Origin: Thuidium tamariscinum | Lineage: Eukaryota; Streptophyta; Bryopsida; Hypnales; Thuidiaceae | Length of the DNA stretch: 64,000 nt | Direction of reading: 5' to 3' | Assembly: GCA_947034885.2 (NCBI GenBank) | Contig: OX344752.2 | Location: forward strand, 20,731,386-20,795,385 | In this document: piece after piece, positions 1-64,000 of the stretch | Position numbering within the stretch: position 1 is the stretch's first letter | How the letters are laid out: each line of letters starts with the position of its first letter | Translations under genes and position numbers: made by a program | The notes under the pieces: generated by a model | The model's database searches: none | Told to the model about the DNA's origin: nothing | What the model saw: only the letters and a program-made list of their open reading frames with translations

Positions 1-133
1 GAAAAAAAAATTTTAATTTTTTTTTTTCAAAATTCAAAAATTTAGACTAGCAGGGGGTTGGTCTGCAGCAGTGGGAACAATTTCGGGGAACACCCCTGAA
101 ACGGTCTTCTGGGGGCCCAAAAATCCTCTTATG
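1..133. mobile_element. Right end of a foldback element cut by the window edge
   Basis: Nearly the same sequence as the right half of the element at 18730-19089: an A/T-rich run, then a block around GCAGGGGG and GGGGAACACCCCTG, ending in CCTCTTATG. The left end lies outside the window. No coding capacity is visible. It belongs to the same broad family as the copies at 30851, 32064 and 33189. Confidence 0.7.
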
Positions 134-1061
134 TAACTTATGGCAAACTAGATGTGTGGTTCTGCCTCTTTTGGGGCCATAATAATAAAGTGTAGTAGAC
201 GGTTATAGCAAACAATGAAGAAAGTTTTGATTGTATGGATTGCAAGATTGTTTTGTTCACTATGAGAGAAATAAGTTTTTCCTAGCCCTTATAAGCAGGA
301 TGAGCAAAATTCAAGCTTTTTTAGAGTGAGGTTTTTGCTCTACTAAAAATTTAGCATCCACATCATTGAGTACTATTGCCCTATCATGTACATTCAATCA
401 TGCCAAATTTCTAAAGGAAATGAGGGGTCTACCTTGCTCTAAATCTCTTTGCAAATCGAAGTGATGACATCAGTTGGCCAACACAAGCTAGGTTAGGCAT
501 CTCGAAGGGTGAAAAGATTCTTAAAGACGTGCTCAGCTGCGGGTGGTCACAATCGATCGATACATTCTTGTGACAAAAATCTCTCATGGAGTTTCTGTAG
601 ACACTTTTGGGAGCCTAAAAATAATGACGACCAAAGAGAAAATTCACCCTTACATATAAGGCAATGCCCAAAGAGGAAGGCATTTTGTCATACAAAAGGC
701 CAACGAGGAGGCCAACGAAAAGGCCAAGGAGGCACTATATATCGCAAAGTGCCCAACGGCAAGGGACATTGCCCAACATAAATCACAAGCAAGAAAATTG
801 AAGTTGGATGAAATACTTGGGATGAAAAAACAAAGTTGGATGAAGAATCTGTAATGCTCAAATACACAGGCAAACCCATGTAATGAGGAATTATACTAAA
901 TACATCGTAGAACTTTCCCAAGAAATGAACAGGCAATTTCTTGGAAGTGGTTTACAAACTAAATCATTGCACAGAGAGAATGGAATTGTGATGTTGCAAG
1001 CAATTGGAGTACAAAGGACTTGATCTACTCACCTAGGATCCTAACCGATAAAAATCAATCT

Positions 1062-1235
1062 TAACCTTGGCATTCAACAGATGACAAAGAATCTATGTAT
1101 GTACGACAAAAATACAACTATATATCCTCATTATTTTGAGTGAAAAGGGAAGATATTGTATAGTGCTTTGACATCCAATGAGAGATTTTGGATTTTTGAA
1201 AACTATTGATTCCCACGGACGGTATCAAAATGGAT
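1062..1235. repeat. Dispersed repeat, copy 1
   Basis: This stretch (ATGACAAAGAATCTATGTA through CAAAATGGATGATTTT) is absent from the matching place in copy C but resembles 31797-31990. Shorter related pieces occur near 34125-34160 and 45590-45740. No inverted ends or reading frame were recognised, so the class is unknown. Confidence 0.55.
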
Positions 1236-1299
1236 GATTTTAGGGTCACTTGGGACACTGTTGAGTGGGTACGCCTTTCACGCAATACCCTTCCTCTTA

Positions 1300-1572
1300 A
1301 GGTAGGTACACCCAAAAGCGCCACTTATTCATACTGTGCCTAGTTTCTGTTATTAGCCGGTTCAGATTTTTATGCAATCTTGTTGGCAAGTGAAAGCATG
1401 TTCCAACGCACCAAAGAACGCAAGATTTGGATAGTGTATGTAGAAGTTATTAACAATCAAAGTCAGTTTCTGAAAGCGCCATCTACAGCTTGTGAACATG
1501 ACTGATTTTGAAAATGTATGTACACTATAGATGGCGCTTTTAGGAATAGGGCGCTTTTGGATGTACCCACCT
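1300..1572. mobile_element. 273-bp miniature inverted-repeat element, AGGTAG family
   Basis: The ends are inverted repeats of about 25 bp (AGGTAGGTACACCCAAAAGC at the left, its complement ending CCCACCT at the right), flanked by TA, or TTA if one base is assigned differently. The same place in copy C (14248-14250) is an empty site reading CCTCTTAGACTC. A second copy of the same length lies at 17995-18267 in the opposite orientation. It is non-coding. A TA duplication would fit a Tc1/mariner-type mover and TTA a Harbinger-type; the sequence allows both. Confidence 0.85.
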
Positions 1573-2607
1573 TATACTCTTGGCAGGATGGCTTGGAAAA
1601 TTTTCTATTGTCTTCATCTTGGATCAATCCATGTCTCTACAGGCTCCTCTTTCAACGCCGGCACTTTTTCTCAGAACGATTTTCATGCAACCTGGGGTGA
1701 GTGGGGTCTTGTCTGGGGAGGCACAAAGTCATAAGTGAACTTAGTCTTAGTTATCACTGGATCAATCCGTGTCTCCGCAGGCTCCCCTTTCATTGCACAG
1801 GAATTTCATCCTGAATTTCCGGCTAGATGTGCGTTTGCACAAAGTTTGAAGACAAAGTAACCTTGTTGACGGGCCTATTGGTTACCGGCAGAAGTGTCTT
1901 CACGAAGCTGGTATGACTTGCACGGAATTTTAGAAACACATCCACTTTTGTTCACTTTTGCAGGGCTATGCCGGTACGAGGCGAGCGGTAATGGTCGAGC
2001 TTGCTTAGCTTCTGGCACTTACTCCAGGTATTCTGATCCCCTAGCTCATCTTAGAATTGGGTCTTGATCACACCGCATATCTTCCTTGTCTGCTGTAGGT
2101 TTACGAGACGTACTGTCCTAGTCTGCTCGGGGTGGGGGGTGTCTGATGGTGGTCATTTGGGGGATGGCATAAATTCGAGCTTGAGTGTTGTAGGTCAAAC
2201 TAGACATTGTTAAGGACCACACAACCTTCAAGAGCGGCGAAGCTTGAGGCGTAATCCGATATCATTCATGTCGAGTCCTTTCATTCAGATTTGTATTGTT
2301 TGTTTGATCAACGAACTTCAAGTCTACCCCAAATCCTAAAGCCGTGAATTGATCCGTTTGCGTCTGAATTCAGACTTGGCAGTGTGGAGGATCGGTGTAG
2401 CCTCCATGCACCAGGTTGTCTTAGGTTGTGGATACAAACTCACACACGGTGAGTGATGAAAACCATCATAGTATAGTTTGATGAGGAGAAAATGTTATGT
2501 TGTATTGATGTTCAGGACTCAGGAGTTGTAGCGTACTATTTCATAGTAAACTAGATCACGCACAACACACTCCATGGTTGAGATGAAGAAGAGCGAAGTG
2601 GTATTGA

Positions 2608-3858
2608 TCAACAAATTTGGAAGTAATTGATCTATGTCATTTGGAGTTTGCATTTCGAAGTCAAACCGTATCAAACAAATGGTATATAATTAGTTTATCT
2701 CGTGAATGGTGCAAGTGTAATGACTATGGTCCAATATGTAAACACATGTTGGTTGTGAAACAAATTGTTGATGATGAATATCAACATTTATTTGATTTAC
2801 TACCGGGCATATATGAACCTCGTGAATTTATCCACAACTTGGAAGATTTTGATGAAGATGCATGTGAGGATCCTAGTGAAGGTCCAAGTGGAGGTTTGGG
2901 TGAGGGACCAAGTGGAAGTTTTGAAGAGGGTCCAAGTGGAGGTCCAAGTGAAGAGTAATGTAGAGGATTCGGTGCAAGTGTAAATGGAGATCCCAACGAA
3001 GATACAAACAACAAATCTTCCATAAATCCTAATGACGACAATGAATTTATAAAAGAGATGTTTTTCAATATTTCAAATATGACGACATCCCAAAATATTC
3101 CAAGGGAAAGATATGCAAGTTTGACAATAGAGAAACGCAATGCCTTGAAGAGGGCTGGAGAAATATTTATGGCAGTTTTTCAAGAGTCTATGGAGTTGGA
3201 AGTGAGACCAAGTCGAATACTCATGCCAAGGGAAGGTGGAAGTATCACCCCGCTACAAAAAAATGTGACAAACACAAGACTTGGACATGGGAGTCAAAGG
3301 AAAAAACGAAGATTACATTATGAAAATTCAAGTGGTGGACAAATAAGTGTGGTACAATCTCTAAGACCTAATGGTGGAATCAAGTTACAACGCCGAAGAC
3401 AATTTGTGCAAAAGAAACACACAAGGGTGAAATTGCCTAAGCTTTGGAGAAGTCAATGTCCTAATTGTGAGGGATTGAACATATTTTTCAATGGAGTTAC
3501 TGTCATTGAGTGCCACAATTGCTAGTATACAATAGTAAAAGATGGTTATAATATTACAGCAGAGAACAATAAACACTAGAAGAAAACCATGTTACAATTG
3601 CTGAAAACACGTCATATAGTTTGTGTTGAGTTCCTGTTTTAGAATGCAGTCAAAATGCAGTGAAAACACAAAAAAACGCAGAAAAAGCATTTTTCTGCGT
3701 TTTTTTGTGTTTTCACTGCATTTTGACTGCATTCTAAAACAGGAACTCAACACAAACTACATGACGTGTTTTCAGCAATTGTAGCATGGTTTTCTTCTAG
3801 TGAAATGTGAGGTTGAGCAAGATGTGGAGTTGTTTTTTAAGGAGTTGAATATATATTA
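2608..3858 (+). pseudogene. Relic of a SWIM-zinc-finger transposase-like protein
   Basis: Frame 2617-2958 encodes a SWIM-type motif: C-x-C followed by C-x-H, seen as CKCNDYGPICKH, with a W shortly before. An acidic Ser/Gly/Pro-rich repeat (EGPSGG) follows. After a frame break the second frame, 3058-3525, is Lys/Arg-rich and ends in a C-x2-C / C-x2-C zinc-ribbon-like pair (CPNC and CHNC). This layout resembles the C-terminal part of plant MULE or FAR1-type transposases, which carry a SWIM finger after the catalytic domain. The catalytic core is absent, so this is a 3' fragment. A 229-bp foldback (3574-3802) is inserted near the end. Apart from the stop at 3523-3525, the frame before that insert continues into 3803-3858, where it ends in TAG. 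Confidence 0.6.
3574..3802. mobile_element. 229-bp CACTA-type foldback MITE
   Basis: Almost the whole element is one inverted repeat with its centre near 3688. The ends read CACTAGAAGAAAACCATG and its complement, and the flanks carry a 3-bp duplication AAA (3571-3573 and 3803-3805). CACTA ends with a 3-bp duplication are diagnostic of the CACTA (En/Spm) superfamily. The arms differ at very few positions, so it is either young or kept uniform. No coding capacity. Confidence 0.9.
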
Positions 3859-4885
3859 GAAAGGTGGATGAATTTTTTTTCATTCCAACTAGTTGTTTGG
3901 TGTTATTTATTTAATGACAAATTAAAATTATAGTAGTTTTAACTACTAGTTTATTATGGTTATTGTATTTGCATATATTATGTGCAATATTTGTATCATA
4001 TTTTATTGCTTGCTTGAAAAATATATATAAGCTTCATATATATGTTCAAAGTTTTATTATGTATGTATTTATGGCAATTCCAATGTATATTCATGAGTAT
4101 TATTTAAATATGTTTAAAAAGGTTAAAGAATATCTAAAGCTTATTAATTCACATATGACTAATGTCACTATGAATATGCTATATATGATTGCTATTACAA
4201 AGATCTTCTATAAATTTGAACCTTAAATCTTTTAATCAAAACTAAATGAATGATTGCATATCACCAATATTTTGCATAAAAAGAATCCATAAAGATGGTC
4301 TTGCATTAGGACAATAGTGTTATAAGTGCATGTTTATTAATTTTAAATTAGTACCAATTCTCAATATTCCAATGTTGTGTTTAGGTAGATAGTCATTTAG
4401 ACATTATATTTGAAAGTAAATGTCTCATTTGGTTAATGTAACTAATTCCTTAAATAGAAGTGACTAATATTAGTGACAATTGATATAATGGAGAAAATAA
4501 AATTGCATTAAGCACTAAATTTTTGAACTCCACTTGATTTTTACATGATAATGAATACAATATTGACTAGCTACATATGAAATATTGAAATTTGTTGTGA
4601 TGGGTTGAAATGTAACACTCTAAGTGTAATGATTTTATGCATACTTTTTATTTGTTAATTAAATGGAACTATTTAGATTTTTAATTTAAGATTTTATCTA
4701 TTTCATTGTTAATACACTTCAATAGTATAATTTTTTCATAAAATGAAAATATAAAGATTGAGGACATTTGGCATTTTATGAGGAAATGTAGTAAGAGTCA
4801 ATTAAAGATATTCTTAAGATGTCATTGTAAAGAAAATAATATTGAAGAGTATTCAAGAGCATTTAAGAAAATCTTGTAAACTATA
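3859..4885. other. AT-rich DNA with no gene seen
   Basis: Low-complexity A/T-rich sequence. Open frames are short and lack any recognisable motif or splice pattern. No repeat family was identified here. Confidence 0.6.
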
Positions 4886-5229
4886 CACTACTAAAAACAG
4901 GGGGTATAAATGACTGCAAAAAATGACTCAAAACCAGTCATTTCGGAGTAATTCGGACTGATATGACTAAAAAATGACTTCAGCCCCTGCAGTCATTGTG
5001 GACAAGTCATTCTTTAAATGACTGCGGGTGTATTATCACCATCCATTTGGAAATTGGATGACTAGTAGATGAATCTGTCTAAGAGATAAAGAAATTTTAC
5101 TTGAAAATTTTGTGAAAAGGATGGGCAGCTGACCATTTTTGGGGAAATTTCACCTACGTGGCTATCCACGTAGGTTAATTTATAAGTCATTTCTAAGTCG
5201 CGGCATAGTTGAAGTTTTGGTGACGTGTC

Positions 5230-5290
5230 AATCATTGTTCAGTTGTCAGACAGTCATTGTTCAGTTGTCAGACAGTCATTATTTAGTTGT
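5230..5290. repeat. Subterminal tandem repeats inside the CACTA element
   Basis: About three copies of a 24-bp unit built on CAGTCATTGTTCAGTTGTCA lie in the left subterminal part. A second short array (unit near 20 bp, AGTCATTTGGCAGTTGCAGG) lies at about 6148-6190. Arrays of this kind are typical transposase-binding sites in the superfamily. Confidence 0.75.
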
Positions 5291-6703
5291 CAGAGAGTCT
5301 GACTAATGCTGACGTGGACAATGATGTCAGTAAAAATAAAGTCATATTCCAGTTGTGATATAGTTACGTTTAAGGGCGGGGTCTCTGACACGTGGCACTT
5401 AATAACAAGAGGGTTCTGAAGTTGCATCTTAGTCATTTTTGAGACATTTTTGCTTTAGGGTGAGTTATATTCTAGTTATCTCTTCCTTCTCTAAAGTAGT
5501 CATTCTACAGTCACATATGAATACATTCAAAGTTTCACAATGATACACCATATGCCATACACATGCAATACACCATACAACATATACAATACATTATATA
5601 TAATATATCATGTACAATACACCATACACCATATGCCATACATCATTTCAAAATCCACTTAATATGTGGATATGAATAGATGAAATGACAAGCCTTTTAT
5701 AGAGGAAGAATACTAGTAGGCAAGACAAAGCTTGTGGGATATGTAAAACGCAGGAATTGCATTACAAGTCATATTTTTAACCTCATTGAGGCATAGTAGA
5801 CTAACTTTTTTCAAAAAACTTTGAACTAATTAAAGTTGGGGAATCAATCTCACTTTCATCTCCAAAAATTTGTTTTAGATTTTAAGCCTCTAATCAAAAG
5901 TTATAAATAAAATTTGCTAAAAGGTTTAAAAAGGATTGGCATAGGAAGAGTACTAAGTTCAAGCACCTATAATTTGACTTTCTCCAAACAAAGATGTATG
6001 TGCTATCTGTAAGCCTCTTTACTTTATACAAAGAAAGTGTGACAATGAATGTACAAGATTTTTGCAAATAACACAATGAATCATAATGCACAAGGTGCCA
6101 AAGTAGCAGTAGAGTAGTTGTATAGTAGTTCAAAAGTATTGAGTAGTCATTTGGTAGTTACAGGAAGTCATTTGGCAGTTGCAGGAAGTCATTTTGTAGT
6201 AAAACTAAAGTAGTGGTGGTGGTATTTGCACAAGGAAAAAATGGAACTTAACAAATGTCATTGGATTCATCTAAATACCTTACTGTATGTTTATTGGGAC
6301 ATTTACTAATTCAAATGTAAAGCATATGAAGTGTTCAAAAGTAGTTCATTGACAATGGCACAAATTTTCAAAAGTCATTGTTGGCATAATGGCATATAGA
6401 TAGGAGTTTAAACAAATCATACAAATGGATCCTAAGGAAGAATTTTTTTTAATGCTAACAAAGACAAAGGCCATTTGTAATGCATCATTTCAAAAAAAAA
6501 GACAAAAGTATTCTATTGGAAATTTTTTTGAAAAGAAAATGAAGAAAATAAACAAGGAGTAGAATTATTGGAAAGACTAAAAGAAAAGTTATTAGCTCAA
6601 GAAAGGTATTAGGATATGAGTGTTAAAAAATCATAAATCAAATGAATATAGTTGCATCCTAGTAATTTTTAAATGATTGTTGTCTATGTTAGCATATTCT
6701 CTT

Positions 6704-6861
6704 TACTACAAGAAAATAGGGGGATAAATTTAATGACTTGTTTACAATGACTACATTGGCAACAATGACTACAAAATGACTACAAAATGACTATTTTGTA
6801 GTCATTGTTGTTGGTGCAGTCATTGTGAACAAGTCATTTATCCCCCCATTTTCTTATAGTG
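6704..6861. mobile_element. 158-bp CACTA MITE nested in the larger CACTA element
   Basis: The left end is TACTACAAGAAAATAGGGGG and the right end complements CACTATAAGAAAATGGGGGG; the first base of the left end has changed from C to T. Flanks carry CTT (6701-6703 and 6862-6864). The interior repeats AATGACTACA, the same core as the host element's subterminal motif, so the two elements are related and may share one transposase. Confidence 0.85.
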
Positions 6862-7925
6862 CTTTTCCATCTTAAGAACAAAATTTTTTAGCATAGCCCT
6901 ACAAAAGACTTTATAGCAATTCTTAAGTTGCATAGTAGTGAAGTACAATTACATCCTTGGGAAGCTCACTTAGTGTATCTATCATAAATCATGTACGAAT
7001 AAGTCATTTTTAGACTCTTTAAATATATATTTTTTAATAAATTATGATTTCAACCTATAATTTTGAACTTTGTTCAATAATAACTATAGATTTCTATTGC
7101 CAAAAAATACCATACACCATACACTATATGCCCAACTCAAATAATATATGAAATGATTTCTAGAATAAATTGAGAAATGAACTAAAATGGCTCAATTAAA
7201 AATTCAAATATTTCTTGAGGATACATTTAGATGACCATTGCATCAATAATGAAGAAAAATGAACTTTCAATAAAGAGTTATTTTTAGAATTAAAAAATAA
7301 ATTAGACCATTTTTTCTTGTATAAAATAGGGGTGTGAAATTATTTTCAGCTCTACAATGTATTTTCATATCATGCTCTACAATGTTTTTCATATCATGCC
7401 CATCTTTAGAGCAAAAAATTACAACATGACTCTATAAAAGACCTTGCAGTCATTTTAGAGTCACACAGTAGTAAGGCGCAGTCGCATTCTAGTAGTCTTA
7501 GAACAATTTCCATCCACGTCAGCAAGCTGCCCTGCCTGTCCTTTGCTTAAAATATGGAGGTATAGCCTTTTTGTAACCCTTTAGTCATTTTCGAGTCATG
7601 AAGTAGTGAAATTAAGTTACAATCAATAACTATGTCATACTCAGTAGTGACTCTAGCATCCATGCTGATTTTTTCCTTCCTTTTGTGCTCTTGTTAATGG
7701 CAATCTGAATGAAAAAATGTAGATGAATTTCGTTGTCTATCATGTCTTTATCTGCTAGTCGCACTCATGACTGAAAAATGACTGAAAAATGACTAGGACT
7801 ATGTAAATTCAGCTGGTTTGGTGCAATTACAGAGGTACCAGTCACTATTTAGTCAAACCGGACATTTAGTCATTTCTAAGTCATCCCTCTACAGTCATTT
7901 ATACCCCTCTTTTCTAGTAGTGATA

Positions 7926-8589
7926 GTAGGAATAGAAAGTTTATAGATTAATAATGTATTGATGATAAAGTTTGTAATTGATTTAAATTTCTTGAAATCA
8001 TATTGTAATTATTGTTAAACCTTTTTAATATTGTTGGCTATATATGAAATATTAAGAATTTTACAATTTGATATATTAAGTATACAAAATGCATTTATTA
8101 ATATATATTAGGAGGGTAAGGTGAAGGTAGTGACAATTTAAAGATGAAATGTATTATCAAAATTTGAACAAATTTTTTGAGGGATTGGGAATGAGGATTT
8201 ATTTAAGTATTATCAAATTGAGACCTTCATCAATTTATAAGTACAGTATAGCAAGCTATCAAAATGAATCACCCTAAGGTAACATCACAGGTAATATATT
8301 CTAAAAGTATCCCATGCTCTAAAAGCAATTATGATACAAAGGTAAACTTTGCTTTCTTCAATTTATCAACATTCTACATTTTAGGAGGTGGTTGCTTGTA
8401 GTCATCATTGTGTTTCAAACTAAATATTTTTTAATTAATTCCTAAAACATCCCCAAAATACAAAACAACTTGGATTAGATTTCTATTCCTTTTTTCTTCC
8501 TATGAAAATTGTTTGAAAATTATTTGAAGGAGTTTTGGTTCTACGGGTTTAGGGTTTATAAATTATCTATTTATGATGAAATTTTTGTC
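7926..8589. other. AT-rich DNA with an old repeat
   Basis: No gene seen. Positions about 8340-8500 resemble the inner part of the elements at 13302-13638 and 19433-19738, so an eroded copy of that family is likely. Its ends are not clear. Confidence 0.45.
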
Positions 8590-9165
8590 ATGACATCATC
8601 TCTAAGTTGGCAATATGTATGCCAAATTTCAAGTCCAAAAGTTATACCAAAAAAAAGATATTTGAAAATTACCAAGAAGTGTAGTTGTGAGAATGGTTTT
8701 TTTCTAAGCCTTTGGAACTTAAAATTTTGCACACGTACTATCAACATAGAGATGTATCCATGCAAAGAAATTTCATGCCAAAAAGAATTTCTCTCAATCC
8801 TTGGGAGGGTGGCAAAGTTGGCATTACTAAAATTGTCCCTTACAACTATATGTTGACATATTTAAAATATCTTTTTTTTGTATAAATGTTTTGAATTTGA
8901 AATTTGGTACACATATTATCAATATAGATATGCTCTTTAGGTAAAAAAAGTTATGGCAAACCAAAATTCTCAATCCTTGGGAGGGTGGCAAAGTGAAAAT
9001 TTTCTCTCAACTACACATGTTGGTAGACTTTGAATATCTTCTTTTTTATAAGTCTTTTGTTCACGAAATTTGGCATGGTTGTTATTAACATAGAGATGAA
9101 CTTGTAAAAAAAATTCCAAGGCAAAATCCCTATTTCTCAGCCCTCAGGAGGGTGTCAAAGTTGAC
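8590..9165. repeat. Three diverged tandem units of about 175 bp
   Basis: The phrase CTTGGGAGGGTGGCAAAG recurs at about 8801, 8977 and, altered, 9143. Between these marks each unit holds matching stretches, such as the AAATTT..GGCA..ACATAGAGATG part. A diverged copy in reverse orientation lies at about 11385-11600. An open frame of 115 codons crosses the first unit, but the repeat explains it better than a gene does. Confidence 0.7.
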
Positions 9166-9210
9166 AGCAGTGGAACTTCTTTCATTGAGAGTCCAAAAGA
9201 GTTCAATTAG

Positions 9211-9316
9211 TTTAGTCTGTCCCCTACGTTTGTCCCGCCAGGCCACTCGTGGCTGGTGTTGGTTGTATTTTCTCCTTTGCAATGAAATTCCGTTTCATTT
9301 GTTTCAAAAACAAAAA
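9211..9316. mobile_element. 106-bp truncated retroposon with 17-bp target duplication
   Basis: The insert is flanked by an exact 17-bp direct repeat, CAAAAGAGTTCAATTAG, at 9194-9210 and 9317-9333. Its right end is A-rich (CAAAAACAAAAA). A long perfect target duplication plus an A-rich 3' end is the signature of LINE-type target-primed insertion. The body is more GC-rich than its surroundings. It could be the 3' tail of a 5'-truncated LINE or a short SINE; I cannot name the parent family. Confidence 0.85.
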
Positions 9317-9529
9317 CAAAAGAGTTCAATTAGAAATCAGTGAACCTACCAAAATGAGTATCAGTGTCAGTTTGAGAAATTGGGTGTTTAAATCTGGATT
9401 CTCATAAACCAAGCCCGCCTGCCAAGCCCAGCCTGCCAAGCAACTTACCCTTCCATCTAAACCGTCAATGGCGTGGAGGGCCCAGATGGAGGGAGCCCTC
9501 CCTCAAACTCGAGGCTGCCTGGTTGCTTG

Positions 9530-10880
9530 GATTGGTTACCGACAGAAGTGATCTTCACGACGCCGGTACGACTTGCACGGAATGTTAGAAACACATCCAC
9601 TTTTGTTCACTTTTGCAGGGCTATGCGAGGCGATCGGTAATGGTCGAGCTTGCTTGGCTTCTGGCACTTGCTCCAGGTATTCTGATCCCCTAGCTCGTCT
9701 TAGAATTAGGTCTTGATCACACCGCGTATCTTCCTTCTCTGTTGTAGTGATTAGATGTTAGGTTTACGAGACTGTCCTGGTCTGCTCGGGGTGGGGGGTG
9801 TCTGATGGTGGTCATTCGGGGGATGGCAGAAATTCGAGCTTGAGTGTTGTAGGTCAAACTGCATATTGTTAAGGACCACACAACCTTCAAGAGCGGCGAA
9901 GCTTGAGGCGTAATCCGATATCATTCATGTCGAGTCCTTTCATTCAGATTTGTATTGTTTGTTTGATCGACGGACTTCAAGTCTACCCCAAACCCTAAAG
10001 CCGTGAATTGATCCGTTTGCGTCTGAATTCGGACTTGGCAGTGTGGAGAATTGATGTAGCCTCCATGCACCAGGCTGTCTTAGGTTGTGGATACAAACTC
10101 ACGCACGGTGAGTGATGAAAACCATCGTAGTATAGTTTGATGAGGAGAAAATGTTATGTTGTACTGATGTTCAGGACTCAGGAGTTGTAGCGTACTATTT
10201 CATAGTAAACTAGATCACGCACAACACACTCCATGGTTGAGATGAAGAAGAGCGAAGTGGTATTGAGCTTGGCAGCGCAGTTGACTTCTTGGAGGGCAAT
10301 CCTCGTCCTCCACACTTGGGCAACGTGCAAGCCATGGCAGCGATGGGACTTGCACCAGTATTCAATTTTCCTCGCAGATTGTTTGAACCAGTCACAGCAG
10401 CCCGTCTGGGAATCAGCTGATGGTGCTGCTGGAAGAGAGCCCCGGAAAGTTAGGAAGATTCGATGGGAGAGACGGTGGGAGGGAGGGCATGTAGATTTTG
10501 CCGAAATTGAAACCGGAGATTGCTATGATGATGATGAAGTCGGTGCAGACAATTCAGAGGGGATGGATCCAGCAGGGTCGCCATCGTCAACTCGGAAGGT
10601 GGCGGATGCAGCACGCCCTTCTTCGTCTCCCTCTGCTGCTATTGTCCCCGGCTGGCGGAGATTTTTCGGTCGTGGAAATGGCGAATAAATCATGTACTGT
10701 ACAATCACCCTCCTGACGTTTCCATACTTTCTATTTCAAAGTTGAAACTCACGCTCACCGGAGATTTGAAATTGCTTGCTGCTATCAGCTTGAAAATACA
10801 TCAAATCAGAAACTGTGAAGTGTATTGGAAAGGTTGAGCAGTCTATTTTCAAGATATATTTGCAAAACTTTGGCATACTA
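9530..10880 (+). repeat. Copy B of the four-copy gene-like repeat
   Basis: Aligns with copy A from 1878 and with copy C from about 14590. Its leader part is closer to A than to C. It includes the leader, one open frame (10233-10688) and about 190 bp of 3' sequence also present in copy C after its stop. The homology may run on to about 11130. Confidence 0.75.
10233..10688 (+). CDS. Hypothetical protein, copy B (151 residues)
   Basis: I do not recognise this family. The start codon is conserved in all three copies that keep this region and is followed by MVEMK. Residues 1-60 are the best-conserved part and contain a hydrophobic, Trp-rich stretch (SWRAILVL, TWATCK, FLADCLNQSQQ). The middle is charged and differs from copy C. 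The tail has the shared block MDPAGSPSS, then a Ser/Pro-rich part and a short basic end. No signal peptide or known motif is visible. An upstream GT site (ACGGTGAGT near 10106) suggests an intron in the leader. The frame stays open in two diverged copies, which argues weakly for coding, but a non-coding transcript cannot be excluded. Confidence 0.45.
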   Translation: MVEMKKSEVVLSLAAQLTSWRAILVLHTWATCKPWQRWDLHQYSIFLADCLNQSQQPVWESADGAAGREPRKVRKIRWERRWEGGHVDFAEIETGDCYDDDEVGADNSEGMDPAGSPSSTRKVADAARPSSSPSAAIVPGWRRFFGRGNGE

Positions 10881-13301
10881 AATTTTTTTGAAAGAATACA
10901 AGAACTTGTCTATGTATGCTACAAGTCTACATCTACTACTTCCATCTTGGGCAGAAATTACAACATGAATTCTCTGTTGCATCGGTGAAATGAGAACTTC
11001 AAGCACTTCCATAGATTTTCCTTCACTTACTCTTTGCAACAATTCAATGAGTTCTTCCGTATTCCTACGTATGGGTTCATTCTCAATGTGGTCTTTTAGT
11101 TTTTCTATAGAATTTTTGCAGGATGAATATTAAGGAAATTTGTCAACCATGTTAAGTCCTTCATATTGAGTGAACACTTTGCAATCTCTTGCAAAGATTA
11201 GAATGTTTTAATCTTGCAAGTAGATTCAAAGAAAGAACTTCAATATTCTATTTGATAAGATTGAGTCAAGTTGGCAATTGTAAGAGAGATGGATACAAAC
11301 AAGTGTAAACCTATTGAAGGTGATTGTGTTGTATAGTAGGGTACCAATCAAAATGGTGTTTTTGAATTTGTAGAGAAAGAAATTCTAATGTTGCCACCTT
11401 TGACACTCTCCCAAGGGCTGAAAAATTGTTTTTTTACCATGAGAGTTTTGTCATGAGACCATCTCTATGTTGATAATATATGTGCTAAATTTCAACTTCA
11501 AAAGACTTAGTCAAAAAAAGGTATTCAAAATCTACCAACATGTGAAGGTGTAAGGATGATTTTTGACACCCATTTCAAATTTTGACCTAAAAAATGACAC
11601 TATACTAAGGGCTAAAAGATCTTTCTCATAGGGGAGATGGATGATCAGGTGTCTCATGGATGACATTATAGAATTTTAAATACCAATGAGTTTTTGGTGC
11701 ATTGGATGAATTAATGGATGTTCATACATTATTATAATAAGTGTAACTAAAAGCAACCTTAAGCTCTTATAATTAGAAAGAGTACATTTCATACAAAATT
11801 TTATAAATGTCAATCTCCAAAAGAAGCTATAATTAATTGTAGCTAGTTTAACTTTTAATAGACTAGGTTTTTTTCAAAACTAATTTTTCAAAATGTACAT
11901 TTTTGGTATATTGAACACAATTGAAAATAAAAATAATGATCCAATTAACAATACAAAAATGTAGTAGACCATTTTGGCAAAGTGACAAAAATTTCAACCC
12001 AATATAATTTCATGAATTGCAACATTATTATATCTAATATAAGGAAAAAAAAATTCTTGCCATTGTAATTCAACTAGCACATTGCATCATTGAATACTAT
12101 ATTTTACTACATATAATCATGCTAAATTTCAAAAGCAAACAAAGAACTATTTCCCTCTAAATCATCTTGCAAGTCAAAGGGATCAAGATACCCAAAAAAT
12201 TCAAAGATATTAGCCATTTGAAGGGTGAATGGTAGGTGGCTGTGGATCTATATATTCTCATGACAGAAATTCTCTCTTCATCTTGGGCTCATCAAGTAAT
12301 TTGACAAATTAAGGTAGTATTTTCATAAATCATCACTTTATAAGTTTTTGGTTGTTTTTGATGGGTTTATAGGGTACAAAATAATTTTCAGTAAGTTTTT
12401 AAGGGAAGAGAAATTTCTACGGAATCTAGAAAAAGTAGTGCCATATTTTTCAAAGCTTTCATGAAGTAATAATGAATTTCCAAAAGAATGTGTTGTATAC
12501 ACCTATTATTGATCATAGACCTTGCAAAATGTAAACATGCACAGATTGAAAAAAGATACCGCTTTACTAAAACCAAGCATTGTAATGTTCTTAAATCTAA
12601 CCTTTCTTATAATAAATCATTACTTCTTATTTTTTTGCATCCATAAATAGGCAATTCACTAAATAAATATCATTTTCTTAAATAGATTGCATTATTGTCT
12701 ACATTCTTAAAAAGAGATTGATTGTAGTTCTTATATCATTGTGATGTATCCATTTAAAGACCAAGCATTGCCTATATCACCCCTTTTTATAGGGGTAGTT
12801 TGAAGAAACATGTCGAAATTATAGCCAACTACTATCCTCAAGTCTTGAAAAGTGGTTTTGAGCTAAAAAAGGAGTTTACGTAAGGTAAGGTAATTGCACC
12901 TAATTGCATCTCAATAAGCAAGTGAACCAAGTTCTAATTACTAAATTGAATTTTCAATTTTTTTAAGAATTTATTGAAAGTCAAACTTGTTGAAAGTCAA
13001 AAGAGCATTCTAAATTCTCTTCTTGTGCAATTTTGGTCTTTGAAACACCTGAGAAGTGAGTCTTAGAAATGAATTTTCAAATTGTTGAAAATCAGTTTAT
13101 CCAAAGCATCGTTAATAGAGAGAATGCATTTGAAGTGAGAATCTATAAGTATTGGTTTTTGAAAGGGTTTGGAGTTGGGTGCAAGTACCTTAACCTCTAA
13201 AGAATTTTTTTTTAAAGGTAAATTGCCCCAAATTGCTATCTTTGGTTTATTGAACACATTTAAAAATAAATAAATAAATTTCATTCAATTGTATTAAAGT
13301 G
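10881..13301. other. AT-rich DNA, no gene seen
   Basis: Long A/T-rich stretch with short frames only. Positions 11385-11600 hold a diverged reverse-orientation copy of the 8590-9165 repeat unit (CTTTGACACTCTCCCAAGGG). Positions about 13150-13290 resemble 17850-17960, another old dispersed repeat. Confidence 0.5.
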
Positions 13302-13638
13302 TAGTAGGGTAGAAGGCTCTTAAATGGAGCAAGTTCTAAAATGGTGCCCTATTTCAAATGTAAAATACTTGTACATGTTACTTTTCATAGCCTTCTACAT
13401 GTTACTTCATAGACAATGTACATTTTAGCTAGGACACCATTTTTGAGCCCTATATCCTTTCAACTTCAAAATTTGATAACTAATTAAAAAAAAATCAGAA
13501 AAATATGAAACGACTTGGGTTAGATGTCAATTCTACTTGTCTTTCAAGGGAAATTTACTAAAAAATATTTCTAAAAGTATTACCTCCTTGAAATTCTGTT
13601 TCAGCCCTTAGATGGTCCATTACAGGACCTCTTACCTT
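13302..13638. mobile_element. Eroded element of the AGGTAG miniature family
   Basis: The left end (AGGGTAGAAGGC) and right end (GGACCTCTTACCTTA) are imperfect inverted matches. The inner 150 bp aligns with 19530-19735, including CAACTTCAAAATTTGATAAC and the ACTTG..TTAGATGTCA part. Non-coding. Confidence 0.5.
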
Positions 13639-13649
13639 ACACCATTATG

Positions 13650-16430
13650 GCAAAGAGTGGAGAAAGTTTTGATTCCATGGATTGCAAGATTATTTAATTC
13701 AATGTCAGTAAGAGAAATAAGTTTTTTCTAACCCTTATGAGTAGGATGAGCAAAGTTCAAGCTCTCTTAAAGTATAACTTTTGCACTGCTCAAAATTTAG
13801 CATCCACATCGTTGAGCACTACAGCCCTGTTATTTACTCTCAATCATGCCAAATTTCTAAACGAAACGAGGGGTCTACCTCCCTCTAAATCACCCTGCAA
13901 ATCGAAGCGATGAAAGAACCCGGCCAACACAAGGTTAGGCATCTCGAAGGGTTAAAGGATCGTCAAAGAACTGCTGGGGGTGGTCACGGTGGATCGATAC
14001 ACTTTTGTGACAGAAATCTCTCGTGGGGTTTCTGCAAACGCTCTTGGGAGCCTGAATTTGATGACGGTCAAATAAGAAATCCACCCTTATGAACTGAATC
14101 ACTGCGCAGAGAGAATGGAAATGTGAAATTGCAAGCAATCGGAGCATGAAGGACTTGATCTACGCATGTAGATCATAACCCACAGAAAACATCTGAATTG
14201 GGACAGTGTCCGACTGTCCGTACTCCTTTCACGCAATTCCCTTCCTCTTAGACTCTTGGCCGGCAGGCTGGCCTGGGTAATTTCTAGCTGTTGTCTTCAT
14301 CTTGGATCATGCCGTGTCACCGCAGGCTCCTCTTCTAACGCCTGGGACTCTTTCTCAGAACCATTTTCACGCAATTCCCTTCATCCTGGGGTGAGTGAGG
14401 TCTTGGCTGGGGAGGTGCAAGTCGTCTGACTGGCTCACCTGGCGGAGGTGAGCATAGTTTCAGTTGTCACTGGATCAATCCGTGTCTCCGCTGGCTTCCC
14501 TTTCATTGCACAGGAATTTCATCCTGAATTTTCCGGCTCGATGTGCGTTTGCATGAAGTTTGAAGATAAAGTAACCCTGCTGACTGGCTATTGGTTACCG
14601 ACAGAAGTGACTTCACAAAGTCGGTGCGCTTCTTACGGAATTCCTTGAAACCGATTACCGTGTGTTAGAAACACATCCACTTTTTTTTTCACTTTTGCAG
14701 GGGTGTCCCGGTACGGGGTGAGCGGTAATGGTCGAGCTTACTGTGGCTTCTGGCACTTGCTCCAGGTATTCTGATCCCCTAGCTCGTCTTATAATTGGGT
14801 CTTGATCACACCACATATCTTCCTTCTCTACTGTAGTGATTAGTTGCAAGCCTTGCGAGACTGTCCTGGTCTGCTCGGGACAGAGTGTACATGTCTAATG
14901 GTGGTCATTGGGGGATGGCAGAGATTCGAGCTTGAGTGTTGTAGATCGAATTGCATATTGTTAGGGACAACAATACCTTCAAGAGCGGCGAGGCTTGAGC
15001 AGTAGTCGGCCATCATTCATGTCCAATCATTTCATTGAGAATTATACTGTTTGTTTGATCAATGCTAAACCCTAGAAAGCCGTGAATTGACCCGCTGGCG
15101 TCAAAACTCGAACTTGGCAGTGTGGAGAATCAGTGTAGCCTCCATGCACCAATCTGTGTTATGTTGTGGACACAAACTCACGCACGGTGAGTGATGAAAA
15201 CCATCGTAGTATAGTTTGATGAGGAGAAAATGTTATGTTGTACTGATGTTCAGGACTCAGGATCGGAGTTGTAGCGGACTATCTCATAATAGACTAGATC
15301 ACGCACAACACACTCCATGGTTGAGATGAAGAGGGGCGAAGTAGTATTGGGCTTGGCAGCGCAGTTGACGTCCTGGAGGGCAATCCTCGTCCTCCTTCAC
15401 ACTTGGGCAACGTGCAAGTCATGGCAGCGCAAGGACATCTACAGGTATTTAATTTTCCTCGCAGATTGTTTGAACCAGTCACAGCAGCCCGTCCGGGAAT
15501 CGGCTGGTGCTGCTGCTGCGATTGAGTCCAGGACAGTTGGGAAGGGACGGCGGAAGCGACGGTATGCAGATCTGGATGGGCCTGGCGCAAATCTTGAACC
15601 CCAACTTGGTCCGCGTGGTCCTACATTGAAGAAGCAGGTAATGAAGGAATTGGACTGGCTTGACCTGCATCTGGGGCTGCAACCTGCGGATTCTGTTGTT
15701 ACCCCACGAGATTTCGAATGGGAAAAGGAGACAAGAGCAGGTGACAAGGATTCTTCCTGGGTGAAACCATTTTTGGAGGAATGCCCACCTGAACCCCCAG
15801 AGTCTGATGGAGGAGAGGTGTTAACGGATATAACCTCTCCAGAGGCGATGGATCCAGCAGGGTCGCCATCGTCAATTCGGAAGGTGGCGGATACAGCACG
15901 CCCGTCTTCATCGTCTCCTCCTGACTCTGGCTGGTGGAGCTTCCTCTGTCTTGGAAACGGCAAATGAATCAATCATTGAACCACCTACTACCATAAGTTT
16001 ACACACTTTCTATTTCGAAGTTGAAAGTTGAAACTCATGCAAACCTAAGATTTGAAATTGTTGCTTTTAGCTCAAAAATCCACCAAATCAGAATCGGAAA
16101 GGTATTGGAAAATGTATAGGAAAGGTCAAGTAGCCTATTGTGAACATATAAATCGTATAAAATATTTTGAAAGAATATAAGAATTTAGCTAGTATTGCTA
16201 CATATTTACCATCTAGTACTTCCACCTTGGTCATAAATTCATCATTCATTCTATAAGATATTGGTCAAATGAGAACCTCAAGCATGTCCATATATCCTCT
16301 TTTTATATTCTTTGCATTGATTCAATAATTTTTTTGTTATTCTAAGGCATGGACTCATTCTAAATTTGGTCTTTTAGTTCTTACTATAGAATTTCTATAG
16401 GGTGATTATCCTTGTGTAGGATTAGATTGT
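13650..16430 (+). repeat. Copy C, the longest copy of the four-copy repeat
   Basis: Aligns with copy A (200-2607), copy B (9530-10880) and, more distantly, copy D (18275-19400). It lacks the miniature element present in copy A: the empty site is at 14248-14250. The leader has acceptor-like sites such as the TTTTGCAG ending at 14700, and a donor-like ACGGTGAGT near 15186. The 216-codon frame at 15317-15967 follows. Confidence 0.75.
15317..15967 (+). CDS. Hypothetical protein, copy C (216 residues)
   Basis: Function unknown. Residues 1-60 match copy B closely (MVEMK start, SWRAILVLLHTWATCK, FLADCLNQSQQPV). Residues about 75-185 differ: basic first (GKGRRKRR), then a mixed stretch with KELDWLDLHLGLQPA and an acidic, Pro-rich segment (PPEPPESDGGEV). 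The tail carries the shared MDPAGSPSS block, a Ser/Pro run and a Trp-containing end. Copy B is about 65 residues shorter in the middle. No transmembrane segment, signal peptide or catalytic motif is evident; the basic and acidic low-complexity parts would fit a nuclear or disordered protein, which is a guess. The leader probably contains introns. Confidence 0.5.
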   Translation: MVEMKRGEVVLGLAAQLTSWRAILVLLHTWATCKSWQRKDIYRYLIFLADCLNQSQQPVRESAGAAAAIESRTVGKGRRKRRYADLDGPGANLEPQLGPRGPTLKKQVMKELDWLDLHLGLQPADSVVTPRDFEWEKETRAGDKDSSWVKPFLEECPPEPPESDGGEVLTDITSPEAMDPAGSPSSIRKVADTARPSSSSPPDSGWWSFLCLGNGK

Positions 16431-16755
16431 GCTATTTTATGCAAAGGGTGAAATTAAATGGAAGTTATATGTAAGTTTTTTGTGTTGTATTTGACTATTG
16501 ATTTGACAAATCACTTAAGCTAGTTATGAAGTTCAAGTAGAAACTTAACTAAGGTAACTACATCTAAGCTATTGAGCATTCATTGTTCCTATTATGAAAC
16601 CCTTTTTTTTTGTTGGATCTTGTTGGAAGTTAAAGAACTATTTAGATACTCTTTTTAATTATACATTCAATTTTCGGACACTAAAATATTGAACAATGAA
16701 TTCTCAAATTGTTAAAAATAGGTACATCTAAAAGCAACCCTAGGATTTTGTAAAT

Positions 16756-17835
16756 GGGTGAGTTCAAGAAAGACTGACCACTTTGGAGCACTTTGGAAAA
16801 ATGGCTCTTGTTTGATGCTATAACTATTGATTGATGAATCCAATGCCCAAACCAAAAAAATATTTCTAGAGTTTAGGATGCCAATGATATTCTATATTTT
16901 TTTTAAATTTTAAAAAATCATTTTATATTTAAAATTTATTATTGTTAATATGTCACACTTTCAAGATTAGGAGTTTTTTATTTGGATGAGTGGTTTAAAT
17001 TTATTATTTTTAGTTGAAATTTCTGTGGTATGTTCTTATAGTAGGTAGACATGCCCCTACCAAGGGGAACCAAAAAAAACATTATTTTATAACCTCTACA
17101 TGAGTGCAAATAGGCCTCCCTTGCGCGCACACTTCTAAACATTAAAAATAGTTTTGAACTCATTTTTTTAGTCAAACCTCATCACCAAGAAGTCTTCTCA
17201 AATGGCCAATTTTTAGTTTTGTTCAAAATTGTTTTTCCTATTTTTTATAAATTAAAACGTCAATCTATGTATTTTCTAGGATAGTTTTTGGACATTGAAA
17301 AACTGTCCTAGAAAATACATAGATTGACGTTTTAATTTATAAAAAATAGGAAAAACAATTTTGAACAAAACTAAAAATTGGCCATTTGAGAAGACTTCTT
17401 GGTGATGAGGTTTGACTAAAAAAATGAGTTCAAAACTATTTTTAATGTTTAGAAGTGTGCGCGCAAGGGAGGCCTATTTGCACTCATGTAGAGGTTATAA
17501 AATAATGTTTTTTTTGGTTCCCCTTGGTAGGGGCATGTCTACCTACTATAAGAACATACCACAGAAATTTCAACTAAAAATAATAAATTTAAACCACTCA
17601 TCCGAATAAAAAACTCCTAATCTTGAAAGTGTGACATATTAACAATAATAACTTTTAAATATAAAATGATTTTTTAAAATTTAAAAAAATATATAGAATA
17701 TCATTGGCATCCTAAACTCTAGAAATATTTTTTTTTGGTTTGGGCATTGGATTCATCAATCAAAAGTTATAGCATCAAACAAGAGCCACTTTTTCCAAAG
17801 TGCTCCAAAGTGGTCGGTCTTTCTTGAACTCACCC
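16756..17835. mobile_element. 1.08-kb full-length foldback element, copy 1
   Basis: Two arms of about 535 bp face each other around a loop of about 8 nt near 17297, so the element is almost one continuous hairpin. The ends read GGGTGAGTTCAAGAAAGAC and its near-exact complement. Flanks carry AAAT on both sides (16752-16755 and 17836-17839). The arms are nearly identical: a 65-codon frame occurs in both with one residue changed, as expected of mirrored DNA rather than of two genes. No transposase is present. Copy 2 lies at 42296-43371. GGG ends with a 4-bp duplication do not match a superfamily I can name with confidence. A transcript would fold into long dsRNA. Confidence 0.92.
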
Positions 17836-17994
17836 AAATAGAAGGAATACATTTTAGGCAAGAATATGTAGGGTCCAAGTTTTAGAATGAAATTGAAATT
17901 AGGTGCAATTACCTTAATTTGTGAAGAGTTGAGGGTGTTTTCAAAAACTAACATACTTTGGTGCATTGCCTACAATGAAAAATATCGAAGCTTA

Positions 17995-18267
17995 AGGTAG
18001 GTAAACCTAAAATGGCACCTGACCTTAAAGCACCTTGTACAACGTGCATACATTTTCAAAATCAGTCATGTACCCAGACTGTAGATGGCACTTTCAGAAA
18101 CACACTTTGACTGTTGATAACTTTTGCATACGGTATCCAAATCCACTGTTCTTTGGTGCGTTGGAACATGCTTTCACTCACCAACAAGACTGTAAAAATA
18201 TCTGAACAACATAATAACAGGAATTAGGTACAGTATGAAAAACTGGCGCTTTGGGGTGTACCTACTT
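17995..18267. mobile_element. 273-bp miniature element, AGGTAG family, copy 2
   Basis: Same length and ends as 1300-1572, inserted in the opposite orientation; for example the CATGCTTTCACTCACCAACA part is the complement of its partner. It is flanked by TA (or TTA) on both sides and lies directly before copy D. Non-coding. Confidence 0.8.
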
Positions 18268-18448
18268 TAGTTTCTGTCATCACTTGATCCATCTGTTTCA
18301 TCGAGTGCAAGTCCGATCACCTTTCAACGAGTTGGAGTTTCACTCTAAATGATCTCGGTATGATGTGCAGGTACAAATAGTCTGAAGAGTACCTCTGTAG
18401 GCTTCTTGGTTATCGACAAAAGAGATCTTCCCAAAGTCTGTACGCCTA

Positions 18449-19273
18449 AGGTAGTCTGCTCAAAAAGTAACTGCCTTCTAAATACAACCTCTACCTAGGA
18501 ACTACTGACATGTTTTTTGAAATATGTACTTCTGTCCATGATGAGTTACGTAGGCTTAAGTACACTAATGATGATATTTAGAGTCTTGTACACTAAATAC
18601 GAAGGCATACACTAAAAGCCAATTACCCTATGAAAGTAAGTAACATTAAATGTCAATTCAAACACTAAATGTGAACACTCAAGATCTGAAATCTGAACTC
18701 GGGCTGAACTGAACTGAACTTGGAAGAACCATAAGAGGATTTTCAGCTGCTGTACAAGACTGCGAGTTCCCAAATGCTGGGAACGCATTGGGAACACTAG
18801 GAACGTAATCTTGATGTGGTCGAGCGACTGCCACATCAGAAAATAATAAATTTTAATAAATTTTAATTAAATATTAAATATTTTTAAAATATTTTTTTGA
18901 AAAAAAAAATTTTTAATCATTTTTTTTGTCTTTAATACATTCTGAAGTTTTTTTGAAAAAAAAAAATTTTAATTTTTTTTTTTCAAAATTCAAAAATTCA
19001 GACCAGCAGGGGGCTGGTCTGCAGCAGTGGGAACAATTTCGGGGAACACCCCTGAAACGGTCTTCTAGGGGCCCAAAAATCCTCTTATGTGAAGAACTCG
19101 GATGAACTGAACCCAAGCAATTTCAGGGAAGGAGAAGGCGACGCATTCAAGTCTAACACTAATTGTGGACAAGTTCAAATTTAGTGTTGTAGCTAGTAGG
19201 GGGGTAAAAACACTAAATGTCACTAAACACTAAATATCATCTTTAGTGTAGTTGCTTTTAGAGCAGACTACCT
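18449..19273. mobile_element. Element with AGGTAGTCTGCTC ends, itself interrupted
   Basis: The ends are inverted repeats (AGGTAGTCTGCTC with AAAAAGTAACTGCC at the left; the right end complements AGGTAGTCTGCTCTAAAAGC) flanked by TA. The interior repeats ACACTAAATGT motifs in both halves, likely subterminal sites. A 360-bp foldback of another family sits inside (18730-19089), so the original element was about 465 bp. Non-coding. Confidence 0.75.
18730..19089. mobile_element. 360-bp element with CATAAGAGGATTT ends
   Basis: The ends CATAAGAGGATTT are inverted repeats. The flanks TGGAAGAAC (18721-18729) and TGAAGAAC (19090-19097) look like an 8-9 bp target duplication with one indel, which would suit a Mutator- or hAT-type mover. 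It carries a core GTGGTCGAGCGACTGCCAC that recurs in the 33189-33486 copy, then long A/T runs. Non-coding. The window's first 133 bp are the right end of another copy. Confidence 0.75.
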
Positions 19274-19432
19274 TACTTCTCATGGGGGCTTGGGAAGCGC
19301 AATTTGAATGCGTATGTTAGAAGCACATCCGCTAGTCCATTTCTGTTCACTTCAATTTGCAGGGGTACGTAATTAGCAAGCCTTCTTGTGAATCTCCCAA
19401 GCAATATGCTCTAGCCTAAATAAGGTAGGAGG

Positions 19433-19738
19433 TTCAAACTCCAACAGGGCATTTAGAACCAAATATGGCTCAAAGGTACATTTCGCTTTCTACAATATTC
19501 CAAAATGTACAAAATGTGTACATTTTAGGAGGTGGTTGCTTTTAGAGCCCTATGGTTTTGAACTTCAAAATTTTATAACTAATTCCATAAAGCTCCAAAA
19601 AAATATGAAACAACTTGAGTTGGATGTCATTTCCTCTTGTCTTTTAAAGAAAAATTAATGAAAAATATTTCAAGATGTTTTCCCTCTCCAAAATTCAACT
19701 TCAGCGCTTAGATGGTTGCTTTATGGACCTCCTACCTT
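19433..19738. mobile_element. 306-bp miniature element with AGGTAGGAGGT ends
   Basis: The left end AGGTAGGAGGT and right end ACCTCCTACCT are exact complements, flanked by TA. The inner part aligns with 13302-13638 and with eroded pieces near 8340 and 52230. The next element begins almost at once (19740). Non-coding. Confidence 0.75.
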
Positions 19739-19739
19739 A

Positions 19740-20141
19740 TGGCAAATTTCGTTAAAATGGTAGCATTCCATTAATTTGATACTTTTGACAATTTAGACCT
19801 CACGGTCTTAAATCTAATTTTGCTATAGATTTTTGGAACCTATATGAGCTGTAGATGTCTATAATCTACACCTATTCAAGATGTTTTAGACCACGTGGTC
19901 TAAAATCTAAATTTGTCATAGATTTTTGAAATTTGTACATGTTGTAGATGTTTAAAATCTATACCTATCCAAGATGTTTTAGACCATGTGGTTTGAAATC
20001 TTAATTTGTCTTAGATTTTATAAATCTATGAATGTGTAAGGTGTTTGAAAATCTATACTAGTCCTAAATGTCAGTTTTCAATTCAGACCGCGCAGTCTAA
20101 AAATGGCATTTGAAATACTATCAATTTAATGAAATTTGCCA
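19740..20141. mobile_element. 402-bp element with TGGCAAATTTC ends and inner repeats
   Basis: The ends TGGCAAATTTC and GAAATTTGCCA are perfect complements, flanked by TA. The interior is about three tandem units of roughly 100 bp. Each contains a palindromic phrase of the type TAGACCACGTGGTCTAAAAT, followed by TAGATTTTTGAAAT. A longer relative lies at 20441-21309. Non-coding; a TA duplication fits a Tc1/mariner-type MITE. Confidence 0.78.
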
Positions 20142-20440
20142 TAAAATATAAAAATTTGTTCCTATTGTATTATATTTAGTTTTGTAATTCTCAACCTCTA
20201 TAAAATGAGGTGTTCTAATTCCAAGAAAAAACTTAGCCAAATTCTTGGTTAAGTTTTATTTAATTTCAAAGTATGTTGAGACTAAACTTTTGGACCTTCA
20301 TAGGCATTATAAGTGTTAAAACCAACAAATGAATGCACTTTGTCTATAATGAATACTTGGTGCCTAAAGGAGGTTTGTTATTATGTGAACCTAAGAGTGT
20401 GAGCCTATGGGCCTACAAGACTATATGCCTTTAGCATAAA

Positions 20441-21309
20441 TGACGAATTTCATTAAAATGGCAATATTCCATTAGTTTGACACTTTTGATAGTTTGACAC
20501 TTTTGATAGTCTTGCTAAGGGAAACCACAGGGATCCTAATTGCAACTAGAATGGATTGAGACCAATAAAAATCTAGAAATAAATATTTAGACAAATATTC
20601 ATAGAAAACAAACTCTATATAGAATTTCCATAGAAAACTCCAAATATTTCATAATAAAATTTTATTTTTACAGCACGTAACGATCCTCTTTCCTCTTCTC
20701 TTATGTATCTCTCTTCTATAAGTTTTCCCCCTTCATTATAAAGAGGAAGAAGACCTTTAACTACCACTTCCACCTTATCCCCCATATTTTCTATCAAGTA
20801 AAAGGACTTAACTCCTAGCAAGTCCTTAAGACTTTAACTCAACTAAAAGTCAAATCTTATCATCTTATCTTTAACTCCTATGTAGCTTTCTAATCTTATC
20901 TTATAGAAATAAAGAAGCTAAAGTCAAATAATTGTCTAGTAGAGGTAAAAAAAGTAAAGCCTACTCCATAAGGTTGAGCTAAGTTCTCTAAAAAACCCTC
21001 TACTTCAACAATGAACATAAAGTTCTACATAGCAAATAAATTTAAAACACGACACCGCATAGACTGAAATCTAAAACTATCATAGATTTTTGAAATCTAT
21101 ATGTGTTGTAGATATCTGAAATCTATACCACTCCAAGATGTTTTAGATCACGCAATCTAAAATCTAAATGGATCATAGATTTTGTAAATCTACATGTGTC
21201 CTAGATGTTTTAAATCTATACCTGTTCTAAATGTCATTTTTTAGTTTAGACCGTTGGTGCGGTCTAAAAAATGGCATAAAGAATACTACCATTTTAATGA
21301 AATTCACCA
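20441..21309. mobile_element. 869-bp relative of the 19740 element, nested and itself enlarged
   Basis: The left end TGACGAATTTCATTAAAATG and right end (complement of TGGTGAATTTCATTAAAATG) are inverted repeats. The right third matches the 100-bp unit of 19740-20141 (GATCACGCAATCTAAAATC). About 540 bp of unrelated sequence (roughly 20515-21055) sits inside the left part. The whole is inserted in another element. Confidence 0.65.
20515..21055. other. Unassigned insert inside the 20441-21309 element
   Basis: Non-coding sequence absent from the related element at 19740-20141, with a TATA-like CTCTATATAGAA and pyrimidine-rich stretches. I could not find clear ends or a target duplication, so class and exact limits are unknown. 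Confidence 0.35.
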
Positions 21310-21489
21310 TATAAGTGTCTATAATGTTGAAAGTTAACCTTCTATAATTACAGTACATCTACATTGTAAATACCTATATTATAGATTTTAATTTTACAAG
21401 CACCTTATCACATTCTATAGTTGTAGCATATCTACTTATATATATAGTCAAAGATCACATGCTCACACTTTCATGCTCACATACTAGCA

Positions 21490-23150
21490 CCATTGGAAGA
21501 CATTGTGTTTGTAAAACACTAGGTTCATAATACTTAAGTAATTTTAGGTTTACATTAACAACAAATGAAAATTTAGTGTTGAGATTTATACTTTTCAATT
21601 GATAAGAAGATTCATGTAAGAGTTGTAGATCACACCTAGTGGAATCAATTATAACCTGTAATTGTCTAAGTGACCATCAAGAAAATAACACCCTATGCAA
21701 GATATTTATATTAAAATCCATTGTATGTTTATATGCCACCTTCTTTCTCTAGTCTTTTTTTAAAAAAAATTTTAGAATTGAATGCAATTCAAAAACTATT
21801 AAACATGCACTTTTATGACTCTTAACTAAAGTATTGCACTTTTTTGAAGTTATCATATGGAAATGTTTAACTTTGATTTTGATACAATTTGGAACTATGT
21901 CCTTTCCTACATGTTTCACAAAATCTCTTATTTAGATGGAATAGTAAATTACATGACTTATAGAGGAAAAATTTGAAGGAAACAATCCATACAAGAATCT
22001 TAATTTTGATTACAAATTAAGATTCAAGATTGACAAATGTATTTTGAAGACATGTTAGTAGGTTTTGAGTTTGATTCAATGTCAAATCACATTCAACAAT
22101 TGTTAAATAAAGACTTTATTTTTGAGCAATTGTGAAAAACTTCTCTTCAAATTTATTTGTATTGCCAAGGAGTGATAGCATTCTTCAAAGGAAGTTGCTT
22201 ACCTTTTACTTTACGGAATTTGAAGAAATTTTTGGGACTGAAATAAATACTAAAAAAGGATTTGGAATCCTAAAACAAGTTGAAGATGAGCAAAATTCTC
22301 AACATCATTTTTGTTCTTCATTCCAATTGTAGATAAAAAATTGATAGTTTTTTCTAAATTTTTGGTATCGACTTTAATTGTCCAGATAGTCATTTTATTT
22401 CCAAAATATGGTTTACATATCAATTGTCAACTTTTGATTGTTGGTACAATTCAATGAAGTATAAAGTCTTTAAGAGAAACTTACATGAAGATGAATTTAG
22501 GTGCTTTCTTGAAAAAACATGTTTTGCATCTCTTGAAAATACAATGCATAGTTACTTTGATTAGATTTCAATGTCAACTAAGAGAAAATTTCAATAATCT
22601 TTAACATGCATTATTAGGACACTAAATGAATAAACCAAGAATTGTAAAGTATCGTATCTAAATGTACCAAAATCTAAAACAAAGTTCTTAGTTATAGACT
22701 ATCATGTTTTGATTGTATACATCATGTATCATCAATAGTTAAGTTTCTGTGCCATTGGCAAGGATGATTGTTACATGTATTGTACATACTTTAGACTTGT
22801 TCTATCAACTAGCTACAAAAATTTGTTTCAAAATGTACTTATCTCCATTGCAACAAGAAAATGAGTCTCATAATAAGTATAGCACACAAAATAAACTAGC
22901 TCAAATTTGTTTACTACCTACTTTTGCCACCTTACTTTTGGCCCCAATTCTATTTGAAGAACATCCAAATTTGCTTAGAAAAACATGCAAATACGTTAAT
23001 TTTTTTGATTAAATCAAGACATTGATGCTAGAGTGGGGTAACATGTCAATCCTTCATTGGTCAATACTTTAAGTGCCACAAAATACATGGAAAGCTTGTT
23101 ATGGATTGTTTATAAGGTATTTATGACTCCACTCTTACTATAAGTAGTTC
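21490..23150. other. AT-rich intergenic DNA
   Basis: Nothing recognised. Frames of up to about 87 codons occur but have A/T-driven composition and no motif. The DRC2 3' end probably lies just beyond, around 23.2-23.9 kb. Confidence 0.5.
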
Positions 23151-23910
23151 TGTAATTTCAGGGCAGACCACTCCAAAAATTTGACAAAATTACAATTTTA
23201 TCCATGAAAACAAGCACATACCTCCGAAAAATACTTTGAAAAATAAGTGCCTCTCTTGGAGTTACCCCCAAGATATTCAGGTTGCAAATCAGGGTGGTAA
23301 TAGGCTTGTCTACCTTACATTCAAGGTTGCTAATTTGAGGCATTAGTGGTGCCTGTGCCAGAGTTAGGGACCTTACCTAACCTGGTGATCCATCATCTCT
23401 CATCAAGGAGAAGAAAAAGAAGAAAATCAGTTTTGAATTTTTCTGAAGATGAATTTTCCAACTTGTTGATGAAGAAGAAAGATGAACCTGCAGCCTTGGC
23501 GAAATTACCTCCACATTAATTAATGAAACTAAGAAATCTGTACAATTGGCTCCTCGGCTAGTCCTCTGAGAGTAGTACTCATGCCTCTGGCGCCTCACAC
23601 CAGGGCCAGAAACTCTCTTTCACACATGTACTCAAGCTTTGCAAATGTCCCTTTTGAATCTACCTGGACTCTTCCGTCATACATGAGGTTTCACTCGAAC
23701 AAGAAACATGGCAATATGGACCAAAAGTATTCCACTTGGATTGGGATGAGATCCTGCAATATATTATAAGCTTCAGGTACTTGGCACTTGGCACAGGTGG
23801 CGGTTGTTAAGGAAACTCCTTAGGCACTAAAAATGAGGATTGTTGCAAAGAAAAACTGTTGAAAAGAGTCTCAAAAACAACGTACTAATGCTCTGGAACC
23901 GTACCTTTTA

Positions 23911-26900
23911 CTATTCCTCTTCGACTGCCTTCTTCAACGGTGGAGGTTCCCACAAAGGTACAGGTGTTACTCGAAGCGAGTGTGGTTTTTTCTTTATGGT
24001 CTGCAGCACCAACCGATTTGCATATTATTTTATATTATGAACCAGTGGAAAGGATCAATGCAGTTACAATTAGTATCTTTCCTGGCAGCACTAATTCAAG
24101 GAACGCCCACCAGTAGGTATTGATGCTATTTCCTTGATCACGGCTCCACTCAGCGAATATTACAAAATATAATATTGCAAAAAAGAGTAAATAAAAAGTG
24201 CCGTTATGGCATGGGAAAGTGGAACCAACCACCAAGATGTTGTATTTTCTCTTCAGTCGCTCAGGGATAGTCTGGCTGTCAATAAACTTCTGCAAAGCAT
24301 TGGCAAGCTTGGTATTCTCATGACTCAGCTTGTTCCTTTCCATCTGAATGGCTAGTTTATCTAGCATGACCTGTTGTGTCATTGCATCATTGCCACTCAG
24401 TAAGAAATCAGGTAATTATCTGGCAAGTCAAGAACCAGTTCACCAAACACGACTGTAAATCAGGGCTCCAGCTAAACTGAATTATTCTTTAGTGAGGGAA
24501 TAATAAGTGTCATTTGCAACCCTAATGGCACTGTCTACCATAACCTTTTTTTGTGGAATTAGTTCAATACAGTAACATTTCGGCCTCCACTAGTACAAAA
24601 TAGTGTGACTTTGGAAAGCAGTGTCACACGCACTCATGAGATAAATCAATGAAGCTTAAAGGGACGATCTGCATGATTAGTAAAATTAAACACATGCATG
24701 GTGCATAAGTGAGGTCAACTAACCTTGTTGAAGCGTTTATAAAAGTTGGACATGAGGTCGATCTCTTCCACCTCCTCGCCAGCGTCATTGATAGCATAAG
24801 ATGCCCAATGGAAACGACTCTTGCCATTTTCTACCGGAGCGGAGTTCGGCTCAGCTGGGAACTGGGTCGGCACAACTGGAAGGGCCACTCCCAACTCATT
24901 CTCATCCCCTGCTTTCTCAGCAGCTGTAATAACAAGACGACGACTCAATTAGATATAACTCACTTATAACTCGTTTTATAACTTGCATAGAATCTTTATT
25001 ACAACTTGCATACAGTGGAAACTGATGTTGGTGCAACTGAAGCAATAGAAAAGGTGGATGGGAATGCAGGACCTTACACTCGTCTTCGGCCAGCTCTTTC
25101 TCCAGCAGTATTCCAGGCATCGTTGGGATGGCGGAACAATACAGAGGATCAAATGGAAAGACCTTCTCGTTCTCTGTCTCAAGCTGGTCGAATAAGAAAA
25201 ATTCAACTGTTTTCAAGCCGTTAGAAACCAGAAACAAACAAGCATTTGCATGCAAAAGCAGTTTAAGAAAAGATCACAAGCATCCAGGTGACGTAGATTA
25301 GTACTAAAACGTTTATGGGCATGATCCCGTCCTCTGTACTAGCCCATGACAATAAACCTATTCACGCACTCGGTTGGCTTTCAATTGGCAAGTGGTGTAG
25401 CATGACTTGGCTCAATTTCTGTGCCCACTGATCTTGAATGGAAATGGGATTGCCTATTGTGATTTCATTTAGCGGTCTACAACCTCCAAATTCGAAATTA
25501 TTGTAAGATATTTAGTCTATATATAGTGACAAACATGTGATCTCAACAAATTTGGCTCTTGTACCCCAAAGGTCTCCGTAGATCCATTCATCATGCAAAA
25601 ATCATAATCCGGAATCACGCTTAAAAGTGATGCAAAACAGTTTCCTCTACCTAATATGGAGAATGCCAAGTTCGAAGATTTACTTTGCTAACGCGTCTCG
25701 CCAAGAGAAGAACTCGTTGCGCAGTCACATACTTGTCCAATAGAGAGTTCTTGGCGTCCAAAACATTCTTGGAAACCTCCTGCGGTGAGCTACTAAGACA
25801 ATCAGATAACCTGCCTTCACTGCTTAACTAGGTTATACTTATCTGCTATTAACATGAGGACATCTCTCTCAAGGGCTTGATAATGGAGTACCTTGAGATG
25901 GTCATGCTCGTGATGGTGTGTTCGGTCCAACAGGCGCTTCAAACAGATATAGTGGCTGAGCAACTTGTCCTTCTCGTCCCTCACCTTCTTGTTCACGATG
26001 TCAAAGTTTTTGCTGTGTATAAATACACTCCGTAATGTGTTTTCATTCTCAACGAAATTCGTGTAAATAATCAGAAGCAGAGGCATAATCAGCTTCACTC
26101 ATTTCTCATACAGTTGAGGATATAAAAGAAATATGCATATGCACATGCATTCGCATATATTATGCATAATAAACTATACAAATGTACTATACGCATATGA
26201 TTGGAAAGTAGACCGACTTTGGAGTTCCCAATGAAGTGCCTTTACCCATTAGTTACAATGCGGATGCGCCAATATGCGAGCGTTTCGTGCAATTTGATGA
26301 GCTTTCGCATACGTTGCTCAATGACGCGTGCTGTGGTGGCATCTTTGGCAACCAAATTCTTGAATGATATTGTCTTCGCTTCTGTACTAGCCAGGTATTT
26401 CTGTCCCCATTAAGCAGTGAAGCATTCTGTTAACCCATAAAAGAACAAGGATTTCTAAACGACTGATTTGACTGATCACAGTGTAGAAATAATAATTAGA
26501 TGGCATCAATTTTTATACCATCAGATTATCATTATCATTATGATTAGGAGATTGAAAAAGATCTGGGTTAAAACCTGATGTGTGTGCTCAATCCGCCGCT
26601 CGAGTTCCTCGATTCCACTTTCAAGCGAGATTCTCAGCATGTTATACTCCTCAGTGTTTTTGTTCTGATGCAGAACAGTTCGAGCATTTCTGTTATAACG
26701 GTGCGTGTGACAATTCTTTTCCGCGGTCACATAATTTTAATTTTAATTCAGGTTGAAATTTTACTGTTTTGTACTGATTTCCACCAAAAAAAAAAAATTT
26801 GTTTTAGTGACACCAATTTTGCGCCTTCAGTAATAGATGAACTCCGTGTCGATATCCTTAGTTTCAACTTGTGTTGTTGCTTTAACCTTCTATAAATAAG

Positions 26901-29111
26901 TCGATTTGATAATTGAATGGAGTACACCCTACCCTTCTAGACTAACTGAACACCTCCTATCACATTATTTAATCAATTTAAACCTTAGAAGTTTACGATA
27001 AGATACTCAGCTGCCGATACTCGACAGTGAATTCATCTTGCTTAAGGCAAAAAGTGATCGAAATATAACCCCTTTGACTAAACCTAAAATTCTTTCAATT
27101 TTGGACCTCTCTAGGACCTTCCTAGACTCTATTTAGAATCCGCTTGGTGACAAAAAAGAGATAGATTCCGTTGAATAGAGCATGAAACTCAAATCTCAAA
27201 CCAGTCATATGAGCCAAACCTGAGTGTCCAGAAAGAGGTTGCACTTTTCAATGATGCAAGTGTACACAATATAGCCTCACTGAACAAACTTTAGCACACC
27301 TTTAGCTCTTCTCGGGTTGCTTCAAATACTTGTCTTCTTTCATTGATAGCTTCTTCAGCTTCAGCTTTCATTGATGCTAGCATGTCTTTCAATTCCTGCA
27401 TGCATTCACACCGATACAGCGGATTCAATTCCTCAAAAGAAATGTGATCAGACTTTTTGTTTGGTGCGCCGAGAACAAAACAAATCTGAGCAATGGAACC
27501 AGAATTGAGGTGTTTGTACCTTTTTTTGTTTATCATGATTCGTCGTCATTAGATTCCTCTCAGTCATGAACGAGTCGTGTAGACATTTCAATTGCTCTTG
27601 AAAGTCCTCCTCCATTTTCTACAGTGAACATGAGAACAATCACATGACCTTGCATTCAGCAAGACATACCTACGGTTTGAGATTTATAGATCAAGTATAA
27701 ATCTATACAGTGGTTCGAAAATACTGGTAATGAAAAACAAGTCATTCAGCATTTGATAAGTGACTGATCTGAGCATTTTAAGTGATGAGCTTCCAACTCA
27801 TTCAAATTCAAGGTTTTGAGGTGATGATTATTCTTACCCGTGTTCGCAAGTAATGAAGATCAAGTAAGGCATCCATCATTGATAAGTGTTTAATCTGAGC
27901 ATTGCGGTGTTGACCTTCCGACTCGTTCATCTGCTTCAGATATAATGATATGACATAGTCTTTCAATTCGACCTGCAAGAATCCAACTCCTCCCAAAAGC
28001 AATTCCAAAAAGGGATGATCAATTGAAGCTTGTAAAAATACATCCCAACTCATTTCTCTATTCTTCATCGATATAATGTTGTCTTAAAAGCTCCTGAAAA
28101 CAACATTCTACTTGTACTGAAAACCACGAATTTCACTGTGCAAGTCATGAAAGAGAAGAATCTAGTCCATAGACTGTGGAATAGCTAAGGAAAGTATTAA
28201 AGTCAGATGATTGAGTAAAAGTAGGGCATGGAGCCCCACCTGGTGCACATGCTTTTTTGACAACCAATCAATGTCCTGTCGCTGCTCCTCAATCTTTGCT
28301 CGGCGCATAATGTTCCTCCACTCTTTATGAATTAGCAGCATGCTTTTCGTACTGCGCTTCTCCTCCTCAATCTGAAAAGAGATTCTCTGAAAACTTATAT
28401 CCAAGACAAACAAAGATGCTACTTTTTCAGTGGAATTTTTCTGTACGAAGGCAGTGTATCGAATTCTTCCTCCAGCCACATAGTGACACGAAACCTCTGA
28501 GGCAATATCACGACAAAGACTCACCATAGCTTGCTTGAATGCTGATCGGCGATCCCGAATGGCCTTCTTCGCCATTTCTTTAGCCTGTGACAAAATGGAG
28601 TGCGACATTCAGAGGACACGTTTCTCTAACATGTAACTCCATTACATCGAAATTTAAGAATCATGCCACGATCCGAAAATTAGAAATTCGCATAAAAATC
28701 TTTACCAAAATTGACACATGGGTCTAACAATTTACAGTCCCCAGAAATGTATCAAGTTCAGAGGCAAACTTTACCTTCAGAGCTTCGAATTCGGCCTTTG
28801 CCTTCTTCTCCTCCTCAGTGAGCGGCTTCTGCAACAAACAACATACCCAACAAAACCGAGCTCATGATCCCAAAAAAAATAATTAAAACTCGAAAGCTAA
28901 CAAAGCAGCACCCAAAATCCATAACCCTAATCTTTGTTCCCAAAAAATTAGGTCAAACCCACACCAGACGAACAATTGCTTCAAACCCCAATCCCATCGG
29001 CAAGAAGATCAATTGACATCTTTCTCAATGAAAAACATCTTACATGCATAAACAGAGTTGAAGCGTTACTCTCACCTTCTTCCCCTTCTTCGGTGCAGGC
29101 TTGGGCGCCAT
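23911..29111 (-). CDS. DRC2: DRC2 (CCDC65/FAP250), nexin-dynein regulatory complex subunit
   Basis: Axonemal coiled-coil protein that, with DRC1 and DRC4, forms the core of the nexin-dynein regulatory complex linking outer doublets in motile cilia. I place 15 coding exons: 29111-29076, 28828-28775, 28584-28525, 28371-28240, 27972-27838, 27618-27520, 27395-27300, 26664-26575, 26400-26246, 26012-25892, 25779-25684, 25183-25078, 24923-24724, 24370-24230, 24000-23911. All joins keep frame, giving 536 residues; human CCDC65 is 484. The basic start is MAPKPAPKKGKK. Collinear family landmarks: HKEWRNIMRRAK near residue 65, EEDFQEQLKCLHDSF near 142, LETENEKVFPF near 360, NFYKRFNKV near 455. Residues about 385-445 form an acidic/Pro-rich stretch longer than in human DRC2. 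Introns are mostly phase 0. The exon 14 donor is uncertain by one codon (24230 or 24233). Confidence 0.88.
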
Positions 29112-29679
29112 GGTGATTCTTCACCTCCAGTAATTAATGAAATTGCAATCCCCTAACCTGGTTCACAATTTTACAGTGTACAAACATGATCTGACACCCA
29201 ATTGCAAGAGACTGTCCCAAGGACCATTAAAGCCTACGGCATTCCCAGGCAAGCTGTGTCGGAAGCTGCAATTGAAGACAAACATCGCCATGACCATCAA
29301 TGCCCACCATGGCATGGTAAACTAACTGCAGTCCCCCTCGATCATTGTCTCCTCCTTGCAGAGACCTGGCAGCAACGAAAAGGTGAAGAGCCCATCACGT
29401 CTATCCTCCCCAGTTTTGCCCTTTCTGCAATTGGCAGACCCTATTCGGATTTGCAAGTGGTTGCTACAGAGTTTTGGATCAACCCAGTGTCCACTTTGCA
29501 CCAGATGAAAGGTCGGTGAGGCTGATGCGACAAAGGGAAAGAAAACCCCAAGTGCCAGAGATCGAGGAGAGCCAGATTTTAGGTCATGACTCATGACAGC
29601 ATGCAGGTGGTTCTGTACTACTGGAGGCATTTGGTCCTCGAGGACCTGATGGGAAAGGTTTGTTCACACTTGGTGTTAA
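29112..29679 (-). promoter_or_regulatory. Upstream region of DRC2
   Basis: Presumed 5' leader and promoter, higher in GC than the flanking intergenic DNA. No TATA box or other element was assigned with confidence. Frames on both strands here overlap each other and show no motif. Confidence 0.4.
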
Positions 29680-29798
29680 CAGCATCCCCATGGCTGCACT
29701 TCAAAGCAACACTGGAAACATCCTGGGCCACTGACAAGGAAGATCAGTGGTCTAGAATGTTTACAGTATTGCTTTCAAGTGCAGCCATGGGGATGCTC
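29680..29798. mobile_element. 119-bp hairpin MITE with TAA target duplication
   Basis: The ends AGCATCCCCATGGCTGCACT pair with a near-perfect complement. The arms extend inward for about 54 bp to a loop of some 9 nt near 29739. Flanks are TAA (29677-29679 and 29799-29801), as for PIF/Harbinger elements. With few mismatches along the stem it could also be read as a small-RNA precursor, but the duplication points to a transposon. Confidence 0.85.
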
Positions 29799-29801
29799 TA
29801 A

Positions 29802-29940
29802 GGGGTGTTTCACACTACAGCCGTCCAAGTCGAGAGGTCATGGTTTTTTCAAATCTGATTGGTGAAAATCATGGTTTCTAAAATCTGATTGGTAGAATCA
29901 ACGGCCTCTCGACTTGGATGGTCGTAGTGTGAAAGACTCC
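29802..29940. mobile_element. 139-bp MITE directly abutting the previous one
   Basis: Ends GGGGTGTTTCACACTAC and the complement of GGAGTCTTTCACACTAC; the arms continue through TCCAAGTCGAGAGG. The left flanking TAA (29799-29801) is the right duplication of the preceding element, and the right TAA is 29941-29943. The interior repeats AATCTGATTGGT. Harbinger-like by its 3-bp duplication. Confidence 0.82.
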
Positions 29941-29943
29941 TAA

Positions 29944-30850
29944 GGAGTCTTGAAACCCACCCCAACATGAGGTCAAATCATTTTGACATTATTCTAGATT
30001 TTGTATTTTGGGAGCTTTCAACTTCTTGTTTCCCAATCCAATGCAACAAATCTGTTTCAAAACCAATGAATTGGTCAATCACAAGTGAGAATGATGGAGA
30101 AAAAAGCCAACTACACTTAGATTTGGTGTCTCTATCCTTGGGTACAACAAAGGGGGGTCTGATTAGAGGGGCTTGGAGGATTTTTCATTCAATTTGACCT
30201 TGTTGGAGTGGAAAAGTTCTTAGAAATGGGTGAATCTAGTCCAAAATGTATATCTAAATTCTTTCATAATCCATAAAAATCCGTTTGTCCAAAATTAGCA
30301 CAGACTCGTGAAACTACCATAATACAGTATACTCTAAAAAAAGACTATTAATCTGATTTCATTCATTTATTGGAACTTATAAGTGTAGGATCTTATTTTT
30401 GACTAGTATTAGGATTACATGTAAAAAGATTTGTAGGCTAAGGACAATGTACATGTAGGAACAAAGGTAACTAAGTGTTTTTCAAAAATGCTTAAAATTT
30501 TGACACTATGGCTTTGTTGGGCTTTCAAGGTCTATAATTTAAAATTCCTTTGTAAAGAAGATAAAAATGACTTTAGATTTGAATAGGGCCTCAAATTAAG
30601 AAGAAGTATGCAAATTTTCAAAGCAAAATGATATTACCTTCTTTTTGTCTAAGTTGGGGTACACAAAAAAAATATAATTTTTTTCTAAATATTGGATCTT
30701 TATAAAAATTTATATTCCTGAGAAGTTTATTTGTTGCCTTATTTCACTCAAAAATAAATAAAGAGAAAATACCAAAATCTAATGCTTCATTTTAGATGCT
30801 CAAATGTGACCTAATTTTGCACTCATTTCAACTTGCACAAAGCTTTAGGT
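29944..30850. other. Intergenic DNA, no gene seen
   Basis: Short frames only, A/T-rich from about 30230. No family recognised. Confidence 0.5.
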
Positions 30851-31117
30851 ATTAGGAGGGATTTGAGGGCTCTGGAAGACTAAGAGTTCTTGCAGTCTGA
30901 GAATACAAAAACTACCATGGGAACCTAAAAATGCAGAATTCCAGCGTGGTCGAGTCCATGCCAGGTCATTAAAAAAAATTGAACTTTTTTTCATATTTCA
31001 AAATATTTATTTATTTATTTTTGGATAATTGCTAGTTGACAGTACCCAGTAGTTTCCTATATAGTTTTGAGAATAGACCCTAAAATGGCCCTCGGGAGCT
31101 CTCAAATCCCTCCTAAT
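30851..31117. mobile_element. 267-bp element with ATTAGGAGGGATTTGAG ends, copy 1
   Basis: The left end ATTAGGAGGGATTTGAGGGC and right end (complement ATTAGGAGGGATTTGAGAGC) are inverted repeats. The core contains GCGTGGTCGAG, shared with 18730-19089. No clear target duplication. Non-coding. Confidence 0.75.
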
Positions 31118-31796
31118 GAGTTAACCTACTAGCACCTAAATCTTTGTACATTTTTGTTTCAATATATAGTTGCATGAATGAAAAAATATTTGGATGAAAC
31201 ATTGACAATTATTCATCTTCTAAAAGATGAATTTCATAGCACTTAGATGTTCAAACTTTCACTTTTATGTACCACTCTTTTATACAAAGTGAAAGCATTC
31301 ATTAATAAATTAGTATCTTGTAACAATAGTGATTTGGTTAATGATAATTAGATTTCATCTTTCAAATTTTTTTTCCCAAAACAAGTAGATCTAGCAACTT
31401 TCAATCCTCTATAATAATTATGTTGAAGAAATAAATTGAAAATATGTATTGAAAATTTCATATTTATGCTTGAAAAGAATATAAGTAGAAAGAAGTAGAG
31501 AATCATTTAGAATACTAAATTGTTAAGAGTTTAGTTAGAAAATGACAATTCCAATGATTTCAATGTTGTAATAAACAATCTACATCATATGATTTTATTT
31601 TATTCCAAAATACTGAAAATTCAATTGAATAAAGGACTTCTAAGTTTATTTTAAGTAATTGTATTTAAACAATTTACAAACTAAAACTCCTCGTAACTTT
31701 CACCTCATTAATCAAAATGGAATGATTCAAAGCATTCCAAGTTTGTATATACAAATTTGGAAAACCAGTTTCAATCTATACGTTTTTTTAATCCTT

Positions 31797-31990
31797 AAAT
31801 GTCAACATGGATATTTGGCTTATAATAGATGATAAAGAATCTTTGTGTGTAGGATGAAAATGCAACTATTCATCCTCAAAATTTCCGGTGAAAAGGGGAG
31901 ATCTTCTATAATGCTTTGACTTCTAACAAGTATTTTGGATTATTTTTAACTATTAATTTCCACAGTATCAAAATGGATGATTTCTACTAT
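31797..31990. repeat. Dispersed repeat, copy 2
   Basis: Aligns with 1062-1235 (ATAAAGAATCTTTGTGTGTA through CAAAATGGATGATTTC). Class unknown; no coding capacity. Confidence 0.55.
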
Positions 31991-32063
31991 TACTAGGGTC
32001 TGTCCTTCAATATATAAAAGTTTTCTTTTGAGTTGTCCATGTTTCTTAGTCTTCAATAGAAAC

Positions 32064-32366
32064 ATTAGGAGAGATTTGAAGGCATTACAAGACTCTGAGT
32101 TCCCTAACTATGGGAACTTTGAAGATTACACTACATCAATATTAATTTAATTAATTAATTTTTTTAATTTTTTTAAAATAATAAATTTATAATTTAATTT
32201 TTAGTTTTTTAGTAATTTTTAAAATTTAGGAAAAAAATTTAATTTTTTAATTCAAAAATTCAAAAAATTAGGCTACATTGTTGGTTTGCAATTTCTAAAC
32301 AACATAGGAAACATCCAAGGGAATGGCACCCAAATACCCCCTTCTTGCCTTCAAATCTCTTCTAAT
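32064..32366. mobile_element. 303-bp element with ATTAGGAGAGATTTGAAGGC ends, copy 2
   Basis: Inverted ends ATTAGGAGAGATTTGAAGGC and the complement of ATTAGAAGAGATTTGAAGGC. The A/T-rich middle, with repeated AATTCAAAAATTC, resembles 18900-19010. More diverged than copies 1 and 3. Confidence 0.72.
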
Positions 32367-32607
32367 GCTACATACCATACAATAATTTTTTAACCATAGA
32401 ATCCAAAAGTTTGAAATTTTTTGCACCTTAAAGATATTCTTTCATTACGTGTTGTGTAAAAACTTAAAAGAAAGAAATGAGAATTCCATTTGTAAATAGA
32501 TGACTAAAAGCACTCTAGCTAATGCTACTTGGTCCTCTAGAAGTTAACTTAGAATATGATCCCATAATTTTTTTTGTTTTTTTAAAAAATATTTTTGAAT
32601 ATTTTTG

Positions 32608-32612
<5 letters not shown>

Positions 32613-32640
<28 letters not shown>
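32613..32640. repeat. (TA)n microsatellite
   Basis: About 14 TA units in a row within AT-rich DNA. No gene context. Confidence 0.9.
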
Positions 32641-32646
<6 letters not shown>

Positions 32647-33188
32647 CTCAATTTCATCAAAGTGTTTATGTAAAAAGTTGTATTCATCATGAAAAATATA
32701 GGGTTTAGAATTCTTAGTGGAAATAGTGGAAAGCATAAATTTTGATGGATTAAGATTTTAAATTCATTTGAAATGTTTCCACCAGAGGAACAAATCTTCA
32801 CCCTAGCTATGCCAACTTGGCATATGAAACTGCACATAGGTAATAACTTAAACTCTTGAAGCTTATGATCTTTAATACAATTTACATGTTTGAAGGTGAT
32901 AGTGAATAAATGTAAAATCCTATAGGATGGTAGGATTCTTTTTAGTCATTTTTGCTTCGCAAAGGTTATAACACCCCCTTTCAAGTACTCAAAACACTCA
33001 ACTACATATATGAAAAAATATTTATCTTCATATAAAGTAAAGTAATCCAATGCTACCAATCACCTAATTCTAACATCTTTTCAACCTTCCCATTTGAGTT
33101 AGTCACTCATCTATCACCACAATCTTAGCAACCCTTTAGTACCATGACAATGCACTTAAAGGAAGGAGGAGACATGCTAAAGTGTAGC

Positions 33189-33486
33189 ATTAGGAGGGAT
33201 TTGAGGGCTCCAAAGGGCCGTTTCAAGAGTGTTCCCGAAGTTGGTCTGGGGAATGGCTAGTTGTTGTCAAGCCAATATTTCTAAAAAAATAAAAAATAAA
33301 AATTGGGGGAGGGATCCTGAAATATGAAAAAAGTCCAAAAAAAAAATTTCAAAAAAAGAAGAAGTTAATGACGTGGCAGTCACTCGACCACATAGGATTC
33401 CTACATAATTGCATTCCCGCGGCAGATTATGCGATTTCGGGCTTTGGGAACTCATGAACTCCTAGAGCTTTCAAATCTCTCCTAAT
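33189..33486. mobile_element. 298-bp element of the same family, copy 3, reversed core
   Basis: Ends ATTAGGAGGGATTTGAGGGC and the complement of ATTAGGAGAGATTTGAAAGC. The core GTGGCAGTCACTCGACCACA is the reverse complement of the core in 18730-19089. The flanks (GTGTAGC left, GTATAGC right) may be a 7-9 bp duplication. Confidence 0.75.
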
Positions 33487-33489
33487 GTA

Positions 33490-35990
33490 TAGCATCATGA
33501 CCTACCCACACTTTATCAATTTAGCCCCAATAAACTTTGAAAAACCATATAAAAAAAATTTCCAATCAAAATGCCTTGATTCTACTTGCAAACGGCTTCT
33601 TCAAAACTCCTGAATCACGTGAGTTGACAAACATCTTCTGCAAGGTACCAAGATAGCAAATCTAAGTGGTCATATATTCATCTACGGTGTGTGACTTATA
33701 ATTGATACACCACCTTTTTCCACCATCACCACCCTTGGTATGAATGTCCCCTGAGGAGTTCTTGAAAAGCTTCCATTTCGGAACAACGACAAATGTAAGC
33801 TTGCACCTTGACACCAAAAAAAAAACAAAAAAAAAACTTCCCTTGGTGACACCGCAAACTCAAACACTTGATAGTAAGTGCTCTCCTTTTTTGACACGTG
33901 GATGCTCCGCTACAGTACCGTGGTTGACTGTACTCCAGGAACCGCAACTGAAAGCCCTGCAAAGCCCTTCTGCTGCTTCTTCTAGAGCAGCGGCAGTTTA
34001 TAAAAAAAAGGACCAGGAGCTGCTTCCAAGGTCCCCTCCCCAGGAAATTGTAGGGCCCTATTGAGTCCCCTGTGCTAAGCTTAAAAAAAGACTCCGTAAT
34101 GGGTTGTTTTCAAAGTAAATGATGTCACACGATATCAAAATGCATGATTTCCACGGTCACCAGTCCATCCTTCAAGGGTTAACCCTGAAGCGCGCCGATG
34201 TCCATGTTCTAGACAATGAACAGAGGGCTTCAAGACACTGTTTCATCCAATTAGCTTCTCATTTATCAAAAGTAACACTTCAATCTAGAAAAGACAACCT
34301 TCCTTAATGATCAAATTCATTAAATTATGAAAAATGATATATTTATACAAAGCTATAAGCGAAAATGTGCAAAAATTCAAAAAAGGATTGAGACGCTTCA
34401 AGGTTAATGCAAGGGCTCATGCTTTTGTTCGAAAAATATCTTTTTAAAAATATTTTTTTTAAGAAAAAATTAAATTAAATGGGGAGGGCCCTTCACACTC
34501 CACACTCCACACTCCACAACGTTGACTGAAGGTCTTTGCTAAATGCTTCAATAAGGGCATTCCGTTTCAGGGGTTATCATGCACAGCAATATCATTGGGC
34601 AAATAGTCAGCAAGGGCTCCCCCTGAAACGACTGCGTACGTGGCAGGGAGGGGGTGGCTGAAAGCCTTTCTCGGGCCTACGTCAGTTTGGCATAACACTA
34701 ACAATAGGGCCCCGGCCCCGGCCCCGCCACGGGTGTGGCCACTACCGACGCTCCAACGCATCATGCATGGGACCCCTCTCTCGGATTGACACGTGTGGTG
34801 GACTGCGACGCCACGGCGGCAGGCTCGACCCGGTCCTGCTCGACTCGGTTCTTGGTTTCGCTCTTGGTTTGTGTGTGTGTGTGTCTGGACTCTGGAACTC
34901 TGGATTCTGTAATGTCACGGCGGGCTGGTTCATCGACAAGGATGGCAGGACACATGTTGGGTACTCCACATCCTGTGTGTCCTGTAGCAGGTTGTCAGAT
35001 TCAAAATAAAGTGAACCGTTTTTCTGAAAGGCCCCAATTTGGGACATTTTTCTATTCAAAATTGTAGAAGAAAGTTGGATAGAGAATGTTCAAAAGATAA
35101 TACGGGTTGTCACACACCTTCTTTTGATGCATGAATTCTTTTTTGAAGAATGAGAGAAAGGAAGAGTCAATGGAGAGCCAATGAAAAAAAAATGCGAGAT
35201 CTCTTCTAGGTGAGCAAAAAATGAGCGTGGAGAATGGATGGTACGATTTACCATTATCTATTGAATTTGCAAACGTCACAAGTCGTGCAAAAGTGATGAT
35301 AGTGTAACAAAAAGAACCAAATAGAAGAAGTGAAGAGGTGAAAAGCAAGGGCAGTGAGATCTTTAGCATACAAAAGAAATGAAAGTGTCCATTGGGAAAT
35401 ATTGAATAAACAAGGAGAAGGTTTTACAGAAAACATATATATTCTATGATAAGGAGTCAATGAGAAAGTGATGCCCAAGTCCCAATTCTTAAAAGAATGT
35501 GTGTGTAGTAAAGAAGGTATGACTATCCCTCATGATTTTGAGAATAATTGGGATGCAAATATGTACTTTCTCTTCTTTGTGAATGATAGGCCAATGTTTC
35601 CTTTGTGAAGTACAAAGGAAACAATAAGAGTATTATTCAAAAACAAAGACAATATCGTTATTTAGTTTGGAGGTCAAAGTTTCAATGAATTAAGAGAGTC
35701 AAAAAATTACTTTTGCTTTTATTTTGGCTATGGCAACAAAAACAATACACACTAGTGAACAATGACATCATCCATTGACCACTTTTCGGCCTCAATGTCG
35801 GTGAAGGATTAAGAGATATGCGACCGAAATTCCAGACTCACACAAGAAACAATTCCTTCAAATCTCTGAGCCTGGGCCTCTACAATAATTATGGACGCCA
35901 CCCGTGACCATTGTTATAGGAATGTTGGGGCCTCACAGAACTCCATAAAATCACTTAGACCTCTTCTGTGACATTACGGAGGTCGAGGTG
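33490..35990. other. Mixed intergenic DNA with a GC-rich patch
   Basis: No gene model with family support. 34488-34518 holds an 8-bp tandem run (CACTCCAC). 34706-34730 is a GGCCCC run, and 34866-34884 is a (GT)n run. Overlapping frames on both strands between 34735 and 35067 look compositional. Confidence 0.5.
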
Positions 35991-35999
35991 CCAACGCCG

Positions 36000-37131
36000 C
36001 TTGGTTCCCTATCCCTGGTTCACCGCTCGGTTGGTGGGGGCGGGTAGTCAGTCTGTTGCTCCACTCTTCTCTCCTCTTCTCTTCTGCACCCAATATGTAA
36101 AAAGCTTGCATCTATCCGGAAATCATTTCTTGAGGTCACTCTGAGAGGTTCCACCTTTTGCTTGCTGCTGTCTTCCTTCAGGGTTTGTGTTCTCTGATGG
36201 TGATGTGAAGTACAGGACAGTTGCAAAGGGTGAGTAGTGTCACACTTGCTTCATGCCACGGAATTTCCTGTGTTCTTGGAGTTTTGGTTTCTGGAAATTG
36301 TCCGAGTTTGGGATGCTAACTTATATCCTCATTCTTGGGATTAGAGTCTTTCCTATGTTTGTAAGTGTGTGCGCGTGTGTGTGTTGGCAACAATGTGACG
36401 GTAATATCTGCTGTTTAGTTGAGTTCGAGGTGTGGGTGAAGAATCAACTGTTTTTGAACTAAAGAATGTTGAATCCGTTGTCAAATTCCTGATATGTCCA
36501 GAGATTTCCATGGATGTTCAGTTTGGGACCGGATTTGCCGTCATCCGTGCAACCGTTGAGAATTCAGGAGTTTTTTTTCGTTTCGCAGAAATGTTGAGAA
36601 AGAAGAACGAAATTAGCAAGCGCTGTGTCCGAGTAATTGTGTTTTTTGAAAGGGTTACTTCTGTAATAGTGTTAGCCACATTACCAGTGACTTTGCTTGC
36701 AGTCTGTACATTAGGGATTGTCCGTTCTCAGTGTGCGCTTTCTTTCATTTGAATGGTCAATTTTCGGAGAGAGAGAGAGAAAGATTCTTGATGATAGTTC
36801 TGCAAATTTAACTTCGTTTCAATTTCTGTCGTTCTGTTTCTGATGACTTGGAATTGGTAAACTTCTTCGGAAGGCTTGAAAAAGTTTCTTGTTGTTGAAA
36901 AATAATGGAGAGACGAATATGCCTGCCCTTATGACTGTATTTGCAACTTTTTCTCAATTTTACGCGTGAAAGGGAAGGTGATCTTGGAAGATAACTTGAC
37001 TTGTGTCACTTTTCACATTTGTGCATCAGATTTGAAAAGTGATCGTCGTTGTCTGTGGGAAAGTTTTGTTTGGAATGTGCGCTGAGTATATGTTTTGCCT
37101 TGTATTTTCAGTCTTTCAGCATAAACAAGCC
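36000..37131 (+). promoter_or_regulatory. Leader region of the DA2-like gene, likely with a 5' UTR intron
   Basis: A strong donor (AAGGGTGAGT, near 36229) and an acceptor (TATTTTCAG, near 37112) just before the start codon suggest one leader intron of about 0.9 kb. (GT)n and (GA)n runs near 36370 and 36768 lie inside it. No TATA box was assigned. Inference from splice consensus only. Confidence 0.45.
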
Positions 37132-40100
37132 ATGGGGAACAAAATCACTCGACGGTGCGCGAATGTTGATGAGCGCTACACTCGACCTCAAGGCTTGTAT
37201 CCTCAGCGTGATGTCGACCAGAAGAAGCTGCGCCGCCTCATTTTGGATTCGAAACTGGCTCCTTGTTTCCCTGGCGAGGATGAGCTGAACGCTGATTTTG
37301 AAGAGTGCCCTATCTGCTTCCTGGTATGCTCAATAGTGCTCTTTTTAGCAGTTTTGAGAAGGTCATTTGCAGTCTTTATTTTCCAATTTATTTGTAATTT
37401 TCGACCAACGTATGCAACGTTCATTATTTATTCTATTGATGTCAGACTCGACCCCATATTGAATTGCCATGATTAATTGAATTGGTTATTTCAAAATTAT
37501 GAATCCTTGGTTTGGTGCTAGGTGTTTTGTTTCAATCTTCGTATGAGAATGTGGGTGAGCTAACTACGTGCGATGCTGCAGTGCTATCCAAGCCTGAATC
37601 GATCAAAGTGCTGCTCTAAAGGCGTCTGTACAGGTGTGACCCAGCTTCATATTCTTTTAAATTGGATCACAATCGCCACTGTATTGTTTTAATTTTGTCG
37701 GTGCATGGTTGCACGGGGTGTTTTAGATTACAAGCCTTTTCGTCCAATTTTATCCTAATTTGGCATGACCTTTTTTTTCGGTCTCCAGAGTGTTACCTGC
37801 AGATGAAGTCTCCTCGAGCGGCTCGGGCCACACAGTAAGCTTTTGTTCTCTTCCAAGCAAATTACTTGCGATGTCTTGCTATTTATATAACAAGCAGTGG
37901 TTGATAAGGTAGAGCTAATTTATTTCAGATTAACAGATATGAAAGTGAGATATTTGGGAGATCAATGTAGAGATCATTATAATGCATTACAAGAGTTGAT
38001 TCTGTTAAGATCAAATTTTTACTTTTATGTACGAATTTCTTATGCTAGTGTTTGAAGTGGAGTTTGTAGACCACTGCAAGTCGGGATCTGGTCCGAACGG
38101 GTTGAGTACCCTCGCATCTTAACAATTTTTTTCTACGGATGCCGCAGATGCCCGTTCTGCAAATCTCACAACTACACTGTGGAGTTCCGTGGTGGCAAGA
38201 CTCAAGAGGAAAGGATCATTGAAGCTGCAGTGAGTGCTCCTAGTCATTTTATCCCTTGCGAGTAATTGAATCTTGTAAAATATTGTGCCAATGGACTAAG
38301 ATTCGACATCTCTCTTTTTGAGGTTATTCAGCTACTATTTTCAACTAACGCTGTGTATTCACTGTGTCGCAGGAAGAGCAGAAGGTAATAGAGGCTAAGA
38401 TACGTATGCGGAAACAAGAGATCTTGGATGATGAGGAACGGGAGCAGCGTCAGAAGGAAACTCAGTGTCCTGATGACACGCCGGGGACTCCCGTTGCTGA
38501 ATTCGGAGATACTAGCTCTGTTGTTGAACTTCCCGAATCCTGCTCCATCCACACTGATGTCATCGAGACGTCACAACAGGTGAATTAGCCCACTCCTACC
38601 ATTGAAAACGATTAAGGAAAAGAGTACTTGATCCCTTTTTTTTGTTATGATAGCTTTAAAATCAGTGGTCTCTATTGCGAATGCCAGTGCTTAGCGGCTT
38701 TTCACAAGTGAAGAGTTTATGGTTTGCTGGGCGTGATTATCTGGTGTGGATTTGATTGTCTCTGAGGTTTCTTGGTTCACTCTGCTGGAAAGTTCTGGAA
38801 CGTGGTTGATGCTTATTCGTAGTAAAAACTTGTGATCATCGAGACCGTGACAGTCTTGATGAGTATTATACTTAGGGCCACTTTAGATGGCGATGATCGA
38901 AGAAACCAGTTTTGATTATTCACTGGTCATGTTTGTGCAAAAGAATTCCGATGCTGTAAATGGGGACAAATTTTAAAAAGTAGCGTGGATTGAGCAGGAA
39001 CCTGTGGCACCAGGCTTATCCGACAGTTCGTGTGATGATCTGGATTCATCACGGGTGCAGGAGGAATCCGGGAGTGAAGAAAGTTTGACTTCTATTACTC
39101 TTGCCCCTCAGCAACCAGTATTGGCGCCTTTACCACCTGCCAGCCAACAAATGGAATCTGCGACGTCGCAGCATCAAGCGAGACCAGTCCCATCTGTCTA
39201 TTCTCGTCACAGGTCTGTTAAAAAGACCAGTCTAAACGTTGAGAATCTCATCTTTTTTTAACGGCAGACGGTAAATAGCGAAGGAAAAGTCCACCATTTG
39301 ACACAGCTTGTGTTGTTTCTCAGTGCACCTGTTGAATTGGCGGTTAACATATTTTTGTGCTGATTTCAGAGCCGATGAACTTGACTTTGATTTGGAAGAC
39401 ATTATGGTTATGGAGGCAATCTGGCAATCAATTCAGGTATGCAGTCAGTCCCTGCTTCATGACTTCTAATTTCAAATGACGATAAGCTCAGCTTCGATTT
39501 TTAATAGAACATGCCGCGATTCATAGGGAGTTTTTTGCTACCGTCATAGTGATCACTGTGAACATTGGGGGGCCTCCCTATGAATCGTGGAGGAGATCCT
39601 CTTAATGCTGTCTAATAGTGCTGAAAAGTCTAATCTGACTAAAATTCCAATTCGCGGCTACCATACCTACATCTACAAATTTTTGGCCTTCCTTGCGAAG
39701 GGCACCTTAATCTCATTAAATTCATGACTAATACTCATCCAATATTCTGTACATTCAGGAGCAAGGAACTTGCCATAGGCATACTGCTTCCGAATCTGTT
39801 CAAATGGCGTCAAATCAACCAGATCCAGAGTTTGGAGTGGCTGCTGACATAGCTTCCGTATCCCAAGCTCAGTCTCCACCAACAGGATCAGAACATCACC
39901 ACCTGCGTGCCAGTGGCACAATGACAGGGGGGTTAGCAACTGCCATTGCTGCGTTAGCTGAGCGACACGCAATCAAAGGGGAGCATGTCTATGAGACTCT
40001 ACAAAGAGCCTCTTCTGGACAAGCCGAGGTTGGAACAAGTAGCTGTGCTATGCCAATGAAAGCCCCAGTTATGGCAAGCTTACCCAGACTTATGACTGGC

Positions 40101-40235
40101 AAATTCGGAGAGGTAATGCTACCCCAAACTTTTGAAGAGCAGATGATGTTGGCCATGGCGCTCTCGATCACGGATGCGCAGTCGAGAGCTCGTCTGGAAG
40201 ATAGCCATCCACGTCCCTTGCCCAATGTATCTTAG
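37132..40235 (+). CDS. DA2/GW2-like RING E3 ubiquitin ligase
   Basis: Homologue of Arabidopsis DA2 and rice GW2, RING ubiquitin ligases that limit seed and organ size in flowering plants; its role here is inferred only by family. Eight coding exons: 37132-37323, 37582-37633, 37789-37834, 38148-38229, 38373-38579, 38998-39212, 39370-39436, 39759-40235; joined frame open, 445 residues, against about 400-425 in the family. The variant RING spans residues 59-101: C59-x2-C62, C74-C75, C80, C83, then C98-P-F-C101. A Glu/Lys/Arg-rich helix follows ([18 protein letters not shown]). The second family hallmark, [18 protein letters not shown], is at about 270-287. The C-terminal third is low complexity with an Ala-rich helix. 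The start matches the family's MGN, a possible N-myristoylation glycine. Residue 65 is Cys where relatives have Tyr or Phe. Confidence 0.93.
39514..39590. repeat. Hairpin in intron 7 of the DA2-like gene
   Basis: CCGCGATTCATAGGGAG (39514-39530) pairs with CTCCCTATGAATCGTGG (39574-39590) with one mismatch. The loop contains the palindrome AGTGATCACT. It could be a small foldback element or just a structured intron segment. Confidence 0.7.
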
Positions 40236-42291
40236 AATGAGGATTTAGGTTATATATTTCTTCGGTCCTCAAAGAGCTCCTCTTAGTTCAGAGCAATGAC
40301 GGAGGACACCTGAAGTGAAGGAGTGGACACAGACTGACACAACCAAGTTTTGGCCTATTCTTATCTGCAAGAGAGGTTTCAACTGTCATGTCGGCAGATC
40401 TCCAAGTTTTGCATACCGAAATAAGGATTAGAATGCACTTCCTGGCTTATGCTTTTACCAATTGGTAGAGCTGAGAGATGGCTAGGTGGTGATTGTTTGG
40501 AAAGTAGTTGTAAATATTTGAACATTGATGACCTGGACAGGCAGTATTTCACTTCGCCATCTCGTACATCAACTTGTGCAGATGGTGTGTTTTGTACATA
40601 TCAATTAGTGGGTTACATTCTTTGGAGGCAGTGAGGGTCGTATGGCGATGGGATTTGCCAACCTTGTATAGTAACGTTCCGGATATTCTACATGGACTTC
40701 TACATGCATAGAGAAATTTTACTAATCTTTTTACATTCTACTGGGTGTGGACTGTGTTTAACTGTTTTTTGTTGTTTTTGTTTTTGTTTTTTTAAGGCAT
40801 TCACTGTTGGAAGATAGTTGCATGAGGGCATTCGAAAGTTGATGTGATAACAATAGACTATTTTGTAATGTCTTATCCAGTGGTTGAAGGTCCTTTTATG
40901 CGTATTCCAACAGCTATTAAGTTAGCTGTTAGCTGTCACGGTTTATGAATAGTCCTATCACTCAATGTCATTAGCAGTCGGTTTCAGATTATTTTGCAAT
41001 ACGTTGATTTCGCAACATGTCGGGCGTTCACTTGTCACTAAGGAAGGAAGACCATGAACGGTTAAATCATTTCAGCCTATATTTATTGAGAAATTGATGT
41101 ATATGTCTAAAAATAAGGTGAGGAAGAAATGAAAAAAAGAGGTTTTGTTCCTCAAAGAAATAATATTTTCTTCGATCTAAATGAAGATTTTTCATTTGAC
41201 CCATTCCCATCTCATAGCTTCATCCAAAATGGCTACCAATCAAGTGACCCAATCAAGTGTGAGTTTTTTTCAAATAAGTACCCTATTGTGCCATTTTCAT
41301 TACATTAGTATTGGAAACTAATAAGATAAAGAATTTGATGACTTATTAAGAAATTTGAGTTTTTCTATTGAAGAATCATAATTCATTAATTTGTGTAAAT
41401 TAGCCCTTTAGAGAAAAATTTGGATGAAATTTTTATATCTTAAAATTATTTTCTTAAATTTTGTATCAATATTGAAGTGAAAGGTATTAGGTACCTATTA
41501 ATGTTCCTAGACACATAATAAAATTGTTCATAAAAAAGGAATTCAAGGGATGAGAGTCCATCAATACCTCAAAAATTGAATGAACTTCATTGGAATTTGA
41601 TTATAAAGAATTTAGCTTTTGATCAAAATGTAGGATCAAGAATTTATATAGGTTTTGGAATGGGGTATTCTATCTTGTTGGATAAGACATTAGTCACAAT
41701 GCTAAGAACTAATCTAATTTTGTCATTTGAAATGCTTCAATCTTTATTTGGTTTGGTATAAAACAATTTTAGACATTGTTTTAGGAATTTGAAAAGATGT
41801 TGAAGAGACAAAATATCTAATAGATGACTTTCTTCATTAATGTGGAAAGAAAGAAACTATTGGTCCAAAAATTAAATCATACTTGAATGGATTGGGGAAT
41901 GGATACTTATCACCCAAGTAACATCCTTCAAGGATTTATAATTTACATCAATTAATACTTTAAAAAAAGTGCACTATATCGCAAACAAAAAGAAAAGGTG
42001 GTTTATTTCCAAACTTTTTCAATCCCAATTTTCTATCTTTAAAATATTAATGATGGAACCACCAAACAATCTTCCAATTCCATGAACATGTAAGAGGGGT
42101 TGGAACAAATTTGAAACAACATTACAAGAAGATTGCAAAAGAACCTCAACTTCCATGCACAACCACAAAGGTAGAAGAAAGCAAATGGCATAGAACAAAA
42201 AAGGAAGCAATACTCAAGTATTAGAAATGTTAGCAAGATGCCACAAATCCAACATGATGCATACAATGTTATGGATCATTGCAAAAAACAA
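40236..42291. other. 3' region of the DA2-like gene, then AT-rich DNA
   Basis: 40236 to about 40800 is likely 3' UTR, ending in T-rich sequence near 40765-40795, with no single clear poly(A) signal. From 41050 on the DNA is A/T-rich and no gene is seen. Confidence 0.45.
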
Positions 42292-42295
42292 TTGT

Positions 42296-43371
42296 GGGTC
42301 ATTGCAAGAAACACCGACCACTTTTGTAGCACTTTGCAAAATTTGTTCTTGTCCAATGCTATAACTTTTGATTGATGAATCCATTGCCCAAATCAAAAAA
42401 ACTATTTCTAGATTTTTTTATTGCGATCGTATTTTATATTTTTTAGAATTTAAAAAAAATCATTTTATATTTAAAAGTTATTTTTGTTAATTTGTCACAC
42501 TTTCAAGATTAGGGTTTTTTTATACTATTGATTGGTTTAAATTAATGATTTTTGGTTGAAATTTCTGTGGTATGTTTTTATAGTAGGTAGACATGTCTCT
42601 ACCAAAGGACATCTAAAAAAACCTTATTTTATGACCTCTACATTAGTGTAAATAGACCTCCCTTGTGCGCACACTTCCAAACATTAGAAATGCTTTTGAA
42701 CTCATTTTCTTAGTCAAAACTCATTACCAAAAAGTCTTCTCAAATGGAAAATTTTTAGTTTTGTTCAAAATTATTTCCTATTTTTTACAAATTAAAACGT
42801 CAATGTATGTATTTTCTTTACTAGAATTCAATGTCTAAGATGATGTCCTAGAAAATACATACATTGACGTTTTAATTTGTAAAAAATAGGAAAAACAATT
42901 TTGAACAAAACTAAAAATTTTCCATTTGAGAAGACTTTTTGGTGATGAGGTTTGACTAAGAAAATGAGTTCAAAAGCATTTCTAATGTTTGGAAGTGTGC
43001 GTGCAAGGGAGGTCTATTTGCACTAATGTAGAGGTCATAAAATAAGGTTCTTTTAGATGCCCTTTGGTAGAGACATGTCTATCTACTATAAAAACATACC
43101 ACAGAAATTTCAACCAAAAATCATTAATTTAAACCAACCAATAGTATTAAAAACCCTAACCTTGAAAGTGTGACAAATTAACAAAAATAACTTTTAAATA
43201 TAAAATGATTTTCTTAAATTCTATAAAATATAAAATATGATTGCAATCAAAAACTCTAGAAAAAGTTTTTTTGGTTTGGGCAATAGATTCATCAATCAAA
43301 AGTTATAGCATTGGACAAGAACAAATTTTGCAAAGTGCTACAAAAGTGGTCGGTGTTTCTTGCAATGACCC
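42296..43371. mobile_element. 1.08-kb full-length foldback element, copy 2
   Basis: Same build as 16756-17835: arms of about 530 bp around a short centre near 42835. Ends read GGGTCATTGCAAGAAACACC and its complement, with TTGT flanking both sides (42292-42295 and 43372-43375). The two arms match each other far better than either matches copy 1, by eye only about 80 percent alike. No coding capacity. Confidence 0.92.
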
Positions 43372-43375
43372 TTGT

Positions 43376-45253
43376 TATCTTTGTGTCAAAAAAACTATTT
43401 CACTCAGTACTATGACTTTCAAAATAAAGTTTTATTTAAAATAAAATAAAATATTCATAATTTATAAAGGATTGAAAATACTACAGTCATGACAAACAAA
43501 ATTGAGTACAAATTAAAAAATTTCACTCAAACATTGATACCATAAGCATCAATGGAAAAAGTTTAAAAGTAGACATATAAAAATTGTAGTATGCAACATA
43601 CTACACATTGCCATGGAAGTTTGAAGAAAAAATTAGTTGTGATTTGAAAGAAAATTAATTTCAAAATAGGCCATGTTTAAAAGTTGGTTTTGTTCACAAT
43701 GATTTGGAACTATTTCATCTATTGTCAATTTCTTTTATAAATTTTTTTATGCCATGACATATTGGTAAATATAATTTCATATTGTTGTATACAAAAATTG
43801 AAAGAAATTGAAATTTATAAAATTAAAAATATCAACAATTTTGCAAACTTGCAAATGATGTTAGTTCTTACAATATTTGAGTTTTTTTAATTGAAACCAT
43901 GATATATATATAGAAATGCTATTGCATTTGAAAGATTTGTCCAAAGATTAAAGTTGATTATGTACATGATTGATCCAACAAATCCAAAAGAAATAAATTA
44001 TCATTGTCTAAATCATCAAAATATTCTAAGAAGTTGACACCTAATCAACTTTCGTTTATATTTTTGAATTATTTGTGGAATAAATTATAAACATTGAAGT
44101 CCAAATTACATAGAGCTTTAGAAGCATTTGCACATTAACATATCTACTATTGGTATATTGAAGAATGCAATATATACGTCTACATTAGAAAACACTTTTA
44201 GAGCTTAAATTATCTTTGGGTCTTCTTATCTTTATTTCAAAGGTTGATGACTACATTTGACCAAAAACTACTTCAAAACTTCCATTTCTAGCACAAAAAG
44301 TAGCAATGAAGAAAACTACATTTTGTACACATCTATAGGAACTTTCATTAGGCTTGTGGTAGAATGTGTGGAAAATTTTTCAAACAATTTGTCCATCTAG
44401 ATTGTAATATGTTCATATTCAAAGTAAAAAAAAAGATTCTTTTGCACTTTGTGTTTAGACTTTGAATCCCTTAAACTAAATTTTTTGCACAACAAAGTTT
44501 TGAGGTTTTAATATTTATGGTTGGCAATTCAATTAGAAATCTAGGACAAAATTTTTTATTTTTATTTTTATTTTCATTCTTAAGAAAATTACAAAGCATG
44601 AGTAGAGACAACATAGAAATACAAATTAAATTGTTAATAATTCTAAAATGGAATTGAAACAAGTCAATCCTAATGGTGATGTTGTTGTAACAAGTAATCT
44701 ACATCCTCTGAACAATCTTGTTTTGAAAAATTGTGAAAATTCAAAACAAAATCCTATACAATATTTTCTTTAAAGATGTCCAAATTATCCACAAAACAAG
44801 ATCTTATATAAATTTCACCTCACTCATTCTAATAAAATGAATCAACAAATTATTTTGTAGACATAAATATTCCATACAGGGAAAAAAATGATAAGAAATT
44901 AATTTTGAGTTTTTTTGTTTTTGTGTACACCTGAAATCAAGCATTATTTTTTACTCTAAGAGATTATATCATTTTTCTTTCTATCTACCAAATGAAACGA
45001 AAGTTATATTCCTAGAAATCTAATATGTTCCATTATCTTCCAAAAAAAGTTTCTAAAATGTTATGGAAAAATTTGACCAAATGCAAACCTACTTAAAATT
45101 TTAAAAACCTGTTATATGACTAAGCCTCTACAGTTTAATCTTGAAACAACAAGCTTGTTATTATAGAGATAATCTATTTTTGTATTGTGTATATCACTTG
45201 TTTATAAAAAAAAACATGAGTATACATTTGAGGTCAAATTAATGTGCCAATGA
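43376..45253. other. AT-rich intergenic DNA, nothing recognised
   Basis: Very A/T-rich with homopolymer runs; frames are short and featureless. Confidence 0.55.
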
Positions 45254-45478
45254 CGCTAGTATGTGAACATAGAAGTGTGAGCCTATGAGCCTTGAGTCTA
45301 AGTATAAGTAAGTATCTTACATTCATTGAAGGTGTTTATAACATAAACACCAATAATATAGGTGTTTAGAACATAAATACACTATAATCATTCAGATGTC
45401 TATAATATAGACATCTATACTATAGGTGTATAGAATTCTAGGCTCATAGGCTTACACTTTGTATGCTCATATACTAGC
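45254..45478. mobile_element. Intact copy of the GTGTGAGCCTATG family (225 bp)
   Basis: Inverted ends of about 38 bp: GCTAGTATGTGAACATAG then GTGTGAGCCTATGAGCC at the left, complement at the right. The inner part has paired motifs (TATAGGTGTT, ATAATATAGACATC). Other copies: 20374-21489 (interrupted) and 52824-53063. No clear target duplication. Confidence 0.75.
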
Positions 45479-45838
45479 AACCATGTTGTCATCCATAAGC
45501 CACTTTTAGACTTTTGCGTTTTTACAAGGTTAACCTTTAAAACACCTAACTAGTGATTGTAGAATTCATCCCTTTTCGTACTACATGATATCATCTACTT
45601 TCAAAATAAAGAAAAAAGTGCTCACTGGAGGTGAAAAATATAGTTTGACATGATCTCCTTCTTTTTACACAAGATTCTAAAGATGAACAATTACATTTCT
45701 GTACTCTACAGAAGATTCTTTGTCATTCATTAGCCAAAAAATAGCCATAGCATAGTTTTAGACTTAATCCTAGGATGATGCCACCCTATGAATACATGCA
45801 TTCCTTGCTTCTATAGTCTCGCTTGCAATCATTTGTCG

Positions 45839-46010
45839 TACACTTTTTGCTTAGCTAAGGTGACCTCCACAAATTTCTTTAAAATTTAAAATTTAAAATT
45901 TATTTTTTGTGTCAAACACTTTTTGCTTAGCTGGGGTGACCTCTACAATTCTATTTTTTTTTGTGTGGAACACTTTTTGCTGCTTAGCTGGGGGTGACCT
46001 CCACAATTTT
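45839..46010. repeat. Three tandem units of about 62-67 bp
   Basis: Each unit starts with ACTTTTTGCTTAGCTGGGG or close, continues GTGACCTCCACAATT and ends in a T-rich run. The third unit has a small TGC insertion. No coding role. Confidence 0.8.
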
Positions 46011-46866
46011 ATTTTAATTTTATATTTTTCCTCCCGACCAGTCAGAAAGCTTATAAGCAGGGACAATCCCACTTTCCTGAACTCCACGGAAGCTTGCCAC
46101 GTGGAAAGTCCAGCTCAGCAACTGGAATAGTTTATACTCCAGCTCAGCCGCATTAAATAAGTTGCAGAAGATTCCCAAAGGATTCCATTAAGTTAGAATT
46201 TATTTTATTTTATTTTATCATGGGGGGTGGTTCTGAGTTCTGACATCCAATCGCTGGAGCCAATCCCCTGCTGCCGTGCTGCCTTGCCTTTGTTGCTGGA
46301 AAATGAGTTGATCATGTCACACACCATCCAGTACATGGAGGCCACGTGTGAAATTTTCTTCAACTAGAAAAGGTACCGTACCCTACTAGGAGGTTCTTGA
46401 CATCAATGACGAATATTTATTTAAAGTAGGAAAATAGTGTTCAACAAGACTAAAAGTTAATTTATACTATTTAGGCAATCATTTAAAATTTAATAAAGTA
46501 CAAGCATTCGACTATTTCTTTTTCTTTTAAACAAATGGACCAAATCCCATTGATAAGGAAAACAATATATCGAACCAAAGGTACCAGGCTTCGGTAGAGA
46601 GTATTTTTTTTAAAAATTTGAAGTTGAAGCAAATTCTAATTTGTACTTCTCAAATAATGTCAAAGCAAAGCAAAACTAAAGTATATTTGACTAGGTTTAG
46701 ATACTTCATTTAATGGTTTTAAAGAAGATAAGAGGTTATTTGTTTATAAAATGCAATTTTTAAATATAAGGCAAGGTAATGAGATAATTTCCAAAAAATT
46801 AGGCATCATCTTTTTGAAATATTTATTCATGAGCCTATTAGTAGAGTATGGTATCATTAGAATCTT

Positions 46867-46975
46867 GTGGAAAAGCAATATTAACTTAAAGCATGTTCAT
46901 TGGGCTTGCAAAGCAGGTGATTGTGGAAAAGTAATATTAGAGCATGCCTATTGGGCTTCAAAATAGGTGAATGTA
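46867..46975. repeat. Two tandem units of about 55 bp
   Basis: GTGGAAAAG[C/T]AATATTA, GCATG, ATTGGGCTT and AGGTGA occur in the same order twice. Probably a local duplication in AT-rich DNA. Confidence 0.65.
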
Positions 46976-49591
46976 TTAAGAGAAGTCATCTAATTTGCAA
47001 GGTTGGTAGACATTTGGTCTTGAAAAAAATACTAGTGTATAGCTCAAAAACAACTTATCTGTTTGATTTGTAGTTGATTCAAGCACATTTTCATTACTTG
47101 ATTGGAATTGTTAAACTAGGGTATCAAAGTGATTTCTATTGCATAATGTTCTTCTATTGTCCCCCCAACCCCCCTCTAGCTTGTAACCATTAATTTACTC
47201 TCATGTAGATGTTGAAAGGTCTAAATACTAGGCTAGAGGAATTTGAAAAAACGAAAAAGGTAGGATTAAATGCGGAGTGCCATACTCATTTCTAGCAAAC
47301 TTGTAATCCAAATTGGAGCCTAATAGGAACCTTGTTAAGAATTCAAGCCCACTTGAAATGCCAAGGGACCTTCTAGCCTTGTATATTTTTTGGCCCTTCA
47401 ACTAGCTAATGAAAACATGTTCTTTTCCAGCAAGGTTCTCACAAGGGTGGTTCATTCTTTTTTTAAGCTAAGCCACCAACTTCTATGGTGATGTTCTTTG
47501 AGTTTCTAATAATTGTTTTTGGAAAGACAATTGGAATTGCTATCCAACCAAAGTCACTTTATATTTTGAGGAATATATTACAAATAGTGATCGCTAATGA
47601 CACCCACTTCATACAGTGTAGATAATTTAGACATTGTTGGTGCAATGAGAAAGTAAAATATGCCTTTGAAGTGAACTTTTAGAACAAAGTACTTAATGTA
47701 CCTCCCTCACCGAAGGTAAGTTTGAACAAAGACAATGACAAAGTCTCTCACTATGTAGCTCCATTTTTGTTTTTTTTGCAAACACAAACAAAATTTGAAT
47801 GTTGCTTGTAAAAACTAAATTTTAGTATCCTATTATCTTGAATTTTGTTTCAAATTCTTATTTCCACATTTCTAAATTCCATCAAATTAGATAGGTTATC
47901 TTTCGAAAAACTTTAGATGAATGAGAAGGCATTCCAACAAAACATTGGCCATAAGCACTCTAATCATCATTTGGAATATGGACTTTGGGTTACTCCTAGG
48001 TGAAGATAATCACCACCTAAGGTAGCAAGCTCTGAAATGGTGCAGACATTAAGAACCATCCCTATGTAAGGTCTATAAGTAATGCACATGATTGCTAGAA
48101 TGGAGCTCATTTTTTGAAGGGAGTGTGATTCAAAGTGTACAATTTTCAGATAGTAAGCAATGAATGAGGGCTACAATTATGGACTGTTAATCACTATGTA
48201 ATGATTAATTAAATGACTAACTTGAAAATTCAAATGATACTTGACAATAATTGATCAAAAGATGTTATTTTAGAAGCAAATGCACTTTTGAAGTAATGAG
48301 TTGTCAAACATTATTGCAAGGATGGGACATGTGTGATGCTCCATTTCTGACATAGTATTGGGGCATTCATGGAACTATCATGAACATCCTTAAGTACCCT
48401 ATTTATTAATTTTTGGACTCACTTGCTCCATTCCAAGGCAGATTTTTATTCATTACTGCTATACTCTATGAGCATCACTAGCAACCTATGCATCTTTCAC
48501 TTAGAAAAAATATACCTAATTCATTATGAGTCCAAAAATTACAATTTCAATTGCCAAAGATTACTTTATCATTTCTCTTTCAAGCCCCCCCAAATAAAAA
48601 TTATTGGGCAAGTCCTCTCTTCTGCAGAACTGATTTTCTCCTGAGAAGCTCCATTTCTGAGCCTCCTCCTATAATAGGAGACACCTCCCTAAATTCATCT
48701 CTCCAAACTCTTGTACAATGGATAATTAAACACACATTGATTTGTGAATGTGCATCACCTCAACATCATAACACTGACTACATGTCACCTTGCTTCCCAA
48801 AAAATAAAATATGATACAGATGTTACCAAGCTGCGTGGTGTAGGCTCTAGCGCAAAACAGTTCATTATCAATGTACAAGTATTTTATTCTGGATATGTTT
48901 CTAAGAAAGTACAGCTAACACAAAATGAAAAGAACATCTACCTTCCAGGATTGCAGACCTCAGCCGCAAGCTCCGTACTACCTGTGAACAACATTAACCC
49001 AAAAGGCTTTCCTCTGCCTCAAAAAAAACACTTTTAATCTGCACGCTGTACTATAATCTGGACTGCAAAAAGGCTCCTTATCAGTAAAAATCTTAGTACC
49101 CACATCACCTTACTTCATTGGTTACACCCAAATCGGGAACTTCTGAAGCACGATATGAATGCGAAAACTGAATGTAATGTCCAACACGGTCCCTGTTCAC
49201 ACGATTACGCTCGGAACAGAAGAAGGCATAACAAAGGAGGACATCAAAGCAACCTTGACAAAAAGCCTGGCAAACTGCTTGCTGGATCTACTGCAGCAAG
49301 TTCTGCTTGGTAAGTATAAACAGGGTCCCTGAATGCAGTGCATGTGAATGTGGATCTCTCTCCCCCCCAGTCTAGAAATTTCTGAGACTGGACATTCATG
49401 TTCTGAACTCAAAGAGGTTAAACCTGAAAAAAAAAATTCTACCTTGCAGAGTCAAGGGTGCCAAGCAGCCCTCCTTATGGATCACGCCCTTTTCCCTCCG
49501 GCATAGAATCCCGCCCGAGATACAATCCTTTTGTACATAATGCATTGCCACCAATGCTACCACTTCAACCCGTCCCCGAGTCTCAGCTCTG
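46976..49591. other. AT-rich DNA; 3' flank of the small membrane-protein gene
   Basis: No gene recognised. The last few hundred bases before 49592 are probably 3' UTR of the minus-strand gene; the end point is not clear. Confidence 0.4.
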
Positions 49592-51187
49592 TCAGACCCG
49601 TTTCTTGGGCAGGCTGATATTCTTCATAAAATTGAACGCGATGAGCACGGATATCAGTTGCAACAGGGCCCCTGCACAACAGAGGAATGGAACTGTGTGC
49701 GTGAGGGAAAGTCTAGTACTCGACAAAGTAAGAAAGACTCTGCTCCCGTGACTTGGGAGGCAACTGTGACAACAAAACTCCAACAAGAAATATATATGCA
49801 TCTTCAATTGAAACAAATAGTGCATTCTGGAAGACGCTATTACTGATTGATCATAAAGGCTTGAAAAATCTACCTGCCAACTCTACCACCCCTTCAAGAG
49901 TACAATAAAGAACTCGATGGTAGTCACCAGTAACCTGAAGATATTCCCAGTTGTCCTTCCACTGCAGTCATGTCAGTAAAAACCCTCAGTACCCCAGTTC
50001 TTATGATACCAAGCCACAAAAAGAATCCATATTTGGAGGAACTAGATCACAAGCATTGAGTTTATTCAATACCCAATCAATAGTTGAGTTTCGAAGCAAC
50101 GTGACTTCAGACCACGTCATTAAGTTCACAGCAGATTTGTGAATACACTGTACCAAGACCAGTGGAAAGAAAAACAGCCACCACAAATCAAAACCCAAAT
50201 TATGCAGAACTTCTTGCCTTTCCAACAAAGTGACCCGATGCGAAGGGAATTAGAGAAAGTCCAACAGCAATGAATGTCACGAAGATGTAAAGCTTGAGCA
50301 ATTTAGAGCCTCCTTTCGAGCCTGTTACACCCGAAATCCAATACACGACACCAAGGATCAACGAACGGGTCAGCTTTAAGTCAAAAAAATCTCACCGACA
50401 TATTTGGGAAACCCTAAATCTGAAAGTGTCACTCAATCATTTCCAAGTGTCCAATTGCACAAACACGGTATCCAGAATGTCACATTAGAGAGGTGGGACT
50501 GAACCCTATTTAAACAAAGCTCTCTCAACCTTTTTGAAAGACACACTCACCTAACGTTCCTAGAAGCACAGCTGCTCCACCAAAAGCACAAGAAGTCACC
50601 AGCTCGTAGTTCGGAGGGTCTCCATTCAGTGCCCCAAGACAAGCCCATGTCGCTTTCAAGATCTGCAAAATCGCCTGCCAAATCTCACCAAATTCAATCC
50701 CCTTCCGAATTTCCAAAACCCCCCCCAATAAACCGCAATCAGAACTTAACAAAACTCTTGCCACCCTTGAAGCAGCTCATTTTCTTTCCTCTTCTATTAA
50801 CAACCTCAGAAGCCAAAGCTCATGAGCTCACCGATCACTTCCATCCCACCCCAAAAAATTTCACAAACCCCACAAGGGAGAGAAGAAATCGAATTCAAAG
50901 GACCCTAAAAACACCCCAAACACAGAGAATCCATACCTGCAACGACACAAACTTCCGAAGCGTGACCCGCCCTTCCGCCGCTCTCTTGTACCCTACACAC
51001 ACAATCCAAATCCGAACACCTTGTCACACAAGAATCCCCCTACCCCAAGACAAAACCCGACGACGACGACGACGACGACAAACACAACCACAACAACAAC
51101 CACACACACACACACGAAAAAACTTGGCGGGTTGTTTGTTTTCCATTAATGAGATGAAGGAAGGTACGCACGGTCGTCAACAGTCAT
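49592..51187 (-). CDS. Small predicted four-pass membrane protein, family not recognised
   Basis: Six coding exons: 51187-51172, 50992-50937, 50662-50551, 50321-50227, 49961-49874, 49671-49592; joined frame open, 148 residues. It starts MTVDD, then a basic stretch (YKRAAEGRVTLRK). Hydrophobic segments: about 22-33 (SLQILKATWACLG), 44-60 (SCAFGGAAVLLGTLG), 70-88 (LYIFVTFIAVGLSLIPFA) and 119-138 (GALLQLISVLIAFNF). The tail is short and basic (SLPKKRV). Between the third and fourth segments is a soluble part with WKDNWEYLQVTGDYHRV. No signal peptide is evident. The first exon is only 16 coding bases with a GTGCGT donor, and the donor after exon 4 is GTTGGA, so both are the least certain joins. 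Exons 3 to 6 are better supported because phases agree across them. Confidence 0.62.
51058..51118. repeat. (CGA)n and (CA)n microsatellites in the upstream intron
   Basis: About seven CGA units followed by an interrupted CAA/CA stretch, inside the first predicted intron of the membrane-protein gene. A short (CAGC)n run lies at 51255-51274. Confidence 0.85.
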
Positions 51188-51600
51188 GCGGTAGGCGTAG
51201 TCATATCCATCCGTGCCCACAGGTCTGTTGCCGCCCTCCATCGCTGCGAACAAGCCAGCCAGCCAGCCAGCCAGCAAACAAACAAGGAATGCAAGCAACC
51301 TCCCCTAAACCAACAGCCCTCCGTTTCTGTATATTTGGCCTTCCTAGGAAGCCAACAAGTTTGAATCGTTCCTCCTAGACATGATCCTGGGGGTAATCCG
51401 CCATGGGAGGGTATCTATCTGTGCATTGCAAGGGGGAATAAGAGGAGGCGATGGCTGTGCCTCGGGGAGGGGGAAGCGCAAGGCCCTGGCCGGGGGATCT
51501 TATTGAAAGGGAGAGTAACTGAACTTAGTGAGGGCGAACGAAAAGGAGCGAGGGCTTCCGCCTTGGGGAGGGGGCCCGGAAGACTTGGATCCCAAAATTC
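51188..51600 (-). promoter_or_regulatory. Upstream region of the small membrane-protein gene
   Basis: GC-richer sequence, presumed leader and promoter. No TATA box was assigned. Confidence 0.4.
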
Positions 51601-54600
51601 TTCAGGTAACTTACAACCCAGGTGGATTTTTTGGGTTTTTTAAATCTCCCATTTAACTTATTTAACCGGGGAAATCATCCTCAAAGGTACCATGTGAATC
51701 AATTGCTCAAGAAAAAGAAAAAGAAATCAAGAGCATTTATTGGAGGTAACACTTCTATGCAAGACCTCTCCTTTCTGCACAAACTTTGAAGGATGAAATT
51801 GTGTACTTTTGGCTTACGTAGAAGGATTCTTTGCCATCCATTGGACACTTTTAGACCACCACATTGTTATAGGTTTAAGATAGTATAAAAAAAAATTTGG
51901 TGGGATAATGCAATTATTTATATCTACATAAATAGATGAAACATGCAAAAATGAAGATAAAACTTAAATTATCCATCCAAAAGAGTATACATTCATCCAA
52001 TAAAGAATGATTTTGAGCTTAGAATATGTAGTAAGTCATCAATTTCATTAATTGCAAATGGAATAATATATTGTATAATATTTATCCTCTCCAAAAAATT
52101 GCATTACTTTTGAGCAAAATATCACCAAAAAAACCTTGTTGGTAATTGGGTTGTCAGTATTATCTAATATGGGGTATACATTGCTTTCTCTGATGTATCA
52201 ACAATGAATGTATTAGGGGAGTGACACTTTTAGAGTCTTATGTAATTCCAACATCAAAATTCGTAATCAATTTGACAAATATTTCCTTCTAAAGATGTCA
52301 TGGGTTAGATGCCAATTCAATTTTTCTTTCAAGGAAAATATAATTAAATTTTTTTTAATAAGGAAACCCCTCCAAATTACAAACCACTTCTTTAATGGTT
52401 AAGACACTCTATTTTGATGTTGAGCCAAGCTTTGAAGTTAAGTTGAATCTCAACAAATTTATATTTTTAGTGTTTTATTCTTTAGTCAAATACATTTTAA
52501 GTTCTATTTTTAGCTTTAAAAATCCAATTAACAAAAAAAATATGTTAGTGATTTTTCTATTGAAGATTTTGTACAAGGGGTGTATTAGCTTCCTGGGATC
52601 TTGGGGAGAAAGTTACATTGGAAATTCAATTTGAAAAATTTTAGAGTAAATTTTAGAAAGTGATAAATTTATTATGATATACACGTTAAGTGCATGTTAT
52701 TCTTATTACATTCTTTAACCTCAAATTTATTTCATCACTTCAATTTCAAAATTTACACTAGATATTGGCATTAAATTTAGCATTTTTTATTACAAGAAAA
52801 AAAATGTCATGTAGATTGCAATAGTGTTAGTATTTAAGGATGAAAATGTGAGCATGTGAGTCTTGAGCATATTATATAAGAAGATTTTCTACAACCATTG
52901 AAGGTGCTTATAACATAAACACCTATAATATAGGTATTTATGCCGGGATTTATACATAGATGCACTATAATCAATGAAGATTTTTCTAATATAGACTTGT
53001 ATGTACTAGGTGTATAGTCTTCTAGGCTCATGGATTCACACCTCTACACTCACATATTAGCAATCCTCATATAGATTGTACTGACTTCAATAAGGTTTTC
53101 TTCTAATGATACCTTAAAAGATTTTGTAAACTTCAATCCAATTTCAAGTTTTTAACCCCTTCATGATCCAAAATTATAAACTTTAAAATCTATATATAAA
53201 TGTTGTTGTATTCCCTTTTCCTAAATGATCCTTGATCCATCTTGTTTAGAAGTTATATAGTTACAATTTTAAAAGACTAAAAATTTACCAAAAATATGAC
53301 ATGTAAATTCTTCTAATTAAGCAATTGAACATTAAATTACTAATTTTTTGATTTGTTAGATCTTAATAGATGTCAAATAGTTATTTTAGATTTCTTTTGT
53401 ATGCGTTTTTGGCACATCATATAAATTAATTGTGATTGATTTTCAAACTACTCAAAATAGGCATATAGATAGAGGTTGTACACTTAAAGCAAGAATCTAT
53501 TGGTGTGAATTTTTCAAAAAAATGAAAAATTAGTTACATTATGAGTTACATTAGAAGCCATCATGTTCGTACTACTTTGATATATTTTTGTAGTACAAGC
53601 TTCAGGAAATTACTTCTTTATAATTTGGTAGTTTTTATTTGTGTTAACTTGGAATTAAAAGAAGGCTACATAATCAATACATTTATTAAATTTTAAATTT
53701 TTTTTCCAAAATATCTAAATATATTTTGAAACTATTCTATTAATAATTTCATGTGAATTTACAATTCACTATTTTTCTAAGAATTTATATAAATTTTATC
53801 TCTTGTAGATAAATAGTATTATATCTTTTAAGTTATGTAATTTTTGAAGTGAATGTAAGTGATCTCTAAAGACTTTATGTTAGAGCCAATTTTGACAAAG
53901 AAGTACCATTTAATTGCCATGTCAAATTTTGAGAGATCCACATCACACCAAACTAAATCACAAGGTGGCACATGGTACTTTTTGCCCAAAATGACTTACT
54001 TCTGAATGCATTAAAAACTCTCAAATGTACCTTACTAGAACATTGTAGATAACATTCAAAGAGAAAAAAACCAATGTAATTCTAATTCCATTGTTTGGAT
54101 TGGTTTAGCTTTTGAGCTTGCTTATATTAAATCCAAATTTTCCCATAAGCTGGAGTAATAGGTAATCTACTATAATTTTGACACTATATGTTTAGCAAAT
54201 GTTCATCCTATCAAGAAATTGGATCATAACTTCTTCATAGTTTTCATTGTGATGTTTTGTTCTCATATTGGAATATGATATCTATGGCTTGTTTCAAAAA
54301 CACATAAAAATACTAGAATAGGTCATGCTTTAATCCCTAAATGCCCGAGGTACCAAAATCTAGTATTTGTAAAAATTTGAAGTTTAATAAAATCTAATAT
54401 AATTTTTATTTTTAGTAGTTTCTAATTTTAGAAAGTTCTTTCTGAAGTCTAGTTTTTGTGTCAAAATCTGATTTGGAAAATGAATGATAATGATTTTTTT
54501 ATTCAAGATTTTGTACAAGGGTATTGATTGCAATCTGAGTTCATTTTTGTAGTGTTGAGAACTCTTGAAAATGAGCTTCAAATACGCTAGATCTTAGAGA

Positions 54601-55900
54601 AAAAATCACATTCAAAATTCATTTGCAAAAATTGTAGAGTAGATTTTGAGAAGCCATAAATTGATTGGAGTTATGCATATTAGGCCCTTTAACCTTGTAT
54701 TTTTTTGGTCACCAACTTTTTAGATTTCACTTACGAAAAGAGGTTAGAAAGACTTCACATCACTTTTGCACTTTTGACCTCTAACAAGTCTAATTTGAAT
54801 TTATACAATTACAATTCAAAACATTGATACAACTCATCAAAATTTTGGCATTTTGTTCAACTTAGAACAAATTCCAAGAAGCTCAAAATAGGCTTTGGGC
54901 ATTTAGGGGTTAAGAGAGTAGATCATTTATTTATTCCACCTACATAATTTGCTAAATTATCTTCTAATAAATTGTACATCTCCTAGTGTGCAAAAGCAAA
55001 TAGGAGTCTCCATCATTTATTATGCCAATGTACTATTTGTAGAAGAAAAATAAATTGTATTTGAAAAAGTTGCTAATCCTTGCAAATAAACAATCTTTAT
55101 AGGGTCAATAAAATTCTTTTGGCAACAACTTTAGTAGTATATTTCTAGTCCAAAAATTGCCATTATGTGCTTGTTGTATGGATGGCAATGCTCCTCTTTG
55201 GTGCCAAGTATTTGAACCATTGTATCAAAATACATGCAAAATAGTAATTAGTCTTTTATTCAAATGATTTTCAATCTAATTTAACCATTAATGGACAATT
55301 GGGCTTGAAGTTGGTCAGCAAATGGAAATTTTGAAAGGTTCTTATAAAGTCAATTTTGAATCAAACTTTATGGAATTTTGATAGATACATTGTACATATA
55401 TATATCTTTTTTGTAAGAACAATCCTAATCTCTTCTTCCCCCATGAATGAGAATGACTCCATCGCATATCATCCATCCATCCACCACGCTATTACAGGTT
55501 TAACATGCCACAAGATAAACTTCAACAGAAATTTTGTGTCAAGAAGGCATAGAACAACAGTTTTAACACTTGGACTAATTTAGACAATTGATCTTCCATA
55601 GCAACCCCTACGGAAGTGCCACAAGAAAACACATCCACCTGTTTCCAGAGCCCAGTAATGGAGGTATTCACCATGAAAGAAATAAGAACCTCCAATTGGC
55701 AACCTAAAAATATACCATTTTCAAAGAAAATCAAGCGCATTATTCAATACCAAACACAGTTGCACTTGCACACCTGTTGCACAACTTCGTCGTCAGGGAT
55801 TTAGTTGACAGACTACACATTCGTGAAGTCAACACCTTTCATAAAATACACTCACCATCTATCACTTCCACCTTTTTTTTTGGTACTAACTAAGCACACT
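51601..55900. other. AT-rich intergenic DNA
   Basis: No gene recognised. 52230-52340 resembles the inner part of the 19433-19738 element (eroded copy), and 52824-53063 is a copy of the GTGTGAGCCTATG family. The rest shows nothing I can assign. Confidence 0.5.
52824..53063. mobile_element. Diverged copy of the GTGTGAGCCTATG family
   Basis: Aligns over its length with 45254-45478 (ATTGAAGGTG, ATAACATAAACACC, TAGGCTCATGG). The inverted ends are eroded. Confidence 0.65.
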
Positions 55901-56072
55901 GAAGAGGTTTTTTCAACCAATTTTTTTCATGATCTCAAATCCTGCCATATCTGAAGGGAGATCTAAACAATGGGGAGAGATTTTTACAGTACCACAATTG
56001 CACAGATTGAAAGTAAAAGAAGAAAAGAGGAAAAAAGAAATGAGGAGATTCAAACCCAAGTCCCAATCTAAG

Positions 56073-59000
56073 TTACACGGGTACGTCTGCATCAATAAAG
56101 CCGGAAGACTCGGGAAGCAAGCGTTGTGTCTTGGAGTTTTGGTCGACGTTCAAGTCGACATGACGCAAGGCTGGGTGCAGATAAGCATCTCGAATGGTGT
56201 TCAGAATCTCGTCCTTTCGCCCGGACTCCTCGTCGGCAATGTCTTTCTTCATGGTGCTCTGCAAAAAGTTAAACCACAGAAAAACTTGATTTTCAGAGTC
56301 ATTCCAGTCCTGGCAATTGATCAACAGAAAGCTTGCCACGAGATCTCAAACAAGGTGGGGAACCCTTTTGCTGTGGCTTTCTTACAAGTCACGAGTTTCA
56401 AAGACAATGGGTGATGACAGTAAATGGGTTCCTAACAGGAAAGGAACCTCCAAGCAGATGGATTCCTAACCATCAACGAATTTAACTTCCAAGACCGCTC
56501 GCTAAGGCTAGACAAATTTCTATCTTTCCACATTTATGAAGAATGATTTGACCTGTGAATTGACTTGCGAACAGATTACTTTCTATTCCTTCCAAACATT
56601 TGAGCCTCGTAACACTTAAAATTATAAGGTGACGGACCCTTTGCTACCCATGAATCAAGTCTCCTTTCGCTGTAACAAATCCTGAATGCAAGCTTGCCCA
56701 AGATTTATGGGCCACTGCAACAAGAAATATTTCTTGTTCCAGTGACACTATACAAGGACCGCCAAACTCCCTGTTCAAGAATGTTATGCAGATAAGAACA
56801 ATGAGAAAGGACGAGAAGATGTACCTCCAGGTTGAAATTCTTGAAGATGGGGAGAAATCGGTGCCGGCAGTGCTCATGAAAGTACCACGTGAGAAACGGG
56901 AGAGGGATGCACCCGAGAGAAGCCGCTTTCAGCCCTTTCGTTGAAAACATCCCAATGAACAGCACTTGCATGAACACGATGCAAACGACGGTTCGGCTGT
57001 GAATTTCCGGCCAGAATTGCCCTCCCGTTTCATACTTGGGCTCATACACATTCAAAACCTGGCATTCCACGAGCATTCAAAACAGATAATTATCATCGGT
57101 CAACATTACAAGTATCTTTCTCTGACCATGTCACTTACCATACCCCGGCGATCAGGGTCAGAAAAAAACATTTCTAAAAACACCTGTCAGTATATTCTTT
57201 TTCCAATAACAAAAAAAATGAGGGAAAAAATGAAATCTCTCTATTTTGAAGGGATCTTCCAAATTAAATTGCCAACTTTAATTCATTATTCAGCAAGGAA
57301 TGTTGATCTTGATCATTGGGTGCAGTATAGTAGAAAACCCTCTAAAAATTTCAACATTGTTTAACACCCATGGATCAACATTGCCCCAAATGTGACAGCT
57401 ACATTTGAACCCCAAAGCATCACTGGTTTCCTAGATATTGATTTCACAAGATGTACACAATCAAAACGTTAGGGTCTATGAGAGCCTAGTGTTGGTTGCT
57501 TGTACACCTAGTGACAACCCAATTTTAAAAATTCATAAGATAATCATACGTTGTCCAAATCATGCATGCTAAAGTGCGTTGCAATCCTCTTTCAATTGCC
57601 AATTCATGCTTCATAATAGAAACTATGCTCAGTTGTAATTAGAGACGCAGCTACGTTTTCTAAACTATCTTTCTGGAGTGGATTCTCTCTGCACGAGGGA
57701 TAATTAGAAAAGACATGCACCTGATTGCGGTAGACCAGGTAGCCCAAGATGAAGTAGATGAGCAGGAACGGGAGGATGAGCGGGTTGATAATGGAATACA
57801 CCAGACCCAGCAGAACAAAGAAGAGCACTGTGGGCAGAGTGCGGTAATAGGGCAACGAAAACACACTGTCCACCAGCGGCTTATGCTTCTCGGCCACCGT
57901 GTGCCGCTTCAGGAAATTCAACACCAGGGTGCCTGATTGCAGAATCTCCAGGGGCATGCCAGTCCAGCCTGACGTCATGATATACGTGATGAAAAAATTC
58001 GCCTGCAGGCTCACAGATTAGAGACAAACAAACAGATAGAGATCTCGACAGCTGTGGACACGTGGACATATAATAAGCCATTTCATTTTGTTCAATGACT
58101 TACAAAACACAGTAAGGTAGAGGATACCAAAACTGTTAGGACCTCATGTAAACTTTTATTGGTTACTCCCTTGTTTCCAACAGCAACTCATCTCCTCCAA
58201 TCAACACTTGGTTGGACTTCAATCAGCAAATTGAGTGTACATGTGACTTAGCTGATTGTCTACAGCCACTGATTTTTGAAGAGCTATGGGATTGTCTAAT
58301 AAATTATCATAAATTGAGTGAGAAAATTGATCTCAAGAGAGAGTGGCTCCGGTGGAACCCAAAGTGATCTTCCCATGTAAGCACAGGTTAACATTGATTA
58401 TACAGTACATTAAATGCATAATGTCACGATTCACTGCCACATTCTCGTCTATATGGATGGGCACGTCTTCATCTTTAAATAGTTTTCATTGGAATATTGG
58501 AAGCATTATTGTGTTTATAATCCAGTTCTAGCAAACTACAGAAAACACTACAATTTCTTAAACAATTTCTTGTGCAATACAGGGTTGATGCAAATGTTGC
58601 AATGGCTGTACTATTAGTATTAAAATGCTAAAGCTGACCAAAAGAGTAACCTCGACCTTAAAATGTGTCAAGCCACTCCATTTGCTCTACAAAAACACTA
58701 TCCAATTCCAAAGCAAGATTCAGTTGAGTGCATTTGAACAGAGTTGAGGATACACGTACTTGATTAGGAACGGCTGCCGCAAGTTTCCTGGGGATACTCT
58801 TGGGATCCTCCGTGAAGGACTGACTAATACTAATCAGGGAACCACCCAAGACCGCAGCCAGAAACACATTCCCAGCAAGCAAACTGAACATTTTCGATGA
58901 CGCATTCCGCTCCTGGTGGCTTATAGACGGGTGACCCTCAATCCGTGACAGGAAGAAAAAGACGCTCGGCACCAAGTACAAGATTAAAGCCAGTAAAAGC

Positions 59001-62000
59001 GCTGGCAGGTACCCTTGCACAAAGGATCTCACAGCTGGGCTGCACCACATATCAATCAAAAACAATCATCAATATATTTGATACATATCTTTCTTTCTAA
59101 ACCCTAAACCCTAAACCCTTTTGAAACCCTTTTAAAGGTCAGCACTTACTACTTATTCCTTCAAAGTGAAACACACAGTTCAGTTCCTTCTAAAAGAGAG
59201 AACTATTCCGCAGTCCTCATTAAGTCTTTCCACCTGCGTAGGGCTGCATATTTCGGTAACCATTTACATACCATGTCATTTCATACTAAGCAAGTTCTTT
59301 GCAAATTCTGCAAAGTGCACACTCTATTAATGGGGGAAAAATAGTGTGTGAAGTAAAAAACTACGGCATGAGTGGACAGACTAAATCAGGACAATGGTAT
59401 ACTTGACAAGACTCCAGGAGAGGATTAAAGAGGGCGTACATATTCAAGATGTTCTGCACAATAATTTCGGGCAAGTATTGCTTCACAGTATCCAGATTCT
59501 CCAGCAATTTAACTGCAAATGTTAAAGGATAGTAGATGAAAGTTATCAAGATGGCCAGAACTGTAGAAATTATTAGGCGAATAAAGATCTGGTTGTGAGG
59601 TATCTCCAGGTTGGGCCAATCTACATCTTGTGGTTCAGGTGCCCATTGAGTCACCCAATACAGAGGGTTTACTGATTGCTGTGTCTGTGCTGTCACTGCT
59701 GCCCCCCAACGCGTTCGCACTGTTACAAATGCTGTGGGTACCTCCTGCACTCGTCACAAAATGTCAATTCAGGATTTTGAAGCAGGCATAGAGAATTATT
59801 AGAATCACTAATTATAGCAATTCTGAATTTCATTTACAAAGCACTGCAGCATTGATTTAGAAGTTTTGCAACGAATGAGATGCAAAGTTCACAGTGCAAT
59901 GCTAAACTTTCAAATATCATATAAGACTGCGACTTTTATGATATTGTAGCGCTAGGGGCAAACAGCCCATTAGAATAAACAGTTGAAGAATTGAGGGTAG
60001 GACAAACTTCAAGATCCTGAAATGGGATTTTGTAGATCTATCAAGTAACAAAAACGAATTTTATAAGGATCAGATTTTGGTTGTAAGTCAAAAGTGCCAT
60101 TTAGGTATCCATAATGTTACAATTGGTACTAGTAAATTAAAATTGACTTAATAAAATATACTCACTTGTCTGCAACGTGAACAGCGAGCGGATTCTTTTT
60201 CAGGTCACTTTGTCTACTAACCTTTTTTTTCTGTCGAAACTCCATCTGGCATTGCCGAACCTGGCGGTGGACGTCCTCCAACTTCTCAATGTGATATTCG
60301 ATGGGATCTTTCACCGGCCCAAAGAGCCCACAAAAACCTGTTCGAGAAGGCTTCCTCTGGCCGGGAGGTTTTTGCTTCAATTCAAATATCTTCAGCTTCA
60401 ATTTCTCCAGTTCATTCTGTAATATAATTTGCATACACCACAAAACCGTTAAAACCCATCTCAAATTTCCTAGAACTTGCAGTCAATGTGCTAGTTCTCA
60501 CTTTTAGTTTCATGAAAAACCAGCAGAGAAACCAAACCCCGAGGTATTCAGCAAATCCTTGCCAATTTACAAGTGACAGAGTTCAGGTTAGAATCTGCCT
60601 TAATTGCATTACAATTGGCATGGTTAACTCGGCTTGATATTCTGTAATACCTCTACAACGGGGGCTAAATTTAGCAAAACTTCTACCAAAACTTTTCTTC
60701 ATACAAGATAAGCTGTGAATGACACAAAGTTAAATTCGAAATTTTAGCACATTTAGTAGTGCTTTTAGCAACTCGAGCAAATTATGAAGATCACATTTGG
60801 GACCACTAGACTCTCTTCGTGAAAACAGGAAAATTTCATCTGATCAATGCTTGAGGTCACGTACCAAGAGGCTTGTGACATGGCTGGATTTATAAACCAT
60901 GTTGTGGGACAAGTACTCAATAGGGTGAAAGCGGCGGAAGAAGTAGTCCACATTGTCACTGTAACTGAGTTCTTCATTCTCAGGCTTTGGAATCGCTTGA
61001 ACGAGCACCGTAAACTGATCAGGCTGAGGAAGCACTCCCGAAAGATAGTCCAACCGCAAGTTTGTCACATGCTTGTACTCCTGGACATTGAAGGAGGAGC
61101 ATAACATATTACCAACTTTTTTTTGAGTTTTGAACAATCATGAGATTCAATCAATATTTGCATTGAAACTGTTCCTCATCCAAACCTGAAAGCTGAAACG
61201 AATTGAAAAAAACGTGGTCTTACAAGGTACAACAACGCGTATGCACTGAATGAGATGAAGTAGAGAACCGCAAAATGAATCCACAACCTGTAAACCACCA
61301 AAACCAAAACAACAAAATAATTGACCAGAAGTTTATTATCCATTATTTAACAATAGAAACATGCTTTCAATCAAGTCGCTAGATTCGCTTGGAAGCCAAC
61401 TAAGTGTACTTTCTATTCTTGATTCAGGCAAGTAGGGGATAATGGTTCTGAATAAAGAGAATTCATGGATTAGTAGCAATAGTAACTTTGCAGAAGAAAT
61501 AAAACCCAGATCTAGTGACTGCCGGTAGTGAAAAAAAAATCTGGTGTCTGGAAAATTACATTCCGGAATACTATGAAATGCTGCTTTCAGGATGCATACC
61601 GCATTGAGCCATAGGAGATGTTGAGGATCGTCAGCTTCTCCAGCGTACCATATTCATGCTTCTCTTTCTCGCTTGGGTTGTCAGCGAGGTAACTGTCTGT
61701 GAAATTGAGAGGCGCCAGGATCCCAAACCCTACTACCGTACAGATCATGAAAAACCGCATGCTGGAAACAGGCCACCCAAGAAAAGCATGTTAGAATTAG
61801 GTCATACTCAAAACTTGAGAGATTACAATTGATCAACTCCTCAACGCCCAGAAACCCCCTCTGGAACCATCTCAAGCCACAGAATTAATTAGTCGAACAA
61901 AGACTAAATTAGTCGATGTCAATTGCATATATATGTACATTAGTCAAAATGATCTAGCCTTAGATTTGTGTTGTCAGGAAAACTAAAAATGTAAAGTTTG

Positions 62001-62429
62001 GCCGCCCTACTTTGGAGTAATGACTCTGATAATCATGTCAATTGCCAAAAACTTTACTTCGTCTAGGTAGAATCTACAAATTCCACCGAAAATATAATCA
62101 ATGAAAGAGAAATTGCTGTGTTGTACTTACCAGAGGACGAAGATGCGAAGAAACACGACGGCATCGACACCGGAAGATTTGAGAATGTCCTTTTCCGTGG
62201 GATCCCAGGCGCGCTTCACCCATCCTGCAGAAGGCACCAAGCTTTCTATGGTGAAGGAGTCCTTCTCCTCGCCCGCATCTTTCATCCTTTTGCGCTCGCG
62301 CAGCAAGTGTCTGGTGAAGTACACCCCGGCATTCGCATGCTGCTTCCGGAACACGGAGTACAAGGCGAAGAACAAGATTGCTAAGCCGATGTTGATCCCC
62401 GCCGAGGTCGCCAACTCTGTAATCTCCAT
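56073..62429 (-). CDS. OSCA/CSC1-like hyperosmolality- and mechano-gated cation channel
   Basis: Plant members of this family (DUF221, related to animal TMEM63) are calcium-permeable channels opened by membrane tension or osmotic stress. Ten coding exons: 62429-62131, 61761-61600, 61287-61224, 61080-60865, 60416-60222, 59744-59440, 59039-58760, 58002-57721, 57058-56825, 56258-56073; joined frame open, 740 residues, as usual. Layout: N-terminal membrane segment (SAGINIGLAILFFALYSVFR), two more by about 175, a cytosolic domain around 185-350 (DQFTVLVQAIPKP, AFVTVRTRWGAAV, WAPEPQDVDWPNL), then the multi-pass channel region from about 355 with FFLSRIEGHPSIS and LLAGNVFLAAVLGG. The acidic/basic C-terminal tail ends DADVPV. 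The N-terminus (VPSAGWVKRAW, GVDAVVFLRIF) is closest to what I recall of the OSCA2 clade. The exon 6 donor (GTACGC) was chosen because it restores frame and family sequence. Confidence 0.93.
59098..59121. repeat. Short telomere-type run in intron 6 of the channel gene
   Basis: Three CCCTAAA-type units, the plant telomere heptamer. Short runs of this kind occur in plant introns and promoters; another is at 62487-62503 in the leader. Confidence 0.85.
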
Positions 62430-62610
62430 CGCGATTCACCTCACTAGTAGGCAGGGAATAAGGTTCTGCTCCCGAAGCGTCGCACCCTAAACCCTAAATC
62501 CATGCCCTTGAGGAAATTTGAGCTGAATCCAAAAGGTATTTCATCAACGATACGACTCCATTTTGCATCCACACCACCTCTGCCACAACCACCTCTGCCA
62601 CAACCACAAC
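62430..62610 (-). promoter_or_regulatory. Leader of the channel gene with a telo-box-like motif
   Basis: Immediately upstream of the start codon on the minus strand. Contains ACCCTAAACCCTAAA on the plus strand, resembling the telo-box found in many plant 5' regions, and a short repeat of CCACCTCTGCCACAA. Confidence 0.45.
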
Positions 62611-63510
62611 CAAATTCAAATCGCTTAGAAATGCAACCCTGAGCTAACGCAATCAAGCATTACGTACAATTTCGAGCTCTTCAATCGGAAAGAAATTGTG
62701 AGGAGTAAAATTCCTAGGAATTCAAAAATCACTGGCTAGGGGAGAGAATGAAGGAGCGAATTTCACGACGCAGGGGATGGAGTGGGGCTCAAACGAAACA
62801 GGTGCGACTGACTGATCGATTCAAGGAATCCACAAAGCCAAATTCAAACCCCTAGAAATTGCAACCCCGAGCTAACGCAATCAAGGATTAGGTGCACTCT
62901 TGAGCTCTAGATTCTGCTGAAAACAATCTATGGAAAATATGCTACGAGAGGCTGTGTCCCTGAAGCACTGACTTGCTTTTTAAGTAAGGTCCTACTCAAA
63001 CTTCTGACCATGCAAAGCCTCCTCCCCTTCTCTTCAGACTCAACAAAAACAGGTTACTAAAACTACTAGAAAGTCACAACTCAGGGGCAAGGGGCGAGAA
63101 TTCAGGAGCATGTTCAGGACAAGGATGATGGAAAAGACTGAAACGGAACCGGTGCGATGGAATGCTCGATTCAAGAAACTCACAAAAGCCTTGAATTTGA
63201 AACCCTGAGCTACCACAATCGAGCAACACGTTCAATCTCGAGCTCTCGAATGTATTGCGCGGGAAGTAAAATTCCTACAAACGCAGACCTCATGGGCAAG
63301 TGGCGTGAAATCAGGCGCGAATTCACGACACGGGTGAAGGAATGAGGACAGACTGAAGGATCGATTGAAGGAGCTCACATGCCAGACCAAATTGAATGCC
63401 CTTCAAATGGCAACCCTGAGCAAGCCTGCCGTACAATCTCCGGCTGTGGAATCTACAGAAATCAAATTGTGAGGAGAGAAAATTGTTAGAGAATCCAAAC
63501 TCACTGCTGA
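62611..63510. repeat. Four degenerate tandem units upstream of the channel gene
   Basis: Units start at about 62611, 62840, 63190 and 63390. Each opens with an AATT..AAA..GCAACCCTGAGC-type phrase. The first three continue with AGCTCT, AAAATTCCTA, a GGGGCAAGGG-like part and CGATTCAAG..CTCACA; the fourth is shorter. Unit length varies from about 190 to 350 bp. They lie in the presumed promoter or leader of the OSCA-like gene. Confidence 0.7.
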
Positions 63511-63935
63511 TTCCGTTGCCAATTTTCGATATGGGTGCTTGAATTTTCGCTGTGAATGAGGATTGCGGAGGTGGAGGATACTTTCGGAGGAGTACCCCGA
63601 GGAGGGAGGATCTGGTGCCAGAGCGGAGCGGGGCCGGGCTCCAAGGGGCCGGCGACACTTGTCCGCCTGGTCGGTGGAGCCAGGCATGACTCCCACTCAG
63701 TGAAAAAATTATTGGCGAATTTTCGCCAGCTGCCCCCCCCGTTTTTGGGCTGGCGAATTGACCCATTGAGAAAAGTTGCCCTCCAATCGCTGGGTTCGCC
63801 TCAGGCCGCCCTGTGACGTGGCCCCGGGAGCCTCGGGAGCCGCCCCGACCCTGGTCCCATCGCCGCTCCAACCCTGCCAGTTAGGGTGTGTGGCGCCAAG
63901 CGCCCACCACCTTCTTCAAGTTTGTCGCCAGGCGC
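63511..63935. other. GC-rich DNA with no supported gene
   Basis: A long frame on the minus strand (63323-63871) runs across it and into the tandem repeats, but composition and low complexity explain it. A small inverted repeat, TTCGCCAG..CTGGCGAA, is at 63721-63757. Confidence 0.5.
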
Positions 63936-64000
63936 TGATCTCCCTGCTAATTGTCGCCTGACTTATCTCCCTGCTAATTACTCCGCAGACTTATCTCCCT
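63936..64000. repeat. 28-bp tandem repeat running off the window
   Basis: Two full units and the start of a third: ATCTCCCTGCTAATT, then a variable CGC part, then GACTT. The array continues past the window end. Confidence 0.85.

Follow-up and report, generated by a model that had tools for sequence, protein, structure and literature searches.

Two kilobase-long hairpin elements of a probable foldback/MITE-type transposon family, with matched changes in their arms

Foldback elements are often placed among the Mutator transposons, and PIF/Harbinger (Tourist) elements make a 3-bp TWA target site duplication. Plant foldback or whole-hairpin MITEs are non-coding and nearly all inverted repeat, with a short loop, precise ends and a target duplication. 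In the available text of PMC10741241, MITEs are mostly <500 bp long, and the superfamilies have the following duplications and ends: 7-12 bp for Mutator, 8 bp for hAT, TA for Tc1/Mariner (Stowaway), 3 bp with CACTA/CACTG ends for CACTA, and 4-6 bp with TG...CA ends for Ginger. Sola elements have 4-bp target duplications (PMC10741241, PMC3627910, as far as these sources were available), those of amoebozoan Sola2 being AT-rich and including AAAT (PMC3627910); their terminal inverted repeats (TIRs) are given as 11 to 1124 bp long, and Sola is recorded in the moss Physcomitrella (PMC10741241, PMC9033089, in the portions available). Another foldback system is Tm1 (Mutator/Foldback) of root-knot nematodes, whose TIR pairs average 93.15% identity according to the accessible part of PMC3169594. 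We describe here two long hairpin elements lying within one 64-kb window, by which we mean the whole stretch of DNA analysed, and compare them with these systems.

The first element, copy 1, has the following parts.

16756..17835, no strand: copy 1, complete hairpin of 1080 bp with termini GGGTGAGTTC...GAACTCACCC
16756..17289, plus strand: copy 1 left arm, 534 nt, matching the reverse-complemented right arm at 99.06% of 534 ungapped columns
17290..17297, no strand: copy 1 loop, 8 nt, GGACATTG
17298..17835, minus strand: copy 1 right arm, 538 nt
16752..16755, no strand: copy 1 target site duplication AAAT, left
17836..17839, no strand: copy 1 target site duplication AAAT, right

A first-pass annotation had described this stretch as almost entirely one hairpin with precise ends and a 4-bp duplication, AAAT, its arms of about 535 bp pairing with hardly a mismatch around a loop of 8 nt. 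This description holds throughout: the limits are exact to the base, the arm and loop lengths are those listed, AAAT stands on both sides, and the alignment of the arms that the annotation had proposed gives 529 identical columns and 5 substitutions, with 4 unpaired nucleotides extra in the right arm. The count of 5 refers to the arms alone and becomes 8 if flanking bases are taken in. Such geometry is not a product of chance, since among 20,000 random centres placed in the window minus both copies the best ungapped arm identity was 39%. No ORF of at least 110 aa lies inside either copy among the ORFs listed for the window.

Comparison of copy 1 with its own window revealed a second full-length relative at 42296-43371, which has its own 4-bp duplication and an imperfect tandem at its left edge.

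42296..43371, no strand: copy 2, second complete hairpin of the family, 1076 bp long with termini GGGTCATTGC...GCAATGACCC
42296..42817, plus strand: copy 2 left arm, paired part
42818..42849, no strand: copy 2 loop region, 32 nt, containing CAATGTC
42850..43371, minus strand: copy 2 right arm, paired part
42292..42295, no strand: copy 2 target site duplication TTGT, left
43372..43375, no strand: copy 2 target site duplication TTGT, right
42269..42314, plus strand: left-edge tandem of copy 2 with 23-bp units, in which an outer unit resembling the 4-bp duplication plus terminus (19/23 match) is followed by the real one

The two elements share GGGT...ACCC termini, the end sequence of the family being GGGTSAKTKCAAGAAASAC; their homology runs from end to end, and their lengths lie within 4 bp of each other. 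Counting the columns on the loop side, the halves of copy 2 agree at 503 of 536 ungapped columns (93.8%), and 21 of the 33 substitutions fall in the core alignment defined below. At its turn, copy 2 carries CAATGTC, the reverse complement of seven of the eight loop bases of copy 1. Copy 2 therefore lies in the opposite orientation to copy 1, and the related centre points to one hairpin ancestor. The possibility that each hairpin is instead a pair of neighbouring, inverted insertions of a single-armed element has a precedent in transposons whose inverted pairs can form hairpins (PMC3086885, in its available part). It is nevertheless extremely unlikely here, given that a single pair of duplications frames the whole unit and that the centre is the same in both copies. 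These two are the only copies known, both within the window; the remaining matches to copy 1 in the window are short, 58 columns at most, and thus no single-arm relative is present there. Exact matches to the terminal pattern were also seen in three viral contigs, but the similarity extended over only 19-26 bp and other matches were short and scattered, so these were set aside as chance. The tandem at the edge of copy 2 may be a terminal duplication or an insertion next to an old terminus. Three of the four differences between its units consist of G in the terminus versus A in the outer unit, and the best other match to the unit outside both copies is 17/23.

The flanks of copy 1, joined after removal of the element and one AAAT, match two related unfilled sites.

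11736..11789, plus strand: related unfilled site 1, spanning the copy 1 insertion point gap-free, 42/54
13068..13206, plus strand: related unfilled site 2, spanning the copy 1 junction, 102/152 columns, with gaps elsewhere and none at the junction

Both are repeats upstream of copy 1 without the hairpin. The surroundings of copy 1 are rich in repeats: control points had a match elsewhere across their middle in 29 of 140 cases overall and in 10 of 20 near copy 1 (12-22 kb). The unfilled sites are for this reason paralogous repeats rather than the same locus in another individual; as hairpin-free paralogues, they show the limits of the inserted unit. Joined flanks of copy 2 gave no match crossing the junction. 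Further repeats at 203-2607, 9531-11130 and 13645-16409 are related to one another (72-93% alike), and the ORF at 2608-2955, directly after the first of them, has a weak, sub-threshold match to a SWIM zinc finger (E 0.011), which suggests that these repeats are Mutator-like remnants. Such a remnant may enclose or adjoin copy 1 itself, since 17993-18269 matches 1298-1574 in inverted orientation.

Near-identical long palindromes can arise by read-through of a hairpin molecule, and an assembly or sequencing artefact, with one arm read back on itself, might be suspected behind copy 1. However, the outer ends carry a 4-bp duplication of the kind that insertion typically leaves, there are unfilled relatives of the site, the arms of copy 1 differ by substitutions and indels, and copy 2 independently repeats the same anatomy with 33 differences between its halves. 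The second copy with its own duplication, together with the two unfilled relatives, makes an artefact very unlikely. The same two lines of evidence, the second duplication being different from the first, strengthen the earlier view of copy 1 as a foldback-type element with a 4-bp target duplication.

Both copies have the structure of hairpin/foldback MITEs, being non-coding with terminal inverted repeats and a target site duplication, and they form a dispersed pair with related ends (two copies in 64 kb). They share with plant whole-hairpin MITEs all the traits named above, but at 1080 and 1076 bp they are longer than most. The first-pass annotation had called this length uncommon, which is fair by the standard of MITEs; on the other hand, the same review that gives that standard also lists Sola TIRs of up to 1124 bp (PMC10741241, as far as available). 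Six plant superfamilies can be set aside. The flanks of the copies agree over 4 bp only, unlike the duplications of Mutator (MULE) and hAT elements; AAAT and TTGT are neither the 3-bp TWA of PIF/Harbinger (Tourist) nor the TA of Tc1/Mariner (Stowaway); GGGT ends and a 4-bp duplication differ from both hallmarks of CACTA; and Ginger fits in duplication length but fails on the ends, which are GGGT...ACCC. Tm1 is likewise a foldback with similar arms, but its duplications measure 8-10 bp in 45 of 53 complete elements, its TIRs are composite tandem repeats, and it has members that code for a histone hairpin or a transposase (PMC3169594, in the part available). The 4-bp duplications of the two hairpins agree with those of Sola, AAAT is among those of Sola2, and the arm length lies within the published Sola range; in contrast to Sola, neither a related autonomous element nor a transposase was seen for the hairpin family, and the 20 of 31 window ORFs that were scanned contained no transposase domain. 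Membership in Sola is unproven, a lead rather than an assignment.

The existence of two copies makes it possible to follow the history of the arms. Arm identity is 99.1% within copy 1, 93.8% within copy 2 and 85.0-86.9% between the copies; in other words, arm-to-arm divergence is 1-6% and copy-to-copy divergence 13-15%. Arms evolving independently since a common hairpin would have given similar values for the two. All four arms (L1, R1, L2 and R2) were aligned over 543 columns, of which 518 ungapped columns were taken as the core, leaving out the 16 columns nearest the loop (from 527 on) and 9 gapped columns before them. Within the core, 56 columns are copy-specific, with both arms of each copy matching, and 25 are private to one arm (4 in L1, 0 in R1, 11 in L2 and 10 in R2), whereas no variable column pairs an arm with one from the other copy. 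Over the full 543 columns, 439 are identical, 57 paired, 16 private to L2, 12 to R2 and 4 to L1; the rest comprises one arm-wise column, beside the loop, one in which both copy 2 arms are different, and 13 gapped columns. Such a distribution of paired and private columns indicates joint change of the arms up to insertion and separate drift from then on. Judged from these sequences, the source lineages appear to have homogenised their arms; a less likely alternative is that the hairpin was formed twice.

The latter scenario deserves to be spelled out. Two separate fold-back duplications of a related single-arm sequence, one in each lineage, would produce the same 56 matched differences with no need for homogenisation. 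Yet both copies turn at the same place, share CAATGTC there and are almost equal in length, both have complete termini with 4-bp duplications, and the window offers no single-arm relative from which such duplications could have started; we consider a double origin improbable. Under homogenisation, the 21 private core changes of copy 2 mean that the process leaves resident copies imperfect, which favours a resetting of the arms at or before transposition. Against such resetting, copy 1 contains an inner mismatch-free run of 299 nt (P 0.012 if indels are counted and 0.10 if substitutions alone are), which might reflect conversion after insertion. Adjacent pairs among the paired changes numbered 9, where 5.8 were expected (P 0.11), and this clustering was not used as evidence.

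Matched changes in a hairpin could also be maintained by selection on RNA pairing, as in an expressed long-hairpin locus that is transcribed and cut by Dicer-like enzymes. Folded as RNA, the plus strand of either copy would give a stem of about 500 pairs, a single one in copy 1, at -873 kcal/mol for copy 1 and -774 kcal/mol for copy 2 (predicted folds; shuffle controls stop at 1000 bases), and 24-nt siRNAs have been reported from MITE hairpins (PMC12595863, PMC3086885, in the portions available). The substitutions argue otherwise. Paired changes in the 56 core columns comprise 21 transitions and 35 transversions, and private changes 17 transitions and 8 transversions (Fisher P 0.016 for the difference). 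Transversions cannot pass through a G·U pair, and changes selected for RNA pairing should proceed by way of such pairs, hence by transitions; DNA copying between the arms is therefore preferred. Moreover, G·U is not clearly favoured among the 25 private mismatches, being kept on the plus transcript in 10, on the minus transcript in 7 and on neither in 8, and the window contains no Rfam family at gathering score. An RNA-level function accordingly seems an improbable source of the pattern. It is a separate matter that the hairpins are potential sources of kilobase-scale dsRNA: a readthrough transcript, if one were made, could possibly form long dsRNA that feeds silencing, as the predicted folds would allow. 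Private C:G transitions occur at CpG in 4 of 11 cases versus ~0.65 expected (P 0.003), and CpG observed/expected is 0.34 and 0.38 in the copies versus 0.52 in the rest of the window. Small as these numbers are, they fit past cytosine methylation, as in methylated transposons.

Taken together, the two insertions, which have the same ends but differ in their 4-bp duplications, and the unfilled relatives argue for a family of non-autonomous, whole-length hairpin DNA transposons of the foldback/MITE type, a reading in which we have good confidence. A transposase supplied in trans would recognise the ends and move the hairpin by a cut-and-paste mechanism. DNA copying between the arms would keep them alike in the source lineage, either through gene conversion or through template switching when a single strand folds back on itself in replication or gap repair; after insertion, the arms of a copy would drift apart. 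Both copies are probably now inert insertions, and a Pfam scan of 20 of the 31 window ORFs of at least 110 aa yielded no transposase able to mobilise the hairpin family. A bolder proposal, which we put forward tentatively and regard as rather doubtful, is a self-correcting hairpin transposon, in which one arm is copied from the other in each round of transposition or repair and the source re-emerges perfect. This would explain the 56 paired and the complete lack of arm-grouped core differences; if true, mutations of the lineage would enter as matched pairs only, and resident copies would gain private changes freely.

The element is ordinary in kind, a known hairpin/foldback MITE-type element, unusually long and with a clear history of matched arms, and no new system is involved. 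The titles and abstract openings listed from a limited open-access literature gave no report of this family or of a matched-arm analysis of a whole-hairpin MITE, which leaves absence unproven. The two copies nevertheless amount to a small natural experiment, suggesting that the arms of long hairpin transposons evolve in concert before insertion and separately after it. Divergence between arms could then date insertions, as LTR divergence dates retrotransposons, and a genome-wide set of copies could separate arm reset at transposition from slow gene conversion.

Both hairpins lie outside the coding stretches that could be named in the window, the nearest being 6.2 kb from copy 1 and 2.1 kb from copy 2. 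On the minus strand, the ORF at 28165-28608 matches dynein regulatory complex subunit 2 (E 4.7e-5, the sole match up to E 1), and that at 24038-24415 has four weak matches (E 0.14-0.22), three to the same subunit and one to a putative coiled-coil protein, so that 24038-28608 is a probable dynein regulatory complex subunit 2 gene by sequence similarity. An axonemal gene in a plant-like gene set suggests that the host may be a plant with flagellate sperm, such as a bryophyte, lycophyte, fern, cycad or Ginkgo. Pfam places OSCA/CSC1 channel domains in three ORFs at 57.6-59.8 kb, the one at 57607-58017 being closest to CSC1-like HYP1. The ORFs at 37036 and 39732, which had no Pfam match, presumably resemble the plant RING ligase DA2/GW2. 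No tRNA genes were found in the window.

Several other repeats share the window with the hairpin family. A complete 229-bp hairpin at 3574-3802 (113-nt arms, 2 mismatches, 3-nt loop) is also a full palindrome, but it is much shorter, and its CACTAG...CTAGTG ends and 3-bp AAA duplication mark it as a CACTA-like miniature element of another family. The 3037-bp unit at 4886-7922 has a 3-bp duplication, ATA, and is of CACTA type by its ends, CACTACTAAAAACAGGGGG...CTAGTAGTG. A Tourist-like hairpin of 139 bp at 29802-29940 carries GGGGTGTTTCACAC at the left end, is flanked by TAA on each side, and is adjoined by another hairpin at 29681-29797. Finally, 45257-45480, 52828-53063 and 21344-21498 are three copies of a further dispersed repeat, 71-77% alike.
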